Shown piece by piece: positions 1-47,094 of a stretch of 47,094 nucleotides of DNA. The DNA is from Thioalkalivibrio thiocyanoxidans ARh2 (GTDB lineage: Bacteria > Pseudomonadota > Gammaproteobacteria > Ectothiorhodospirales > Ectothiorhodospiraceae): positions 1 through 47,094 of the forward strand of contig NZ_ARQK01000034.1 of NCBI RefSeq assembly GCF_000385215.1, given 5' to 3'. Made by a program: the position numbers and the translations under genes. The notes under the pieces were generated by a model that saw only the letters and a program-made list of their open reading frames with translations, did not search any database and was not told the DNA's origin. Positions within the stretch are counted from its first letter, which is position 1, and every line of letters begins with the position of its first letter.

Positions 1-29
1 CCCGGGCGGAATCCGGGTGCCCTTCTTTG

Positions 30-59
30 GGTACTTTCTTGGGCAAGCAAGAAAGTACC
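30..59. repeat. Perfect 12-bp inverted repeat (GGTACTTTCTTG hairpin)
   Basis: GGTACTTTCTTG at 30-41 is followed by a 6-nt spacer and its exact reverse complement at 48-59. From memory, similar palindromes built on TACTTTCTTG recur as intergenic repeats in many proteobacterial genomes. It lies downstream of nadC, so it may act as a bidirectional transcript end, but there is no T-run to call a terminator. The rest of 1-195 shows no gene. Confidence 0.6.
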
Positions 60-195
60 TCGCGGCGCGCTGGCGAGACAGCGCAGGCAGGCGGCAGGCC
101 GCAGCCACCGTAAACACCAGATGATGAACCATTCCCAGCCGGAACGAACGCAGAACGCTGGATAAAGCCTCGCAGCGTGGCTTGGAGCGAGGCGG

Positions 196-1110
196 TTACG
201 AGTCGAGGCGCAGGGAGAAGTCGATGGCGCGGACATGCTTGGTCAGCGCACCGACCGAGATGTAGTCGACGCCGGTGGCCGCGATCTTGGCGAGGCTGTC
301 CGGCGTGACCCCGCCCGAGGCCTCGGAGATGGCCCGCCCCCGGATGCGCCGCACAGCGGTGGCGAGGTCATCCCGCGAGAGTTCGTCCAGCATGATCACG
401 TCGGCGCCCGCGGCCAAGGCCTGGTCGACTTCGTCCAGGTTCTCCGTTTCCACTTCCACCCAGCGGCCGGCCCCGAGCGTGCGGGCGCGCTCCACGGCAG
501 CCGCGATGGAGCCACAGGCGGCGATGTGGTTCTCCTTGATCAGCACGGCGTCCCAGAGCCCGAGGCGGTGGTTGTGGCCGCCGCCGATGCGCACCGCGTA
601 CTTCTGCCCGTGACGCAGGCCCGGGAGTGTCTTGCGGGTATCCAGTATCCGGCTGTGGGTGTCGCCCAGGCGGGCGACCCAGCGCGCGGTTTCGGTTGCG
701 GTTCCGGACAGCGTTTGCAGCAGGTTGAGCGCGGCACGCTCGGCGGCCAGCACGGCGCGGGCCGGGCCCTCGAGCGTGGCGACGGGCTGCGCTCCGTCCG
801 GTTCAAGCACGGCGCCCTCGGCCACTTGCCAGTCGATGCGGGTCTCGGGCGCGAGGCTCGCAAACGCGCGGTCGAACCACGCCTGGCCGCACAGCACGGC
901 GGGTTCTTTCAGCAGCAGGGTGGCGCGGGCGGCGCGATCCTCCGGGACCAGCGCCGCGGTAATGTCGCCGGCCAGGGCATCGGGGCCGAGGTCTTCGGTC
1001 AGCGCCATCTCGACCTCGCGCACCAGCATGGCCGTGTCCGGCCGGGCCGGGCCCTGGGCGAACGGGTCGTGCGGGCTGCGGTTGGTGTTGTCTGGAGTGT
1101 CAGCGGCCAT
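196..1110 (-). CDS. nadC: Nicotinate-nucleotide diphosphorylase (carboxylating), quinolinate phosphoribosyltransferase
   Basis: A 304-residue protein that converts quinolinate and PRPP to nicotinate mononucleotide in de novo NAD synthesis in the cytoplasm. The family signature is clear: DTRKTLPGLR at about residues 157-166, then RIGGGHNHR and DAVLIKENHI, which together form the quinolinate/PRPP pocket. The C-terminus has EASGGV and the ISVGALTK phosphate-binding loop. The N-terminus is about 20 residues longer than usual and low in complexity, so translation could begin at Met28 (MLVREVEMAL). The start overlaps the stop of the upstream symporter by 11 bp, which suggests one transcript with translational coupling. 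Confidence 0.96.
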   Translation of the reverse strand: MAADTPDNTNRSPHDPFAQGPARPDTAMLVREVEMALTEDLGPDALAGDITAALVPEDRAARATLLLKEPAVLCGQAWFDRAFASLAPETRIDWQVAEGAVLEPDGAQPVATLEGPARAVLAAERAALNLLQTLSGTATETARWVARLGDTHSRILDTRKTLPGLRHGQKYAVRIGGGHNHRLGLWDAVLIKENHIAACGSIAAAVERARTLGAGRWVEVETENLDEVDQALAAGADVIMLDELSRDDLATAVRRIRGRAISEASGGVTPDSLAKIAATGVDYISVGALTKHVRAIDFSLRLDS

Positions 1111-2491
1111 GGTGAGGATTGTACGGTCGGTCGGAGAGATAGTCGTCGCGCAGCTTCTTCACCAGCCCGGCCAGCAGGATCAGCGCGATCAGGTTGGGTG
1201 CGGCCATCAGGATGTTGGCAATGTCGGAGAAGTTCCAGACCATGCCCAGCGGGATGGTCGCCCCGATCACAATCAGGATCACGAACACGATGCGATAGGG
1301 CATCACCGCGCGCTCGCCGAACAGGAAATACGCCGACCGGTCGCCGTAATAGGACCAGGCGATCATTGTGGAGAAGGCGAACAGCATCAGGCTGAAGCCC
1401 ACGACCATCGCCCCGAACGGTCCCAGCGTGGCGCTGAAGGCCGTGGCGGTCAGCGAGGCACCGACCACGTCGTCGGCGCGGTCGATGTAGGCGCCGGTGA
1501 CGACGATGGCGAGGCCGGTCAGGGTGCAGACGACGATGGTGTCGATGAACGGCTCAAGCATGGCGACTGAGCCCTCGCGGGGCGGGTTGGCGTTCTTGGC
1601 CGCGGCATGGGCCATGGCCGAGGAGCCCAGGCCCGCCTCGTTGGAGAACATGCCGCGCGCGACGCCGTACTGGATGGCGAGGCCAATCGCGCCGCCACCG
1701 GCGGCCCAGGGGTTCAGCGCCAGATTCAGGATGGTGGCCACGGCGGCCGGCACGGCCTCGATATTCGCGACGATCACGATGAATGCGCCGATCATGTACA
1801 CCACCGCCATGAACGGCACGATGGCCGAGGCGATCATCGCGATGCGCCTGACCCCGCCGATGATGACCAGCGCCACGAGCACGGCCATGGTCAGGCCGAT
1901 GATCAGGGCCATCCAGCCCATGATGTCGTCGTCCGCGCGCAGCGTGGGCACCATGAAGGTCAGGCCGTCGACCACGGAATTGGCCTGCACCATGTTGCCG
2001 ATGCCAAACGAGGCGATCAGCGTGAAGGCGGCGAACAGGATGGCCATCTTCTTCATGTTCAGCCCGTTGAGCAGGGTGAACATCGGGCCACCGGCCACAC
2101 TCCCGTCCGGGGCGATTTCGCGGTAGCGTACGGCTAGGGTGGTCTCCGCGAACTTGGTCGCCATGCCGAAGAAGGCGGTTACCCACATCCAGAAGAGGGC
2201 CCCGGGGCCACCGAGCGCAATGGCCGTGGCGACGCCGGCGATATTCCCGGTGCCGATGGTCCCGGACAGGGCCGTGGAGAGCGCCTGGAAGGGCGAGATC
2301 TGGCCCTGGCCGCCGGCTTTTCCGTCGGTGCCGCGCAGCGCGCGCCAGCCCTGGCGGAAGGCGACGATCTGCACCAGTCCCAGGCGGATGGTCAGGTAGA
2401 GCCCCGTGCCCAGCAGCAGGATCAGCGTGATCGGGTTGCCCCACAGGAGGCTGGCGGTATCGCCGAGGAACTGGTCGAGGGTCTCGAGCAT
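1100..2491 (-). CDS. Sodium:alanine/glycine symporter, AGCS family
   Basis: An integral membrane carrier of about 463 residues with roughly ten hydrophobic segments that would import alanine or glycine with Na+. Family motifs are present: GTGNIAGVATAIALGGPGA near the N-terminal third and NEAGLGSSAMAHAAAKN in the middle. I chose the ATG at 2491 (MLETLDQFLG) because family alignment begins there; an in-frame ATG 20 codons upstream adds a non-hydrophobic tail. A sodium-coupled amino acid carrier suits a saline or alkaline habitat, and its nearness to the glycine cleavage operon is suggestive but unproven. It runs into nadC with an 11-bp overlap. Confidence 0.9.
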   Translation of the reverse strand: MLETLDQFLGDTASLLWGNPITLILLLGTGLYLTIRLGLVQIVAFRQGWRALRGTDGKAGGQGQISPFQALSTALSGTIGTGNIAGVATAIALGGPGALFWMWVTAFFGMATKFAETTLAVRYREIAPDGSVAGGPMFTLLNGLNMKKMAILFAAFTLIASFGIGNMVQANSVVDGLTFMVPTLRADDDIMGWMALIIGLTMAVLVALVIIGGVRRIAMIASAIVPFMAVVYMIGAFIVIVANIEAVPAAVATILNLALNPWAAGGGAIGLAIQYGVARGMFSNEAGLGSSAMAHAAAKNANPPREGSVAMLEPFIDTIVVCTLTGLAIVVTGAYIDRADDVVGASLTATAFSATLGPFGAMVVGFSLMLFAFSTMIAWSYYGDRSAYFLFGERAVMPYRIVFVILIVIGATIPLGMVWNFSDIANILMAAPNLIALILLAGLVKKLRDDYLSDRPYNPHHGR

Positions 2492-2668
2492 TGCTTCGTC
2501 CTTGAGAACGGGGCGGAAGGCCGATGCGGCGACTCTACCGTTTGCCGGCACTCGACGGTAGCGCGGACGGACCGACGGCAGCGATCAATGTCACGGAATG
2601 CTTGCGGGAACCGTCGGCACAAAGCGGTTTCCGAATGGAAGTGGCCGGAAAAAGCCTCAGGGAGCGGG

Positions 2669-3592
2669 ATGAACGAGACAGAATCGGAGGAGATGCAGCA
2701 GGACACCGGGCAGCGCCCGGTGCCCCGGCTGTTTCTGGTCGGCTCGCTGATTGCGCTGGCGGCGTTCATCTGGCTGGTCAGCCTGCTGTGGCCCACGCTG
2801 GAGGACCGGGCGGCCGAGCTCAGCACCCTGCAGATCGGCCTGCTGGCGAGCTTTATTGCCGGGCTGATGACCGCCGTGGGCGCGATTCCGATCTTTTTCC
2901 TGCGCCGGATCAGCCAGTCGGTCGAGGACGCGATGATGGGCTTCGGGGCCGGGGTGATGCTCGCGGCCACCGCCTTCGAACTGGTGCTGCCGTCGGTGGA
3001 GCATGCCGAGGCCCAGTACGGCGGGGTCGGCATGGCGATCCTGGTGCTGTCGGTGGGCATGGCCCTGGGTGGCGGGGCGCTGCTGGCGCTGCACAAGCTG
3101 GTCCCGCACGAGCACTTTCACATCGGCCCCCAAAGTGGAGCCGATCCGGCCAAGATCCGCCGCGTCTGGCTGTTCATCTTTGCGATTGCCCTGCACAACC
3201 TGCCGGAGGGGCTGGCCGTCGGCGTAGGCTTCGGTGGCGACGATGTGAGCGACGGCATCACCCTCGCGATCGCGATCGGTCTGCAGAACATGCCGGAGGG
3301 GCTGGTCGTGGCGATTGCGCTGCTGTCGCTGGGCTACAGCAAGTGGGCCGCGTTCGGCGTGACGCTGCTGACCGGGCTGGTGCAGCCGATCGGCGGGCTG
3401 GTCGGAGCCGGTGCGGTGACACTGATGGAGTTCCTGCTGCCCTGGGGCCTGGCCTTCGCCGCGGGGGCGATGCTGTTCGTGATCAGCCACGAGATCATCC
3501 CCGAGTCACACCGCAAGGGTCACGAGGCCCAGGCAACCGTCGGCGTGCTGGTCGGCTTCGTCGCGCTCCTGGCAATCGATCTGGCGCTCTAG
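2669..3592 (+). CDS. ZIP family divalent metal transporter
   Basis: A 307-residue membrane protein predicted to move Zn2+ or another divalent metal across the inner membrane. Eight hydrophobic stretches are visible, with the two ZIP metal-site helices HNLPEGLAVGVGFG and GLQNMPEGLVVAIAL about 35 residues apart, and a conserved ISHEIIPESHRKGHE near the C-terminus. The ATG at 2669 (MNETESEEMQ) has a purine-rich GGGAGCGGG just upstream; an in-frame ATG at 2588 is possible but weaker. It stands alone between the symporter (opposite strand) and the riboswitch. Whether it is GufA-like in specificity cannot be told from sequence. Confidence 0.9.
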   Translation: MNETESEEMQQDTGQRPVPRLFLVGSLIALAAFIWLVSLLWPTLEDRAAELSTLQIGLLASFIAGLMTAVGAIPIFFLRRISQSVEDAMMGFGAGVMLAATAFELVLPSVEHAEAQYGGVGMAILVLSVGMALGGGALLALHKLVPHEHFHIGPQSGADPAKIRRVWLFIFAIALHNLPEGLAVGVGFGGDDVSDGITLAIAIGLQNMPEGLVVAIALLSLGYSKWAAFGVTLLTGLVQPIGGLVGAGAVTLMEFLLPWGLAFAAGAMLFVISHEIIPESHRKGHEAQATVGVLVGFVALLAIDLAL

Positions 3593-3612
3593 TACTGGGC
3601 TGGCATTGAGCA

Positions 3613-3681
3613 CCGTCATTGCAAGGGGCTCAGCGACGAAGCGCTTTCTTCCACGCCGCCTCGGGCTCCTCGCAAAGACGG
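3613..3681. repeat. Imperfect palindromic REP-like element
   Basis: CCGTCATTGCAAGGGGC at 3613-3629 pairs imperfectly with GCTCCTCGCAAAGACGG at 3665-3681. This matches the widespread class of intergenic repeats built on GTCATTGCGAGGAGC and GACGAAGC. It sits just after the ZIP gene. It has no T-run. Confidence 0.55.
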
Positions 3682-3759
3682 GTGCGACAGGCGTGCGATC
3701 GAGGGGCACGGGCGGGGCGGCCGCCTTGCAACGAAAAGTCGCCGCCACCCGTCCGGGCT

Positions 3760-3788
3760 TTCGCGAAGGCGATATTTGGGTGTACAAT
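3760..3788 (+). promoter_or_regulatory. Candidate promoter for the riboswitch-gcv transcript
   Basis: TACAAT at 3783-3788 is a good -10 element placed about 40 nt before the first aptamer. The -35 region (TTCGCG at 3760-3765) is weak, so the assignment rests mainly on the -10 and its position. Confidence 0.4.
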
Positions 3789-3834
3789 TAGTTTCGTCTG
3801 CGGGTGCCCGACAGTGCCCGCACACCGTTCTGGA

Positions 3835-4030
3835 AGAGTTCTGCGATCGCGAGTCGATTGGCAGACGCCGAAGGCGCAACATCCGCCCGGAATCGCTCAG
3901 GCTACCGGACCGGAACGGTGCAGAAAGACACACTCTGGAGAGCGGCCGGCGACGGCCCACCGAAGGGGGCGGCCCTGCAGCGAGTGATCGCTGGCACGGC
4001 GCAAACTCTCAGGTTTCAGGACAGAGGGGC
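3835..4030 (+). promoter_or_regulatory. Tandem glycine riboswitch
   Basis: Two consecutive glycine aptamers precede gcvT. Aptamer 1 (about 3839-3925) is closed by TTCTGC/GCAGAA and carries the core GCCGAAGG, then CTCAGG and CCGGACCGGAACGG. Aptamer 2 (about 3931-4027) carries CACCGAAGGGGGCGG, then AACTCTCAGG and GGACAGAGGGG. These are the conserved internal-loop elements of the gcvT class. The 3' strand of aptamer 2 overlaps the left arm of the following terminator, the expected arrangement for glycine-dependent antitermination of the glycine cleavage operon. Confidence 0.95.
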
Positions 4031-4066
4031 GGCTGGCAGGTAGACCCTGCTGGCCGCCCTTTTTTT
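4026..4066 (+). terminator. Riboswitch expression-platform terminator
   Basis: GGGCGGC and GGCAGG arms pair with CCTGC and GGCCGCCC around a TAGAC loop, followed by seven T at 4060-4066. It lies between aptamer 2 and gcvT, so it is a conditional terminator rather than an operon end. Confidence 0.88.
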
Positions 4067-4156
4067 ATGCCCCGCGTACGCGCCGCGTGTATGGCAGGGG
4101 CCGCGTCGGGCCGGGAGGCGGCCCGTCTCACGAACACGGATGCAAGGCGACAAAAG

Positions 4157-5257
4157 ATGAGTCTGAAGAAAACGCCGCTTCACGCCGCGCACCAGCGCGC
4201 CGGGGCCAAGCTGGTCGACTTCGCCGGCTGGGAGATGCCGCTGCACTATGGCTCCCAGATGGAGGAGCACAAGATGGTGCGCGCCGGGGCCGGCATGTTC
4301 GATGTCTCGCACATGCAGGTCGTCGATATCCACGGCCCGCAGGCGCAGCCCTTCCTGCGCTACCTGCTGGCCAACGATGTCGCCAAGCTGAAGACCGAGG
4401 GCCGCGCCCTGTACAGCTGCATGCTGAACGAGTCCGGCGGCGTGATCGACGACCTGATCATCTACTGGACCGGGGGCGACAGCTACCGCGCCGTGGTCAA
4501 CGCCGCGACCGCCGAGGGCGACATCGCCCACATGCAGCAGGTGGCGAAGGACTTCGACGTGAATGTCGAGCCGCGCCCGGAGTTCGCGCTGATCGCGATC
4601 CAGGGCCCGCAAGCGGTGGAGAAGACGCTGCCGCTGCTGCCCGAAGACCTGCGCTCGGCGGCCGGCGATCTCAAGCCATTCTCCGCCGTCTGGAACGATG
4701 CCTGGTTTGTCGCCCGCACCGGCTACACCGGCGAGGACGGCTTCGAGGTGATGCTGCCGCAGGCGGAGGCCGACGGCTTCTGGGAAAAGCTGAAGGACGC
4801 CGGCGTCAATCCGATCGGCCTGGGCGCGCGTGACACGCTGCGCCTGGAGGCGGGTATGAACCTCTACGGCACGGACATGGACGACCGGACCAATCCGCTG
4901 ACCGCGAATCTCGGCTGGACCATCGCCCTGAAGGACGCCGAACGCGACTTCATCGGCCGCAAGGCCATCGAGCAGTGGAAGGCCGAGGGCGTGAAGGAAC
5001 GCATGGTCGGGTTGGTGCTGGAGGGTCGCGGCGTGCTGCGTGGCGGCACCCGGATCGAGACCCCGGCCGGCGACGGCGTGGTCACCTCCGGCAGCTTCTC
5101 CCCGAGCCTCGGTGTATCGATCGCGTTCGCGCGCATCCCGGCCGCGGTGGACGCCGAGGAGCTGCAGGCGGATATCCGCGGCCGCATGCTCCCGGTCCGG
5201 GTGGTCAAGCCCGTATTCGTGCGCAACGGCGAACCGCAGATCGAACTGAATCTCTAG
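4157..5257 (+). CDS. gcvT: Glycine cleavage system T protein (aminomethyltransferase)
   Basis: A 366-residue protein that transfers the methylene group from the aminomethyl-lipoyl H protein to tetrahydrofolate, releasing ammonia. The N-terminus has the typical [20 protein letters not shown] and GMFDVSHM; later come [10 protein letters not shown] and [17 protein letters not shown]. Length is normal. The reading frame is open far upstream through the riboswitch, but [10 protein letters not shown] at 4157 is the family start. It is first in the gcvT-gcvH-gcvPA-tpx-gcvPB operon and directly downstream of the glycine riboswitch terminator. Confidence 0.97.
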
Positions 5258-5331
5258 CGATTTTATTGCCTCATGCCGCTTGCCACAGACTAAACTGCGC
5301 AGGCGGGATCCAAACGAAAAAGGAAGACGTC

Positions 5332-5724
5332 ATGAGCGAAGCACCGAAGGACCTGAAGTACACCAAGAGCCACGAGTGGGTGCGCCAGGAGGCCGACGGC
5401 AGCGTGACCATCGGTATCACCGATCACGCGCAGGAACTGCTGGGCGATCTGGTGTTCGTGGAGGCCCCGGAGGCGGGCGCCTCGGTCGAGGCCGGTTCCG
5501 CCTGCGCGACGGTCGAGTCGGTCAAGGCCGCCTCGGACGTGTACGCCCCGCTGTCCGGCGAGGTGACCGAGGCCAATGAAGAGCTGGCCGACAGTCCCGA
5601 GAAGGTCAACGAGTCGCCGTTTGACGAGGGCTGGCTGTTCAAGATGAAGCCCTCCGATGCGAGCCAGCTCGATGCCCTGATGGACGCCGACGCCTACGCG
5701 GCGCACGTCGAGGCCGAGTCCTGA
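5332..5724 (+). CDS. gcvH: Glycine cleavage system H protein
   Basis: A 130-residue lipoyl carrier that shuttles the aminomethyl group between P, T and L proteins. The lipoylation site is [20 protein letters not shown], with the modified lysine at residue 65. The conserved N-terminal YTKSHEWV and C-terminal GWLFKMKP are also present. The start at [10 protein letters not shown] is preceded by AAAAAGGAAG, a good ribosome binding site. It follows gcvT by 74 bp. No lipoate ligase gene is in the window. Confidence 0.97.
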
Positions 5725-5842
5725 TCCGACGTTCCCGACGGGGCGGTTCCTGACGGAACCGGCCCGGCAGGAACGAGAAGGCGCCCCGGGCATCCGGCCC
5801 GGGGTCCGATCCGAACTTCGCAGTAGCGAAAGCGAGTACGAC

Positions 5843-7201
5843 ATGCCCTTTATCCCGCATACCGAAGAAGACATCCGCGCGATGCTCGACCGCATCGGCG
5901 CCGATTCCATCGAGGATCTGTTCGACGAGATCCCGAAAGAACTGCGCGCGCCGGCGCTCGAAAAGGTCCCCGAGGGACTGAACGAGATGGCGATCGCGCG
6001 CCTGATGCAGGAGCGTGCGGCGCGGGACGGCATGGCATCCAATTTCATCGGTGCCGGGGCCTACGAGCACCATATCCCGGCGGCCGTGTGGCAGATCGCC
6101 ACGCGTGGCGAGTTCTACAGTGCCTACACGCCGTACCAGGCGGAGGCCAGCCAGGGCACGCTGCAGCTGATCTATGAGTACCAAACGATGATCAGCCGCC
6201 TGACCGGCATGGAGGCCTCCAACGCCTCGCTGTACGACGGCGCCTCTGCGCTGGCCGAGGCCGTGCTGATGGCCGTACGCGTGAACCGCCGCTCGAAGAG
6301 CAAGAAGGTGCTGGTCCCGGGCGCGCTGCACCCGGACTACCGCCGCGTGATCCACACCCTGATCGGCAACCAGGGCATCGAGCTGGTCGAGATCCCGTTC
6401 GACGAGACCTCCGGCCAGACGCCGGTCGAGGCGCTGGCGCCGTTCGCGGACGACGACGTCACCGCGATGATCATCAGCCAGCCGAACTTCTTCGGGATCC
6501 TGGAAGATGTCGACGCACTCACCGGCTGGGCCGAGCAGCGCGAAATCCCGGTGATCGCCGTGGTCAACCCGGTCTCGCTGGCCCTGCTGAAGCCGCCGGG
6601 CGAGTGGGGCAGCAACGGTGTCGATATCGTGGTGGGCGAGGGCCAGCCGCTGGGAGCCCCGCTGTCCTCCGGCGGGCCGTACTTCGGCTTCATGACCACG
6701 CGCAAGAAGCATATCCGGCAGATGCCGGGGCGTATCGTCGGCCGCGCCGAGGACGCCGACGGCAAGCCGGGCTACGTGCTGACGCTGCAGGCGCGCGAGC
6801 AGCACATCCGCCGCTCCAAGGCGACCTCGAACATCTGCACCAACCAGGGCCTGGTGGTCACCGCCGCGACGATCCACATGTCGATGCTGGGTGACGAAGG
6901 CCTGACCCGGGTCGCCGAGGCCTGCTACGCCAATACCCACGCGCTGGTGGAGAAGCTGGCGGCCAAGGGCATCAAGCCGCGCTTTACCGGCGAGTACTTC
7001 CACGAGGTCGCGCTGGACTTCGGCGGGGACGCCGCGAGCCGCGTGCAGGCGATGGCCGACGCCGGCGTGCTGGCCGGCTACGAGCTGAGCCGCGACTATG
7101 CCCAGCTCGACGGCTGCGTGCTGGCCTGCGCGACCGAGACCAAGACGGATGCCGACCTGGAGCAGTATGTGACGACCTGCGAGCAGGCGAAGGCTGCCTG
7201 A
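5843..7201 (+). CDS. gcvPA: Glycine dehydrogenase (decarboxylating) subunit 1
   Basis: The 452-residue N-terminal half of the PLP-dependent P protein, which decarboxylates glycine and passes aminomethyl to GcvH. The start [15 protein letters not shown] and the core segments [33 protein letters not shown] and [19 protein letters not shown] are typical of the split (two-subunit) enzyme. It forms a heterotetramer with GcvPB, which is encoded one gene further on. PLP itself is bound by the other subunit. The two halves are separated by tpx, an unusual order. Confidence 0.96.
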
Positions 7202-7251
7202 CGCGGGTCGCACGCGACGCGCCATACACCACAAGCCTGAGGAGGCACGCC

Positions 7252-7779
7252 ATGGCCGAAGTCAAACTGAAGGGCAATCCGATCCATACCAACGGCGATC
7301 TTCCGCATGTCGGCTCGCCGGCCCCGGATTTCAAGCTGACGACCAAGGACCTCGAGGACGTCTCGCTCGCCAATTTTGGCGACAAGCGCAAGCTGATCTA
7401 CATCGTGCCCAGTCTGGACACCCCGGTCTGCGCCGAGTCCACCAAGAAGTTCGAGGACCTCGTCAAGCAGCGCCCGGATCTGGAGATCCTGGTGGTCTCC
7501 GCCGACCTGCCGTTCGCGATGGGCCGCTTCTGCGCCGCCGAGAACCTCGAGCGCGTGACCGTGCTGTCGATGATGCGCGATCGCAACTTCGCCAAGGACT
7601 ACGGCGTGCTGATCCAGGACGGCCCGCTGGAGGGCATCACCGCCCGCGGCGTCGCGCTGCTGGACACCGACAATCTGGTGATGCACGCGGAGCTGGTCTC
7701 CGAGATCGGCGACGAGCCGGACTACGACGCCATCTTCAAGGCCCTCGACGACCGGGCCGATCTGAGCCCGACGCAATAA
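7252..7779 (+). CDS. tpx: Thiol peroxidase (Tpx-type 2-Cys peroxiredoxin)
   Basis: A 175-residue peroxiredoxin that reduces H2O2 and alkyl hydroperoxides using thioredoxin. The peroxidatic site is VPSLDTPVCAESTKKF with Cys60; the resolving cysteine is Cys94 in MGRFCAAENLE, the Tpx spacing. The C-terminus carries ARGVALLDTDN and SEIGDEPDYDA, both family hallmarks. It has a clean ribosome binding site (GAGGAGG) and lies inside the glycine cleavage operon between the two P-protein subunit genes, so it is probably co-transcribed under the glycine riboswitch. Confidence 0.94.
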   Translation: MAEVKLKGNPIHTNGDLPHVGSPAPDFKLTTKDLEDVSLANFGDKRKLIYIVPSLDTPVCAESTKKFEDLVKQRPDLEILVVSADLPFAMGRFCAAENLERVTVLSMMRDRNFAKDYGVLIQDGPLEGITARGVALLDTDNLVMHAELVSEIGDEPDYDAIFKALDDRADLSPTQ

Positions 7780-7857
7780 GTCAGGAGCTACAGACGGCGG
7801 GGCCTGTTCGACCCGGGCCCCGCCGCCTTCCACGAATTCCTTAAGCGAGAAACCGCT

Positions 7858-9369
7858 ATGAGCACCATGGAAAACCATCTGATCTTCGAACGTTCGCGTG
7901 CCGGTCGCTCGGCCGTGGCCCAGGCGCCGCGCGCGCATGCCGCGACCGCCATCCCCGCGAACCTGCGGCGCAAGTCGGCCCCCGGGCTGCCCGCGGCCTC
8001 GGAGCTGGATGTGGTGCGTCACTACACGCGGTTGTCGCAGAAGAACTTTTCCATCGACACCGAGTTCTACCCGCTGGGCTCGTGCACGATGAAGTACAAC
8101 CCGCGCGCCTGTAACAGCCTGGCCATGCTGCCCGGCTTCCTGAACCGGCACCCGCATGCCCCGGCCAGCCACAGCCAGGGTTTCCTGCACACCATGTTCG
8201 AGTTGCAGGAGATGCTGAAGGACGTGACCGGCATGAAGGCCGTGTCGCTGGCGCCGATGGCCGGCGCGCAGGGCGAGTTCACCGGCGTGGCGATGATCCG
8301 CGCCTATCACGATGCGCGCGGCGACAGCGAGCGCCGCGAGATCATCGTCCCGGACGCCGCGCATGGCACCAATCCGGCGACCGCGATCATGTGCGGCTAC
8401 GAGGTGCGCGAGATCCCCACCGACGAGAGTGGTGACGTGAACCTCGAGGCGCTGAAGGAGGCCGTGGGTCCGCAGACCGCCGGGATCATGCTGACCAATC
8501 CGTCCACCGTGGGCGTGTTCGAGCGCCGCATCTCCGAGATCGCGAAGATCGTCCACGACGCCGGTGGCCTGCTGTACTACGACGGCGCCAACCTGAACGC
8601 GATCCTCGGCAAGGTGCGCCCGGGCGACATGGGTTTCGACGTGATCCACATGAACCTGCACAAGACCTTCTCCACGCCGCACGGCGGGGGTGGTCCGGGT
8701 TCCGGTGCGGTTGGCGTCGGCGAGCGTCTGCTGCCGTACATGCCGGTGCCGCATGTGATCGAGAACGGCGAGGGCGGCTACCGCTTTGCCACCGAGACCG
8801 ACTACCCGGAGACCATCGGCCGCCTGTCCGCGTTTGCCGGCAACGCCGGCGTGCTGCTGCGCGCCTATGTCTACATGCGCATGCTGGGCCGCGAGGGCAT
8901 GCAGCGCGTGTCCGAATTCGCCACGCTGAACGCCAACTACCTGGCGCGGGAGCTGGAAAGCGCCGGCTTTGACCTGGCCTATCCCGAGCGCCGCGCGACC
9001 CACGAGTTCATCGTCACGCTCAAGAAGCAGGCGAAGGAGCTGGGGCTGACCGCGGGCGATGTCGCCAAGCGCCTGCTGGACCACGGGTACCACGCACCGA
9101 CGACCTACTTCCCGCTGCTGGTGCCGGAGTGCCTGCTGGTCGAGCCGACCGAAACCGAGTCGAAGGAGACGCTGGACGGCTTCGTCGAGGCGATGGCCGC
9201 GATCCTGGAAGAGGCCGGACGCGACATCGACACCATCAAGGCCTCCCCGCACAACCTGCCGAACCGCCGCTTCAACGAGGTGGCCGCGGCCAAGGCCCTG
9301 GACGTGGTGTACCAGGAGCCCAGGGACGACGAGGGCGAACCCGCGCCGCGCACGGGTACCAGCGGTTAG
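7858..9369 (+). CDS. gcvPB: Glycine dehydrogenase (decarboxylating) subunit 2
   Basis: The 503-residue C-terminal half of the split P protein. It contains the PLP-binding lysine in the segment [20 protein letters not shown] (Lys269), along with [14 protein letters not shown] near the N-terminus and THEFIVTLK later. Together with GcvPA it forms the complete decarboxylase. The last about 20 residues (acidic, low complexity) extend past the family core. It is the final gene of the operon, with a strong intrinsic terminator 33 bp after the stop. Confidence 0.96.
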
Positions 9370-9402
9370 TTGGCCGCGCGCGGGAATCCGCTTTTCCGTC
9401 AG

Positions 9403-9431
9403 CGCCCCCGGTTTTCCGGGGGCGTTTTTTT
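9403..9431 (+). terminator. Intrinsic terminator of the gcv operon
   Basis: A perfect 9-bp stem CGCCCCCGG/CCGGGGGCG with a TTTT loop is followed by seven T. Confidence 0.95.
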
Positions 9432-9531
9432 GCGCCCTGCGTTTCTCGAAATGGGCAGCCGTTGCGAAAAAACCCGATTTCTGTGGTAGGGTTTAGACCG
9501 ATTATCGGGATCCATTATTACGTCCGTGGGC

Positions 9532-9575
9532 TCTCCCGGCAGGGGAGATAAAAGAGGTCAGGCAGACCTTTTTTT
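9532..9575 (+). promoter_or_regulatory. Two-hairpin leader before the first diguanylate cyclase
   Basis: A hairpin TCTCCC/GGGAGA (9532-9537 with 9543-9548) is followed seven bases later by AGGTC/GACCT (9555-9559 with 9565-9569) running into seven T, which looks like a weak terminator or attenuator. It ends only 18 bp before the start codon. No known riboswitch consensus (including c-di-GMP types) was recognised in it. Confidence 0.4.
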
Positions 9576-9592
9576 CGGGCAAGGACTAGGGA

Positions 9593-11968
9593 ATGACACA
9601 GATCTGTGCGGCCCACGGGTACGCCGCGCTGTTCGAGCACGCCCCGGTGGGGCTGGCCGAAATGGACACGGAAGGGCGCATCCTGCGCGCGAACCCGCGC
9701 CTGGGCGATATGCTGGCCTGCGACCCCGGGGATCTGGTCGGGGGATGGCTGCGCGAGCGCCTGCTCCCGGAGGATGTCGAACCCTGCGAGGCGCGGCGGC
9801 GCGAGCTGCTCGACGGGAGTTGCCCCAACTGCCGGGTAGAGGTTCGCCTGGTGGAGGCCACGGGCCTTGCCCGCTGGGTCGAGATCAGCATCAGCCGTAT
9901 CCCCGCGACGAATGACGGCCCGGAGGTGCTGCTGGCGGCCGTTGCCGATATCGATGCGCGCAAGCAGGCCGAGCAGCGGATGGACAGCCTGCTGCGTGCC
10001 AGCCCGGCAGTCATCTACACCATGGATCCGGACAATCTGGGTACGATGACCTGGCTCAGCCGCAATGCCGTCTCGGTGACCGGCTGGACCCCGGAGCAGA
10101 TCAGTTCGAATCCAGACTGGCTGGCAACCCATATCGCCTCGGAGGACTATCGCCGGTGTGTCAGTCAGGTTCGGCGCTGGATCGCCGACGGGGCCCATGG
10201 GTCCTGCCGACTGAATTACCGCCAGCGGATGCCCAACGGCCGCTGGCAGTGGCTGGAGGACCAGGTCACCGCTATCCGTGACAACACCGGTGCGGTGACC
10301 GAACTGGTGGGTGCCTTTCAGGACGTCGGCGCACGGGTCGCGACCGAACGCCACCTGGAAAAGATTGCCCGCAACCTGCCCGGCGCGATCTACCAGTACC
10401 GCCAGCACCCCGACGGGCGCGGCTGCTTCCCGTACGCCAGCGAGGGGATGAGCGATATATTCGGCATCACACCCGAGGAGGCGATGCGCGATGCCGAGGC
10501 AGTGTTTCGGGTGATCCATCCGGAGGACGTGGAGCGTATCCGGGCAAGCATCGAGGCGTCGATGCGATCGCTGGAGCCCTGGCTGCAGCGCTATCGCGTG
10601 CTGAGTCCCGAACGTGGCGAGATCTGGCTGGAGGGCCACTCAAGTCCGGAGGCCCTGGACGATGGCAGTGTGCTCTGGCACGGCGTGATCCTGGACATCA
10701 CGCAGCGGGTGCGTGCCGAGCATGCGCTGCACCGCAGCGAGCAGGAACTGGCCCTGGCACAACGCATCGCGCATGTCGGCAATTGGGTCAGGGATTTCCG
10801 GAAACAGGAGATTCGCTGGTCGGACGAGGTCTATCGCATCTTCGGGATGGAACGATGCCGCTGGGAGGGCACGCACGGGGCGTTCATGCAGGCGGTCCAC
10901 CCGGAGGATCGTGATCGTGTCCAGGCAGCCGTGGACCGCGCGCTGGCCGGGCTCGAGCAGTTCGATGTGATCCACCGCATCGTGCGACCGGATGGGACCG
11001 AGCGCGTGGTGCGCGAGCGTGCTTCCGTGGAGTTCGGCTCCTCGGGCGCGCCCGAGCGCATGGTGGGCACGGTGCAGGACATTACCGAACAGCACCACCT
11101 GGAGCAGGAACAGCGCCTGCTCGCGGCGACCTTCGAGACCAGCCAGGCCATCTTCATCTCGGACGTTGAAGGCACCATCCAGCGCGTGAACGCGACGTTT
11201 ACGCAGCTCACGGGATACACCGAGGAGGAGGCCGTGGGGGCGAACCCGCGCATCCTGAATTCCGGGCGTCAGGATCGCGACTTCTACGAACAGATGTTCC
11301 GCACGGTGCGCGAGACAGGGCACTGGCAGGGCGAGATCTGGAACCGCCGGAAGAATGGCGAGATCTTCCCGCTGCACGAGATCGTTACCGCGATCCGCGA
11401 CGATCAGGGCGAGATCGAGTACTACATCGCGATGTTCCACGACATCACGCGGCAGAAGGAACTCGAGGCCGCCCTGGAGCATCAGGCCTTCTACGACACG
11501 CTGACCGATGCCGCCAACCGCGGTTATTTCGAGAGCCTGCTGGAGCAGGAGGCGCGGCGCGCGCAGCGCTACGAGCACCCCTGTTCGCTACTGCTGCTCG
11601 ATATTGACCATTTCAAGCGCATCAATGATACCTTCGGCCATGAAGTGGGCGATGAAGTCCTGCGCTGCCTGGTTCAAGCCCTGAAGGGGCGTCTGCGCGA
11701 GGCGGACATACTGGGGCGCTGGGGCGGCGAGGAATTTGTGGTCCTGCTGCCCGGAACGGACGCGGAGCGTGGTCAGCATGTGGCCGAACAGCTGCGCGAG
11801 CAGGTCACTACCACGACCTTCCCCTGTGTGGGCCTTGTCACGATCAGTCTGGGGGTGGCGGAGTACCGGCCCGGCGAACCCGTCAAGGACTGGGTGAAGC
11901 GCGCCGACGAGGCCATGTATGCTGCCAAGGAGGGCGGGCGCAACCGGGTCGTGCGACTGAGTACATAA
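9593..11968 (+). CDS. Multi-PAS diguanylate cyclase (PAS x5-GGDEF)
   Basis: A 791-residue soluble sensor predicted to make cyclic di-GMP. About five PAS/PAC modules are visible (roughly residues 10-125, 130-250, 255-385, 395-505, 510-625), each ending in a D-I/V-T/G-x-R/Q type linker. The C-terminal GGDEF domain has the active-site variant GGEEF at 711-715, and the inhibitory I-site READ five residues before it, so product feedback is expected. There is no EAL or HD-GYP domain, no transmembrane segment and no heme-type motif that I can name. It is followed after 40 bp by a longer paralogue with two clearly related PAS modules. Confidence 0.9.
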   Translation: MTQICAAHGYAALFEHAPVGLAEMDTEGRILRANPRLGDMLACDPGDLVGGWLRERLLPEDVEPCEARRRELLDGSCPNCRVEVRLVEATGLARWVEISISRIPATNDGPEVLLAAVADIDARKQAEQRMDSLLRASPAVIYTMDPDNLGTMTWLSRNAVSVTGWTPEQISSNPDWLATHIASEDYRRCVSQVRRWIADGAHGSCRLNYRQRMPNGRWQWLEDQVTAIRDNTGAVTELVGAFQDVGARVATERHLEKIARNLPGAIYQYRQHPDGRGCFPYASEGMSDIFGITPEEAMRDAEAVFRVIHPEDVERIRASIEASMRSLEPWLQRYRVLSPERGEIWLEGHSSPEALDDGSVLWHGVILDITQRVRAEHALHRSEQELALAQRIAHVGNWVRDFRKQEIRWSDEVYRIFGMERCRWEGTHGAFMQAVHPEDRDRVQAAVDRALAGLEQFDVIHRIVRPDGTERVVRERASVEFGSSGAPERMVGTVQDITEQHHLEQEQRLLAATFETSQAIFISDVEGTIQRVNATFTQLTGYTEEEAVGANPRILNSGRQDRDFYEQMFRTVRETGHWQGEIWNRRKNGEIFPLHEIVTAIRDDQGEIEYYIAMFHDITRQKELEAALEHQAFYDTLTDAANRGYFESLLEQEARRAQRYEHPCSLLLLDIDHFKRINDTFGHEVGDEVLRCLVQALKGRLREADILGRWGGEEFVVLLPGTDAERGQHVAEQLREQVTTTTFPCVGLVTISLGVAEYRPGEPVKDWVKRADEAMYAAKEGGRNRVVRLST

Positions 11969-12008
11969 GGATTCCATCGGGCCCCAGGCCCGGAGCAGGG
12001 TAAGCTGA

Positions 12009-15000
12009 ATGGCGAGCACCGAAAACGCCGAGCCCATCCAACTCGAGCACATTGCGGTCGGTCTGGTCCAGCTGGATGCCGCGGGTTCCATCCGCACCGT
12101 CAATGGCCGCCTGGCGGAATGGCTCGACTGCTCGCCGGATGACCTGCGGGGCATTGCCCTCACCGACTGCGTCGCGCCCGGGCAGCGGCCATCGCTGGCG
12201 GACGCCTTGCAGCGTTCGGCCACAGCCGAGGTGCCCCTGAGCGTGGACATGCGCGCGCCGGCTGCGCCCGAAGGGGCCTCGCTCTCCTGTACGTTGACGC
12301 TGGTGCCGGATGACGACGGGCGCGTTGTGACCGTTCAGCGCATGCCCGGGGGCGATTCCGCCGCGCAGGTCTACGAGCAGACCTTTACCGCCAATACCGC
12401 ACCCAAGCTGCTGATCGATCCGGCGGATGGCCGGATTGTCGATGCCAACCCCGCCGCGGTGAGCTTCTACGGATACACGGCCGACACCCTCAAGGCCATG
12501 CATATCCAGGACATCAACACGCTGTCGGCCGAAGACGTGCGGGTCGAGATGCAGCGTGCCAAGAGCGAGGAGCGCCGGTACTTCCGGTTCCGCCACCGCA
12601 TCAAGGGGGGCGAGATCCGCGAGGTCGAGGTGTACTCGGGCCCGGTGGTGCTGGACGGCACCACCTACCTCTACTCGATTATTCACGATGTCTCCGAGGC
12701 CCGGCGCTACGAGCGCGAGCTGGAATTCTACGGGGCCGTGTTCCGGCGTCTGCCGGTGGGCGTTTACCGCAACACGGCCGGGCCGGAAGGCCGCTTTGTC
12801 TGGCTCAATCCGGCCATGGTGGCGCTCTTTGAAGCCGAGTCCGAGGTGCAGCTGTGCGCAACCCCGGTGCAGGCACTGTATCGTGACCCGGCCGCGCGCG
12901 AGGCATTCAGTCGCGATCTGGAGATGCACGGCCGCGTGGTCGGTCGTGAACTCGACCTGCAGACGCTGCGCGGTCGGGCCTTTCGGGCGCGCGTGACCGC
13001 CTATCGTACTCAGGACGAGGACGGCGAGCCCGTGTTCGATGGCGTGATCGAGGACGTCACCGAGGTGCGCGCGGCCGAGGCCTTTCAGACTCGCCTGCTG
13101 GCCAGCCTGGCGGAAGGCGTATTTGGCCTGGATCGTTACGGCCGCTACACCTTTCTTAACCCGGCGGCCTGCCGTCTGCTGGGGTTCAAGAACGAGGCCG
13201 AGGCACTCGGGCGCGATGCGCATTCGACCAACCATCACTCGTTGGTGGGCGGGGAGCCCTATCCCAAAGAAGCCTGCCCGATCCTCCGGGTCCTGGAGAC
13301 GGGTCAGTCGGATGAACCCTGGGACGACTATTTTGTGCGGACCGATGGCTCCCATTTTCCGGTGAGCGTCTTCGCAGCGCCGACGTTTGATGCGGCCGGT
13401 CGGGTCGATGGTGTGGTGGTGTCGTTCCAGGACCAGACCGCCCGGATGGAAAGGGAGATTCAGCTGACCAAGGCCACCGCCCATTTGCCCGGGGCGATCT
13501 ACCAGTACCATCTGTATCCCGATGGGCGGCACGCGTTTCCGTTCGTCAGTGATGGGGTGCGGCGCGTGTTCGGGCTCAGCCCGGGGCTGGTTCAGGACAG
13601 CGCGGATGCGGCCTTTGCACGGGTCTACCCGGAGGACCTGCCTCGCATCCAGGCGAGCATCGAGGAGTCGGCGCGGTCCATGGAGCCCTGGCGGGTTCGT
13701 TTCCGAGTCCGCCACCCGCTGCGCGGGACGATCTGGGTCGAGGGTCGTGCGACGCCCGAGACACGCCCGGATGGCGGTATCGCCTGGTACGGCATGATGA
13801 TCGACATCAGCGAGCAGGTGGAGATGGAAGAGGCCCTGCGCGAGCGGGGCCGTGAACTGGCAGAGGCCCAGCGGATCGCCCATGTCGGGAGCTGGTACTG
13901 GGATGTGCGCACGGATCGCGCACGTGGCTCGGACGAGTTCTATCGGATAATGGGATTGGCTCTCAGTCAGGGCGAGGTCACCAGTGAGCGCTTTTTCAGC
14001 GTGGTCCACGCTGAGGACCGCTCTGCGGTTCGGGCCAAGCTGCAATCCGCCCTGGAGACGGGTGACTGCGATCTTCATTTTCGTATCGTGCGGCCGGATG
14101 GGGTGGAACGGATCGTGCATGTCCGGGGGGCACGCGAGACGGGTCAGGGAAAGGTGGAACAGTGTCTGGTGGGGACCGTGCAGGACGTGACCGAACGGCG
14201 CGCCCTGGAGGATAACCAGCGCCGTCTGGTCGGGATCCTGGAACATACGCCCGACGTGGTCGCCATGCACGGGCCTGCCGGTGACATGCAGTTCCTGAAC
14301 GCTGCCGGCCGCCGCCTGTTGGGTCTGCCTCCTATGAAGGGCGAGCCGTGGACCGCTGCAGACGGCTGGAATACCTGGGGGTTCCCGTCCGAGGCCCGGT
14401 CCATCGAGACTGCCGTGCGGCGGTTCCATCCCCCGTGGGCGGCCGATCGCATCCTGAACGAGGCCACCCCGATTGCAATGCGAGAGGGTGCCTGGGAGGG
14501 CGAGACGGCCATGCTGGACGGTCAGGGACGCGAGGTCCCGGTGTCTCAGGTGATCATCGTGCGCCGCGACGACCGGGGCGAGATCCTGCAGGTGTCGACC
14601 ATCCTGCGCGACCTGTCGCAACGCAAGGCGATGGAGGAAGCCCTGCGCGAGAGCGAGGCACGCTTTCGCCAGTTGGCGGGCAGCGTGAACGAGGTGTTCT
14701 GGCTCCAGGACGAAAGCGGGATCCTGTACGTGAATCCGGCCTTTGAACGGATCTGGGGGCAGAGCCGCGACCTCCTCTACCGTGATCCGCATTCAATACT
14801 GGAGGCCGTGCATCCTGAAGACCGCGAACGTGTGGAGCTCCGCTTCCTGGATCGCCCACTGGAGGGTGCCCACATCGAGGATGTCTTCCGTCTGCGTCGT
14901 GCGGACGGCACCGAGCGCTGGCTCCATGTGCATCGCTACCAGGTGCCCGACGAGGAAGGCCGCGTGAGCCGTGTGGCGGGGACTGCCGTGGATATCACCG

Positions 15001-15554
15001 AACTCAAGCAGGCGGAGCTGGAACTGCAGCGCGCCAATGCCGAGCTGAAGCGTCAGGCCTATTACGATCGCCTGACCGGTGTGGCCAACCGCCACCATTT
15101 CGAGACGCTGCTCAACCGGGAGCTCGCGCGCGCGGAACGTTATGGCTCGCGCTTTGCCCTGGTGATGTTCGATCTCGATCACTTCAAGCGGGTCAACGAC
15201 ACCTTCGGCCACGCGGTGGGGGATGTCGTGCTGCAGGAGGTCACACATGTGATCGCGGGGCGTCTGCGTGATGCCGACGTACTCGGCCGCTGGGGCGGAG
15301 AGGAGTTCATGGTCCTGCTGCCGGGGACGGAGGCGGCGGATGCGGCAACGCTCGCCGAGACGATGCGGCTGCGGGTGGCGGAGCATGACTTCCCGGAGGC
15401 CGGCCGGGTCACGATCAGCCTGGGCGTGGCGGCCTTTTGCCCGGGCGAGCCCCGTAGCGAATTGCTGCGGCGAGTCGACGAGGCGCTTTATCGAGCCAAG
15501 GGCGAGGGCCGCAATCGCGTGGCGGTGGCCGCCTTGCCCGAAGCGACTGCATGA
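12009..15554 (+). CDS. Large multi-PAS diguanylate cyclase (about eight PAS modules plus GGDEF)
   Basis: A 1181-residue cytoplasmic sensor. About eight PAS-like units occupy residues 10 to 1000, followed by a GGDEF domain with GGEEF at 1096-1100 and I-site RDAD upstream, so it should be an active, feedback-inhibited diguanylate cyclase. The module starting LPGAIYQYHLYPDGR is the counterpart of LPGAIYQYRQHPDGR in the upstream gene, and the next module (AEAQRIAHVGSW) matches ALAQRIAHVGNW, so the two genes share duplicated or exchanged PAS units. They probably form one transcript. The signals sensed cannot be read from sequence. Confidence 0.9.
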   Translation: MASTENAEPIQLEHIAVGLVQLDAAGSIRTVNGRLAEWLDCSPDDLRGIALTDCVAPGQRPSLADALQRSATAEVPLSVDMRAPAAPEGASLSCTLTLVPDDDGRVVTVQRMPGGDSAAQVYEQTFTANTAPKLLIDPADGRIVDANPAAVSFYGYTADTLKAMHIQDINTLSAEDVRVEMQRAKSEERRYFRFRHRIKGGEIREVEVYSGPVVLDGTTYLYSIIHDVSEARRYERELEFYGAVFRRLPVGVYRNTAGPEGRFVWLNPAMVALFEAESEVQLCATPVQALYRDPAAREAFSRDLEMHGRVVGRELDLQTLRGRAFRARVTAYRTQDEDGEPVFDGVIEDVTEVRAAEAFQTRLLASLAEGVFGLDRYGRYTFLNPAACRLLGFKNEAEALGRDAHSTNHHSLVGGEPYPKEACPILRVLETGQSDEPWDDYFVRTDGSHFPVSVFAAPTFDAAGRVDGVVVSFQDQTARMEREIQLTKATAHLPGAIYQYHLYPDGRHAFPFVSDGVRRVFGLSPGLVQDSADAAFARVYPEDLPRIQASIEESARSMEPWRVRFRVRHPLRGTIWVEGRATPETRPDGGIAWYGMMIDISEQVEMEEALRERGRELAEAQRIAHVGSWYWDVRTDRARGSDEFYRIMGLALSQGEVTSERFFSVVHAEDRSAVRAKLQSALETGDCDLHFRIVRPDGVERIVHVRGARETGQGKVEQCLVGTVQDVTERRALEDNQRRLVGILEHTPDVVAMHGPAGDMQFLNAAGRRLLGLPPMKGEPWTAADGWNTWGFPSEARSIETAVRRFHPPWAADRILNEATPIAMREGAWEGETAMLDGQGREVPVSQVIIVRRDDRGEILQVSTILRDLSQRKAMEEALRESEARFRQLAGSVNEVFWLQDESGILYVNPAFERIWGQSRDLLYRDPHSILEAVHPEDRERVELRFLDRPLEGAHIEDVFRLRRADGTERWLHVHRYQVPDEEGRVSRVAGTAVDITELKQAELELQRANAELKRQAYYDRLTGVANRHHFETLLNRELARAERYGSRFALVMFDLDHFKRVNDTFGHAVGDVVLQEVTHVIAGRLRDADVLGRWGGEEFMVLLPGTEAADAATLAETMRLRVAEHDFPEAGRVTISLGVAAFCPGEPRSELLRRVDEALYRAKGEGRNRVAVAALPEATA

Positions 15555-15580
15555 ACCCCGGCCTTGAACCAACCGCGTAG

Positions 15581-15607
15581 GGTGCGTTGAGCGCAGCGAA
15601 ACGCACC
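15581..15607. repeat. Short palindromic interspersed repeat
   Basis: GGTGCGTT (15581-15588) pairs with AACGCACC (15600-15607) around GAGCGCAGCG-A. It lies between the convergent ends of the second diguanylate cyclase and znuA. The GGTGCGTTGAGC...AACGCACC type is a common proteobacterial dispersed repeat (recalled, not checked). Confidence 0.5.
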
Positions 15608-15627
15608 GCTCGGGGTCGCCCGACGGC

Positions 15628-16692
15628 TTATTCCTTGCCCAGGCAGTCGGCAAACCCGTCCGCCATGTTCTGCATCAGCTCGAACCAGGCCTCCGGGCCA
15701 GCCTCCAGCTCGGCACCGACCGGATCCAGCACGCCCAGCCGTGTATCGGTGCCTTCGGCCACGGTCTCGGCCAGGGCCGGCCGGAACTGCGGCTCGGTGA
15801 ACAGGCAGACCACGTCGCCATCCGCGACGCGTTCGCGCAGCTCGCTGATGCGCCGTGGGCCCGGGCTGCGCGAGGGATCGATGCTGATCGAGCCGGCGGC
15901 GTTCAGGCCGTAGTGCTGCTCGAAATACTGGTAGGCATCGTGGAACACGATGAAGGCCTGGTCGCGTACCGGCTCCAGCTGGCGGGCCAGGCGCCCGTCC
16001 AGATCGTCGATGCGTTCGAGCAGGGCGTCGCGGTTGGCCTCCACGGTCTCGGCGCGTTCCGGGTCCCACTGCGTCAGCCGTTCGGCGAGCTGCTCGGTGA
16101 TCGCGCGCACAATCGCCGGCGAGAGCCAGATGTGGGCATCGTAGTCGCCATGATGGTGATCGTGCTCGTGTCCATGGGCCTCGTCGTGATGGCCATGATG
16201 GTCTTCCGAATGCCCGTGGTCGTCGTGGCCATGGCCATGGCCGTTGTGATCGTGGTCATGGTCGCCATGACCGTGACCATCGTTCCCGTGGTCATGGTGA
16301 TGCTCCCAGACCCCCCCTTCGCGCGTGGGCTTCAGGTCCAGGTCGAGGTCGTCCATCAGACTGATGATTTCGCGGTCGCCGGCACGGCGGAGCGGGCGTT
16401 CCAGGAAGGTCTCCAGCTCCGGCCCGACCCAGACCACCATGTCCGCGTTCTGCAGGCGGCGGGCCTCGGACGGGCGCATGGAATAGCCGTGCGGAGATGC
16501 GCTCGCGGGCACCAGCAATTCCACCTCGAAGGCGTCCTCGCCCAGGGCGGCGACAATGCTGTGAATCGGTAGAATGGTCGCGACGATGCGTGGCTTGTCC
16601 GCGGCGGCCAGGCCCGGGAGAGCGAGGCCCAGGATGGCCAGCAGGCTGACCAGCAGTGGAATCCCGAACGGATGGCGCGGGCGCGAGTGCAT
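15628..16692 (-). CDS. znuA: Zinc ABC transporter, periplasmic zinc-binding protein
   Basis: A 354-residue cluster A-I solute-binding protein that captures Zn2+ in the periplasm for the ZnuBC permease. It has a signal peptide (hydrophobic residues 11-30 ending LAAADKP), the first zinc-ligand segment SPHGYSMRPSEA (His68), a very histidine- and aspartate-rich loop at 131-181, and DAHIWLSP (His187) plus FHDAYQYFEQHYGL in the second lobe. The histidine loop is characteristic of ZnuA rather than manganese-binding relatives. It is transcribed away from a Zur-like box at 16727-16743. Its permease genes znuCB are not adjacent; they lie 9.4 kb away, with a fossil znuC start left next to this promoter. 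Confidence 0.95.
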   Translation of the reverse strand: MHSRPRHPFGIPLLVSLLAILGLALPGLAAADKPRIVATILPIHSIVAALGEDAFEVELLVPASASPHGYSMRPSEARRLQNADMVVWVGPELETFLERPLRRAGDREIISLMDDLDLDLKPTREGGVWEHHHDHGNDGHGHGDHDHDHNGHGHGHDDHGHSEDHHGHHDEAHGHEHDHHHGDYDAHIWLSPAIVRAITEQLAERLTQWDPERAETVEANRDALLERIDDLDGRLARQLEPVRDQAFIVFHDAYQYFEQHYGLNAAGSISIDPSRSPGPRRISELRERVADGDVVCLFTEPQFRPALAETVAEGTDTRLGVLDPVGAELEAGPEAWFELMQNMADGFADCLGKE

Positions 16693-16726
16693 GGCAGGGT
16701 CTCCAGGGTGTCGGATCGGAATTAGA

Positions 16727-16743
16727 GAACGTTATAGTATATC
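16727..16743. promoter_or_regulatory. Zur-like operator upstream of znuA
   Basis: GAACGTTATAGTATATC resembles the gammaproteobacterial Zur palindrome (GTTATA-n-TATAAC). The identical 17 bp recurs at 26118-26134 before znuC. The TATAGT inside can serve as a -10 for either direction, so zinc-loaded Zur would block the promoter. Confidence 0.75.
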
Positions 16744-16850
16744 AGTCTGGAGAAGGGAAGCCCCGCCGCCATGCGCGTGTCTGAAGGCGGTCAAGGTCTG
16801 CTGCAGATGCTCGAGAGAGCGACTGGTAGGCAGGGAGGATTGCGGCCACG
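16744..16850 (+). pseudogene. Fossil of the znuC 5' end
   Basis: Plus-strand sequence after the Zur box matches the start of the intact znuC at 26138 onward: both have CCCCGCCGC, then an ATG context, CGTGTCTGAAGGCG against CGCGTCTGAAGGCG, and diverging similarity for about 50 bp more (TGCAGATGCTCGAGAG against TGCTGGATGCCCGTGA). The match fades near 16850, just before the end of ctaB on the other strand. No open frame continues, so this is a relic of a former divergent znuA-znuC arrangement. Confidence 0.75.
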
Positions 16851-16874
16851 GAAACCCTGATTGCTGGGGCTTGC

Positions 16875-17798
16875 TCAGGCCAGGGCGGCGAACCAGAGAC
16901 CCAGGTAGCGATCCACGAGCAGGGCCCCGAACAGGCCCAGCAGATAGACGATGGAGTACAGAAAGGTGCGGATGGCGCGCTGGCGGCTACGCGTGCGCAG
17001 GAGCATCACGGCGTGGTACAGAAAGGTACCCCCGAGGCCGAGGGCGGCCAGAAGATACAGCCAGCCGCTGATCCCCATGCCGAAAGGCAGCAGGGTCACC
17101 GCAAGCAGCAGGGCGGTGTACAGCAGGATCTGCAGTCGGGTGAAGTCTTCCCCGTGCGTGACCGGCAGCATGGGGGTGCCGACGCGGGCGTATTCGTCCT
17201 TTCGGTAGATCGCCAGTGCCCAGAAGTGCGGTGGTGTCCAGGTGAATACGATCAGAAACAGGACCAGGGCCATTGGCTCGATCTGGCCGGTGACGGCAGT
17301 CCAGCCGAGCAAGGGGGGCATGGCCCCGGCCGCACCGCCGATCACGATGTTCTGGGGCGTCGCACGCTTCAGAAAGACGGTGTAGACCACTGCATAACCG
17401 ACCAGAGAGAGCAGGGTCAGCAGGGCGGTGAGCGGGTTCACCAGCAACAGCAGGATCACAAAGCCGGAAATGCCGAGCACACCCGTGAACACCAGGCTAT
17501 GCCCCATGTCCAGTTTTCCGGACGGCAGCGGGCGCCGTCGGGTGCGCTGCATCAGGGCATCGGCATGACGGTCCAGCATGTGGTTCAGGGCGGCGGCCGA
17601 GCCGGCCATCAGGCTGATCCCGAGGGTGCCGAACAGCAACGCTTGCCAGGGCAAGGAGCCCGGTGCCGCGAGCAGCATGCCGACCCAGGCCGTAAACATC
17701 ATCACGGCGACGACCTTTGGCTTGCACAGAGCGAGGTAGTCCCGCCAGTGGCCGCCCAGTCCATGCTGTGCGGTCACGCCGAGCGCCTTGAGGCTCAT
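16875..17798 (-). CDS. ctaB: Protoheme IX farnesyltransferase (heme O synthase)
   Basis: A 307-residue UbiA-family membrane enzyme that farnesylates heme B to heme O for the oxidase. The first aspartate-rich motif is NHMLDRHADALMQRT and the second is YRKDEYARVGTPMLP; LALCKPKVVAVMMFTAW is the family N-terminus. About nine hydrophobic segments are visible. The start MSLKALGV at 17798 overlaps the end of ctaA by 4 bp (ATGA), so the two are translationally coupled. Also called cyoE. It is the last gene of the oxidase cluster. Confidence 0.95.
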   Translation of the reverse strand: MSLKALGVTAQHGLGGHWRDYLALCKPKVVAVMMFTAWVGMLLAAPGSLPWQALLFGTLGISLMAGSAAALNHMLDRHADALMQRTRRRPLPSGKLDMGHSLVFTGVLGISGFVILLLLVNPLTALLTLLSLVGYAVVYTVFLKRATPQNIVIGGAAGAMPPLLGWTAVTGQIEPMALVLFLIVFTWTPPHFWALAIYRKDEYARVGTPMLPVTHGEDFTRLQILLYTALLLAVTLLPFGMGISGWLYLLAALGLGGTFLYHAVMLLRTRSRQRAIRTFLYSIVYLLGLFGALLVDRYLGLWFAALA

Positions 17799-18967
17799 CT
17801 CGTCCACCCCCTGGTTTGTTTGTGCAGTGGAGGTGCCGAGCCGGCAGCCGGCACCTCCATGCGGGATTCCCGGCCCGAAGGCGGCAGGTCCGGTGTCGGC
17901 ACGCTGGCGGCGGCCATGGACTCGGTCCGTTTCAGCTCGCGCCACAAGGTGAACATGGCGAGCAGTAGCAGCGCCGCCATCGCGTTGTGGGTGACGGCAA
18001 CGGGCAATGGCACCTGGTACAGCACATTGGATATGCCGAGTCCCGCCTGGGCCAGCAGCAAGACCAGGGCCACACCGGCCAGGACGCGGGTACGGCGGTC
18101 ACCACGCCAGAGAAGGAACACGGTCAGTCCTCCGAGCAGCGCCACGGTGGTCACGGCACCAATCCGGTGCGCCATGTGAATGGCGGTCCGGGCCGGTGCC
18201 TCCAGTACGCCGAATTCGTAATCCGTGTCCGTCCCCCTCCACAGCACGAAGGCTTCGCGAAAGTCCGCTTCAGGCCACCATTGTCCCTGGCACTGCGGCA
18301 GGTCCGGGCAGGCGAGCGCGGCGTAATTGGCGCTGGTCCAGCCCCCCAGTGCGATCTGCGCCACCAGGACCAGGGTGGCCAGGGCGGCGACATGGGGCAG
18401 CCAGCGACGCGGTGGCCGGCGCGTGGTCCGCGCTTGGGGCGCGGCCCATCGGGGCTCCGGTGTCGCCGCCGGGTGGCGACGGAGGTCCCGCGTCACCAGG
18501 ATCAGGTGCCATAACAGGAGCAGGGTGGCGAATCCGCCGAAGAGGTGAGCCATGACCACGACCGGCTTCAGTTGCAGGGTTACGGTCCACATGCCCAACA
18601 GCGACTGGAACACGATCAATGCCAGTAGCAGGATCGGGCCGGCCACCGGCTGCCCGGGCCGATGTCGCGTCCGCCAGGCGAGTACCGCCAGGGCCAGGAC
18701 CACGAGACCGAGAAGCCCTGCCGCATAGCGATGCACCATTTCCTTCCATGCCTTGGCAACATCGACAGGCCGTTCGGGGAAGGCGAGATTCGCTTGTTCG
18801 ACCACTTCCGGCTGGGTCGGGGCGAGCAAGCGGCCGTAGCAGCCGGGCCAGTCCGGGCACCCCAGGCCCGCATCCGACAGGCGAACATAAACACCCAGCA
18901 CGATCACCACCAGCGTGAGCACGAACGCGAACCGTACGCCGACGAAGAACAGCCTTGGTGTGTCCAT
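17795..18967 (-). CDS. ctaA: Heme A synthase (COX15/CtaA)
   Basis: A membrane enzyme of about 390 residues that oxidises heme O to heme A. The signature RLSDAGLGCPDWPGCYG is near the N-terminus; the second half repeats the fold with CPDLPQCQGQWWPE, AIHMAHRIGA and AVTHNAMAALLLL, carrying the heme-ligand histidines. Eight hydrophobic segments fit the family. I place the start at MDTPRLFFVG (18967); the frame is open for 43 more codons upstream but that part is not family-like. Its presence means the oxidase uses heme A. Confidence 0.93.
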   Translation of the reverse strand: MDTPRLFFVGVRFAFVLTLVVIVLGVYVRLSDAGLGCPDWPGCYGRLLAPTQPEVVEQANLAFPERPVDVAKAWKEMVHRYAAGLLGLVVLALAVLAWRTRHRPGQPVAGPILLLALIVFQSLLGMWTVTLQLKPVVVMAHLFGGFATLLLLWHLILVTRDLRRHPAATPEPRWAAPQARTTRRPPRRWLPHVAALATLVLVAQIALGGWTSANYAALACPDLPQCQGQWWPEADFREAFVLWRGTDTDYEFGVLEAPARTAIHMAHRIGAVTTVALLGGLTVFLLWRGDRRTRVLAGVALVLLLAQAGLGISNVLYQVPLPVAVTHNAMAALLLLAMFTLWRELKRTESMAAASVPTPDLPPSGRESRMEVPAAGSAPPLHKQTRGWTR

Positions 18968-19109
18968 GGTCACGCGATGCACCTGTTGCAGAGTCGGCTG
19001 CGTACCTGCGACAGCATGTGGCTGTGCTTCTGGGGGAGAGGGACCAGCAGACGCGCAATCTCGTGCCGGTATCCCACAGGGTGGAGAGCCTCGCAATGCG
19101 CCTCACTCA

Positions 19110-19787
19110 TCAGCACCATCCCTTGTCATCGAGGCGAATGTTGTCCACCCCGGCGGAATCAACCGGCCCTGGCACGCCGGCTGCGTCGGCACTGTCCCGC
19201 CGGGCGTCGCGTTCGCAGACCAACCCCGGCACGGACGCCCCGGCGCGTTTGACCGCACGATCGGGCAGCCACCCGCGGCGGATCGGTTCGCTGGCCGTCC
19301 GCCAAATGGGTTTGGGCTGACCATTGGGGGTTGCCCTCGAGGTATCCACTGCGAGCGGGAAATGCTCCTCCTGGTCCTCGAGCTCGCGGAGCCGTTGCTG
19401 CGGAATCGCCGCATCGCCGACGACGCGCGCTGCCTGGTCGGACTGTTCGGCATGTCCGTTCAAGGGATCACCGGTGACCCCGACCGGCGTGGCGGGGCGC
19501 TCTTCCGGTGCAAGCAGCACGCGCATAGCAGGCATCGCCATGGCCACCACGATTGCGATCGGGATCAGCGTCCAGACGATTTCGACGGCGGCGTTGCTGT
19601 GGAACCTGGCGGCGTTGGCGCCGGCCGTTCGGTGGTGCCGAAGGACGGAATGGAGCATCACGGAAAACACCACCACGCCAGTTGCGACACAGACCACGAA
19701 GATCAGCATGGGCATGCCGTTCATCGGGAAGCGGATCCGGGCCGTGCTGGCTGGTGGTTCGGGAGTGGCGCGGCACGCCACCCGCAT
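19110..19787 (-). pseudogene. Degenerate second cytochrome c oxidase subunit II (membrane anchor without Cu-A site)
   Basis: The first about 80 residues are a textbook CoxII membrane domain: MPMLIFVVCVATGVVVF, then FHSNAAVEIVWTLIPIAIVV and MAMPAMRVLL. After this the expected soluble cupredoxin domain is not recognisable. A stretch VKRAGASVPGLVCERDA faintly recalls the CoxII VKRDAIPGFVNE segment, but no C-x-E-x-x-x-C-x-x-x-H-x-x-M Cu-A motif follows in any minus-strand frame before ctaA. The frame is nevertheless open for 225 residues. It is either a decayed CoxII from an older aa3 set, or a CoxII-derived anchor with a new tail. The complete CoxII is at 23888-24598. Confidence 0.55.
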
Positions 19788-20225
19788 GCCGGGAAGCGTT
19801 GGGAGCGTAGTGCCGGGACAGGCGCCGAGCAGGTGGGCGGTATGGCTCGGACGTCATGACGTCCCCCCCCGTGCCGGCGTGCTTGACGTCCGCCGCGCCA
19901 GCCCTGCGATTCGCAGCCCGTTTCGGAGTCCACCACCTGCGGTGGCCGGTTGTGGCGGGTTGGCTTCATGCGCTGCCTCCCCTGCGGCGGGATGCCGGTG
20001 TTCGCTCGATCCGGTGGAAATACCCGGGTGTTTTTCTGAGTCTAGCAGCCTGTCGGATCAGGGGCGGATCTGCTGTTCGAGCGGGGAGCACCCCTGATCG
20101 GCGCGCGCTCACGTTGCGTTGCAGCCCGCTGAATCAGGCTATCCTGGCTTTCGCGGTACCCGCGGCGATCGATCCCGGTGACTCTGCCCGGTCTGCGTGT
20201 GCGATGGCGATCCATCCGCCTTTCC
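19788..20225. other. Intergenic stretch with a hairpin resembling an IS terminus
   Basis: About 440 bp without a convincing gene. It contains a run of eight C at 19861-19868 and a hairpin GATCAGGGG (20056-20064) with CCCCTGATC (20091-20099). The adjoining TCTAGCAGCCTGTCGGA at 20041-20057 resembles insertion-sequence ends I have seen in proteobacteria, but I cannot name the element. No transposase is present. Confidence 0.35.
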
Positions 20226-21041
20226 CTACGCCATGCGCCGGACCAGGCGCCGGTACCAGAGGTAGGCGACCCATGCCGTGGCCAGCAGGTAAGGAATGGC
20301 ACCGGGCACCCACATGATCAGCCCGGCCAGTTGCTGATCCACCAGACTGCGGGCCTCGCCGTACAACGGAGCACGGGCGAAGGCCAGCACCGCCCCCAGG
20401 AACCCGGTGTGCATCAGTGTGAACAGGAGTGCCAGCAGGATCCAGGGCGCGTGACGGGGCGCGCCGCGCAGGACCGCCCACCAGAACACCCCGGCGGTGA
20501 GCAGGAAGCTGGCGTGTTCGAGCGCATGCCACCATGGGTCGTCGACCGCGATCATGTAGAAGCGCGGCGTGTGCCAGAACCAGATGGCAACGGCGTGCAC
20601 CCAGGCGCAGGCCAGGGGATAGCGCACCATGCGCAACAACGGGCCCCACAGGATGTGGTACAGGCCCGGCGCGGCGGCAATCAGCTGCGGCAGGGGACGG
20701 CTGAGCACCCACAGCGGTGCGATGACTACCATCAGCAGCATGTGCTGGGCCATGTGCGGTGCGGTGCCCGTCTTTGCCCAGTCATCCAGCGGGCCCAGCA
20801 GCGTCAGTGCGCTCAGCAGCGCCACGGCATGAAACAGTACGTTCCGCCAGCGTTCCGGAGGGATGCGGCGCATCCCGACCACGTAAAGCAACCAGAAAAC
20901 ACCGAGCAGCGCGGCCGTCAGCCATGCCGCCAGCCGCTCCTGCGTGTCGCCCGTGAGCGGGCTGTGCGCCAGCGCGGGCCCGGCCATGGCCAGCAGGGTG
21001 ATCCCGACGAGCAATGTAATGGTGGCCCGGCTCAGGGGCAT
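20226..21041 (-). CDS. ctaG: Cytochrome c oxidase assembly factor, Caa3_CtaG family
   Basis: A 271-residue membrane protein with a signal-like N-terminus (LLAMAGPALAHSPL) and about seven hydrophobic helices. The conserved HMAQHMLLMVVIAPL and HALEHASFLLTAGVFWWAV segments, rich in histidine at membrane faces, are typical of the CtaG (DUF1404-like) proteins needed for copper insertion and assembly of caa3-type oxidases. This is a different family from the Cox11-type CtaG. The start overlaps the preceding small gene by 10 bp. It sits inside the oxidase operon. Confidence 0.85.
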   Translation of the reverse strand: MPLSRATITLLVGITLLAMAGPALAHSPLTGDTQERLAAWLTAALLGVFWLLYVVGMRRIPPERWRNVLFHAVALLSALTLLGPLDDWAKTGTAPHMAQHMLLMVVIAPLWVLSRPLPQLIAAAPGLYHILWGPLLRMVRYPLACAWVHAVAIWFWHTPRFYMIAVDDPWWHALEHASFLLTAGVFWWAVLRGAPRHAPWILLALLFTLMHTGFLGAVLAFARAPLYGEARSLVDQQLAGLIMWVPGAIPYLLATAWVAYLWYRRLVRRMA

Positions 21042-21388
21042 GGCGGCAGGACGATCGTCGGGACACCAATCGCGAGCACGGCCATCGCTGCCGAGAGATG
21101 GACGGTGGCGGAGACAACGGGGATGAAGCGGGAGCGGGCATCACCGGAAACATCGTCTTCGGCCCTTGCCGCAAGCCAGCATCGCCATGCTGCGTAAAGG
21201 AGCGCGGCGGCGGTGAATGCCGTCAGCAGCAGGAGAAGGCCGTTGACCCAGGTGAGCGCGCCGTCTGCCACCGGTGGCGGCGCGACGGCGCAGGCGACGG
21301 ACAGCCCCCCGTACATCGCCACGAACCAGACCGCCCACACGACCAGCCCGAGAACCAGGTGTGCGGGATGTACAGCCCGGTGCCTCAT
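21032..21388 (-). CDS. Small three-helix membrane protein of the oxidase cluster
   Basis: A 118-residue protein with three or four hydrophobic stretches (LVLGLVVWAVWFVAMYGGLS, a middle helix around LLLLLTAFTAAALLYAAW, and VHLSAAMAVLAIGVPTIVL). I do not recognise a named family. Its start MRHRAVHPAH overlaps the stop of coxAC by 4 bp and its end overlaps ctaG by 10 bp, so it is translationally coupled between an oxidase subunit and an assembly factor. It could be a small oxidase subunit (CoxD-like position) or an assembly helper. Confidence 0.7.
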   Translation of the reverse strand: MRHRAVHPAHLVLGLVVWAVWFVAMYGGLSVACAVAPPPVADGALTWVNGLLLLLTAFTAAALLYAAWRCWLAARAEDDVSGDARSRFIPVVSATVHLSAAMAVLAIGVPTIVLPPCP

Positions 21389-23895
21389 GGCGCCCAGCCC
21401 GCCGGCAGCAGTATGAATATCACCACGCCCAGCCAGAATATGCCGGTGGTGTAGATCCATAGCGGACGCAGGACGACGGGTTCATAGGGCAGGCGCACGC
21501 CGATGTATCCGCGCGCCACGCGCAGCGCCTGCATGGCGGTGAGGAGTGCCGCCAGGGCCCCGTGGAACAGCAGGTAGATGAGCAGCATCAGCAGCACGGC
21601 GTCATGGGAATTGCCGGTGGGTTCCAGGGGCGCCTCGAGGGTCAGCCACAGGAGTACGGCGAAATGGGCGGCGCCCAGTCCTGCCGCCTGCCACAGCCGA
21701 GCCTGCAGGCCCGCGGCGTTGCCGGCCGCCAGGCGCTTCGCCGCCCGGTGTTGCAGGAGCGCGGCGATCACCAGCAGACCGCCGCTGACCAGCATCCCCG
21801 ACAACGGCAGGCGAGGATCCTCCGGAAACACCCACTCCGGGGCGACGGTCCAGAGATATACCCAGCCGAATATCAGGCAAAGGTACAGCGTGCCGTTTGC
21901 CATCAGCGTGACGACCATGCCCCACAGACCGGGGCCGTCCGTCGTGCGCGAGTGCAGCGGCGGGTCGGTCGGTTCGTCGTTGGAGAGCGGTGCCATGCCG
22001 GGGTGAGCGCCGTTGACCCAGCCCCAGCGCAGCAGGAAGACCGCCGCGGCCACCACGCCGACCAGTGCCACGTCATAGGTGCGCACCAGCAGGGCCACAC
22101 AGACCACCGCCAGCGACAGCGCCGCCAGCAGTGGAAGCCAGGAATTGCTGGGTAGATGAAACACCTCCCGCACCTTGCCCGTTACCGCATCGGAACCATA
22201 GGTCTCGCGCCGGTCGTGTTCGGCACCGGCGAGGGCATGCTGGCCGGACGCGATAGACTCGGGCAACTCCGGATGCTCCCAGAGCGGATGACGGGTCCTG
22301 AATGTCGGCAGGCTGACGAAATTGTAGGTGGGCGGCGGTTTGTCCAGCGCCCATTCCAGGGTATCCGCCCGCCAGGGGTTGCGCGGGGCACGACGGCCGT
22401 AGCGCAGGTGCAGGATCACGTCGATGATGATCACCGCCACGCCGGCGGCGAGGATGAAGCCACCCACCGACGAGAGCAGGTTCAGCCAGTCCCAGCCCAG
22501 CCCGGCCTCATAGCTGTAGACGCGCCGCGGCATTCCCCGCAGGCCGGTCAGGTGCATCAGCAGGAAGGTCGCATTGAACCCGATGAAGAACAGCCAGAAC
22601 CCGAGCCGCCCGAGCGACTCCGATGGCATCCTTCCGGTCAGAAGCGGCAGCCAGTAGTACAGGCCCGCCATCAACGGGAAGAGCATGCCGCCCACCAGCA
22701 CGTAATGCAGATGGGCCACCACGAAATGGGTGTCGTGCACCTGCCAGTTGAAGGGGACCAGCGCCAGCATCACGCCGGTGAGGCCTCCGCCCACGAACAC
22801 CACGAGGAAACCGAAGATCCAGAGCATGGGCAGACTGAAGATCACCCGGCCGGTCCACAGGGTCGCCAGCCAGGCGAATATCTGGATGCCGGTGGGCACC
22901 GCGACCAGCATGCTCGCCACCGAGAAGAACGCCTGGGCCAGCAGGGGGATGCCCACCGTGAACATGTGATGCACCCAGAGGCCGAAGCTGATGAACCCGG
23001 TGAGGATGATCGAGAGCACGATCCACCGATAGCCGACGATGGGTCGCTGTGCGAAGACCGGGATCAGCGTGGACACGATGCCCGCGGCCGGCAGGAAGAT
23101 GATGTAGACCTCGGGGTGGCCGAACAGCCAGAACAGGTGCTGCCACAGGACCGGGTCCCCGCCGCCGGCAACGTCGAAGAACGGCAGTCCGGCGGCCCGC
23201 TCCACCTCCAGTAGCACGCTTGCCAGGATCAGCGGCGGAAAGCCGAACACGATCATCAGCGCCATCGCCAGGATGTACCAGCAAAACAGCGGCATCCGGC
23301 TCAGGGACATGCCGTTCGCCCGCTCGCGCAGTATCGACACCGTAAGCTCGATCCCCGCGGCCATCGCGGAGATCTCGACAAAGGTGATGCCCAGCAGCCA
23401 GAAGTCGGATCCCGGTCCCGGAGAGAACTCCTCGCCGCTCAGCGGCGTGTACATGAACCAGCCCGCATCGGGGGCGATGCCGAGAAACAGGCTGGAGAGG
23501 ATGATCAGTCCGCCGAAAAGGTAGCAGTAGTATCCGAATGCGCTGATGCGCGGAAACACCAGATCCCGCGCTCCGATGAGCTTGGGGATCATGTACAGAC
23601 CCAGGCCCTCGAGGATGGGAATGGCGAACAGGAACATCATCACCGTGCCGTGCATGGTGAAGAGCTGGCCGTAGATCTCCGGGGAGATGATGTCCTGTTC
23701 CGGCAGCGCCAGCTGGGTGCGCATCAGCATCGCCAGCAACCCGCCGACGAGGAAGAAGGCCGCGCCGGTCACCATGAAGCGCAGACCGACGGTGGTATGG
23801 TTTACGGCGGCCAGCGTGCCGAGCCCGGGCAGGTTCGCCCAGACCCGTTCCAGGCGGGTAACGCGGTCGGAGAAATCCGGGTCCCGGTCAGTCAT
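21385..23895 (-). CDS. Cytochrome c oxidase subunit I+III fusion
   Basis: An 836-residue protein joining the catalytic heme-copper subunit I to subunit III. Subunit I (about residues 1-540) shows the heme-ligand context FTMHGTVMMFLF, the active-site GHPEVYIIFLPAAG (Cu-B histidine, cross-linked tyrosine and the D-channel glutamate of A1-type oxidases), WVHHMFTVG, and HDTHFVVAHLHYVL with heme a3 and a ligands. The remaining part carries about seven helices with GLWGMVVTLMANGTLYLCL and LLIYLLFHGALAALLTA, a divergent subunit III. The stop overlaps the small downstream gene by 4 bp and the start overlaps coxB by 8 bp. Confidence 0.92.
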   Translation of the reverse strand: MTDRDPDFSDRVTRLERVWANLPGLGTLAAVNHTTVGLRFMVTGAAFFLVGGLLAMLMRTQLALPEQDIISPEIYGQLFTMHGTVMMFLFAIPILEGLGLYMIPKLIGARDLVFPRISAFGYYCYLFGGLIILSSLFLGIAPDAGWFMYTPLSGEEFSPGPGSDFWLLGITFVEISAMAAGIELTVSILRERANGMSLSRMPLFCWYILAMALMIVFGFPPLILASVLLEVERAAGLPFFDVAGGGDPVLWQHLFWLFGHPEVYIIFLPAAGIVSTLIPVFAQRPIVGYRWIVLSIILTGFISFGLWVHHMFTVGIPLLAQAFFSVASMLVAVPTGIQIFAWLATLWTGRVIFSLPMLWIFGFLVVFVGGGLTGVMLALVPFNWQVHDTHFVVAHLHYVLVGGMLFPLMAGLYYWLPLLTGRMPSESLGRLGFWLFFIGFNATFLLMHLTGLRGMPRRVYSYEAGLGWDWLNLLSSVGGFILAAGVAVIIIDVILHLRYGRRAPRNPWRADTLEWALDKPPPTYNFVSLPTFRTRHPLWEHPELPESIASGQHALAGAEHDRRETYGSDAVTGKVREVFHLPSNSWLPLLAALSLAVVCVALLVRTYDVALVGVVAAAVFLLRWGWVNGAHPGMAPLSNDEPTDPPLHSRTTDGPGLWGMVVTLMANGTLYLCLIFGWVYLWTVAPEWVFPEDPRLPLSGMLVSGGLLVIAALLQHRAAKRLAAGNAAGLQARLWQAAGLGAAHFAVLLWLTLEAPLEPTGNSHDAVLLMLLIYLLFHGALAALLTAMQALRVARGYIGVRLPYEPVVLRPLWIYTTGIFWLGVVIFILLPAGWAP

Positions 23896-24598
23896 CGCCC
23901 TGGGTTTCCTGCCGTTTCCACGCTTCGAAATCCTCCGGCGTGTGCGCGGTGACAGTGAATTTCATGTGTGCGTGACCGACGCCGCAGTACTCGGCACACT
24001 GGCCCCGGTAGCTGCCGGGTTCGTCGGCCTGGAGTCGCTGGACGTTGGTCCGACCCGGCACGGCATCCAGTTTGCCGCCCAGCCGGGGTACCCAGAAGGA
24101 ATGGATCACATCGGCACTGCGCAGGTGCACATCCACGGGCTTTCCGGCGGGGATGTGAAGCTCATCGTCCAGCGCGATGCCGGATTCCGGATACATTACC
24201 TCCCAGTACCATTGATGCGCGGTCACGTGGATCTCCAGGGATTCGCCCTTGTCGAGTGGCAGTGGCAGCATCGAGTGGCCCGCGGGGATGCCGTAGGCGA
24301 GCAGCACCGTGATGCTGACAACCGGCAGGGCGACCCCCCCGCCGATGATCCATCGCTTCTCGATGCGCCGCGCCCGCGCCGGGTCATCGCTCGCCGGCTG
24401 GCGGAACATCGCATACAGCCACAGGCCCACCACGGCCAGCCAAACCAGCGAGAACGCGGCAAACATGCCCCACCAAAGCAACGCGGCGGTGGCGGCGGAA
24501 GGCCCCGCCGGATCGAGGGTCGAAAGCGGACCGCTGCAGCCGGCGAGTCCCAGGAGCGTGCCGAGAAGCATTGGGGCTGCTAGTCTTCGAAACATCAT
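23888..24598 (-). CDS. coxB: Cytochrome c oxidase subunit II with Cu-A site
   Basis: A 236-residue lipoprotein subunit that receives electrons from cytochrome c. It has a lipobox LAGC (Cys21), two transmembrane helices (around 38-62 and 85-105), and a cupredoxin domain with AHQWYWEVMYPE, DVIHSFWVPRLGGKLDAVPG and the complete Cu-A ligand set GQCAEYCGVGHAHM. No C-terminal cytochrome c domain is fused. It is the first gene of the minus-strand cluster, only 48 bp from the divergent DUF2231 gene, so the promoter must lie in that gap. Start at either of two adjacent ATG codons. Confidence 0.95.
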   Translation of the reverse strand: MMFRRLAAPMLLGTLLGLAGCSGPLSTLDPAGPSAATAALLWWGMFAAFSLVWLAVVGLWLYAMFRQPASDDPARARRIEKRWIIGGGVALPVVSITVLLAYGIPAGHSMLPLPLDKGESLEIHVTAHQWYWEVMYPESGIALDDELHIPAGKPVDVHLRSADVIHSFWVPRLGGKLDAVPGRTNVQRLQADEPGSYRGQCAEYCGVGHAHMKFTVTAHTPEDFEAWKRQETQGDD

Positions 24599-24646
24599 CG
24601 CTACTCCATTCCCGAACCCGCCCCCTTGCCGAGCGGAGACAGGCGT

Positions 24647-25126
24647 ATGCCGAGTGAACCCATTCACAGCAGGGCAGCGATCCATGGCCATCCTTTGCAC
24701 CCGGCCCTGGTCCATTTTCCGGTGGCGGCTCTCATCGGCCTGGTGGGCGCCGACGCAGGCTGGATCCTGACGGGGGATGCGTTCTGGGCCAGGGCGGGGC
24801 TCTGGCTCGCGGGGGTGGGGGCGTCCGTCGGGTGGCTGGCCGCACTCGCCGGTCTGGTGGATCTGGTCACCGTGCGGCGCATCCGCCACATGGTCATTGC
24901 CTGGTGCCATGCCATCCTTGCGGTGATGCTGCTGTCCCTCGCCTCGTTCAACTGGTTGCTGCGCCTGGGCGAACCGGAGGCCCACATCCTGCCCTGGGGA
25001 ATCTACGTCTCGCTGCTGACCGCAGGCCTGCTCGCGGGCGCCGGCTATCTGGGTGGGCGCCTGGTGTACGAGAATGCGGTGGGCGTGGTCACACGGGAGG
25101 CGTCCGAGCGGCAAACCCGGCACTGA
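24647..25126 (+). CDS. DUF2231 membrane protein
   Basis: A 159-residue membrane protein with four hydrophobic segments and the family start HGHPLHPALVHFPVAALIGL, in which the histidines lie next to the first helix. Proteins of this family occur near oxidases and heme proteins; the role is not established. It is divergent from coxB and convergent with the CopD/HemJ-like gene. The ATG at 24647 follows GAGCGGAGAC, a reasonable ribosome binding site; an ATG seven codons upstream is less likely. Confidence 0.82.
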   Translation: MPSEPIHSRAAIHGHPLHPALVHFPVAALIGLVGADAGWILTGDAFWARAGLWLAGVGASVGWLAALAGLVDLVTVRRIRHMVIAWCHAILAVMLLSLASFNWLLRLGEPEAHILPWGIYVSLLTAGLLAGAGYLGGRLVYENAVGVVTREASERQTRH

Positions 25127-25146
25127 CCCGGGCGCCCGCCGCCTGC

Positions 25147-25593
25147 CTAGAGAGCCCATGGTAGTGCCTCCGGGGCCGCGGGTTTGGCCAGCACGATCCA
25201 GACGATGGTGACCATCAGCAGGGCAAGCACCCCGGCTATCCACCAGTAGCCGCGCCACAGCGGTCCGGCCTCCGCGCGCTCGGTGCGCAGTACCAGCAAC
25301 CCGGTCGCCACATGGGCCAGCACCAGCGGCGTGACCACGCTGAGCTTGGCCACCAGCCAGAATTCCGTGACGCGGAGCACAAGGAATACCCCCGTGCCCG
25401 TGGCGATCGCCAGCAGGGCCGCCGGTGTTGCGATGTGGGTGAAAACGAAGCGGCCCAGGGAGTCGTGTTGCTTCGGCTGCTCAATTAACTCCATGTGCCT
25501 GGCTCCGGTCCCCGTCAGCAGGCGCGACAGGTACAGCAGCCCTGCGGCCCAGAACAGCACGGCGATGATGTGGAGCACAAGGAGCCAAAGCAT
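25147..25593 (-). CDS. CopD/HemJ-like four-helix membrane protein
   Basis: A 148-residue membrane protein beginning MLWLLVLHIIAVLFWAAGLL, which matches the start of HemJ (UPF0093) and the short CopD-domain proteins: a membrane histidine followed by W-x-A-G. Further features are RFVFTHIATPAALLAIATG (His) and WLVAKLSVV, where HemJ has its conserved lysine. A heme-related or copper-related role would suit the oxidase neighbourhood, but it is shorter and more divergent than typical HemJ. It is convergent with the DUF2231 gene. Confidence 0.65.
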   Translation of the reverse strand: MLWLLVLHIIAVLFWAAGLLYLSRLLTGTGARHMELIEQPKQHDSLGRFVFTHIATPAALLAIATGTGVFLVLRVTEFWLVAKLSVVTPLVLAHVATGLLVLRTERAEAGPLWRGYWWIAGVLALLMVTIVWIVLAKPAAPEALPWAL

Positions 25594-25854
25594 TCAGGAT
25601 CGGCCGTGGGCAGGGGGCATGCCAAGGGCCGCCCGGCAACTGCCAATTGCGCAGGTTTGCGTCAGGAGCTGTCCGACCATTGGTATCCCTCGGGTCAGGC
25701 CGTACTGTCCCGCTGGAGCGCACGGTTCCGGCACTGCAGCGGCTCGGGGTGCTGTGTGCTTCCTCGTTGGCGGATAACCGTGTTTACTGTTGTAGATAGT
25801 CAATGGACCGGACGGCGTCAACGCGGGGAGGGGGGCAGGGGCTCCCGGACCCCG

Positions 25855-26007
25855 CCGGCGTGCGTGGGCAGCCGTTCGACCCGCGAAGGCGTGCCTGGAC
25901 AGGGCGGTGAAGATGCTGTGAATCGGTAGAATGGTCGCGACGGTGTGTGGCTTGCCCCCAACGGCAGCGGTGGGGATCACAAGAGCCGGGAGACCCGGAA
26001 AGCTCAC
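25855..26007 (-). pseudogene. Fossil of the znuA 5' end
   Basis: On the minus strand this region encodes VATILPIHSIFTALSRHAF, which corresponds to VATILPIHSIVAALGEDAF at the mature N-terminus of the intact ZnuA. At DNA level GCTGTGAATCGGTAGAATGG (25916-25935) is identical to the intact gene at 16559-16578. The signal peptide is destroyed and the frame downstream bears no zinc-binding residues. It lies divergent from the functional znuC. The rest of 25594-26137 holds only this relic, a hairpin element and the Zur box. Confidence 0.8.
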
Positions 26008-26053
26008 TGGAAAATAAACCCATCGGGCGGCGATGGCGCGAGCGATAGAGAGG

Positions 26054-26100
26054 ACCCCAGGGGAAACACTGAGTTACTTCATCAGTGTTTCCCCTGGGGT
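26054..26100. repeat. Perfect 19-bp inverted repeat with MITE-type ends
   Basis: ACCCCAGGGGAAACACTGA (26054-26072) and its exact reverse complement (26082-26100) surround a 9-nt loop. The inner GGGAAACACTGA is the same terminal sequence seen on the element after ribH (46846 onward) and at the lrp stop codon, so this appears to be a collapsed member of that family. It lies 17 bp upstream of the Zur box of znuCB. Confidence 0.85.
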
Positions 26101-26117
26101 GACGGAGCCGATTGGAT

Positions 26118-26134
26118 GAACGTTATAGTATATC
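26118..26134. promoter_or_regulatory. Zur-like operator upstream of znuCB
   Basis: GAACGTTATAGTATATC, identical to the site before znuA. It ends only 3 bp before the first ATG of znuC, so either the transcript is nearly leaderless or translation starts at a later codon. Confidence 0.75.
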
Positions 26135-26137
26135 CAT

Positions 26138-26992
26138 ATGAACAAGGTAACCCCCGCCGCTATGCCCGCGTCTGAAGGCGATCCAGGCCCGTTGCTGGAT
26201 GCCCGTGACATCTCCCTGGAGCGCGGGGGAAAGCTGATCCTCGACCGGGTCTCGGTGCAGATCCCGCCGGCCGAGGTCGCGGTGGTGATCGGCCCCAATG
26301 GTGCGGGCAAGACGTCCCTGCTGCGTGTGCTGCTGGGCCTGTGGCGGCCGACGCGGGGGCAGGTGAAGCGCCGGCGGGGGCTGCGCATCGGGTACATGCC
26401 GCAACGCATGCAGATCGAACCGGTGCTGCCGCTGTCGGTGCGTCGGTTTCTGACGCTGCGCCAGCGCGCGCCACGAGCCGAGCTGCTGGCGCACCTGGAG
26501 CGGGTGGGTGTCCCGCACCTGCTGGACAAGCCGGTGCAGTCCCTGTCCGGGGGCGAGATGCAGCGGGTGCTGCTGGCGCGGGCGCTGCTCAACCGGCCCA
26601 ATCTGCTGGTGCTGGATGAGCCGGCGCAGGGCGTGGATATCGTCGGGCAGGGCGAGGTGTTTCGCCTGATCGATGACATCCGGCGCGAGACGGGCTGCGG
26701 GGTGCTGATGGTCTCGCATGACCTGCACCTGGTGATGGCGGGTGCGGATGCCGTGATCTGCCTGAACCAGCATGTCTGCTGTACCGGCCGGCCGGAAGAG
26801 GTCTCGCGCCACCCGGAATACCAGCGCCTGTTCCCCACCGCCGATGTCCAGGGGATCGGCATCTACACGCATGACCACAACCATGTCCACGACCTGCACG
26901 GCGAGGTGCATGACCTGGACGACAACGGCACGGGCGGTTCGCACGGCTGCGGTCACGCCCACCATCACGGACAGGGAACGCCGAAACGATGA
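26138..26992 (+). CDS. znuC: Zinc ABC transporter ATP-binding protein with histidine-rich tail
   Basis: A 284-residue ATPase that powers zinc import. Walker A is GPNGAGKTS (52-60), the signature LSGGEMQR starts at 136, Walker B is LLVLDEP at 156-162, and the switch histidine is in MVSHDLHLVM. The C-terminal 40 residues contain a dense histidine tract (HDHNHVHD, then HGCGHAHHHG at 269-278), which may bind zinc and sense cytoplasmic levels. The ATG at 26138 almost touches the Zur box; Met9 (26162) is an alternative start. It overlaps znuB by 4 bp. znuA is not beside it but has left a fossil. Confidence 0.94.
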   Translation: MNKVTPAAMPASEGDPGPLLDARDISLERGGKLILDRVSVQIPPAEVAVVIGPNGAGKTSLLRVLLGLWRPTRGQVKRRRGLRIGYMPQRMQIEPVLPLSVRRFLTLRQRAPRAELLAHLERVGVPHLLDKPVQSLSGGEMQRVLLARALLNRPNLLVLDEPAQGVDIVGQGEVFRLIDDIRRETGCGVLMVSHDLHLVMAGADAVICLNQHVCCTGRPEEVSRHPEYQRLFPTADVQGIGIYTHDHNHVHDLHGEVHDLDDNGTGGSHGCGHAHHHGQGTPKR

Positions 26993-27810
26993 TCGAAGCC
27001 TGGCTGGACGACTTCCTGTTCCGCGCGGTACTGGCGGGGCTGATGGTGGCGGCCGTGGCCGGGCCGCTGGGTGCCTTCGTGGTCTGGCGGCGCATGGCCT
27101 ATTTCGGCGACACGATCTCGCATTCCGCGCTGCTGGGGGTGGCGCTCGGCTTCCTGCTGGGGGCCAACCTCAATCTGATGGTGACCATCGTCTGTGTCGC
27201 CATCGCGGTGCTGCTGGTGATCCTCCAGCGCCGGCAGGAGCTGGCTTCCGACACCCTGCTGGGGATCCTCGCACACAGCGCGCTGTCGCTGGGGATCGTG
27301 GCGGTCACCTTTATTGAAGGCCTGCGGGTGGACCTGATGGCCTATCTGTTTGGCGACATCCTCGCGGTCGGCACGAGTGACCTTCTGGCGATCGCGATCG
27401 GGGGTGGCATTGCGCTGTTGCTGCTGGTGTTGCTCTGGCGGCCGCTGCTGGCGCTGACCGTGCATGAGGAGCTGGCGCGGGTCGAGGGCGTACCGGTGCT
27501 GGCCGTGCGTCTGGGGCTGATGCTGCTGATCGCGCTGGTCATCGCGGCGGCGATGCAGGTGGTGGGCGTACTGCTGATCACGGCGTTGATGATCATCCCG
27601 GCCGCGAGCGCCCGGCGCTTCGCGTCGACGCCGGAGCAGATGGCGCTGCTGGCGGGGTTAATCGGCATGCTCGCGGTGCTCGCCGGCGTCTGGGGTTCGT
27701 TCCAGTACGACACCCCGACTGGACCCACGATCGTCGTCGCCGCGATGCTGGGCTTCATCCTGGTCCACCTGCTGCCGGCGCGTCTGCTGCCCCAGTTCGG
27801 CGGGCGCTAG
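26989..27810 (+). CDS. znuB: Zinc ABC transporter membrane permease
   Basis: A 273-residue ABC-3 family permease with about eight transmembrane segments. It starts with a variant of the typical N-terminus (FLFRAVLAGLMVAAVAGPLGAFVVWRRM), followed by YFGDTISHSALLGVALG and later VQVVGVLL-type and LLITALMIIPAASAR helices. ATGA overlap with znuC indicates translational coupling. It converges on lrp with only 28 bp between stop codons. Confidence 0.94.
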   Translation: MIEAWLDDFLFRAVLAGLMVAAVAGPLGAFVVWRRMAYFGDTISHSALLGVALGFLLGANLNLMVTIVCVAIAVLLVILQRRQELASDTLLGILAHSALSLGIVAVTFIEGLRVDLMAYLFGDILAVGTSDLLAIAIGGGIALLLLVLLWRPLLALTVHEELARVEGVPVLAVRLGLMLLIALVIAAAMQVVGVLLITALMIIPAASARRFASTPEQMALLAGLIGMLAVLAGVWGSFQYDTPTGPTIVVAAMLGFILVHLLPARLLPQFGGR

Positions 27811-27825
27811 AGCGCCGGGGGCTCC

Positions 27826-27841
27826 GGATCAGTGTTTCCTA
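27826..27841. repeat. Solo MITE terminus at the lrp stop codon
   Basis: Read on the minus strand, TAGGAAACACTGATCC begins exactly with the TAG stop codon of the Lrp gene and matches the ends of the element after ribH (TAAGGGAAACACTGATCC). Only the terminus is present; no partner end lies nearby except the hairpin at 26054-26100 on the other side of znuCB. Confidence 0.55.
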
Positions 27842-28330
27842 GTCGCGGATGTAGTCCAGCGGCAGCGAGGTACGGTCCACCACCCGGCGCAGCACGAAGC
27901 TCGAGTGCACCGAGTCCACTCCCTCCAGCCGGGTGACCCTTCGTAGCAGGAAGTCCTGATAGGCGTCCATGTCGGGGACCACGACCTGCAGCATGTAGTC
28001 CGCGGATTGCCCGGTAATCAGATACAGGCGCTGCACCTCGGGGTAGCTGGCGATCGCCTCCTCGAAGCGGGCGAAGCGCTCCGGGGTGTGGCGGTCCATG
28101 CCGATGTGGATCAGCGCGGTCAGCTCCAGCCCCAGCGCACGCCGGTCGAGCAGGGCCACGCGCCGGATCAGGATGCCGGCCTGTTCGAGTGCCCGAACCC
28201 GCCGCAGGCAGGGCGAGGGGCTCAGCCCCACGCGCTCGGCGAGTGCCTGGTTCGACAGGCTCGCGTCCTCCTGCAGGATCTCCAGGATGTGGCGGTCAAA
28301 GCGGTCGAGCTTGTGCGGTTGCGGTTCCAT
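27839..28330 (-). CDS. Lrp/AsnC family transcriptional regulator
   Basis: A 163-residue regulator with an N-terminal helix-turn-helix (LDRFDRHILEILQEDASLSN, then LAERVGLSPSPCLRRVRALE) and a C-terminal ligand-binding RAM domain (residues 70-150, with SADYMLQVVVPDMDAYQDFL). It is divergent from leuA with 162 bp between the starts, so it may regulate leucine synthesis in response to an amino acid. Its stop codon is formed by the end of a repeat element. Confidence 0.92.
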   Translation of the reverse strand: MEPQPHKLDRFDRHILEILQEDASLSNQALAERVGLSPSPCLRRVRALEQAGILIRRVALLDRRALGLELTALIHIGMDRHTPERFARFEEAIASYPEVQRLYLITGQSADYMLQVVVPDMDAYQDFLLRRVTRLEGVDSVHSSFVLRRVVDRTSLPLDYIRD

Positions 28331-28492
28331 GGTGGAATATTGCGCTAGATTGGCTATTCAAAGCAATAAAACATCTTGAAATGCCGGCTTTGAATGAAAA
28401 AAGCAAGGTTCTGTCCGCGAAGATCCGTTAGGATAATGTGCAAGTGGACAAATCGCCGCGACGGAACGCCGCGGCCCGAGGAGAGAAGCAAG

Positions 28493-30178
28493 ATGGCCTT
28501 CGATCACACCAAATATGCCCCGTTCCCGCCGATCGACAAGGCGGACCGCCGCTGGCCGGCCCGGCGCACCACAGTTGCGCCGCGCTTTTGTGCGGTGGAC
28601 CTGCGCGACGGCAACCAGGCGCTGGTGCACCCGATGAGCGTCGAGCAGAAGATGCGCTTCTTCGAGGTGCTGGTGGATATCGGCCTGACCGAGATCGAGA
28701 TCGGCTTCCCCTCCGCCTCGCAAATCGACTACGACTTCACCCGCCGCCTGATCGAGGAGGACCGCATCCCCGAGGGCGTCTACGTGCAGGTGCTGACGCA
28801 GGCCCGCGAGGACCTGATCCAGAAGACCTTCGCGGCACTGGAGGGCGCGCCGCGCGCGGTGGTGCACGTGTACAACTCCACCAACCCGGCGCAGCGCGAG
28901 CAGGTCTTCCGCATGGACCGCGACGGCATCCGCGGGATCGCCGAGAACGGCGCGCGCTGGGTGCGCGACTACGCGGCAAAGTACCCGCAGACGGACTGGA
29001 TCTTCCAGTACTCGCCGGAGAGCTTCTCCACCACCGAGCTGGACTACGCGGTCGAGGTCGTGGACGCGGTGAACGCGATCTGGCGCCCGGACCAGGGCCA
29101 GAAGGTGGTGATCAATCTGCCGGCCACGGTCGAATCGGCCACCCCGAACGTCTTCGCCGACCAGGTCGAGTGGTTCTGCGACCACGTGCAGTACCGCGAG
29201 CACTTCTGCGTGTCGCTGCATACGCACAACGACCGCGGTACCGGCGTGGCCGCGGCCGAGCTGGGCCTACTGGCCGGGGCCGACCGCCTGGAGGGCACGC
29301 TGTTCGGCAACGGCGAGCGCACCGGCAACATGGACCTGGTCACCGTCGGCATGAACCTGTACTCGCAGGGGATCGACCCGACCATCGACCTGTCCGACAT
29401 GGAGCGGCTGATGGACGTGTACAAGGAGTGCACCGATATGCCGATCCACCCGCGTCACCCGTGGGCGGGCGAGCTGGTGTACACCGCGTTCTCCGGCAGC
29501 CATCAGGATGCGATCCGCAAGGGCCTGGCGCACTACAAGGAGAAGGGCGGCCACTGGAACGTGCCCTACCTGCCGATCGACCCGAGCGATCTGGGCCGGC
29601 GCTACGAAGAGGTCGTGCGCATCAACAGCCAGTCCGGCAAGGGCGGGGTGTCCCACGTGCTGGAGCGCGATTACGGCATCGAGCTGCCGCGCTGGCTGGC
29701 GATCGAGTTCGCCCGCATCGTGCAGAAGGACGCCGAGGCCACGCAGGTCGAGGTCTCCTCGCAGCGCATCCACGAGCTGTTCGAGCAGCACTACCTGACG
29801 CCGGTCGCCGGCTGGGATCTGGTGCGCTACGAGATCGAGAAGGAAGGCCCGGTGGTACGGCTGGATGCGACCATGGGCCCGCCGGGGCGCGAGTCGCGCC
29901 TGCAGGGAGAGGGTCACGGTGCGGTCGAGGCACTGGCCGCCGCGATGAAGGCCGAGCGGGGTGTGGAGGTCAAGGTTAGCCACTTTGACGAGCACGCGAT
30001 GGAATCCGGCACCGAGGCGCGCGCCATGGCCGCGGTGGATGTGCAGGTCGACGGTGAACGCTCCGTCGGTGTCGCGCTGGGCGAGGACACGACCGCAGCC
30101 ACGCTGCAGGCCGTGCTGAATGCCACCGGCCGGCGCCTGGGTGAACCCGCCGCCGAGCAGGCCGCCGCCAGCGCCTGA
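28493..30178 (+). CDS. leuA: 2-isopropylmalate synthase, long (LeuA type 2) form
   Basis: A 561-residue enzyme that condenses acetyl-CoA with 2-oxoisovalerate, the first step of leucine synthesis. The TIM-barrel signature CAVDLRDGNQALVHPM lies near residue 40 and VSLHTHNDRGTGVAAAE supplies metal-ligand histidines. The C-terminal 130 residues form the leucine-sensing regulatory domain typical of feedback-inhibited enzymes. I set the start at MAFDHTKYAPF (28493) after GAGGAGAGAAGC; an upstream in-frame ATG adds 33 unlikely residues. The divergent Lrp-type gene is a likely regulator. Confidence 0.95.
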   Translation: MAFDHTKYAPFPPIDKADRRWPARRTTVAPRFCAVDLRDGNQALVHPMSVEQKMRFFEVLVDIGLTEIEIGFPSASQIDYDFTRRLIEEDRIPEGVYVQVLTQAREDLIQKTFAALEGAPRAVVHVYNSTNPAQREQVFRMDRDGIRGIAENGARWVRDYAAKYPQTDWIFQYSPESFSTTELDYAVEVVDAVNAIWRPDQGQKVVINLPATVESATPNVFADQVEWFCDHVQYREHFCVSLHTHNDRGTGVAAAELGLLAGADRLEGTLFGNGERTGNMDLVTVGMNLYSQGIDPTIDLSDMERLMDVYKECTDMPIHPRHPWAGELVYTAFSGSHQDAIRKGLAHYKEKGGHWNVPYLPIDPSDLGRRYEEVVRINSQSGKGGVSHVLERDYGIELPRWLAIEFARIVQKDAEATQVEVSSQRIHELFEQHYLTPVAGWDLVRYEIEKEGPVVRLDATMGPPGRESRLQGEGHGAVEALAAAMKAERGVEVKVSHFDEHAMESGTEARAMAAVDVQVDGERSVGVALGEDTTAATLQAVLNATGRRLGEPAAEQAAASA

Positions 30179-30260
30179 TCTCATTGAGCCCCGGGGGGCC
30201 TCCCGGCCCCTGTGGGAGCGTGCTCGCACGCGAACGGTGCGCCCGTCGGCCGTCAGGCCG

Positions 30261-31103
30261 CTACTTCACCCGCTTCTCCAGCATGTTCTGCATGCGGATG
30301 AGGCGTTCCTGGAGCTTGACCGTTTCCTGCTGCAGCTCGTGAATCTCCGAATGCAGCGCCTTGTTCTCCTCGTGCACGCTGTCGTGGATCATCTGCTGCT
30401 CGATCTCCATCGCGCGGTCGTGCATGCGCTGCATCGCATCCACGATGATCGCGATGAACAGGTTCAGTACGGTGAACGTGGCAATCAGGATGAATGGCAC
30501 GAAGAACGCCCAGGCCCAGGGGTAGATCCCCATCACCGGGCGTGCGATGTCTTCGGACCATCCTTCCAGGGTCATCACTTGGAACAGGCTGTACATCGAG
30601 GCCCCGAGCGTCCCGAATTTTTGCGGAAACGAGTCGCTGAACAGGCCTGTCGCGATGATCGCGAACACGTAGAAGATCAGAATCAGCAGGCCCATGATGG
30701 ACAGGATCCCGGGAATGGCCCGCAACAGTGCCTCCACGATAAAGCGCAGTTTGGGCACCATCGACACCAGGCGCAGCAGTCGCAGCACGCGCAACACCTG
30801 GAACGGTCCGGTGGCCGGTATCAGGGCGATCGCCACCACGAAGAAATCAAAGACGTTCCACGGGTTGCGCCAGAAGCTGAAGCGATAGACGAACAGCTTG
30901 ATCAGCACCTCGGCGGTGAAGATCGACAGAATGGTCACGTCCGCGGCGATGATCACCGGTCCCATCCAGCCCATCACCGTTTCCGAGGTCTCCAGACCCA
31001 GGGTGACGGCATTCAGCAGGATGATTGCGATGATCGTGCGCTGGGTCAGTCGCGCCTCGATAAAGTGTTCGAGGCGATGGCGTATCGAGGTCGGTGCGCT
31101 CAT
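30261..31103 (-). CDS. Bacterial voltage-gated cation channel (Nav/Cav family)
   Basis: A 280-residue six-helix channel subunit that should form a homotetramer in the inner membrane. S4 is FQVLRVLRLLRLVSMVPKLR with gating arginines at 105, 108 and 111. The selectivity filter is TLEGWSE (178-184), and S6 ends TVLNLFIAIIVDAMQ. A C-terminal coiled coil of about 50 residues (EIEQQMIHDSVHEENKALHS onward) gives the usual four-helix bundle. Sodium channels of this family usually have TLESWS; the glycine and the final acidic residue here resemble the calcium-selective CavMr type, so Na+ versus Ca2+ preference is open. Confidence 0.93.
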   Translation of the reverse strand: MSAPTSIRHRLEHFIEARLTQRTIIAIILLNAVTLGLETSETVMGWMGPVIIAADVTILSIFTAEVLIKLFVYRFSFWRNPWNVFDFFVVAIALIPATGPFQVLRVLRLLRLVSMVPKLRFIVEALLRAIPGILSIMGLLILIFYVFAIIATGLFSDSFPQKFGTLGASMYSLFQVMTLEGWSEDIARPVMGIYPWAWAFFVPFILIATFTVLNLFIAIIVDAMQRMHDRAMEIEQQMIHDSVHEENKALHSEIHELQQETVKLQERLIRMQNMLEKRVK

Positions 31104-31240
31104 GGCAGTTCAGGAGTCTGGTGGTTCGCGGGTAACCCGGTGCTTCGGCGGCGCAGCGTGCGCCGGAACCGGTCCGGAAAGGCGTGCAAGAGTAGGCGAA
31201 ACTCCGCTCCCCGGCAATCGGCAACCTGCTCCCAGCCCCT

Positions 31241-31540
31241 CCACAATGTGGGTGTCCCACAACGCGTGCCACGCCTCCACAAGGTGGGTGTCCCACAACA
31301 CGCAACACGAGCCGGCATGCGTTCCTGTCAGAAGACCCGTCCATAATATGGGTGTCTCACATCTACCGGCATCTACAAAGTGGATGCCCTACACAAGGAA
31401 GTGCGACGTTATCGAGCACCGTACAAAGTGGGTGTCCTACACAGTGGGTGCAAAGTGGGTGTCCTACACAGTGGGTGGGCATCCACAAAGTGGGTGTCCT
31501 GCACAAGGAAAGTGGGGGGCATCCACAAAGTGGGTGTCCT
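31241..31540 (+). repeat. Degenerate GTGGGTGTCC repeat array, proximal cluster
   Basis: At least eight copies of a motif (A)AAGTGGGTGTCCYRCACA lie here on the same strand, beginning at 31248, 31284, 31348 (ATGGGTGTCT), 31380 (GTGGATGCCC), 31428, 31455, 31490 and 31530, with partial copies between them. Spacing is irregular (26 to 64 bp). Several units form a GTGGG-TGT-CCCAC mini-hairpin. The open frames across the array are repeat-encoded and not credible genes. The rest of 31104-31646 has no other gene. Confidence 0.85.
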
Positions 31541-31646
31541 GTGTAAGGAACGCGGAAGGCAGATGTCTACGGCCGCGGGTATCACTTCGAGGTGCGTGGT
31601 AGAAGGCATGAATCGACGTAAGCCCGTGAATGGAAGGAGATGACGG

Positions 31647-32237
31647 ATGTGGGACGAGCGCTATGCCGCGGAAGAGTATGTCTACGGCACTAAACCGAAT
31701 GATTTCTTGCGTATGGCGGTGGCCAGCGTGCCGTGCGGCCGCGCCCTGTGTCTGGGCGAGGGGGAGGGGCGGAACGCGGTATTTCTGGCGCAGCAGGGGT
31801 TCGATGTGCTGGCGGTGGACAGCTCCGCGGTCGGGCTGAGAAAGGCCCAGCGCCTGGCCGAGGACCGCGGTGTTCGGATCGAGACCCTGGTGGTCGATCT
31901 CGCGGACTATGCGATCGAACCGGACTCGTGGGATCTGATCGTCTCGATCTTCTGCCATGTTCCTCCGGAGATTCGGCGCCGCCTGCATGCCGAGACGGTC
32001 GCGGCCCTGCGACCCGGTGGGACGTTCATTCTGGAGGCCTATACCCCGGCGCAGCTGGAGCGGGGGACTGGTGGACCGCCGGTGGCGGACTTGATGATGA
32101 CGCGAAGCGCGCTGATCGAGGAACTGGACGGGCTCGAGTTTCAAGAGGCCGTGGAGTGCGAACGCGACGTTATCGAGGGCCGCTTCCATACCGGGCGCGG
32201 GGCAGTCGTGCAGATCCTGGCGCACAAACCCCGGTAG
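31647..32237 (+). CDS. SAM-dependent methyltransferase, TehB-like
   Basis: A 196-residue class I methyltransferase. The SAM-binding motif I is CLGEGEGRNAVFLA, followed by the acidic residue in DVLAVDSS, then WDLIVSIFCHVPPEIRRRLH (motif IV/V) and ALRPGGTFILEAY. The opening MWDERYAAEEYVYGTKPNDF is typical of the TehB/thiopurine methyltransferase-like group. The substrate is unknown; chalcogen oxyanion or small-molecule methylation is possible. It is flanked by the GTGGGTGTCC repeats on one side and an sRNA-like module on the other. Confidence 0.88.
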   Translation: MWDERYAAEEYVYGTKPNDFLRMAVASVPCGRALCLGEGEGRNAVFLAQQGFDVLAVDSSAVGLRKAQRLAEDRGVRIETLVVDLADYAIEPDSWDLIVSIFCHVPPEIRRRLHAETVAALRPGGTFILEAYTPAQLERGTGGPPVADLMMTRSALIEELDGLEFQEAVECERDVIEGRFHTGRGAVVQILAHKPR

Positions 32238-32285
32238 GGCTGGTGACAAGACAACCTGGGTGTCCTCGAAGGGCAGAATAATCGT

Positions 32286-32451
32286 CAGTTTATTGGAGGA
32301 AATACCGCTCGTGGGGCAGATGAGACCGTTCGGTGAAAAATGAGGAATAGATCCACAAATCCTTAAACGATGTGCTACTTTTTAGCGCGAAGGCAGGGAC
32401 GCCTTCACTAGAGCCGCCCAGGAATGGAAGCCCGGGGGGCTCTTCCTTTTT
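32286..32451 (+). ncRNA. Candidate small RNA module 1 (hairpin plus terminator)
   Basis: The predicted RNA is about 32387-32451. An extended -10 (TGCTACTTT at 32373-32381) leads into hairpin GAAGGC-AGGGAC-GCCTTC (32389-32406) and a terminator with 6-bp outer stem AGAGCC/GGCTCT (32410-32443) ending TTCCTTTTT. The upstream block shares CAGTTTATT, TACCG, TGGGGCA and GACCGTTC in order with module 2 at 33808. Loops carry GGA motifs (AGGGAC, AGGAATGGA), as in CsrA/RsmA-binding RNAs. A CTGGGTGTCC motif lies at 32256. It sits after the methyltransferase and downstream of the convergent RAYT gene. Confidence 0.6.
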
Positions 32452-32613
32452 GCATCCTCGCCAACAAGCTACCCTGCTGACTGATCGCCCGGCACCGCCC
32501 GCCAGGACGAGCGTCGCTCGCCAGTTACCCCGGCAATGCTCGGAAGAAGCAAAGCGCAAGCAAGATGGGCGTCCGGCGCTGCCGGGCGGCGTTTCGACCC
32601 GCTGGGCAGCCCC

Positions 32614-33690
32614 TTAGGCAGCGGGCCGGGTGAACAGCGCCCGGGCCATGGATATTCCCCGCAAGTAGCGGCACTGTCGCTGCGCGGCCAGGTCCACCAA
32701 ATGCTCGGGTGCGCCAATGGCCGAGCCGAACGCCCGCAATAGATGGCTGGATTGCTGGATGAAGGTCTCTGCATCCATACCCAGCTGGTCCAGCAGGCGG
32801 AGGCGGTGCGCAGGGATCGACCCCCGCTTCGCTGGATGTACGCAACGCCCCAGCGCATCGGTCAGCTCCAGATAATCCTCGAACGCAAACGGAATCGCCG
32901 GCTCGAACTGGCCGGTCGCATCGAATGGCATCAGTGGCGCGCGGGGAAGCGAGCGCAGCTCACACTCAGGGCGAAGTTCGTTCGGGGTTACGCTGGAGTG
33001 GTTTTGGCATGCGGATTCGATCGGCGCGTTCCCGTTTTCCTCCTTGGCCTCCGGGCGGATGCGCCGTTGTAGCGAGGTGTGGTCACTCTGCTCCAGTGTC
33101 TCGACCATGCCGGCCCGGACCGGGTTCAAGTCCACGTAGCTCATCGCCGCCAGGACGGCCGCGTCATCCAGCAGGGCCTGGCTCTTGAAGCGCCCCTCCC
33201 AGAACCTTCCTCTGACGCCATCCTCCTCGTTGGCTTGCCGGGCGATGGATTCATTCAGCACACGCATGAACCACGATAGATCGGCCAGTCGCGCCCGATA
33301 GGTTTGGGCATATTCCTCGACTCGCCGTACCTGTGCAGCGCACATCAACTTCCGCCGAGTGGACAGATATTGGCGAACCAGTTCCGGGCCGGAGAACAGA
33401 CGCGTCCAGCGGCGCAGGACGGACTCGGTATCCAGCGAGGCTGCGCGTTCAGGATCCAGCCGTACCACCACATGGTAGTGATTGCTCATCACGGCATAGG
33501 CAGCCACATCGATCGTGAAGATCGCCGCCAGCTCCAGGATCCGCGTCTCGATCCATTGGCGGCGATGTTCGAAGTTGTGTCCGGACACGCGATCCTCGCC
33601 GCAGAGAAAGGCGCGCCGAACGCAGCGGGAGACGACGTGGTACCAGGGCGTGTCCTCAATGGACACGAGGGACGAGCGGGGTTGGGTCAT
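32614..33690 (-). CDS. REP-associated tyrosine transposase (RAYT, Y1 family)
   Basis: A 358-residue single-strand HUH transposase related to IS200/IS605 TnpA. The HUH motif is MSNHYHVVVRL (His71, His73) and the catalytic tyrosine is Tyr185 in SYVDLNPVRAGMV. The N-terminus TQPRSSLVSIEDTPWYHVVS and the internal ESIARQANEEDGVRGRFWEG are typical of this domesticated group, which acts on dispersed short palindromes rather than on its own ends. The C-terminal 150 residues are extra and less conserved. It is flanked by two paralogous hairpin modules and many GTGGGTGTCC repeats, its likely substrates. Confidence 0.92.
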   Translation of the reverse strand: MTQPRSSLVSIEDTPWYHVVSRCVRRAFLCGEDRVSGHNFEHRRQWIETRILELAAIFTIDVAAYAVMSNHYHVVVRLDPERAASLDTESVLRRWTRLFSGPELVRQYLSTRRKLMCAAQVRRVEEYAQTYRARLADLSWFMRVLNESIARQANEEDGVRGRFWEGRFKSQALLDDAAVLAAMSYVDLNPVRAGMVETLEQSDHTSLQRRIRPEAKEENGNAPIESACQNHSSVTPNELRPECELRSLPRAPLMPFDATGQFEPAIPFAFEDYLELTDALGRCVHPAKRGSIPAHRLRLLDQLGMDAETFIQQSSHLLRAFGSAIGAPEHLVDLAAQRQCRYLRGISMARALFTRPAA

Positions 33691-33768
33691 CGTGGACTCC
33701 TTCCATGGAATCAGACATTTCGGAAGCTAGATGCTCTTGGGCGCGACCGCAAGGGATTCCCTCAGAAA

Positions 33769-33778
33769 GTGGGTGTCC
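33769..33778 (+). repeat. GTGGGTGTCC repeat copy upstream of module 2
   Basis: GAAAGTGGGTGTCCTACGATGCC lies 30 bp before the start of the second sRNA-like module; the first module has a similar motif at the same side (32256). A further copy, GTGGGTGTGC, is at 34162-34171. Confidence 0.75.
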
Positions 33779-33807
33779 TACGATGCCGCCGGTGTTCTAC
33801 GATGCCG

Positions 33808-33971
33808 CAGTTTATTCCATCCAAAAGTACCGTCTATGGAGCAAAAACGACCGTTCAGTGGCCTCTTCGGTGTGCAGCTGGAAATCCACGAGGCTCGTGC
33901 TAGATTGTGCCCTGGGGCAAGGAAGCCCCTAAAGGGTCGTCCGGGAAGGGAATCCGCGGGCGGCCCTTTTG
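33808..33971 (+). ncRNA. Candidate small RNA module 2 (hairpin plus terminator)
   Basis: The predicted RNA is about 33912-33971. It has an extended -10 TGCTAGATT (33898-33906), hairpin GGGGC-AAGGAA-GCCCC (33914-33929), and a terminator arm AAGGGTCGTCCG pairing with CGGGCGGCCCTT and a T4 tail. Distances match module 1 exactly: 49 bp from GACCGTTC to TGCTA and 16 bp from TGCTA to the hairpin. The stem bases differ but still pair. The loops AAGGAA and GGGAAGGGAA carry GGA motifs. Nothing else was found in 33691-34233. Confidence 0.6.
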
Positions 33972-34233
33972 CGTTCTGTGCCCCGGCAATATCTGGTCAC
34001 AAGCCTGGAGCCCCTGGGAGCGGTGTCGTCGTAGTCTCGGTGCCCCGCGAGCGATCGTCTCTGATCATTTCATGAAGGCGTTGCATCCAGTAGCCATGCC
34101 GGAAAGCGCGCAGCGGTTATCCGGGGCCTGAGCGAGGGGCCGTGTAGCGGTGGGGAGGAAAGTGGGTGTGCCGCAGATGCCACCGCGATGTCAGTTGGGC
34201 ACACCATACCGCGGCCGGAGCCGCAGCCGGGCA

Positions 34234-34539
34234 CTAACGACTATTAGACGTCGGGCTATGTTCCTTGAGCCAGTCCTTCAAAGCCGAGTCCATTCGCGTT
34301 TGCCAGCCCTTTCCTGTAGCGCGGAATGCCTCCACGACGTCGGGCGACAGACGGATCGTGATGCGCTCTTTAGTCACAGGTAGAGGCGGGCGACCCACGC
34401 GTCGCAGGGCTTTCGTCTCGTCTTCGGAAGGTTCCCGGGTCTCTGGGTCCGCATCGATTCCGGCCTGAATGGACGACTCTTCGTCGGCGTCGTTCAAGAC
34501 GACCCGACGACCGCTACGTAGCGTTAGTGATTTCGACAT
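34234..34539 (-). CDS. brnA: BrnA-type antitoxin
   Basis: A 101-residue antitoxin of the type II brnTA system. The C-terminal ribbon-helix-helix DNA-binding region is VTKERITIRLSPDVVEAFRA followed by GKGWQTRMDSALKDWLKEH, the usual BrnA ending. It should neutralise BrnT and repress the operon. I prefer the ATG at 34539 (MSKSLTLRSG), which has GGGAGA upstream; an ATG three codons earlier is possible. It overlaps the end of brnT by 26 bp. Confidence 0.87.
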   Translation of the reverse strand: MSKSLTLRSGRRVVLNDADEESSIQAGIDADPETREPSEDETKALRRVGRPPLPVTKERITIRLSPDVVEAFRATGKGWQTRMDSALKDWLKEHSPTSNSR

Positions 34540-34792
34540 AACGCACAATCTCCCGGTTGTTGGCTTTGCGTAGGCTGATGATCCGCCGCACGGATGATCG
34601 ATCGGTGAATGCGACGCAATACAAGCGTTCGCCCATCAAGGCGTCCCCGAGCATTCGCCGTTCGCCGTAGCTTTTCCGTCGGTCTTCCATGGCCAGGAGC
34701 GTATCCCATTCGAGCCCGAGGGCATCGCCGAGTGAGACCCCGCGTTTCGCCAGGTTCGCAGCGTCCTTGTCTGCGTCAAACTCGATCCCCAT
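34514..34792 (-). CDS. brnT: BrnT-type ribonuclease toxin
   Basis: A 92-residue RelE-fold RNase toxin. The family start IEFDADKDAANLAKRGVSLG is followed by ERRMLGDALMGERLYCVAFT and RIISLRKANNREIVRY, which holds the conserved basic and catalytic residues. Length is normal. It is upstream of and overlaps brnA, the standard toxin-first order. The pair lies in the repeat-rich island, as expected for an accessory module. Confidence 0.88.
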   Translation of the reverse strand: MGIEFDADKDAANLAKRGVSLGDALGLEWDTLLAMEDRRKSYGERRMLGDALMGERLYCVAFTDRSSVRRIISLRKANNREIVRYVEITNAT

Positions 34793-34796
34793 CCAA

Positions 34797-34815
34797 TTAT
34801 TGTATGTACATTAAC
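34797..34815 (-). promoter_or_regulatory. Candidate promoter/operator of brnTA
   Basis: On the minus strand TACAAT can serve as a -10 and overlaps the palindrome ATGTACAT immediately before the brnT start. A palindrome at this position would suit BrnA autorepression. The -35 is not clear. Confidence 0.35.
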
Positions 34816-34990
34816 TGGTGAGTGCAGTTGGCGAGGTGGATTAGCCGCGGACCCTCGGGCCATCCCGGTCGTCTGGCAAGGCATAACACGCCACGGCGAA
34901 CACACCGGCGGAAGGCTAGTGGCCCTGGGGGGAGGGGGCGGAGTGGGAGTGTGGAGCCTACCGCCAGTGAGTTGTGTCGCTGGTGTCGGC

Positions 34991-35184
34991 GAATCGGGCT
35001 TATGACAACTGGGAGGAAAGTGGGTGTCCCACAGATGGCAGATGCCACCAACTGGGAGGAAAGTGGGTGTCCTGCAGGTCCGGTGTCCTTAATGACAACT
35101 GGGAGGAAAGTGGGTGTCTCACAGATGCACCCTGAAAGAAAAAGCCCCGGCACAAGGCCGGGGCTCAGTACTAAGTGGGTGTCC
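34991..35184 (+). repeat. GTGGGTGTCC repeats, distal cluster
   Basis: Three units of about 38 bp with the core ACTGGGAGGAAAGTGGGTGT start near 35002, 35049 and 35093 and end in CACAGATG-type sequence; the motif starts are 35020, 35063 and 35110. A fourth motif is at 35175. All point the same way as the 31-kb cluster. The open frame across 34822-35205 is repeat-encoded and not accepted as a gene. Confidence 0.82.
35136..35165 (-). terminator. Intrinsic terminator of the pilin gene
   Basis: A perfect 9-bp stem AGCCCCGGC/GCCGGGGCT (35143-35151 with 35157-35165) with an ACAAG loop is followed on the minus strand by TTTTTC. Confidence 0.92.
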
Positions 35185-35201
35185 TTACCCTACTTTTTCC
35201 G

Positions 35202-35654
35202 TTAGAAGTCGCGGCAGGTACCAGGCCGGAAACGCTCGGGGATGGAGCCGCCGCATTCCCAGTTGACCGTTCCATCACCAGGCGAATAGCCCGCGGGCCG
35301 AAGGATGATCGTTTCACCATCCACATCAGGATGGATACCAGTGCCGGCTGTGACTTGAATTTCCTGGTTGGTCCACGCCGAGTCGGCTACGAGGTCGGAT
35401 TCCTGTTCTTCAATGCCGTATCCATCTGCTGGGAGATCGCCGTTCGAGGACACGTACTCCGCGATATCTGTCCGGCCGGCCGAAGCCGCTAGGATGATTT
35501 CGGACACTTGAGCGCGTACGGTGTAGTTCTGATAAGCCGGCAGCGCAATCGCCGCCAAAATCCCAATGATCGCCACAACGATCATCAGTTCGATAAGGGT
35601 GAAGCCCTGCTGGGCCTTCGGTTTGTTGATTCCTGCACGCATAACTTTATGCAT
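35202..35654 (-). CDS. pilA: Type IV major pilin (PilA-like)
   Basis: A 150-residue prepilin. The leader of 17 residues ends in G and is cut before [20 protein letters not shown], with the conserved Glu5 and the long N-terminal helix. The C-terminal region has two cysteines (WECGG and GTCRDF) that can close the usual D-region disulfide loop. The ATG at 35654 follows GGGAGTAACAAG. It has its own sigma-54 promoter and terminator, so it is a single-gene unit, with no other pilus genes in the window. Confidence 0.93.
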
Positions 35655-35716
35655 CTTGTTACTCCCTGGTGTGTGACGGAAGACGGAGCGCCGCCCAGCG
35701 GCATCCGTCCTAGCCG

Positions 35717-35734
35717 ATGCAAGGCGGGTGCCAA
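35717..35734 (-). promoter_or_regulatory. Sigma-54 promoter of the pilin gene
   Basis: On the minus strand TTGGCACCCGCCTTGCAT matches the -24/-12 consensus TGGCAC-N5-TTGCA exactly, with GG and GC ten bases apart. This agrees with PilR/RpoN control known for pilA in other gammaproteobacteria. Confidence 0.9.
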
Positions 35735-35979
35735 CTCGTCCGATTGCGTGAAAAGCCCCGTAGTCAGGCGGATTTAGCTCGCCTGATGCTCGGTGCATGA
35801 CGGCTTTGGTCACTTTGTGACAGGGTTCATGTGACCATTTTTGTCATGTGAGCTGACGCACATTGTCAGTTTCGGGGGCTTGTGTGGTGTTGTGCGGGGT
35901 GGGTTGCGCCAGGGGCTTCGGCTGGGGGCGGATATCCCGGCTCTTCGCTGCGCTGTGTCGGGATCACACTTTGGCGGGG

Positions 35980-36052
35980 GGCTTCGCGGGCAAGCCCGCT
36001 CCCACAAGGGGCCTCTCCCGCAAGGCTTGCTCCCACAGGGGCTGCTTCTACA
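35980..36052. repeat. REP elements (CTTCGCGGGCAAGCCCGC type)
   Basis: CTTCGCGGGCAAGCCCGCTC followed by CCACA (35982-36006), then a degenerate second copy ending CTTGCTCCCACAGGGGC. The GCGGGCAAGCCCGC core is palindromic. The same type occurs at 42499-42593 and, as GTGGGAGCGTGCTCGCACGC, near 30210. Confidence 0.8.
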
Positions 36053-36069
36053 GTGGGTCGGCGGTGGGG

Positions 36070-37428
36070 TCAGAGGCCGAGGACGGCGACGGCGACGCCG
36101 AAGTAGATCAGGATGCCGACGATGTCGATCACGGAGGTGATCAGCGGGGCGCTGGCCACGGCCGGGTCGAAGCCGAAGCGGGTCAGGGCGAATGGCAGGA
36201 GCATGCCGAACAGCGAGCCGAAGATGATCACGAAGAACATGCCCAGGGCGATCGCGTTGGCGACCTCGACGGTGCCCAGCCAGTTGCCGGAGACCCAGAT
36301 GGCGGCGGCGAGGGTGACGCCCAGTGCGGTGGCGACCAGGACTTCCTTGCCGCCGAGGCGCCACCAGTCGCGTAGCTGTATGTCGTTCACCGCGAGTGAT
36401 CGCACGACCAGTGTGGCGGCCTGGGCCCCGGCGTTGCCGCCGGAGGCGATGACCATGGGCAGGAAGAAGACCAGCGCGACCACGGCCTCGATCGCGGCCT
36501 CGTAGTAGCCGATGGCGATGCCGGCGAAGATGTTGACCGCGACCAGGATCAGCAGCCAGCCGATGCGCTTGCGGTACAGCAGGCTCATGCTGGCGTCGCG
36601 CAGCGAGAGCACCATGTCGCCGACCGCCGCCATGCGGTGGAAGTCCTCGGTGGTCTCCGCGCGCAGGACGTCCATCACGTCGTCGACGGTGATGATGCCG
36701 AGCAGGTGGCCGCTGTCGTCGACCACGGGGAGGACGTCCAGGTCGTAATGACCGATGCGGTGTGCGGCCTCTTCGCGATCTTCCTCGGCCGCGATGCTGA
36801 CGACATCGGTATGCATGCGTTCGCGCACGCTGGTGGTGGGGCGCGACAGCAGCAGTTCCTTCAGGCGAACCCAGCCCAGCAGTTCGCCCTCCGGTGTGGT
36901 CACGAAGATGGTGTTTACCGTCTCCGCCAGTTCGTGGTGTTCGCGCAGGTGGTCCATCGCCTCGCCGACCGACCAGTCCGGCTGCACGGTGGCGTACTCG
37001 GGCGTCATCAGGCGCCCGGCGCTTTCCTCCGGGTAGCCGAGCAGGGTCTCCAGCGCCTCCTGGTCGTCGTCCGGCATGGTTTCGAGCAGGGATTCGGCGT
37101 GGTCGTCGTGCAGGCCTTCCAGGACCGAGGCGGCGTCGTCGTAGGACAGCGCCGACATCAGCTGGCTGGCATGGTCCTCGTCGAGCGCGTGCAGCACGCG
37201 CGTCTGGTGGTCGGGCTCCAGGTGCGCGTAGACATCGGCGGTGCAGGACACGTCGAGACGCCGGAAGAAGTCCAGCATCCGGTCCTCCGGCAGCGCCTCC
37301 AGCGCGTCCGACAGGTCGGCGCCCGCGTGGGCGTCGCAAAGCCCCTGGAGCGCGTCTTCCGTGGGCTGGTCCAGCGCGGTCTTGAGCGTCTGCGGCAGGG
37401 TCTGGATGTCGTCGTCGGTCGGGCTCAT
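36070..37428 (-). CDS. mgtE: Magnesium transporter MgtE (copy 1)
   Basis: A 452-residue Mg2+ channel. It has the N-terminal MgtE_N domain (about 20-130, rich in acidic residues), two CBS domains (about 135-260, including LDVLPVVDDSGHLLGIITVD), a plug helix, and five transmembrane helices at the C-terminus with the pore motif SGGNAGAQAATLVVRSLAV. It would admit Mg2+ when cytosolic Mg2+ is low. The start lies 11 bp after the stop of a second mgtE, so both are in one operon. Confidence 0.95.
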   Translation of the reverse strand: MSPTDDDIQTLPQTLKTALDQPTEDALQGLCDAHAGADLSDALEALPEDRMLDFFRRLDVSCTADVYAHLEPDHQTRVLHALDEDHASQLMSALSYDDAASVLEGLHDDHAESLLETMPDDDQEALETLLGYPEESAGRLMTPEYATVQPDWSVGEAMDHLREHHELAETVNTIFVTTPEGELLGWVRLKELLLSRPTTSVRERMHTDVVSIAAEEDREEAAHRIGHYDLDVLPVVDDSGHLLGIITVDDVMDVLRAETTEDFHRMAAVGDMVLSLRDASMSLLYRKRIGWLLILVAVNIFAGIAIGYYEAAIEAVVALVFFLPMVIASGGNAGAQAATLVVRSLAVNDIQLRDWWRLGGKEVLVATALGVTLAAAIWVSGNWLGTVEVANAIALGMFFVIIFGSLFGMLLPFALTRFGFDPAVASAPLITSVIDIVGILIYFGVAVAVLGL

Positions 37429-37439
37429 CGGTCAGTCCC

Positions 37440-38798
37440 CTACGGAGTCGCCAGGCCGAGCATCGCCACGGCCAGGGAGAAATAGATCATGATGCCACCG
37501 AGGTCCGCGATGGCGGTGATCAGCGGCACGCTGGCGGTCGCCGGGTCCAGCTTCAGACGGCTGAGGATGAACGGCAGCAGCATGCCGACCATGCTGGCGA
37601 ACGCGACGATTAGCGTCATCGCGATCGCCACCAGCAGGGCGATATCGGCCCCGCCGCGCCACAGGCCGAGGACCGATACGGCCAGGCCCATGGTCACGCC
37701 GATCCCGACGGCCACGCCGAGTTCCTTGCCCCACAGCCGCAGCCAGTCCTTGGACGTGACCTCGCCGGTGGCCAGGGCGCGCACCATCAGCGTGGCGCTC
37801 TGGGCGCCAGCGTTGCCGCCCGAGTCGATGATCAGCGGCAGGAAGAACACCAGCACCACCAGCGCCTCGATGGCCTCCTCGTACTGCGAGATCATCAGCG
37901 CGCCGATGGTGTTGAACGCGACCAGACCGATCAGCCAGCCCACGCGCTTGCGATACAGGAGAAAGGGGCTCGCATCCTGTGGCGAGAGCGGGAGCGTTCC
38001 GACCGCCCCGATCTTGTGGAAGTCCTCGGTGGATTCGGCCTCCAGCACGTCCATTACGTCGTCGACCGTGATCACCCCCAGCAGCTCGCCGGTCTCGCCG
38101 ACCACAGGCAGGGTTTCCAGGTCGTAGTGCTGGATCTTGCGCGCGGCCTCGACGGCGGTGGCGGAGACCGGGATGGTGATCGGATCGGATTCGCCCAGCA
38201 GCTCGCGCACCGGGCTGTCCGCCGAGGCGCGCAGGAAGTGCCGGATCGGCACGGCGGCGAGCAGCACGCGGTCCTGATCGACCACGAAGATCACGTTGTT
38301 CGAGTGTTCGTCCGCGTTGCGACGGATGAAGGCCAGCGCGCGCTTGAGCGTCCAGTCGGGGTCCACCGCGACGACATCCGGGGACATCACGCGACCGGCG
38401 GAGTCCTCCGGGTAGTTCAGCTGCTTGAGGGCGCGGCGGATGGCACGAAACGGCAGCAGCCGCAGGTAGCCGCGCAGTGTCTCCGGGTCCAGGGTCTGGA
38501 GCAGGCCGGTGAGGTCGTCGGCCTCCATCTCGGAGAGGATGAAACGGGCGTCGTCCTTCGGCGAGGCCTCGAGCAGCCGGATCTGGTGCGGGGTGTCGAG
38601 GTAGGAGAAGACATCCGCCTTGCGCCCGGGCTCCAGCAGGTTGAACACCGCGCACAGGTCGTCGTCGCCCAGCTCCATCAGCGCATGCGCGATATCCTGC
38701 ACGCGCGTGTAGTCGAGCAGTTCCTGGATGCCTTCGCGGTCATCCAGACGCAGCAGCTCCTTCAGCTCGATGATGGATTGTTCCAGATGCAAATCCAT
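37440..38798 (-). CDS. mgtE: Magnesium transporter MgtE (copy 2)
   Basis: A second 452-residue MgtE with the same domain order: acidic N-domain, CBS pair (YDLETLPVVGETGELLGVIT), and a C-terminal membrane part with SGGNAGAQSATLMVRALATG. Much of the CBS and pore sequence resembles copy 1, but the first 130 residues are clearly different, so this is an old tandem duplication rather than a recent one. It is the upstream gene of the pair. Confidence 0.95.
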   Translation of the reverse strand: MDLHLEQSIIELKELLRLDDREGIQELLDYTRVQDIAHALMELGDDDLCAVFNLLEPGRKADVFSYLDTPHQIRLLEASPKDDARFILSEMEADDLTGLLQTLDPETLRGYLRLLPFRAIRRALKQLNYPEDSAGRVMSPDVVAVDPDWTLKRALAFIRRNADEHSNNVIFVVDQDRVLLAAVPIRHFLRASADSPVRELLGESDPITIPVSATAVEAARKIQHYDLETLPVVGETGELLGVITVDDVMDVLEAESTEDFHKIGAVGTLPLSPQDASPFLLYRKRVGWLIGLVAFNTIGALMISQYEEAIEALVVLVFFLPLIIDSGGNAGAQSATLMVRALATGEVTSKDWLRLWGKELGVAVGIGVTMGLAVSVLGLWRGGADIALLVAIAMTLIVAFASMVGMLLPFILSRLKLDPATASVPLITAIADLGGIMIYFSLAVAMLGLATP

Positions 38799-39215
38799 GC
38801 CCTACTCCCGGCTGTCATCCGCGGGCCAGGGGGGCTGGATACACAGCCTCACAAGGCGCCGCACGGATGCGGTGTCTTGGTCCGGTCGGGATCGGGCTGG
38901 GGCCCGGCCGCTCCCGGCGCTCTAGTACTTAGAGGCCCAGCGGGAAGCGTCCGGTTCGGGAAGGAGGCGCTTACCGCGAGGCGCAGATAGATCGACTGCG
39001 TGATCGGCGTTTCAAGGCGCGTTCCCGTGTGTGGATATGCGACTTATTCTAACGGATGTCGGGCCGCAATCAACCGCTTGGGGGCTGTTTTGAAACATTC
39101 CTCTCCCGTCAGGGGTCTGTTTCGACAGGATGCGGCTTTCGCGTTGCAGCGATATGAAGGGGCACATGGAGCAGCCGTTCCGACACGGTTCGACCGGCCA
39201 GGCAGGGGCTATGCG
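38799..39215. other. Intergenic region between mgtE and the Att-like operon
   Basis: About 417 bp holding the divergent promoters. I looked for an M-box magnesium riboswitch on the minus strand and saw only a short resemblance (GTGAGGCT), not the full consensus. No gene is supported. Confidence 0.4.
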
Positions 39216-39925
<710 letters not shown>

Positions 39926-39929
<4 letters not shown>

Positions 39930-42466
39930 GCTCGCTGCTGGTAAAGGCCTGGCTGCGCGACTGGCGCAGGCGTCCGCTGCAGCGGTTGCTGACGCTGGTG
40001 GGGGTGGTGATCGCCGTGGCCGTCGTGCTGGCGGTGGATCTGGCCAACCAGTCGGCGCAGCGCGCGTTCGACCGTTCCATGGACGAGGTGGCGGGAACGG
40101 CCACCCACCAGATCCTGGGCCCGGCCCGCGGTTTCGACGAGGCGCATTATCGCGATCTGCGGCTGTCCGGCTGGCGCGATGCCGCGCCGATCGTGGAGGG
40201 GCCTGCGCGGTTGCCGGACGGGCGCACGATCTATGTACTGGGCGTCGATCCGCTGGCCGAGGGCCCGTTCCGTGGGGCGGCCTCGGATATCGGGGATGCC
40301 CCGGTTCAGCGGCTGGTCACCGAGCCGGGCACGATCCTGCCGCCGAGTGGCTGGTGGGCGGATGCCGGAATGACGCACGAGGACCGCCTGGAACTCGAGA
40401 CCGCCGCCGGGCGCTTCGATGTCACGCTGCTCGAACGCGAGGCGGAGCGTGACGAACCGGCGGTCGAGGCAGACGACGAGGGCGGTTCACTGTGGGTCAC
40501 GGACATCGCGACTGCACAGACGCTGCTCGGTCGGCCGGGGCGGCTCGATCGTATCGACGTACGCCTCGATGATGCCGCAGTCGACGCCTTCGCGGAACGG
40601 TTACCGGATGGCCTGGAACTCGTGCCGGTCGCGGCGCGCGACCAGGCCTCGCGCGAGCTGGCGCAGGCCTTTCGCATCAACCTGACGGCGATGAGCCTGC
40701 TGGCGCTGCTGATTGCGGCCTTCCTGATCTACAACACGCAGACCTTCGCGGTACTGCGCAGGCGCGAGGTGCTGGCGAGCCTGCGCCTGGTAGGGGCCGG
40801 TCGGCGGGCGCTGTTCGGCGTGGTGATGCTGGAGGCCTTTGTGGTCGGTGTGATCGGCACGTTGCTGGGTGTGCTGGTCGGGATCGGCCTCGCGCAGGTG
40901 CTGGTCGGCCAGGTCGCGCAGACGGTGACGGATCATTTCTTTGTGGTGGCGGTGACGGAGGTGACGCCGCGTCCGCTGGCGCTGCTGGCGGTGATCGCGC
41001 TGGGGGTGGGGCTGTCGCTGCTGGCGGCGCTGGCCCCGGCCTGGGAGGCGGCGCGGGCGGCCAGCCCCGGCAGCCTTGGGCGCGGGCGGCTGGAGCGCCG
41101 GGCGCGCCGGGGCCTGCGCGGTCTGGCCTTGGCGGCGATCGTGCTGCTGGCGGCGGGTGGCGTGATGCTGCTGCTTGGGGCCGGGGGGCTGGTGGGCAGC
41201 TTCGTCGCGCTGTTCCTGCTGATTACTGGCTTTGTGCTGCTGCTTCCGCTGGTGCTGGCCGGAGTGCTGCGTGGTCTGGCGCGGCTCGGTCGCGGGCAGA
41301 CGCTCCCGCGCATCGGGGTGCGCAGTCTGGAACGGAGTCTTTCGCGCAGCGCGCCGGCGACCTCGGCGCTGACGCTGGCCCTGGCGGCCGCGATCAGCGT
41401 GTCGGTGATGGTCGGGAGTTTTCGCGACAGCGTGGAGCAGTGGCTGGGCCAGGCGCTGACATCGGATCTGTACGTGGTGCCGGCGGCCCCGGCCGCGGCG
41501 CGCAGCGGGGCGCGCCTGCCCGCGGACTGGGGGGAGACGCTCGCCCGGATCGCGGAGGCGGAGTCGGTCAGCACCGGCTCCAGCCAGGACACGCCGAGCG
41601 ATGTCGGGATGATCGATCTCTACGTGGTCGAGCCACATCCGGTCTGGCTGGACTACCTGCCGCTGCTGCGGGCCGAAGCGACGGGCGAAGCACTCGACCG
41701 GCGCCTGCGCGAGACCGATGCGGTACTGGTCACCGAGCCCTTTGCGGCGCATCACGACGTGGGTGTGGGCGACCGGCTGGAGATCCGCGTGGAGGACGGC
41801 CGGCGGGTGTTCGAGGTGGCGGGCGTGTATCGCGACTACGGCAGCCCGCAGGGCACGGTTCTGATGCTGGGCGAGCGGTTCTACACGGGCACGGCCGGCG
41901 CCGAGGAGGTGGGGTCGTTTGGACTGCGTCTGCCCGAGGGCACAGATGCCGACGCGGTGGTCGAGCGCCTGGAGACGTGGCTGGCCGAGCGCGAGACGGC
42001 GGCCATGGTCACGCGCCCCGGCGATATCGAGCAGGAGTCGATGGCGATCTTCGACCGCACCTTTGCGATCACGCACCTGCTGCGGGTGATCACACTGCTG
42101 GTCGCGTTCATCGCGATCCTCGGGGCGCTGATGGCCCTGCAGATGGAACGGGCGCGCGAGTTCGCCACGCTGCGCAGCCTTGGCCTGCTGCCCGGCGGGG
42201 TGCGCGGGCTGGTGGTGTGTCAGGGCGCGGTACTGGGTGCCTTCGCCGCGCTGGCCGCGATCCCGCTGGGGCTGGGCATGGGCTGGCTGCTGATCGAGGT
42301 GATCAACCGCGAGGCCTTCGGCTGGGGCATGGACCTGCGTTGGGCAGGCCGCGAGATTGCCGAGACCGTCGCCCTGGGCGTGGGGGCGGCGCTGCTGGCG
42401 GCGCTGATCCCGGCCTGGCGCATGGCGCGCATGCGGCTGGTGCCGGCGTTGCGAGAGGTGCCGTGA
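39926..42466 (+). CDS. FtsX/MacB-family ABC permease, one-piece form
   Basis: An 846-residue permease starting at GTG, 4 bp inside the ATPase gene. An N-terminal helix (LLTLVGVVIAVAVVLAVDLA) is followed by a large periplasmic region of about 200 residues, then helices from about 252 to 450 including one FtsX-like unit, another periplasmic region (about 500-700), and three C-terminal helices with the second FtsX unit (VAFIAILGALMALQMERARE). The permease is likely to work as a mechanical lipoprotein or lipid transporter of the LolCE/MacB type. The first FtsX domain contains LASLRLVGAGRRALFGVVML. Confidence 0.9.
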
Positions 42467-43767
42467 TGGTTAGGTTGCAGCATGTGGGAATGGGTTTTGT
42501 GGGAGCGGGCTCTGTGGGAGCGGGCTTGCCCGCGAAGCCCCTGCCTGCGCCAGGCCCTGGCAAGGCCCCTTCGCGGGCAAGCCCGCTCCCACAGGCACTC
42601 TTATGCCAGGTCCTGCGCCTGTTGGTGCTGGTTGTGCTCGTGGTGCTCCTGGCGGCCTGTGATGGAGCGGAGCCGCCGGATGCGCGCGACGCTGAAGTGT
42701 CCGGGCTGCGGGTGGGCGAGGCCCTGGGCGGCGAGGAGACGGAAGGGTTCCGGCGTGCGGATGCGCCGCGGGTGTTCGAGTTTCCGCGTGACCACGGGCC
42801 GCACCCGGGGTTTCGCAACGAGTGGTGGTATGTGACCGGCAATCTCGACGGGCCGGAGGGCGAGCGGCTGGGCTTCCACATCACCTTCTTCCGCGTCGGG
42901 CTGGCGCCGGAATTGGCGGGGGATGCGCGCTGGCACGATTCGGCCTGGGCCAGCCCGGATATCTGGATGGCACATACGGCAGTGATCGATCGCGAGGCCG
43001 GGCACCATGCCTCCGAGGAGCGCTTCGTGCGCGACGGGGCGGGGCTGGCGGGCGCCACGGAGCCGGTCGGCCGGGTCTGGGCCGAGGACTGGCAGCTGGC
43101 GGATCTGGACCAGGATCGCTGGACGCTGGACTTCAGCGTGGACGACTACCGGCTGGCGCTGGAACTGGAGCCCCTGCGCGGCCCGGTCCTCCAGGGTGAG
43201 GCGGGGCTCAGCCAGAAGGGTCCGGAGCCGGGCAATGCCTCCTATTACTACTCCATGCCCCGCCTCAAAGTGAGCGGTGAGGTCGAGCGCGCGGAGCACG
43301 GGCGCCTGGCGGTGACCGGTCAGGCCTGGATGGACCGCGAGTGGAGCACCAGTGCGCTGTCCGAGGATCAGGTGGGTTGGGACTGGTTCGCGTTGCAGTT
43401 CGACGACGGGCTGGACGTGATGTACTACCAGCTGCGCACGGAGGGCGGGGAGCCGCACCCGCTGTCCAAGGGCCGCTGGATGCCGCCGGATGCCGACGAC
43501 CGTCTGCTGGAGCCGGATCAGGTCGAACTGGAGCCCCGGCGCTGGGCCACGCAGCCCTCCGGCAACCGCTATCCGGTGGAATGGGCCATGCGCATCGAGC
43601 CGCCGGACGGCTCGGCGCCACGCGAATTCACCGTGCGCGCCATCCGCGACGAACAGGAGATGGACACCGTGATCCGCTACTGGGAAGGCGCGGTGGATAT
43701 CCTGGATGCTGACGGACAGCCCGTCGGGCGCGGGTTCGTGGAGCTGACGGGCTACGACGACGAGTAG
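42466..43767 (+). CDS. AttH-like (CrtC/lipocalin-like) lipoprotein
   Basis: The core domain, from about residue 90 of 433, matches the AttH/carotenoid 1,2-hydratase-like secreted family: FEFPRDHGPHPGFRNEWWYV, GFHITFFRVGL, YYYSMPRLKVSG and MDREWSTSALSEDQVGWDWF. A lipoprotein signal (LRLLVLVVLVVLLAAC) with lipobox LAAC lies near residue 60. The ATG at 42466 overlaps the permease stop, but the first about 45 codons are REP repeats translated in frame, so the true start may be a later TTG, GTG or CTG just before the signal peptide (near 42618). It is the third gene of the Att-like operon. Confidence 0.85.
   Translation: MVRLQHVGMGFVGAGSVGAGLPAKPLPAPGPGKAPSRASPLPQALLCQVLRLLVLVVLVVLLAACDGAEPPDARDAEVSGLRVGEALGGEETEGFRRADAPRVFEFPRDHGPHPGFRNEWWYVTGNLDGPEGERLGFHITFFRVGLAPELAGDARWHDSAWASPDIWMAHTAVIDREAGHHASEERFVRDGAGLAGATEPVGRVWAEDWQLADLDQDRWTLDFSVDDYRLALELEPLRGPVLQGEAGLSQKGPEPGNASYYYSMPRLKVSGEVERAEHGRLAVTGQAWMDREWSTSALSEDQVGWDWFALQFDDGLDVMYYQLRTEGGEPHPLSKGRWMPPDADDRLLEPDQVELEPRRWATQPSGNRYPVEWAMRIEPPDGSAPREFTVRAIRDEQEMDTVIRYWEGAVDILDADGQPVGRGFVELTGYDDE
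42499..42593. repeat. REP pair inside the leader of the AttH-like gene
   Basis: TGTGGGAGCGGGCT (42499), TGTGGGAGCGGGCTTGCCCG (42513) and an inverted copy CTTCGCGGGCAAGCCCGCTC (42569-42588) form a BIME-like cluster. It lies entirely within the open frame of the lipoprotein. Confidence 0.9.
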
Positions 43768-43865
43768 GCGGGGGCTTGGGCGGCGTCGTGCATTGATGCG
43801 ATTCGCGGGGCTCATCGCATCGTTGACAAACGCCGGGTGGCCCATATCGGCCACCCCTCTTTCGG

Positions 43866-44066
43866 CTACCAGTCCAGCGGGTCGCTGGCGTGGCCGAGGT
43901 CGAAGTCGTCCTGCAGGCGGGCGCGCAGGGCGCGTTCTTCCATCATGCGTTCGAGTGTGCGGCGGGCGGCGTGTTTGTTCGGGCTTCGGTCGTTGACGAG
44001 CGGGTTCTCGAACAGGCCGGCGAGGTCTTCGGTGTTGTCAAAACCGGTATCGAGGTTGAGGTCCAT
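43866..44066 (-). CDS. Small PA3496-like protein
   Basis: A 66-residue protein ending ERMMEERALRARLQDDFDLG and starting MDLNLDTGFDN, preceded by CTGGAGA as ribosome binding site. The basic arginine-rich helix followed by an acidic end resembles the PA3496 putative envelope-integrity family. It lies alone between the Att-like operon (opposite strand) and msrP. Function unknown. Confidence 0.6.
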   Translation of the reverse strand: MDLNLDTGFDNTEDLAGLFENPLVNDRSPNKHAARRTLERMMEERALRARLQDDFDLGHASDPLDW

Positions 44067-44352
44067 GTGGGGTCTCCAGGGATGCCGGCCGGGCCACCCC
44101 GGTAACTGCGGCATCAGGAAAGCCTTATATAGCGGCGAGGCCTGTACGCAAGCAGAAAATTCTTATGCCTGATAGTGGTTTCCTTATCGTTGGCGAAGGG
44201 CGGGACCGCGGGGTAAGAGCGCGGGGCAAGAGTGCGAGGAATATCGAACTTGGGAGCGGCGTCCGGGTCCACCCAACAGAGAAGGGTTCGGGGCTGCCTG
44301 GCACGCGATGGACGGGTAGCCCCGGTTGCCACAACGAGAGGCGAGGTATTCC

Positions 44353-45327
44353 ATGCTGATTCGTACGCGGCGTCGTTCCGAGCCCGCCCGCAGCGAAATC
44401 ACCCCAAAGGCGATCTACCAGCGACGGCGGGAATTCCTGCGCGCGGGTGTTGGACTGGGTGCCGGTCTGGCCCTGGGCGGGCTGGGTATGGCGGTCCCGG
44501 CGTCGGCCGCCTTGCGCGGCTATGAGCTCGACTTCGAGCCCAGCGATTTCTCCACCGACGAGTCGAAGACGCCGTACGAGGAGATCACCAGCTACAACAA
44601 CTTCTTCGAGATGGGCCCGGGCAAGAGCGATCCCAAGACCTACGCCGACCAGCTGAAGACCGACCCGTGGACCATCAAGGTGGACGGGCTGTGCGACAAC
44701 CCGGGCGAGTACGCGGTGGAGGACTTCATCAGCCCCTGGTCGCTAGAGGAGCGGATCTACCGCATGCGCTGCGTCGAGGGCTGGTCGATGGTGATCCCGT
44801 GGATCGGCTTCGAGCTGAACCGCATCATCGACAAGGCCGAGCCCCGGGGCGATGCCCGCTATGTGGCCTTTGAGAGCATTTACGACCCGGACAACCTGCG
44901 CGGCCAGCGGCGTCGGCCGGCCACCTCCGGCGGGCTGCAGTGGCCCTATACCGAGGGCCTGCGCATGGACGAGGCGATGCACCCGCTGACGATCCTTGCC
45001 GTGGGGCTGTACGACGAGGTGCTGCCGAACCAGAACGGGGCGCCGATTCGCCTGGTCGTGCCCTGGAAGTACGGCTTCAAGAGCATCAAATCCATTAAAC
45101 ACATCCGCTTCGTCGAGGACGAGCCGCCGACCCTGTGGAATCAGGCGCAGCCCGATGAATACGGCTTCTACAGCAACGTGAACCCGGACGTGGATCACCC
45201 GCGCTGGTCGCAGCGCACCGAGCGGCGCATTGGCGAGTTTCGCCGTCGGCGTACGGAGATGTTCAACGGGTATGGGGATGAAGTCGCCTCGATGTACGAG
45301 GGGATGGACCTGACCGAGTACTTCTGA
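44353..45327 (+). CDS. msrP: Protein-methionine-sulfoxide reductase, molybdopterin subunit MsrP
   Basis: A 324-residue periplasmic reductase that repairs oxidised methionines. It has a twin-arginine signal (RRREFLRAGVGLGAG at 24-38), the molybdenum ligand Cys140 in YRMRCVEGWSMVIPWIGF, and the typical KYGFKSIKSIKHIRFVEDEP. The size is normal. It precedes msrQ by 10 bp. The ATG at 44353 was chosen over one nine codons earlier because GCGAGG lies before it. Confidence 0.95.
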   Translation: MLIRTRRRSEPARSEITPKAIYQRRREFLRAGVGLGAGLALGGLGMAVPASAALRGYELDFEPSDFSTDESKTPYEEITSYNNFFEMGPGKSDPKTYADQLKTDPWTIKVDGLCDNPGEYAVEDFISPWSLEERIYRMRCVEGWSMVIPWIGFELNRIIDKAEPRGDARYVAFESIYDPDNLRGQRRRPATSGGLQWPYTEGLRMDEAMHPLTILAVGLYDEVLPNQNGAPIRLVVPWKYGFKSIKSIKHIRFVEDEPPTLWNQAQPDEYGFYSNVNPDVDHPRWSQRTERRIGEFRRRRTEMFNGYGDEVASMYEGMDLTEYF

Positions 45328-45337
45328 CGGGTTCGGC

Positions 45338-45985
45338 GTGGCGACGACTCAACGCCGCAGAGGGCAGCCCCCGCGAGGCGTCTGGACGGGCGTGCTGCTG
45401 CTCTCGCTCGTGCCCGCGGTCTGGATCGGTCTGCGTACGCTCGGATGGTTCGGCGGGCTGGGGGCGAACCCGATCGAGAAGCTGCTGGAGCTCTCCGGCA
45501 CGCACGCGATGATCGCCCTGCTGATCGCACTCGCCGTGACCCCGCTGCGGCAGATGACGGGGCTTGCCTGGATCACTCGGCTGCGCCGGATGCTGGGGCT
45601 GGTGGCCTTTGGCTACGTGACCGCGCATGCCCTGACCTGGCTGGGGCTGGATCTGTTCTTCGACTGGGAACTGGTGTTCTACGACCTGACCGAGCGCCCG
45701 TTCGTGATGGTCGGCTTTGCCGCCTGGGTGATCCTGCTCGCCCTGGCGGTGACCTCCACCGACGGGGCGCAGCGCTGGCTCCGGAAGAAATGGGTCTGGC
45801 TGCACCGCGGGGTATACGTGGCCGGGGTGCTGGCGATCCTGCATTTCCTCTGGCTGGCGCGGGCGGACTACGGCGAGGTCGCGCTGTATGCCGCGATCCT
45901 GGCCTTCCTGCTCGGCTGGCGGGTGGTCTATTCCTGGATCTCGGCGCGAAGGGTGCGGGCACGCAGGGCGGCCACTGCCTCCTGA
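45338..45985 (+). CDS. msrQ: Protein-methionine-sulfoxide reductase heme-binding subunit MsrQ
   Basis: A 215-residue integral membrane cytochrome b that feeds quinol electrons to MsrP. Six hydrophobic segments are visible, with histidines in LSGTHAMIALLIALAVTPLR, GYVTAHALTWLGLDL, WVWLHRGVYVAGVLAILHFL that fit the heme ligands. The start is a GTG or ATG at 45338 (MATTQRRRGQ). Ten bp separate it from msrP. Confidence 0.93.
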   Translation: MATTQRRRGQPPRGVWTGVLLLSLVPAVWIGLRTLGWFGGLGANPIEKLLELSGTHAMIALLIALAVTPLRQMTGLAWITRLRRMLGLVAFGYVTAHALTWLGLDLFFDWELVFYDLTERPFVMVGFAAWVILLALAVTSTDGAQRWLRKKWVWLHRGVYVAGVLAILHFLWLARADYGEVALYAAILAFLLGWRVVYSWISARRVRARRAATAS

Positions 45986-46016
45986 ATCGCTATCCTCAAG
46001 TCTGCTGCGGGGCCAT

Positions 46017-46288
46017 TAGGGAGACGCTGATCCAATAGCACATCCGCGTTGGTACCCCCTGTTTTCCGAGACAAGGCGCGTCGTGCAGCGGGTAGTGGTT
46101 CTACCCGCAAGCGGCGCAACGCAGGATCGGGGAACAGGGGGTACCAACCCCAAAGGGGCTCGGCCGCTTTTGCGTGGGAACGGCGTTGCGGCTCCTTTGT
46201 GCAGAATGACTGCACGGCAGTCACCGCGCCTTGTTCGCACGCAAAAGCGACTCGAGCGCGAACGTGCAATTGGATCAGCGTCTCCCTA
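46017..46288. mobile_element. MITE-like palindromic element, copy 1
   Basis: A 272-bp element with perfect 20-bp terminal inverted repeats (TAGGGAGACGCTGATCCAAT and its complement at 46269-46288), bounded by TA. Inside it is a two-arm structure: arm 1 has stem GTTGGTACCCCCTGTT (46048-46063) with its exact complement at 46133-46148 and a hairpin GCGGGTAG/CTACCCGC; arm 2 pairs GCTCGGCCGCTTTTGCGTG with CACGCAAAAGCG-A-C-TCGAGC and includes GACTGC/GCAGTC. No gene is encoded. Confidence 0.85.
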
Positions 46289-46359
46289 GGCGCGCCGCGA
46301 TGCTACACTACGCAGTTTGCGGGCCGCATGGCCCGTCCCATTCCGACCGGAACCACATC

Positions 46360-46845
46360 ATGCACGAGATCGAGACCCTGGAAGGCGAGTTCACGGATGC
46401 TGCCAACCATCGCTACGGCCTGCTGCTGGCGCGCTTCAACAGCCTGATCGTCGAGCGCCTGCTGGAAGGCGCGGTCGACACCCTGAAGCGCCACGGCGTG
46501 GCGGAGAAGAACCTGACCATCGCGCGCGTGCCCGGCGCCTACGAGCTGCCGCTGGCGGCCCAGGCGATGGCGCGTTCCGGCCGTTATGACGCGGTGATCG
46601 CGCTGGGCTGTGTGATCCGGGGCTCGACGCCGCATTTCGACTATGTAGCGGGTGAGGCCGCCAAGGGCCTGGCCCAGGTGCAGATGGCCGAGGACCTGCC
46701 GATCAGCTTTGGCGTGCTGACGACCGACTCCATCGAGCAGGCGATCGAACGCGCCGGCACCAAGGCCGGCAACAAGGGTGCAGATGCCGCGATGGGCGCG
46801 ATCGAGATGGTCAGCTTGATGCGCAAGCTGCGCGCCGACTCCTAA
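46360..46845 (+). CDS. ribH: 6,7-dimethyl-8-ribityllumazine synthase
   Basis: A 161-residue enzyme that joins the pyrimidine and dihydroxybutanone phosphate to form lumazine, the penultimate riboflavin step. Motifs are [53 protein letters not shown] and [15 protein letters not shown]. Start at [10 protein letters not shown]. The stop codon TAA coincides with the TA end of the second palindromic element, and the first element ends 72 bp before the start. No other rib gene is in the window. Confidence 0.95.
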
Positions 46846-47094
46846 GGGAAACACTGATCCATGGACACACTCGCGTTGACACCCCAGGTTTTCCGAGACA
46901 AGGCGCGTCGTGCAGCGGGTAGTGTTTCTACCCGCAAGCGGCGCAACGCAAGATCGGGGAACCTGGGGTGCCAACCCCGAAGGGGCTCGGCCGCTTTTGC
47001 GCGCGCACGGCGTTGCGGCTCCCTTGTGCAGAATGACTGCACGGCAGTCACCGCGCCTTGTTCGCACGCAAAAGCGACTCGAGCGCGAGCGTGT
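46843..47094. mobile_element. MITE-like palindromic element, copy 2 (cut by window end)
   Basis: It begins TAAGGGAAACACTGATCC, the first three bases being the ribH stop. It is about 85% identical to copy 1 and has the same two-arm folding. In arm 1 the stem is GTTGACACCCCAGGTT (46875-46890) with AACCTGGGGTGCCAAC (46961-46976): three base pairs differ from copy 1 and all still pair. The right end lies beyond the window. Confidence 0.85.

Follow-up and report, generated by a model that had tools for sequence, protein, structure and literature searches.

Two related modules in a 47,094-nucleotide stretch of the Thioalkalivibrio thiocyanoxidans ARh2 genome (the window) belong to a family of putative genes for very small RNAs, and the anatomy of these RNAs argues very strongly that they are minimal CsrA/RsmA-sequestering RNAs. 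The family, its conserved fold, two loop motifs, an upstream box with its spacing, csrA, and a kinase-LytTR locus are all established by computation. The decoy RNAs are likely to be under AlgR-type control, and we hold with good confidence that the modules are autonomous CsrA-decoy small RNA (sRNA) genes driven by AlgZ/AlgR instead of GacS/GacA. The decoy form is already known; what would be new is the presence of an AlgR-type switch in place of a GacA-type switch on very small decoys.

The modules, located at 32286-32451 and 33808-33971 of the window, align over about 165 bp, and both consist of an upstream element, an extended -10 and two hairpins, the first with a hexaloop and the second a terminator (Table 1). 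The initial annotation had described these paired modules and their spacings, and both were confirmed: GACCGTTC starts at 32324 and 33849, the distance from there to TGCTA (32373 and 33898) is 49 bp in each copy, and the first hairpin starts 16 nt past TGCTA in each copy. The pattern AGTTTATT-N6-20-TACCG has two matches in the window compared with none in 100 shuffles. In the 2.77-Mb genome the CAGTTTATT-TACCG pattern has two matches, both at the modules, but the reversed control also matches once, so the weight rests on the two occurrences being within 1.5 kb of each other. By itself, GACCGTTC occurs seven times in the window versus 1.6 expected. A blastn-type search of the whole genome with copy 1 as the query did not reach copy 2. 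When both strands of the window were scanned for two loop-borne ANGGA motifs and a T run (motifs 20-45 nt apart, fold energy below -22), only these two places were returned.

Table 1. Features of the two ARh2 modules and of the ORF between them (window positions).
Feature	Position	Strand	Remark
Copy 1 half site 1, LytTR/AlgR-type, ACCGCTCGT	32304-32312	+	aligned in 26 modules
Copy 1 half site 2, ACCGTTCGG, 12-bp spacer from half site 1	32325-32333	+	
Copy 1 -35-like hexamer CACAAA (most relatives TGGAA-like)	32354-32359	+	assigned from the alignment
Copy 1 extended -10, TGC TACTTT	32373-32381	+	transcription start predicted near 32387
Copy 1 putative ~60-65 nt RNA, two ANGGA hairpin loops	32387-32451	+	ends predicted
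Copy 1 hairpin 1, GAAGGC / loop AGGGAC / GCCTTC	32389-32406	+	
Copy 1 terminator hairpin (32410-32443), AUGGA in loop, then T-rich tail	32410-32451	+	
Copy 2 half site 1, ACCGTCTAT	33829-33837	+	
Copy 2 half site 2, ACCGTTCAG, 12-bp spacer	33850-33858	+	
Copy 2 -35-like hexamer TGGAAA	33879-33884	+	assigned from the alignment
Copy 2 extended -10, TGC TAGATT	33898-33906	+	
Copy 2 putative ~60 nt RNA, two ANGGA hairpin loops	33912-33971	+	ends predicted
Copy 2 hairpin 1, GGGGC / loop AAGGAA / GCCCC	33914-33929	+	
Copy 2 terminator hairpin, loop AGGGAA (33947-33952)	33931-33969	+	
RAYT-like Y1 transposase ORF between copies	32614-33690	-	antisense, outside module

An exact-pattern search initially matched 15 of 58 genomes. 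Only the places in G001, G025, and G029 were kept as seeds; the remainder, mostly in genomes of other families and with about equally frequent control matches, were dropped. A sequence-only model built from five module copies then identified 26 modules in 14 of 30 Thioalkalivibrio genomes (E below 1e-7) with one to three copies per genome. In one of these genomes, G029, bases 1000-15000 of a 240,256-base contig are identical to part of plasmid NC_013930.1 from Thioalkalivibrio sp. K90mix, which places the set in this genus. In the module pairs of G002, G009, G019, and G024, only a few hundred bp separate the two members. A structure model applied to 47 genomes of the family re-found the same 26 modules together with a weak member in G007, and no match outside the genus was observed in these genomes at E 0.001. 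In 369 class-level genomes (eight candidates scored per genome), the structure model matched only the two of Thioalkalivibrio at E 0.001. Relaxing E to 0.1 returned 11 further weak matches. The weak matches L049, L061, L063, L064, L079-L082, and L094 were judged by eye: L079 (G007) resembles a two-hairpin member that has diverged, L080 has the box but lacks the RNA, and L049, L061, L063, L064, L081, L082, and L094 resemble terminators or coding DNA and were rejected as members. At L131 (G007, 5571-5634, - strand) the predicted RNA is divergent, with two hairpins that each have ACAGGGA in the loop, and there is no recognisable LytTR box upstream.

The fold of the RNA is conserved through pairing, as had been suggested from the two ARh2 copies. 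In the alignment of the 26 modules (23 distinct sequences), 94.7% of the cells are paired and two-sided changes are found at 8 of 19 pairs. The covariation score is higher than that of all 500 shuffles and all slid controls; two of the five measures (pair or pair-type counts) are weaker and were reached by 38 and 198 of the 500 shuffles. The sequence A-GGA is kept in both loops while the stems vary with compensation. All 23 distinct RNAs have two ANGGA motifs with the GGA unpaired in hairpin loops of the minimum-energy structure, an arrangement seen in 0 of 920 dinucleotide shuffles, and the GGA-to-GGA distance is 22-27 nt. One copy has three ANGGA motifs, ACARGGAUG is present in 6 of the 26 copies, and an A/G mismatch closes the terminator loop in 6 of the 26 rows (copy-1 type). 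At the sequence level, each aligned module is equipped with a box, a promoter, and a terminator of its own, all on the same strand. The RNA start points were placed from the -10, which gives a predicted RNA size of ~60-65 nt.

These features can be compared with the known RNA ligands of CsrA. The CsrA consensus determined by SELEX is RUACARGGAUGU and the RsmE hexaloop is ANGGAN; dual-site binding by CsrA occurs at distances of 10-63 nt and is best above 18 nt (PMC7652899). Most of the SELEX hairpins have four or fewer pairs, whereas the module stems are longer (5-6 bp, in addition to the terminator) (PMC7652899). Since there is an ANGGA in each loop and the GGAs are 22-27 nt apart, one RNA could hold one CsrA dimer. 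The gene csrA was found in 13 of the 14 module-bearing genomes, the exception being G019, which is 66% complete, and the ARh2 CsrA scores over the CsrA cut-off. The earlier proposal of a duplicated family of ~60-nt RNAs, possibly titrating CsrA/RsmA, is therefore strongly supported by the 14 genomes, the covarying stems, and the ANGGA in both loops. With two sites at one-dimer spacing, the RNAs may be useful as a minimal model of dual-site CsrA binding.

Upstream of the promoter, the remaining common letters form two 9-bp direct repeats separated by a 12-bp spacer in 26 of 26 modules. The TACCG and GACCGTTC elements are the two halves of this single direct repeat, which has a period of 21; the full CAGTTTATT is confined to the nearest relatives and TATTCCA is present in 8 of the 26 aligned rows. 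Half site 2 is 48 nt from TGnTA in 25 modules and 47 nt in one. When scored against a 9-mer that we take to be the LytTR consensus, the half sites average 8.2 and 8.0 of 9 (range 6-9 among the 26 modules) versus a window background of 4.0. The box, which was absent from the initial description of the modules, is likely to be a LytTR/AlgR-type control element. The core recognized by AlgR is CCGTTCGTC, and AlgR-class regulators bind two imperfect repeats about 12 bp apart, although the AlgR sites of Pseudomonas are not necessarily paired at this distance (PMC4064291).

A model of the box returned 33 matches at E<0.1 in the 30 genomes, of which 26 are the sRNA modules (23 of these were training sequences), four precede a minor-pilin-like gene with the same 21-bp period (G000, G001, G025, and G029, which include the ARh2 genome), and three are elsewhere, two of them apparently in coding DNA. 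All of the matches at E<0.1 fell outside the 11 genomes that lack a LytTR gene. A paired box that contains an exact CCGTTCGTC was also found in G032, a genome of a different genus, before a similar minor-pilin-like gene. The G000 and G032 pilins score above the cut-off of the general model for the prepilin domain, and none of the named pilin families is over its cut-off for these two proteins; the name PilE-like for the box-preceded pilins was given in this analysis. AlgR activates fimU-pilVWXY1Y2E in Pseudomonas (PMC4064291), and the physiological output of the modules is probably linked to type IV pili. A type IV pilin-like gene is also located close to copy 2 (window 35202-35813, - strand), and the pilin-like ORFs noted by eye in G004, G005, G021, and G024 are no more than about 5 kb from a module.

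A LytTR gene is present in 19 of the 30 genomes, including all 14 with the sRNA, each of which has one such regulator, and 5 of the 16 without it (G007, G008, G010, G012, and G013 have the gene and no full module). The co-occurrence gives a Fisher p of 8.7e-5 in the 30 genomes and 0.002 in the 23 better genomes, both with kinship ignored; because the relatives have a common ancestry, genomes in which box, sRNA, and LytTR occur together are not independent cases. The order of the ARh2 locus is argH-His_kinase-LytTR-hemC, which agrees with the argH/hemC order that we take to surround algZR in Pseudomonas. On the basis of domains and gene order, the ARh2 regulator is most likely the single AlgR orthologue with its kinase AlgZ/FimS. 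No NCBIfam family is over its cut-off for the regulator among the 25 of 74 matches listed, and its PDB matches span the receiver domain only.

In many Gammaproteobacteria the Csr decoy RNAs are the output of GacA/UvrY (PMC7652899). At the NCBI cut-off GacA was detected in 0 of the 30 genomes, while 1 of 14 control genomes passes, and exact matches to the GacA box TGTAAG-N6-CTTACA were found in 0 of the 30. GacA control of the modules was rejected for these 30 genomes as both the exact box and a GacA over the cut-off are absent. For 12 of the 14 genomes with the sRNA, the best match is confined to the receiver domain (about 60-64 bits), and G011 and G019 have a full-length relative (127 bits). 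GacA-like proteins scoring 170-201 bits were found in G012, G018, G020, G027, and G028, all without the sRNAs, and G012 also has a LytTR gene. The proteins of G018 and G027 were not called GacA because the neighbouring gene resembles, by eye, a kinase and not uvrC. The module at L127 (G026, 5416-5565, + strand) lies downstream of two tRNAs and of genes that resemble, by eye, uvrC and pgsA. The uvrC/pgsA-like neighbourhood often houses gacA/uvrY in other Gammaproteobacteria.

In the proposed mechanism, each module would be an autonomous small-RNA gene. A LytTR-type regulator, most likely AlgR with AlgZ/FimS, would bind the direct repeats, which lie about 53-83 bp ahead of the predicted start, and activate a sigma-70 promoter of the extended -10 type. 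The resulting ~60-nt RNA would fold as two hairpins, the second of which would also serve as the terminator, and one RNA would fill both binding faces of a single CsrA dimer, thereby keeping CsrA off mRNAs. Transcription of the modules, the binding of CsrA and of AlgR, and activation rather than repression are all predictions made from sequence. We lean towards the broader proposal that in Thioalkalivibrio AlgZ/AlgR has replaced GacS/GacA as the direct Csr input via ~60-nt one-dimer decoys. AlgR would then control type IV pili twice, at the pilin promoter and, via CsrA, post-transcriptionally. If this is true, a lineage with no GacA over the cut-off and with decoys under AlgR-type boxes would demonstrate that the input of the global Csr switch is exchangeable, and the suspected AlgR-Rsm link of Pseudomonas would become testable in a simple and direct form.

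Other explanations differ in which part of this proposal they replace. The modules could be decoy RNAs with a box that is bound by a different regulator, so that the resemblance to AlgR sites arose by chance. The 9-mer consensus is a loose one, AlgR binding is only predicted, and the divergent G007 RNA has no box, all of which leave some room for this idea; against it, the same box with its 21-bp period precedes a minor-pilin-like gene in four genomes of the genus and in G032, genes of this class are AlgR targets, and each of the 14 sRNA genomes has one LytTR gene. We consider a different regulator unlikely. It is considerably less probable still that the modules are Hfq-type base-pairing sRNAs with coincidental GGA loops, or attenuator or leader elements of downstream genes. 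Base-pairing sRNAs are typically short and end in a terminator, and two-hairpin leaders exist, but the A-GGA is kept in both loops while the stems compensate, none of the 920 shuffles reproduces the loop arrangement, and the ORFs downstream of both ARh2 copies are on the opposite strand.

The explanation to which we give the least credence, as very improbable, is that the RAYT between the ARh2 copies uses the hairpins as REP-like substrates or leaves them behind as by-products. The ORF is a distant member of this group (Y1_Tnp 19.7 bits, cut-off 23; REP_Tyr_transpos 44.3 bits, cut-off 80). Twelve of the 26 modules, two in the window and 10 elsewhere, have a RAYT match no more than 2 kb away, and some of these matches are remnants. 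The twelve are both ARh2 copies, the modules of G001, G025, and G029, and one each in G004, G005, and G011; the match in G004 is 1.4 kb away, that in G005 is a remnant, and one of the three G029 modules has only a 35-residue remnant. In contrast, no match was found in the examined flanks of the other 14 modules (some contigs or flanks are short), which indicates that the association is a property of some loci and not of the RNA. The position of the RAYT exactly between two copies thus holds in the window and fails as a general rule, as the close pairs in G002, G009, G019, and G024 have no RAYT match around them, and the initial annotation's question of whether copies always lie beside RAYT genes is answered in the negative. 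Its suggestion that the hairpins are RAYT substrates also fits poorly with one to three copies per genome and with a box, promoter, and terminator that are conserved on one strand. Moreover, a different short repeat, GTGGGTGTCC, is multi-copy nearby. Eleven copies of GTGGGTGTCC were found, all on the + strand, one at 26504 and ten in 31248-35175, and eight of them read AAGTGGGTGTCC; this repeat around the RAYT and the sRNAs is perhaps the REP-like element of the RAYT. A BrnT/BrnA toxin-antitoxin pair (window 34234-34792, - strand) adjoins copy 2.

The predicted AlgR-controlled decoys resemble RsmX/RsmY/RsmZ and CsrB/CsrC in being intergenic, in having their own promoter and GGA in hairpin loops, in occurring as more than one paralogue per genome, and in their control by a two-component regulator, which is predicted for the modules. 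They differ in size and number of sites (~60-65 nt and two sites versus about 110 nt or more and several sites) and in having an AlgR-type box and no exact GacA box. For example, rsmX-2 is 110 nt (PMC7911923). The initial statement that no described family has such a form was therefore too strong, as the modules have the known Csr/Rsm decoy form at very small size. No Rfam family matches the modules at its gathering score in the window or in the 20 loci searched, where only two tRNAs pass. TwoAYGGAY, PrrB_RsmZ, RsmY, CsrB, and CsrC did not reach gathering in the window, in 32200-34050 (searched up to E 10), or in the 20 loci (searched up to E 1), and TwoAYGGAY gave no match to the window copies up to E 10. 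TwoAYGGAY (RF01731), which by its name has two AYGGAY sites, gave the best score of these five families in the 20 loci, 31.4 bits at the G024a module on the right strand, compared with a gathering score of 43. Its listed occurrence is in human gut, gamma-Proteobacteria, and Clostridiales (PMC2864571).

The ftsZ-DE family gave eight weak matches at the loci (L039, the best at 37.2 bits, L040, L042, L045, L046, L047, L053, and L058; gathering 72.2, best E 0.0022). It was not taken as the module family because all eight are on the strand opposite the modules. Three weak ftsZ-DE matches, on both strands, are also found in the window. The eight matches at the loci probably reflect near-palindromic hairpins.

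The AlgZ/AlgR regulon of Pseudomonas aeruginosa is similar: its LytTR regulator is encoded next to a His_kinase gene, its sites are of the CCGTTCG type, and pilins are among its targets. The module box differs in being paired at 12-bp spacing and in standing directly before decoy RNAs. Over-expression of AlgR raises rsmA, rsmY, and rsmZ in Pseudomonas, and whether the effect is direct is described there as unknown (PMC4064291). A literature search joining CsrA, LytTR, and sRNA found nothing on this topic. In T. nitratis ALJ2, csrA was reported to rise when the temperature is low, and AlgR is unmentioned in the available text of that study (PMC8092127). The main text of a structured-RNA survey of a Thioalkalivibrio genome, to which this comparison is confined, does not contain CsrA or GGA and gives its 10 sRNA candidates and 607 low-ranking candidates as counts (PMC11109978). 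The mgtE, aceE-II, ykoW, and smtA motifs are structured RNAs from the same genus, and those shown are leaders or complex folds. The mgtE RNA motif (RF04316), a Thioalkalivibrio-specific riboswitch candidate, is present in the window at 38791-39097 on the - strand (310 bits) before an MgtE-like gene, and tandem glycine riboswitch aptamers are located at 3821-4034 on the + strand.
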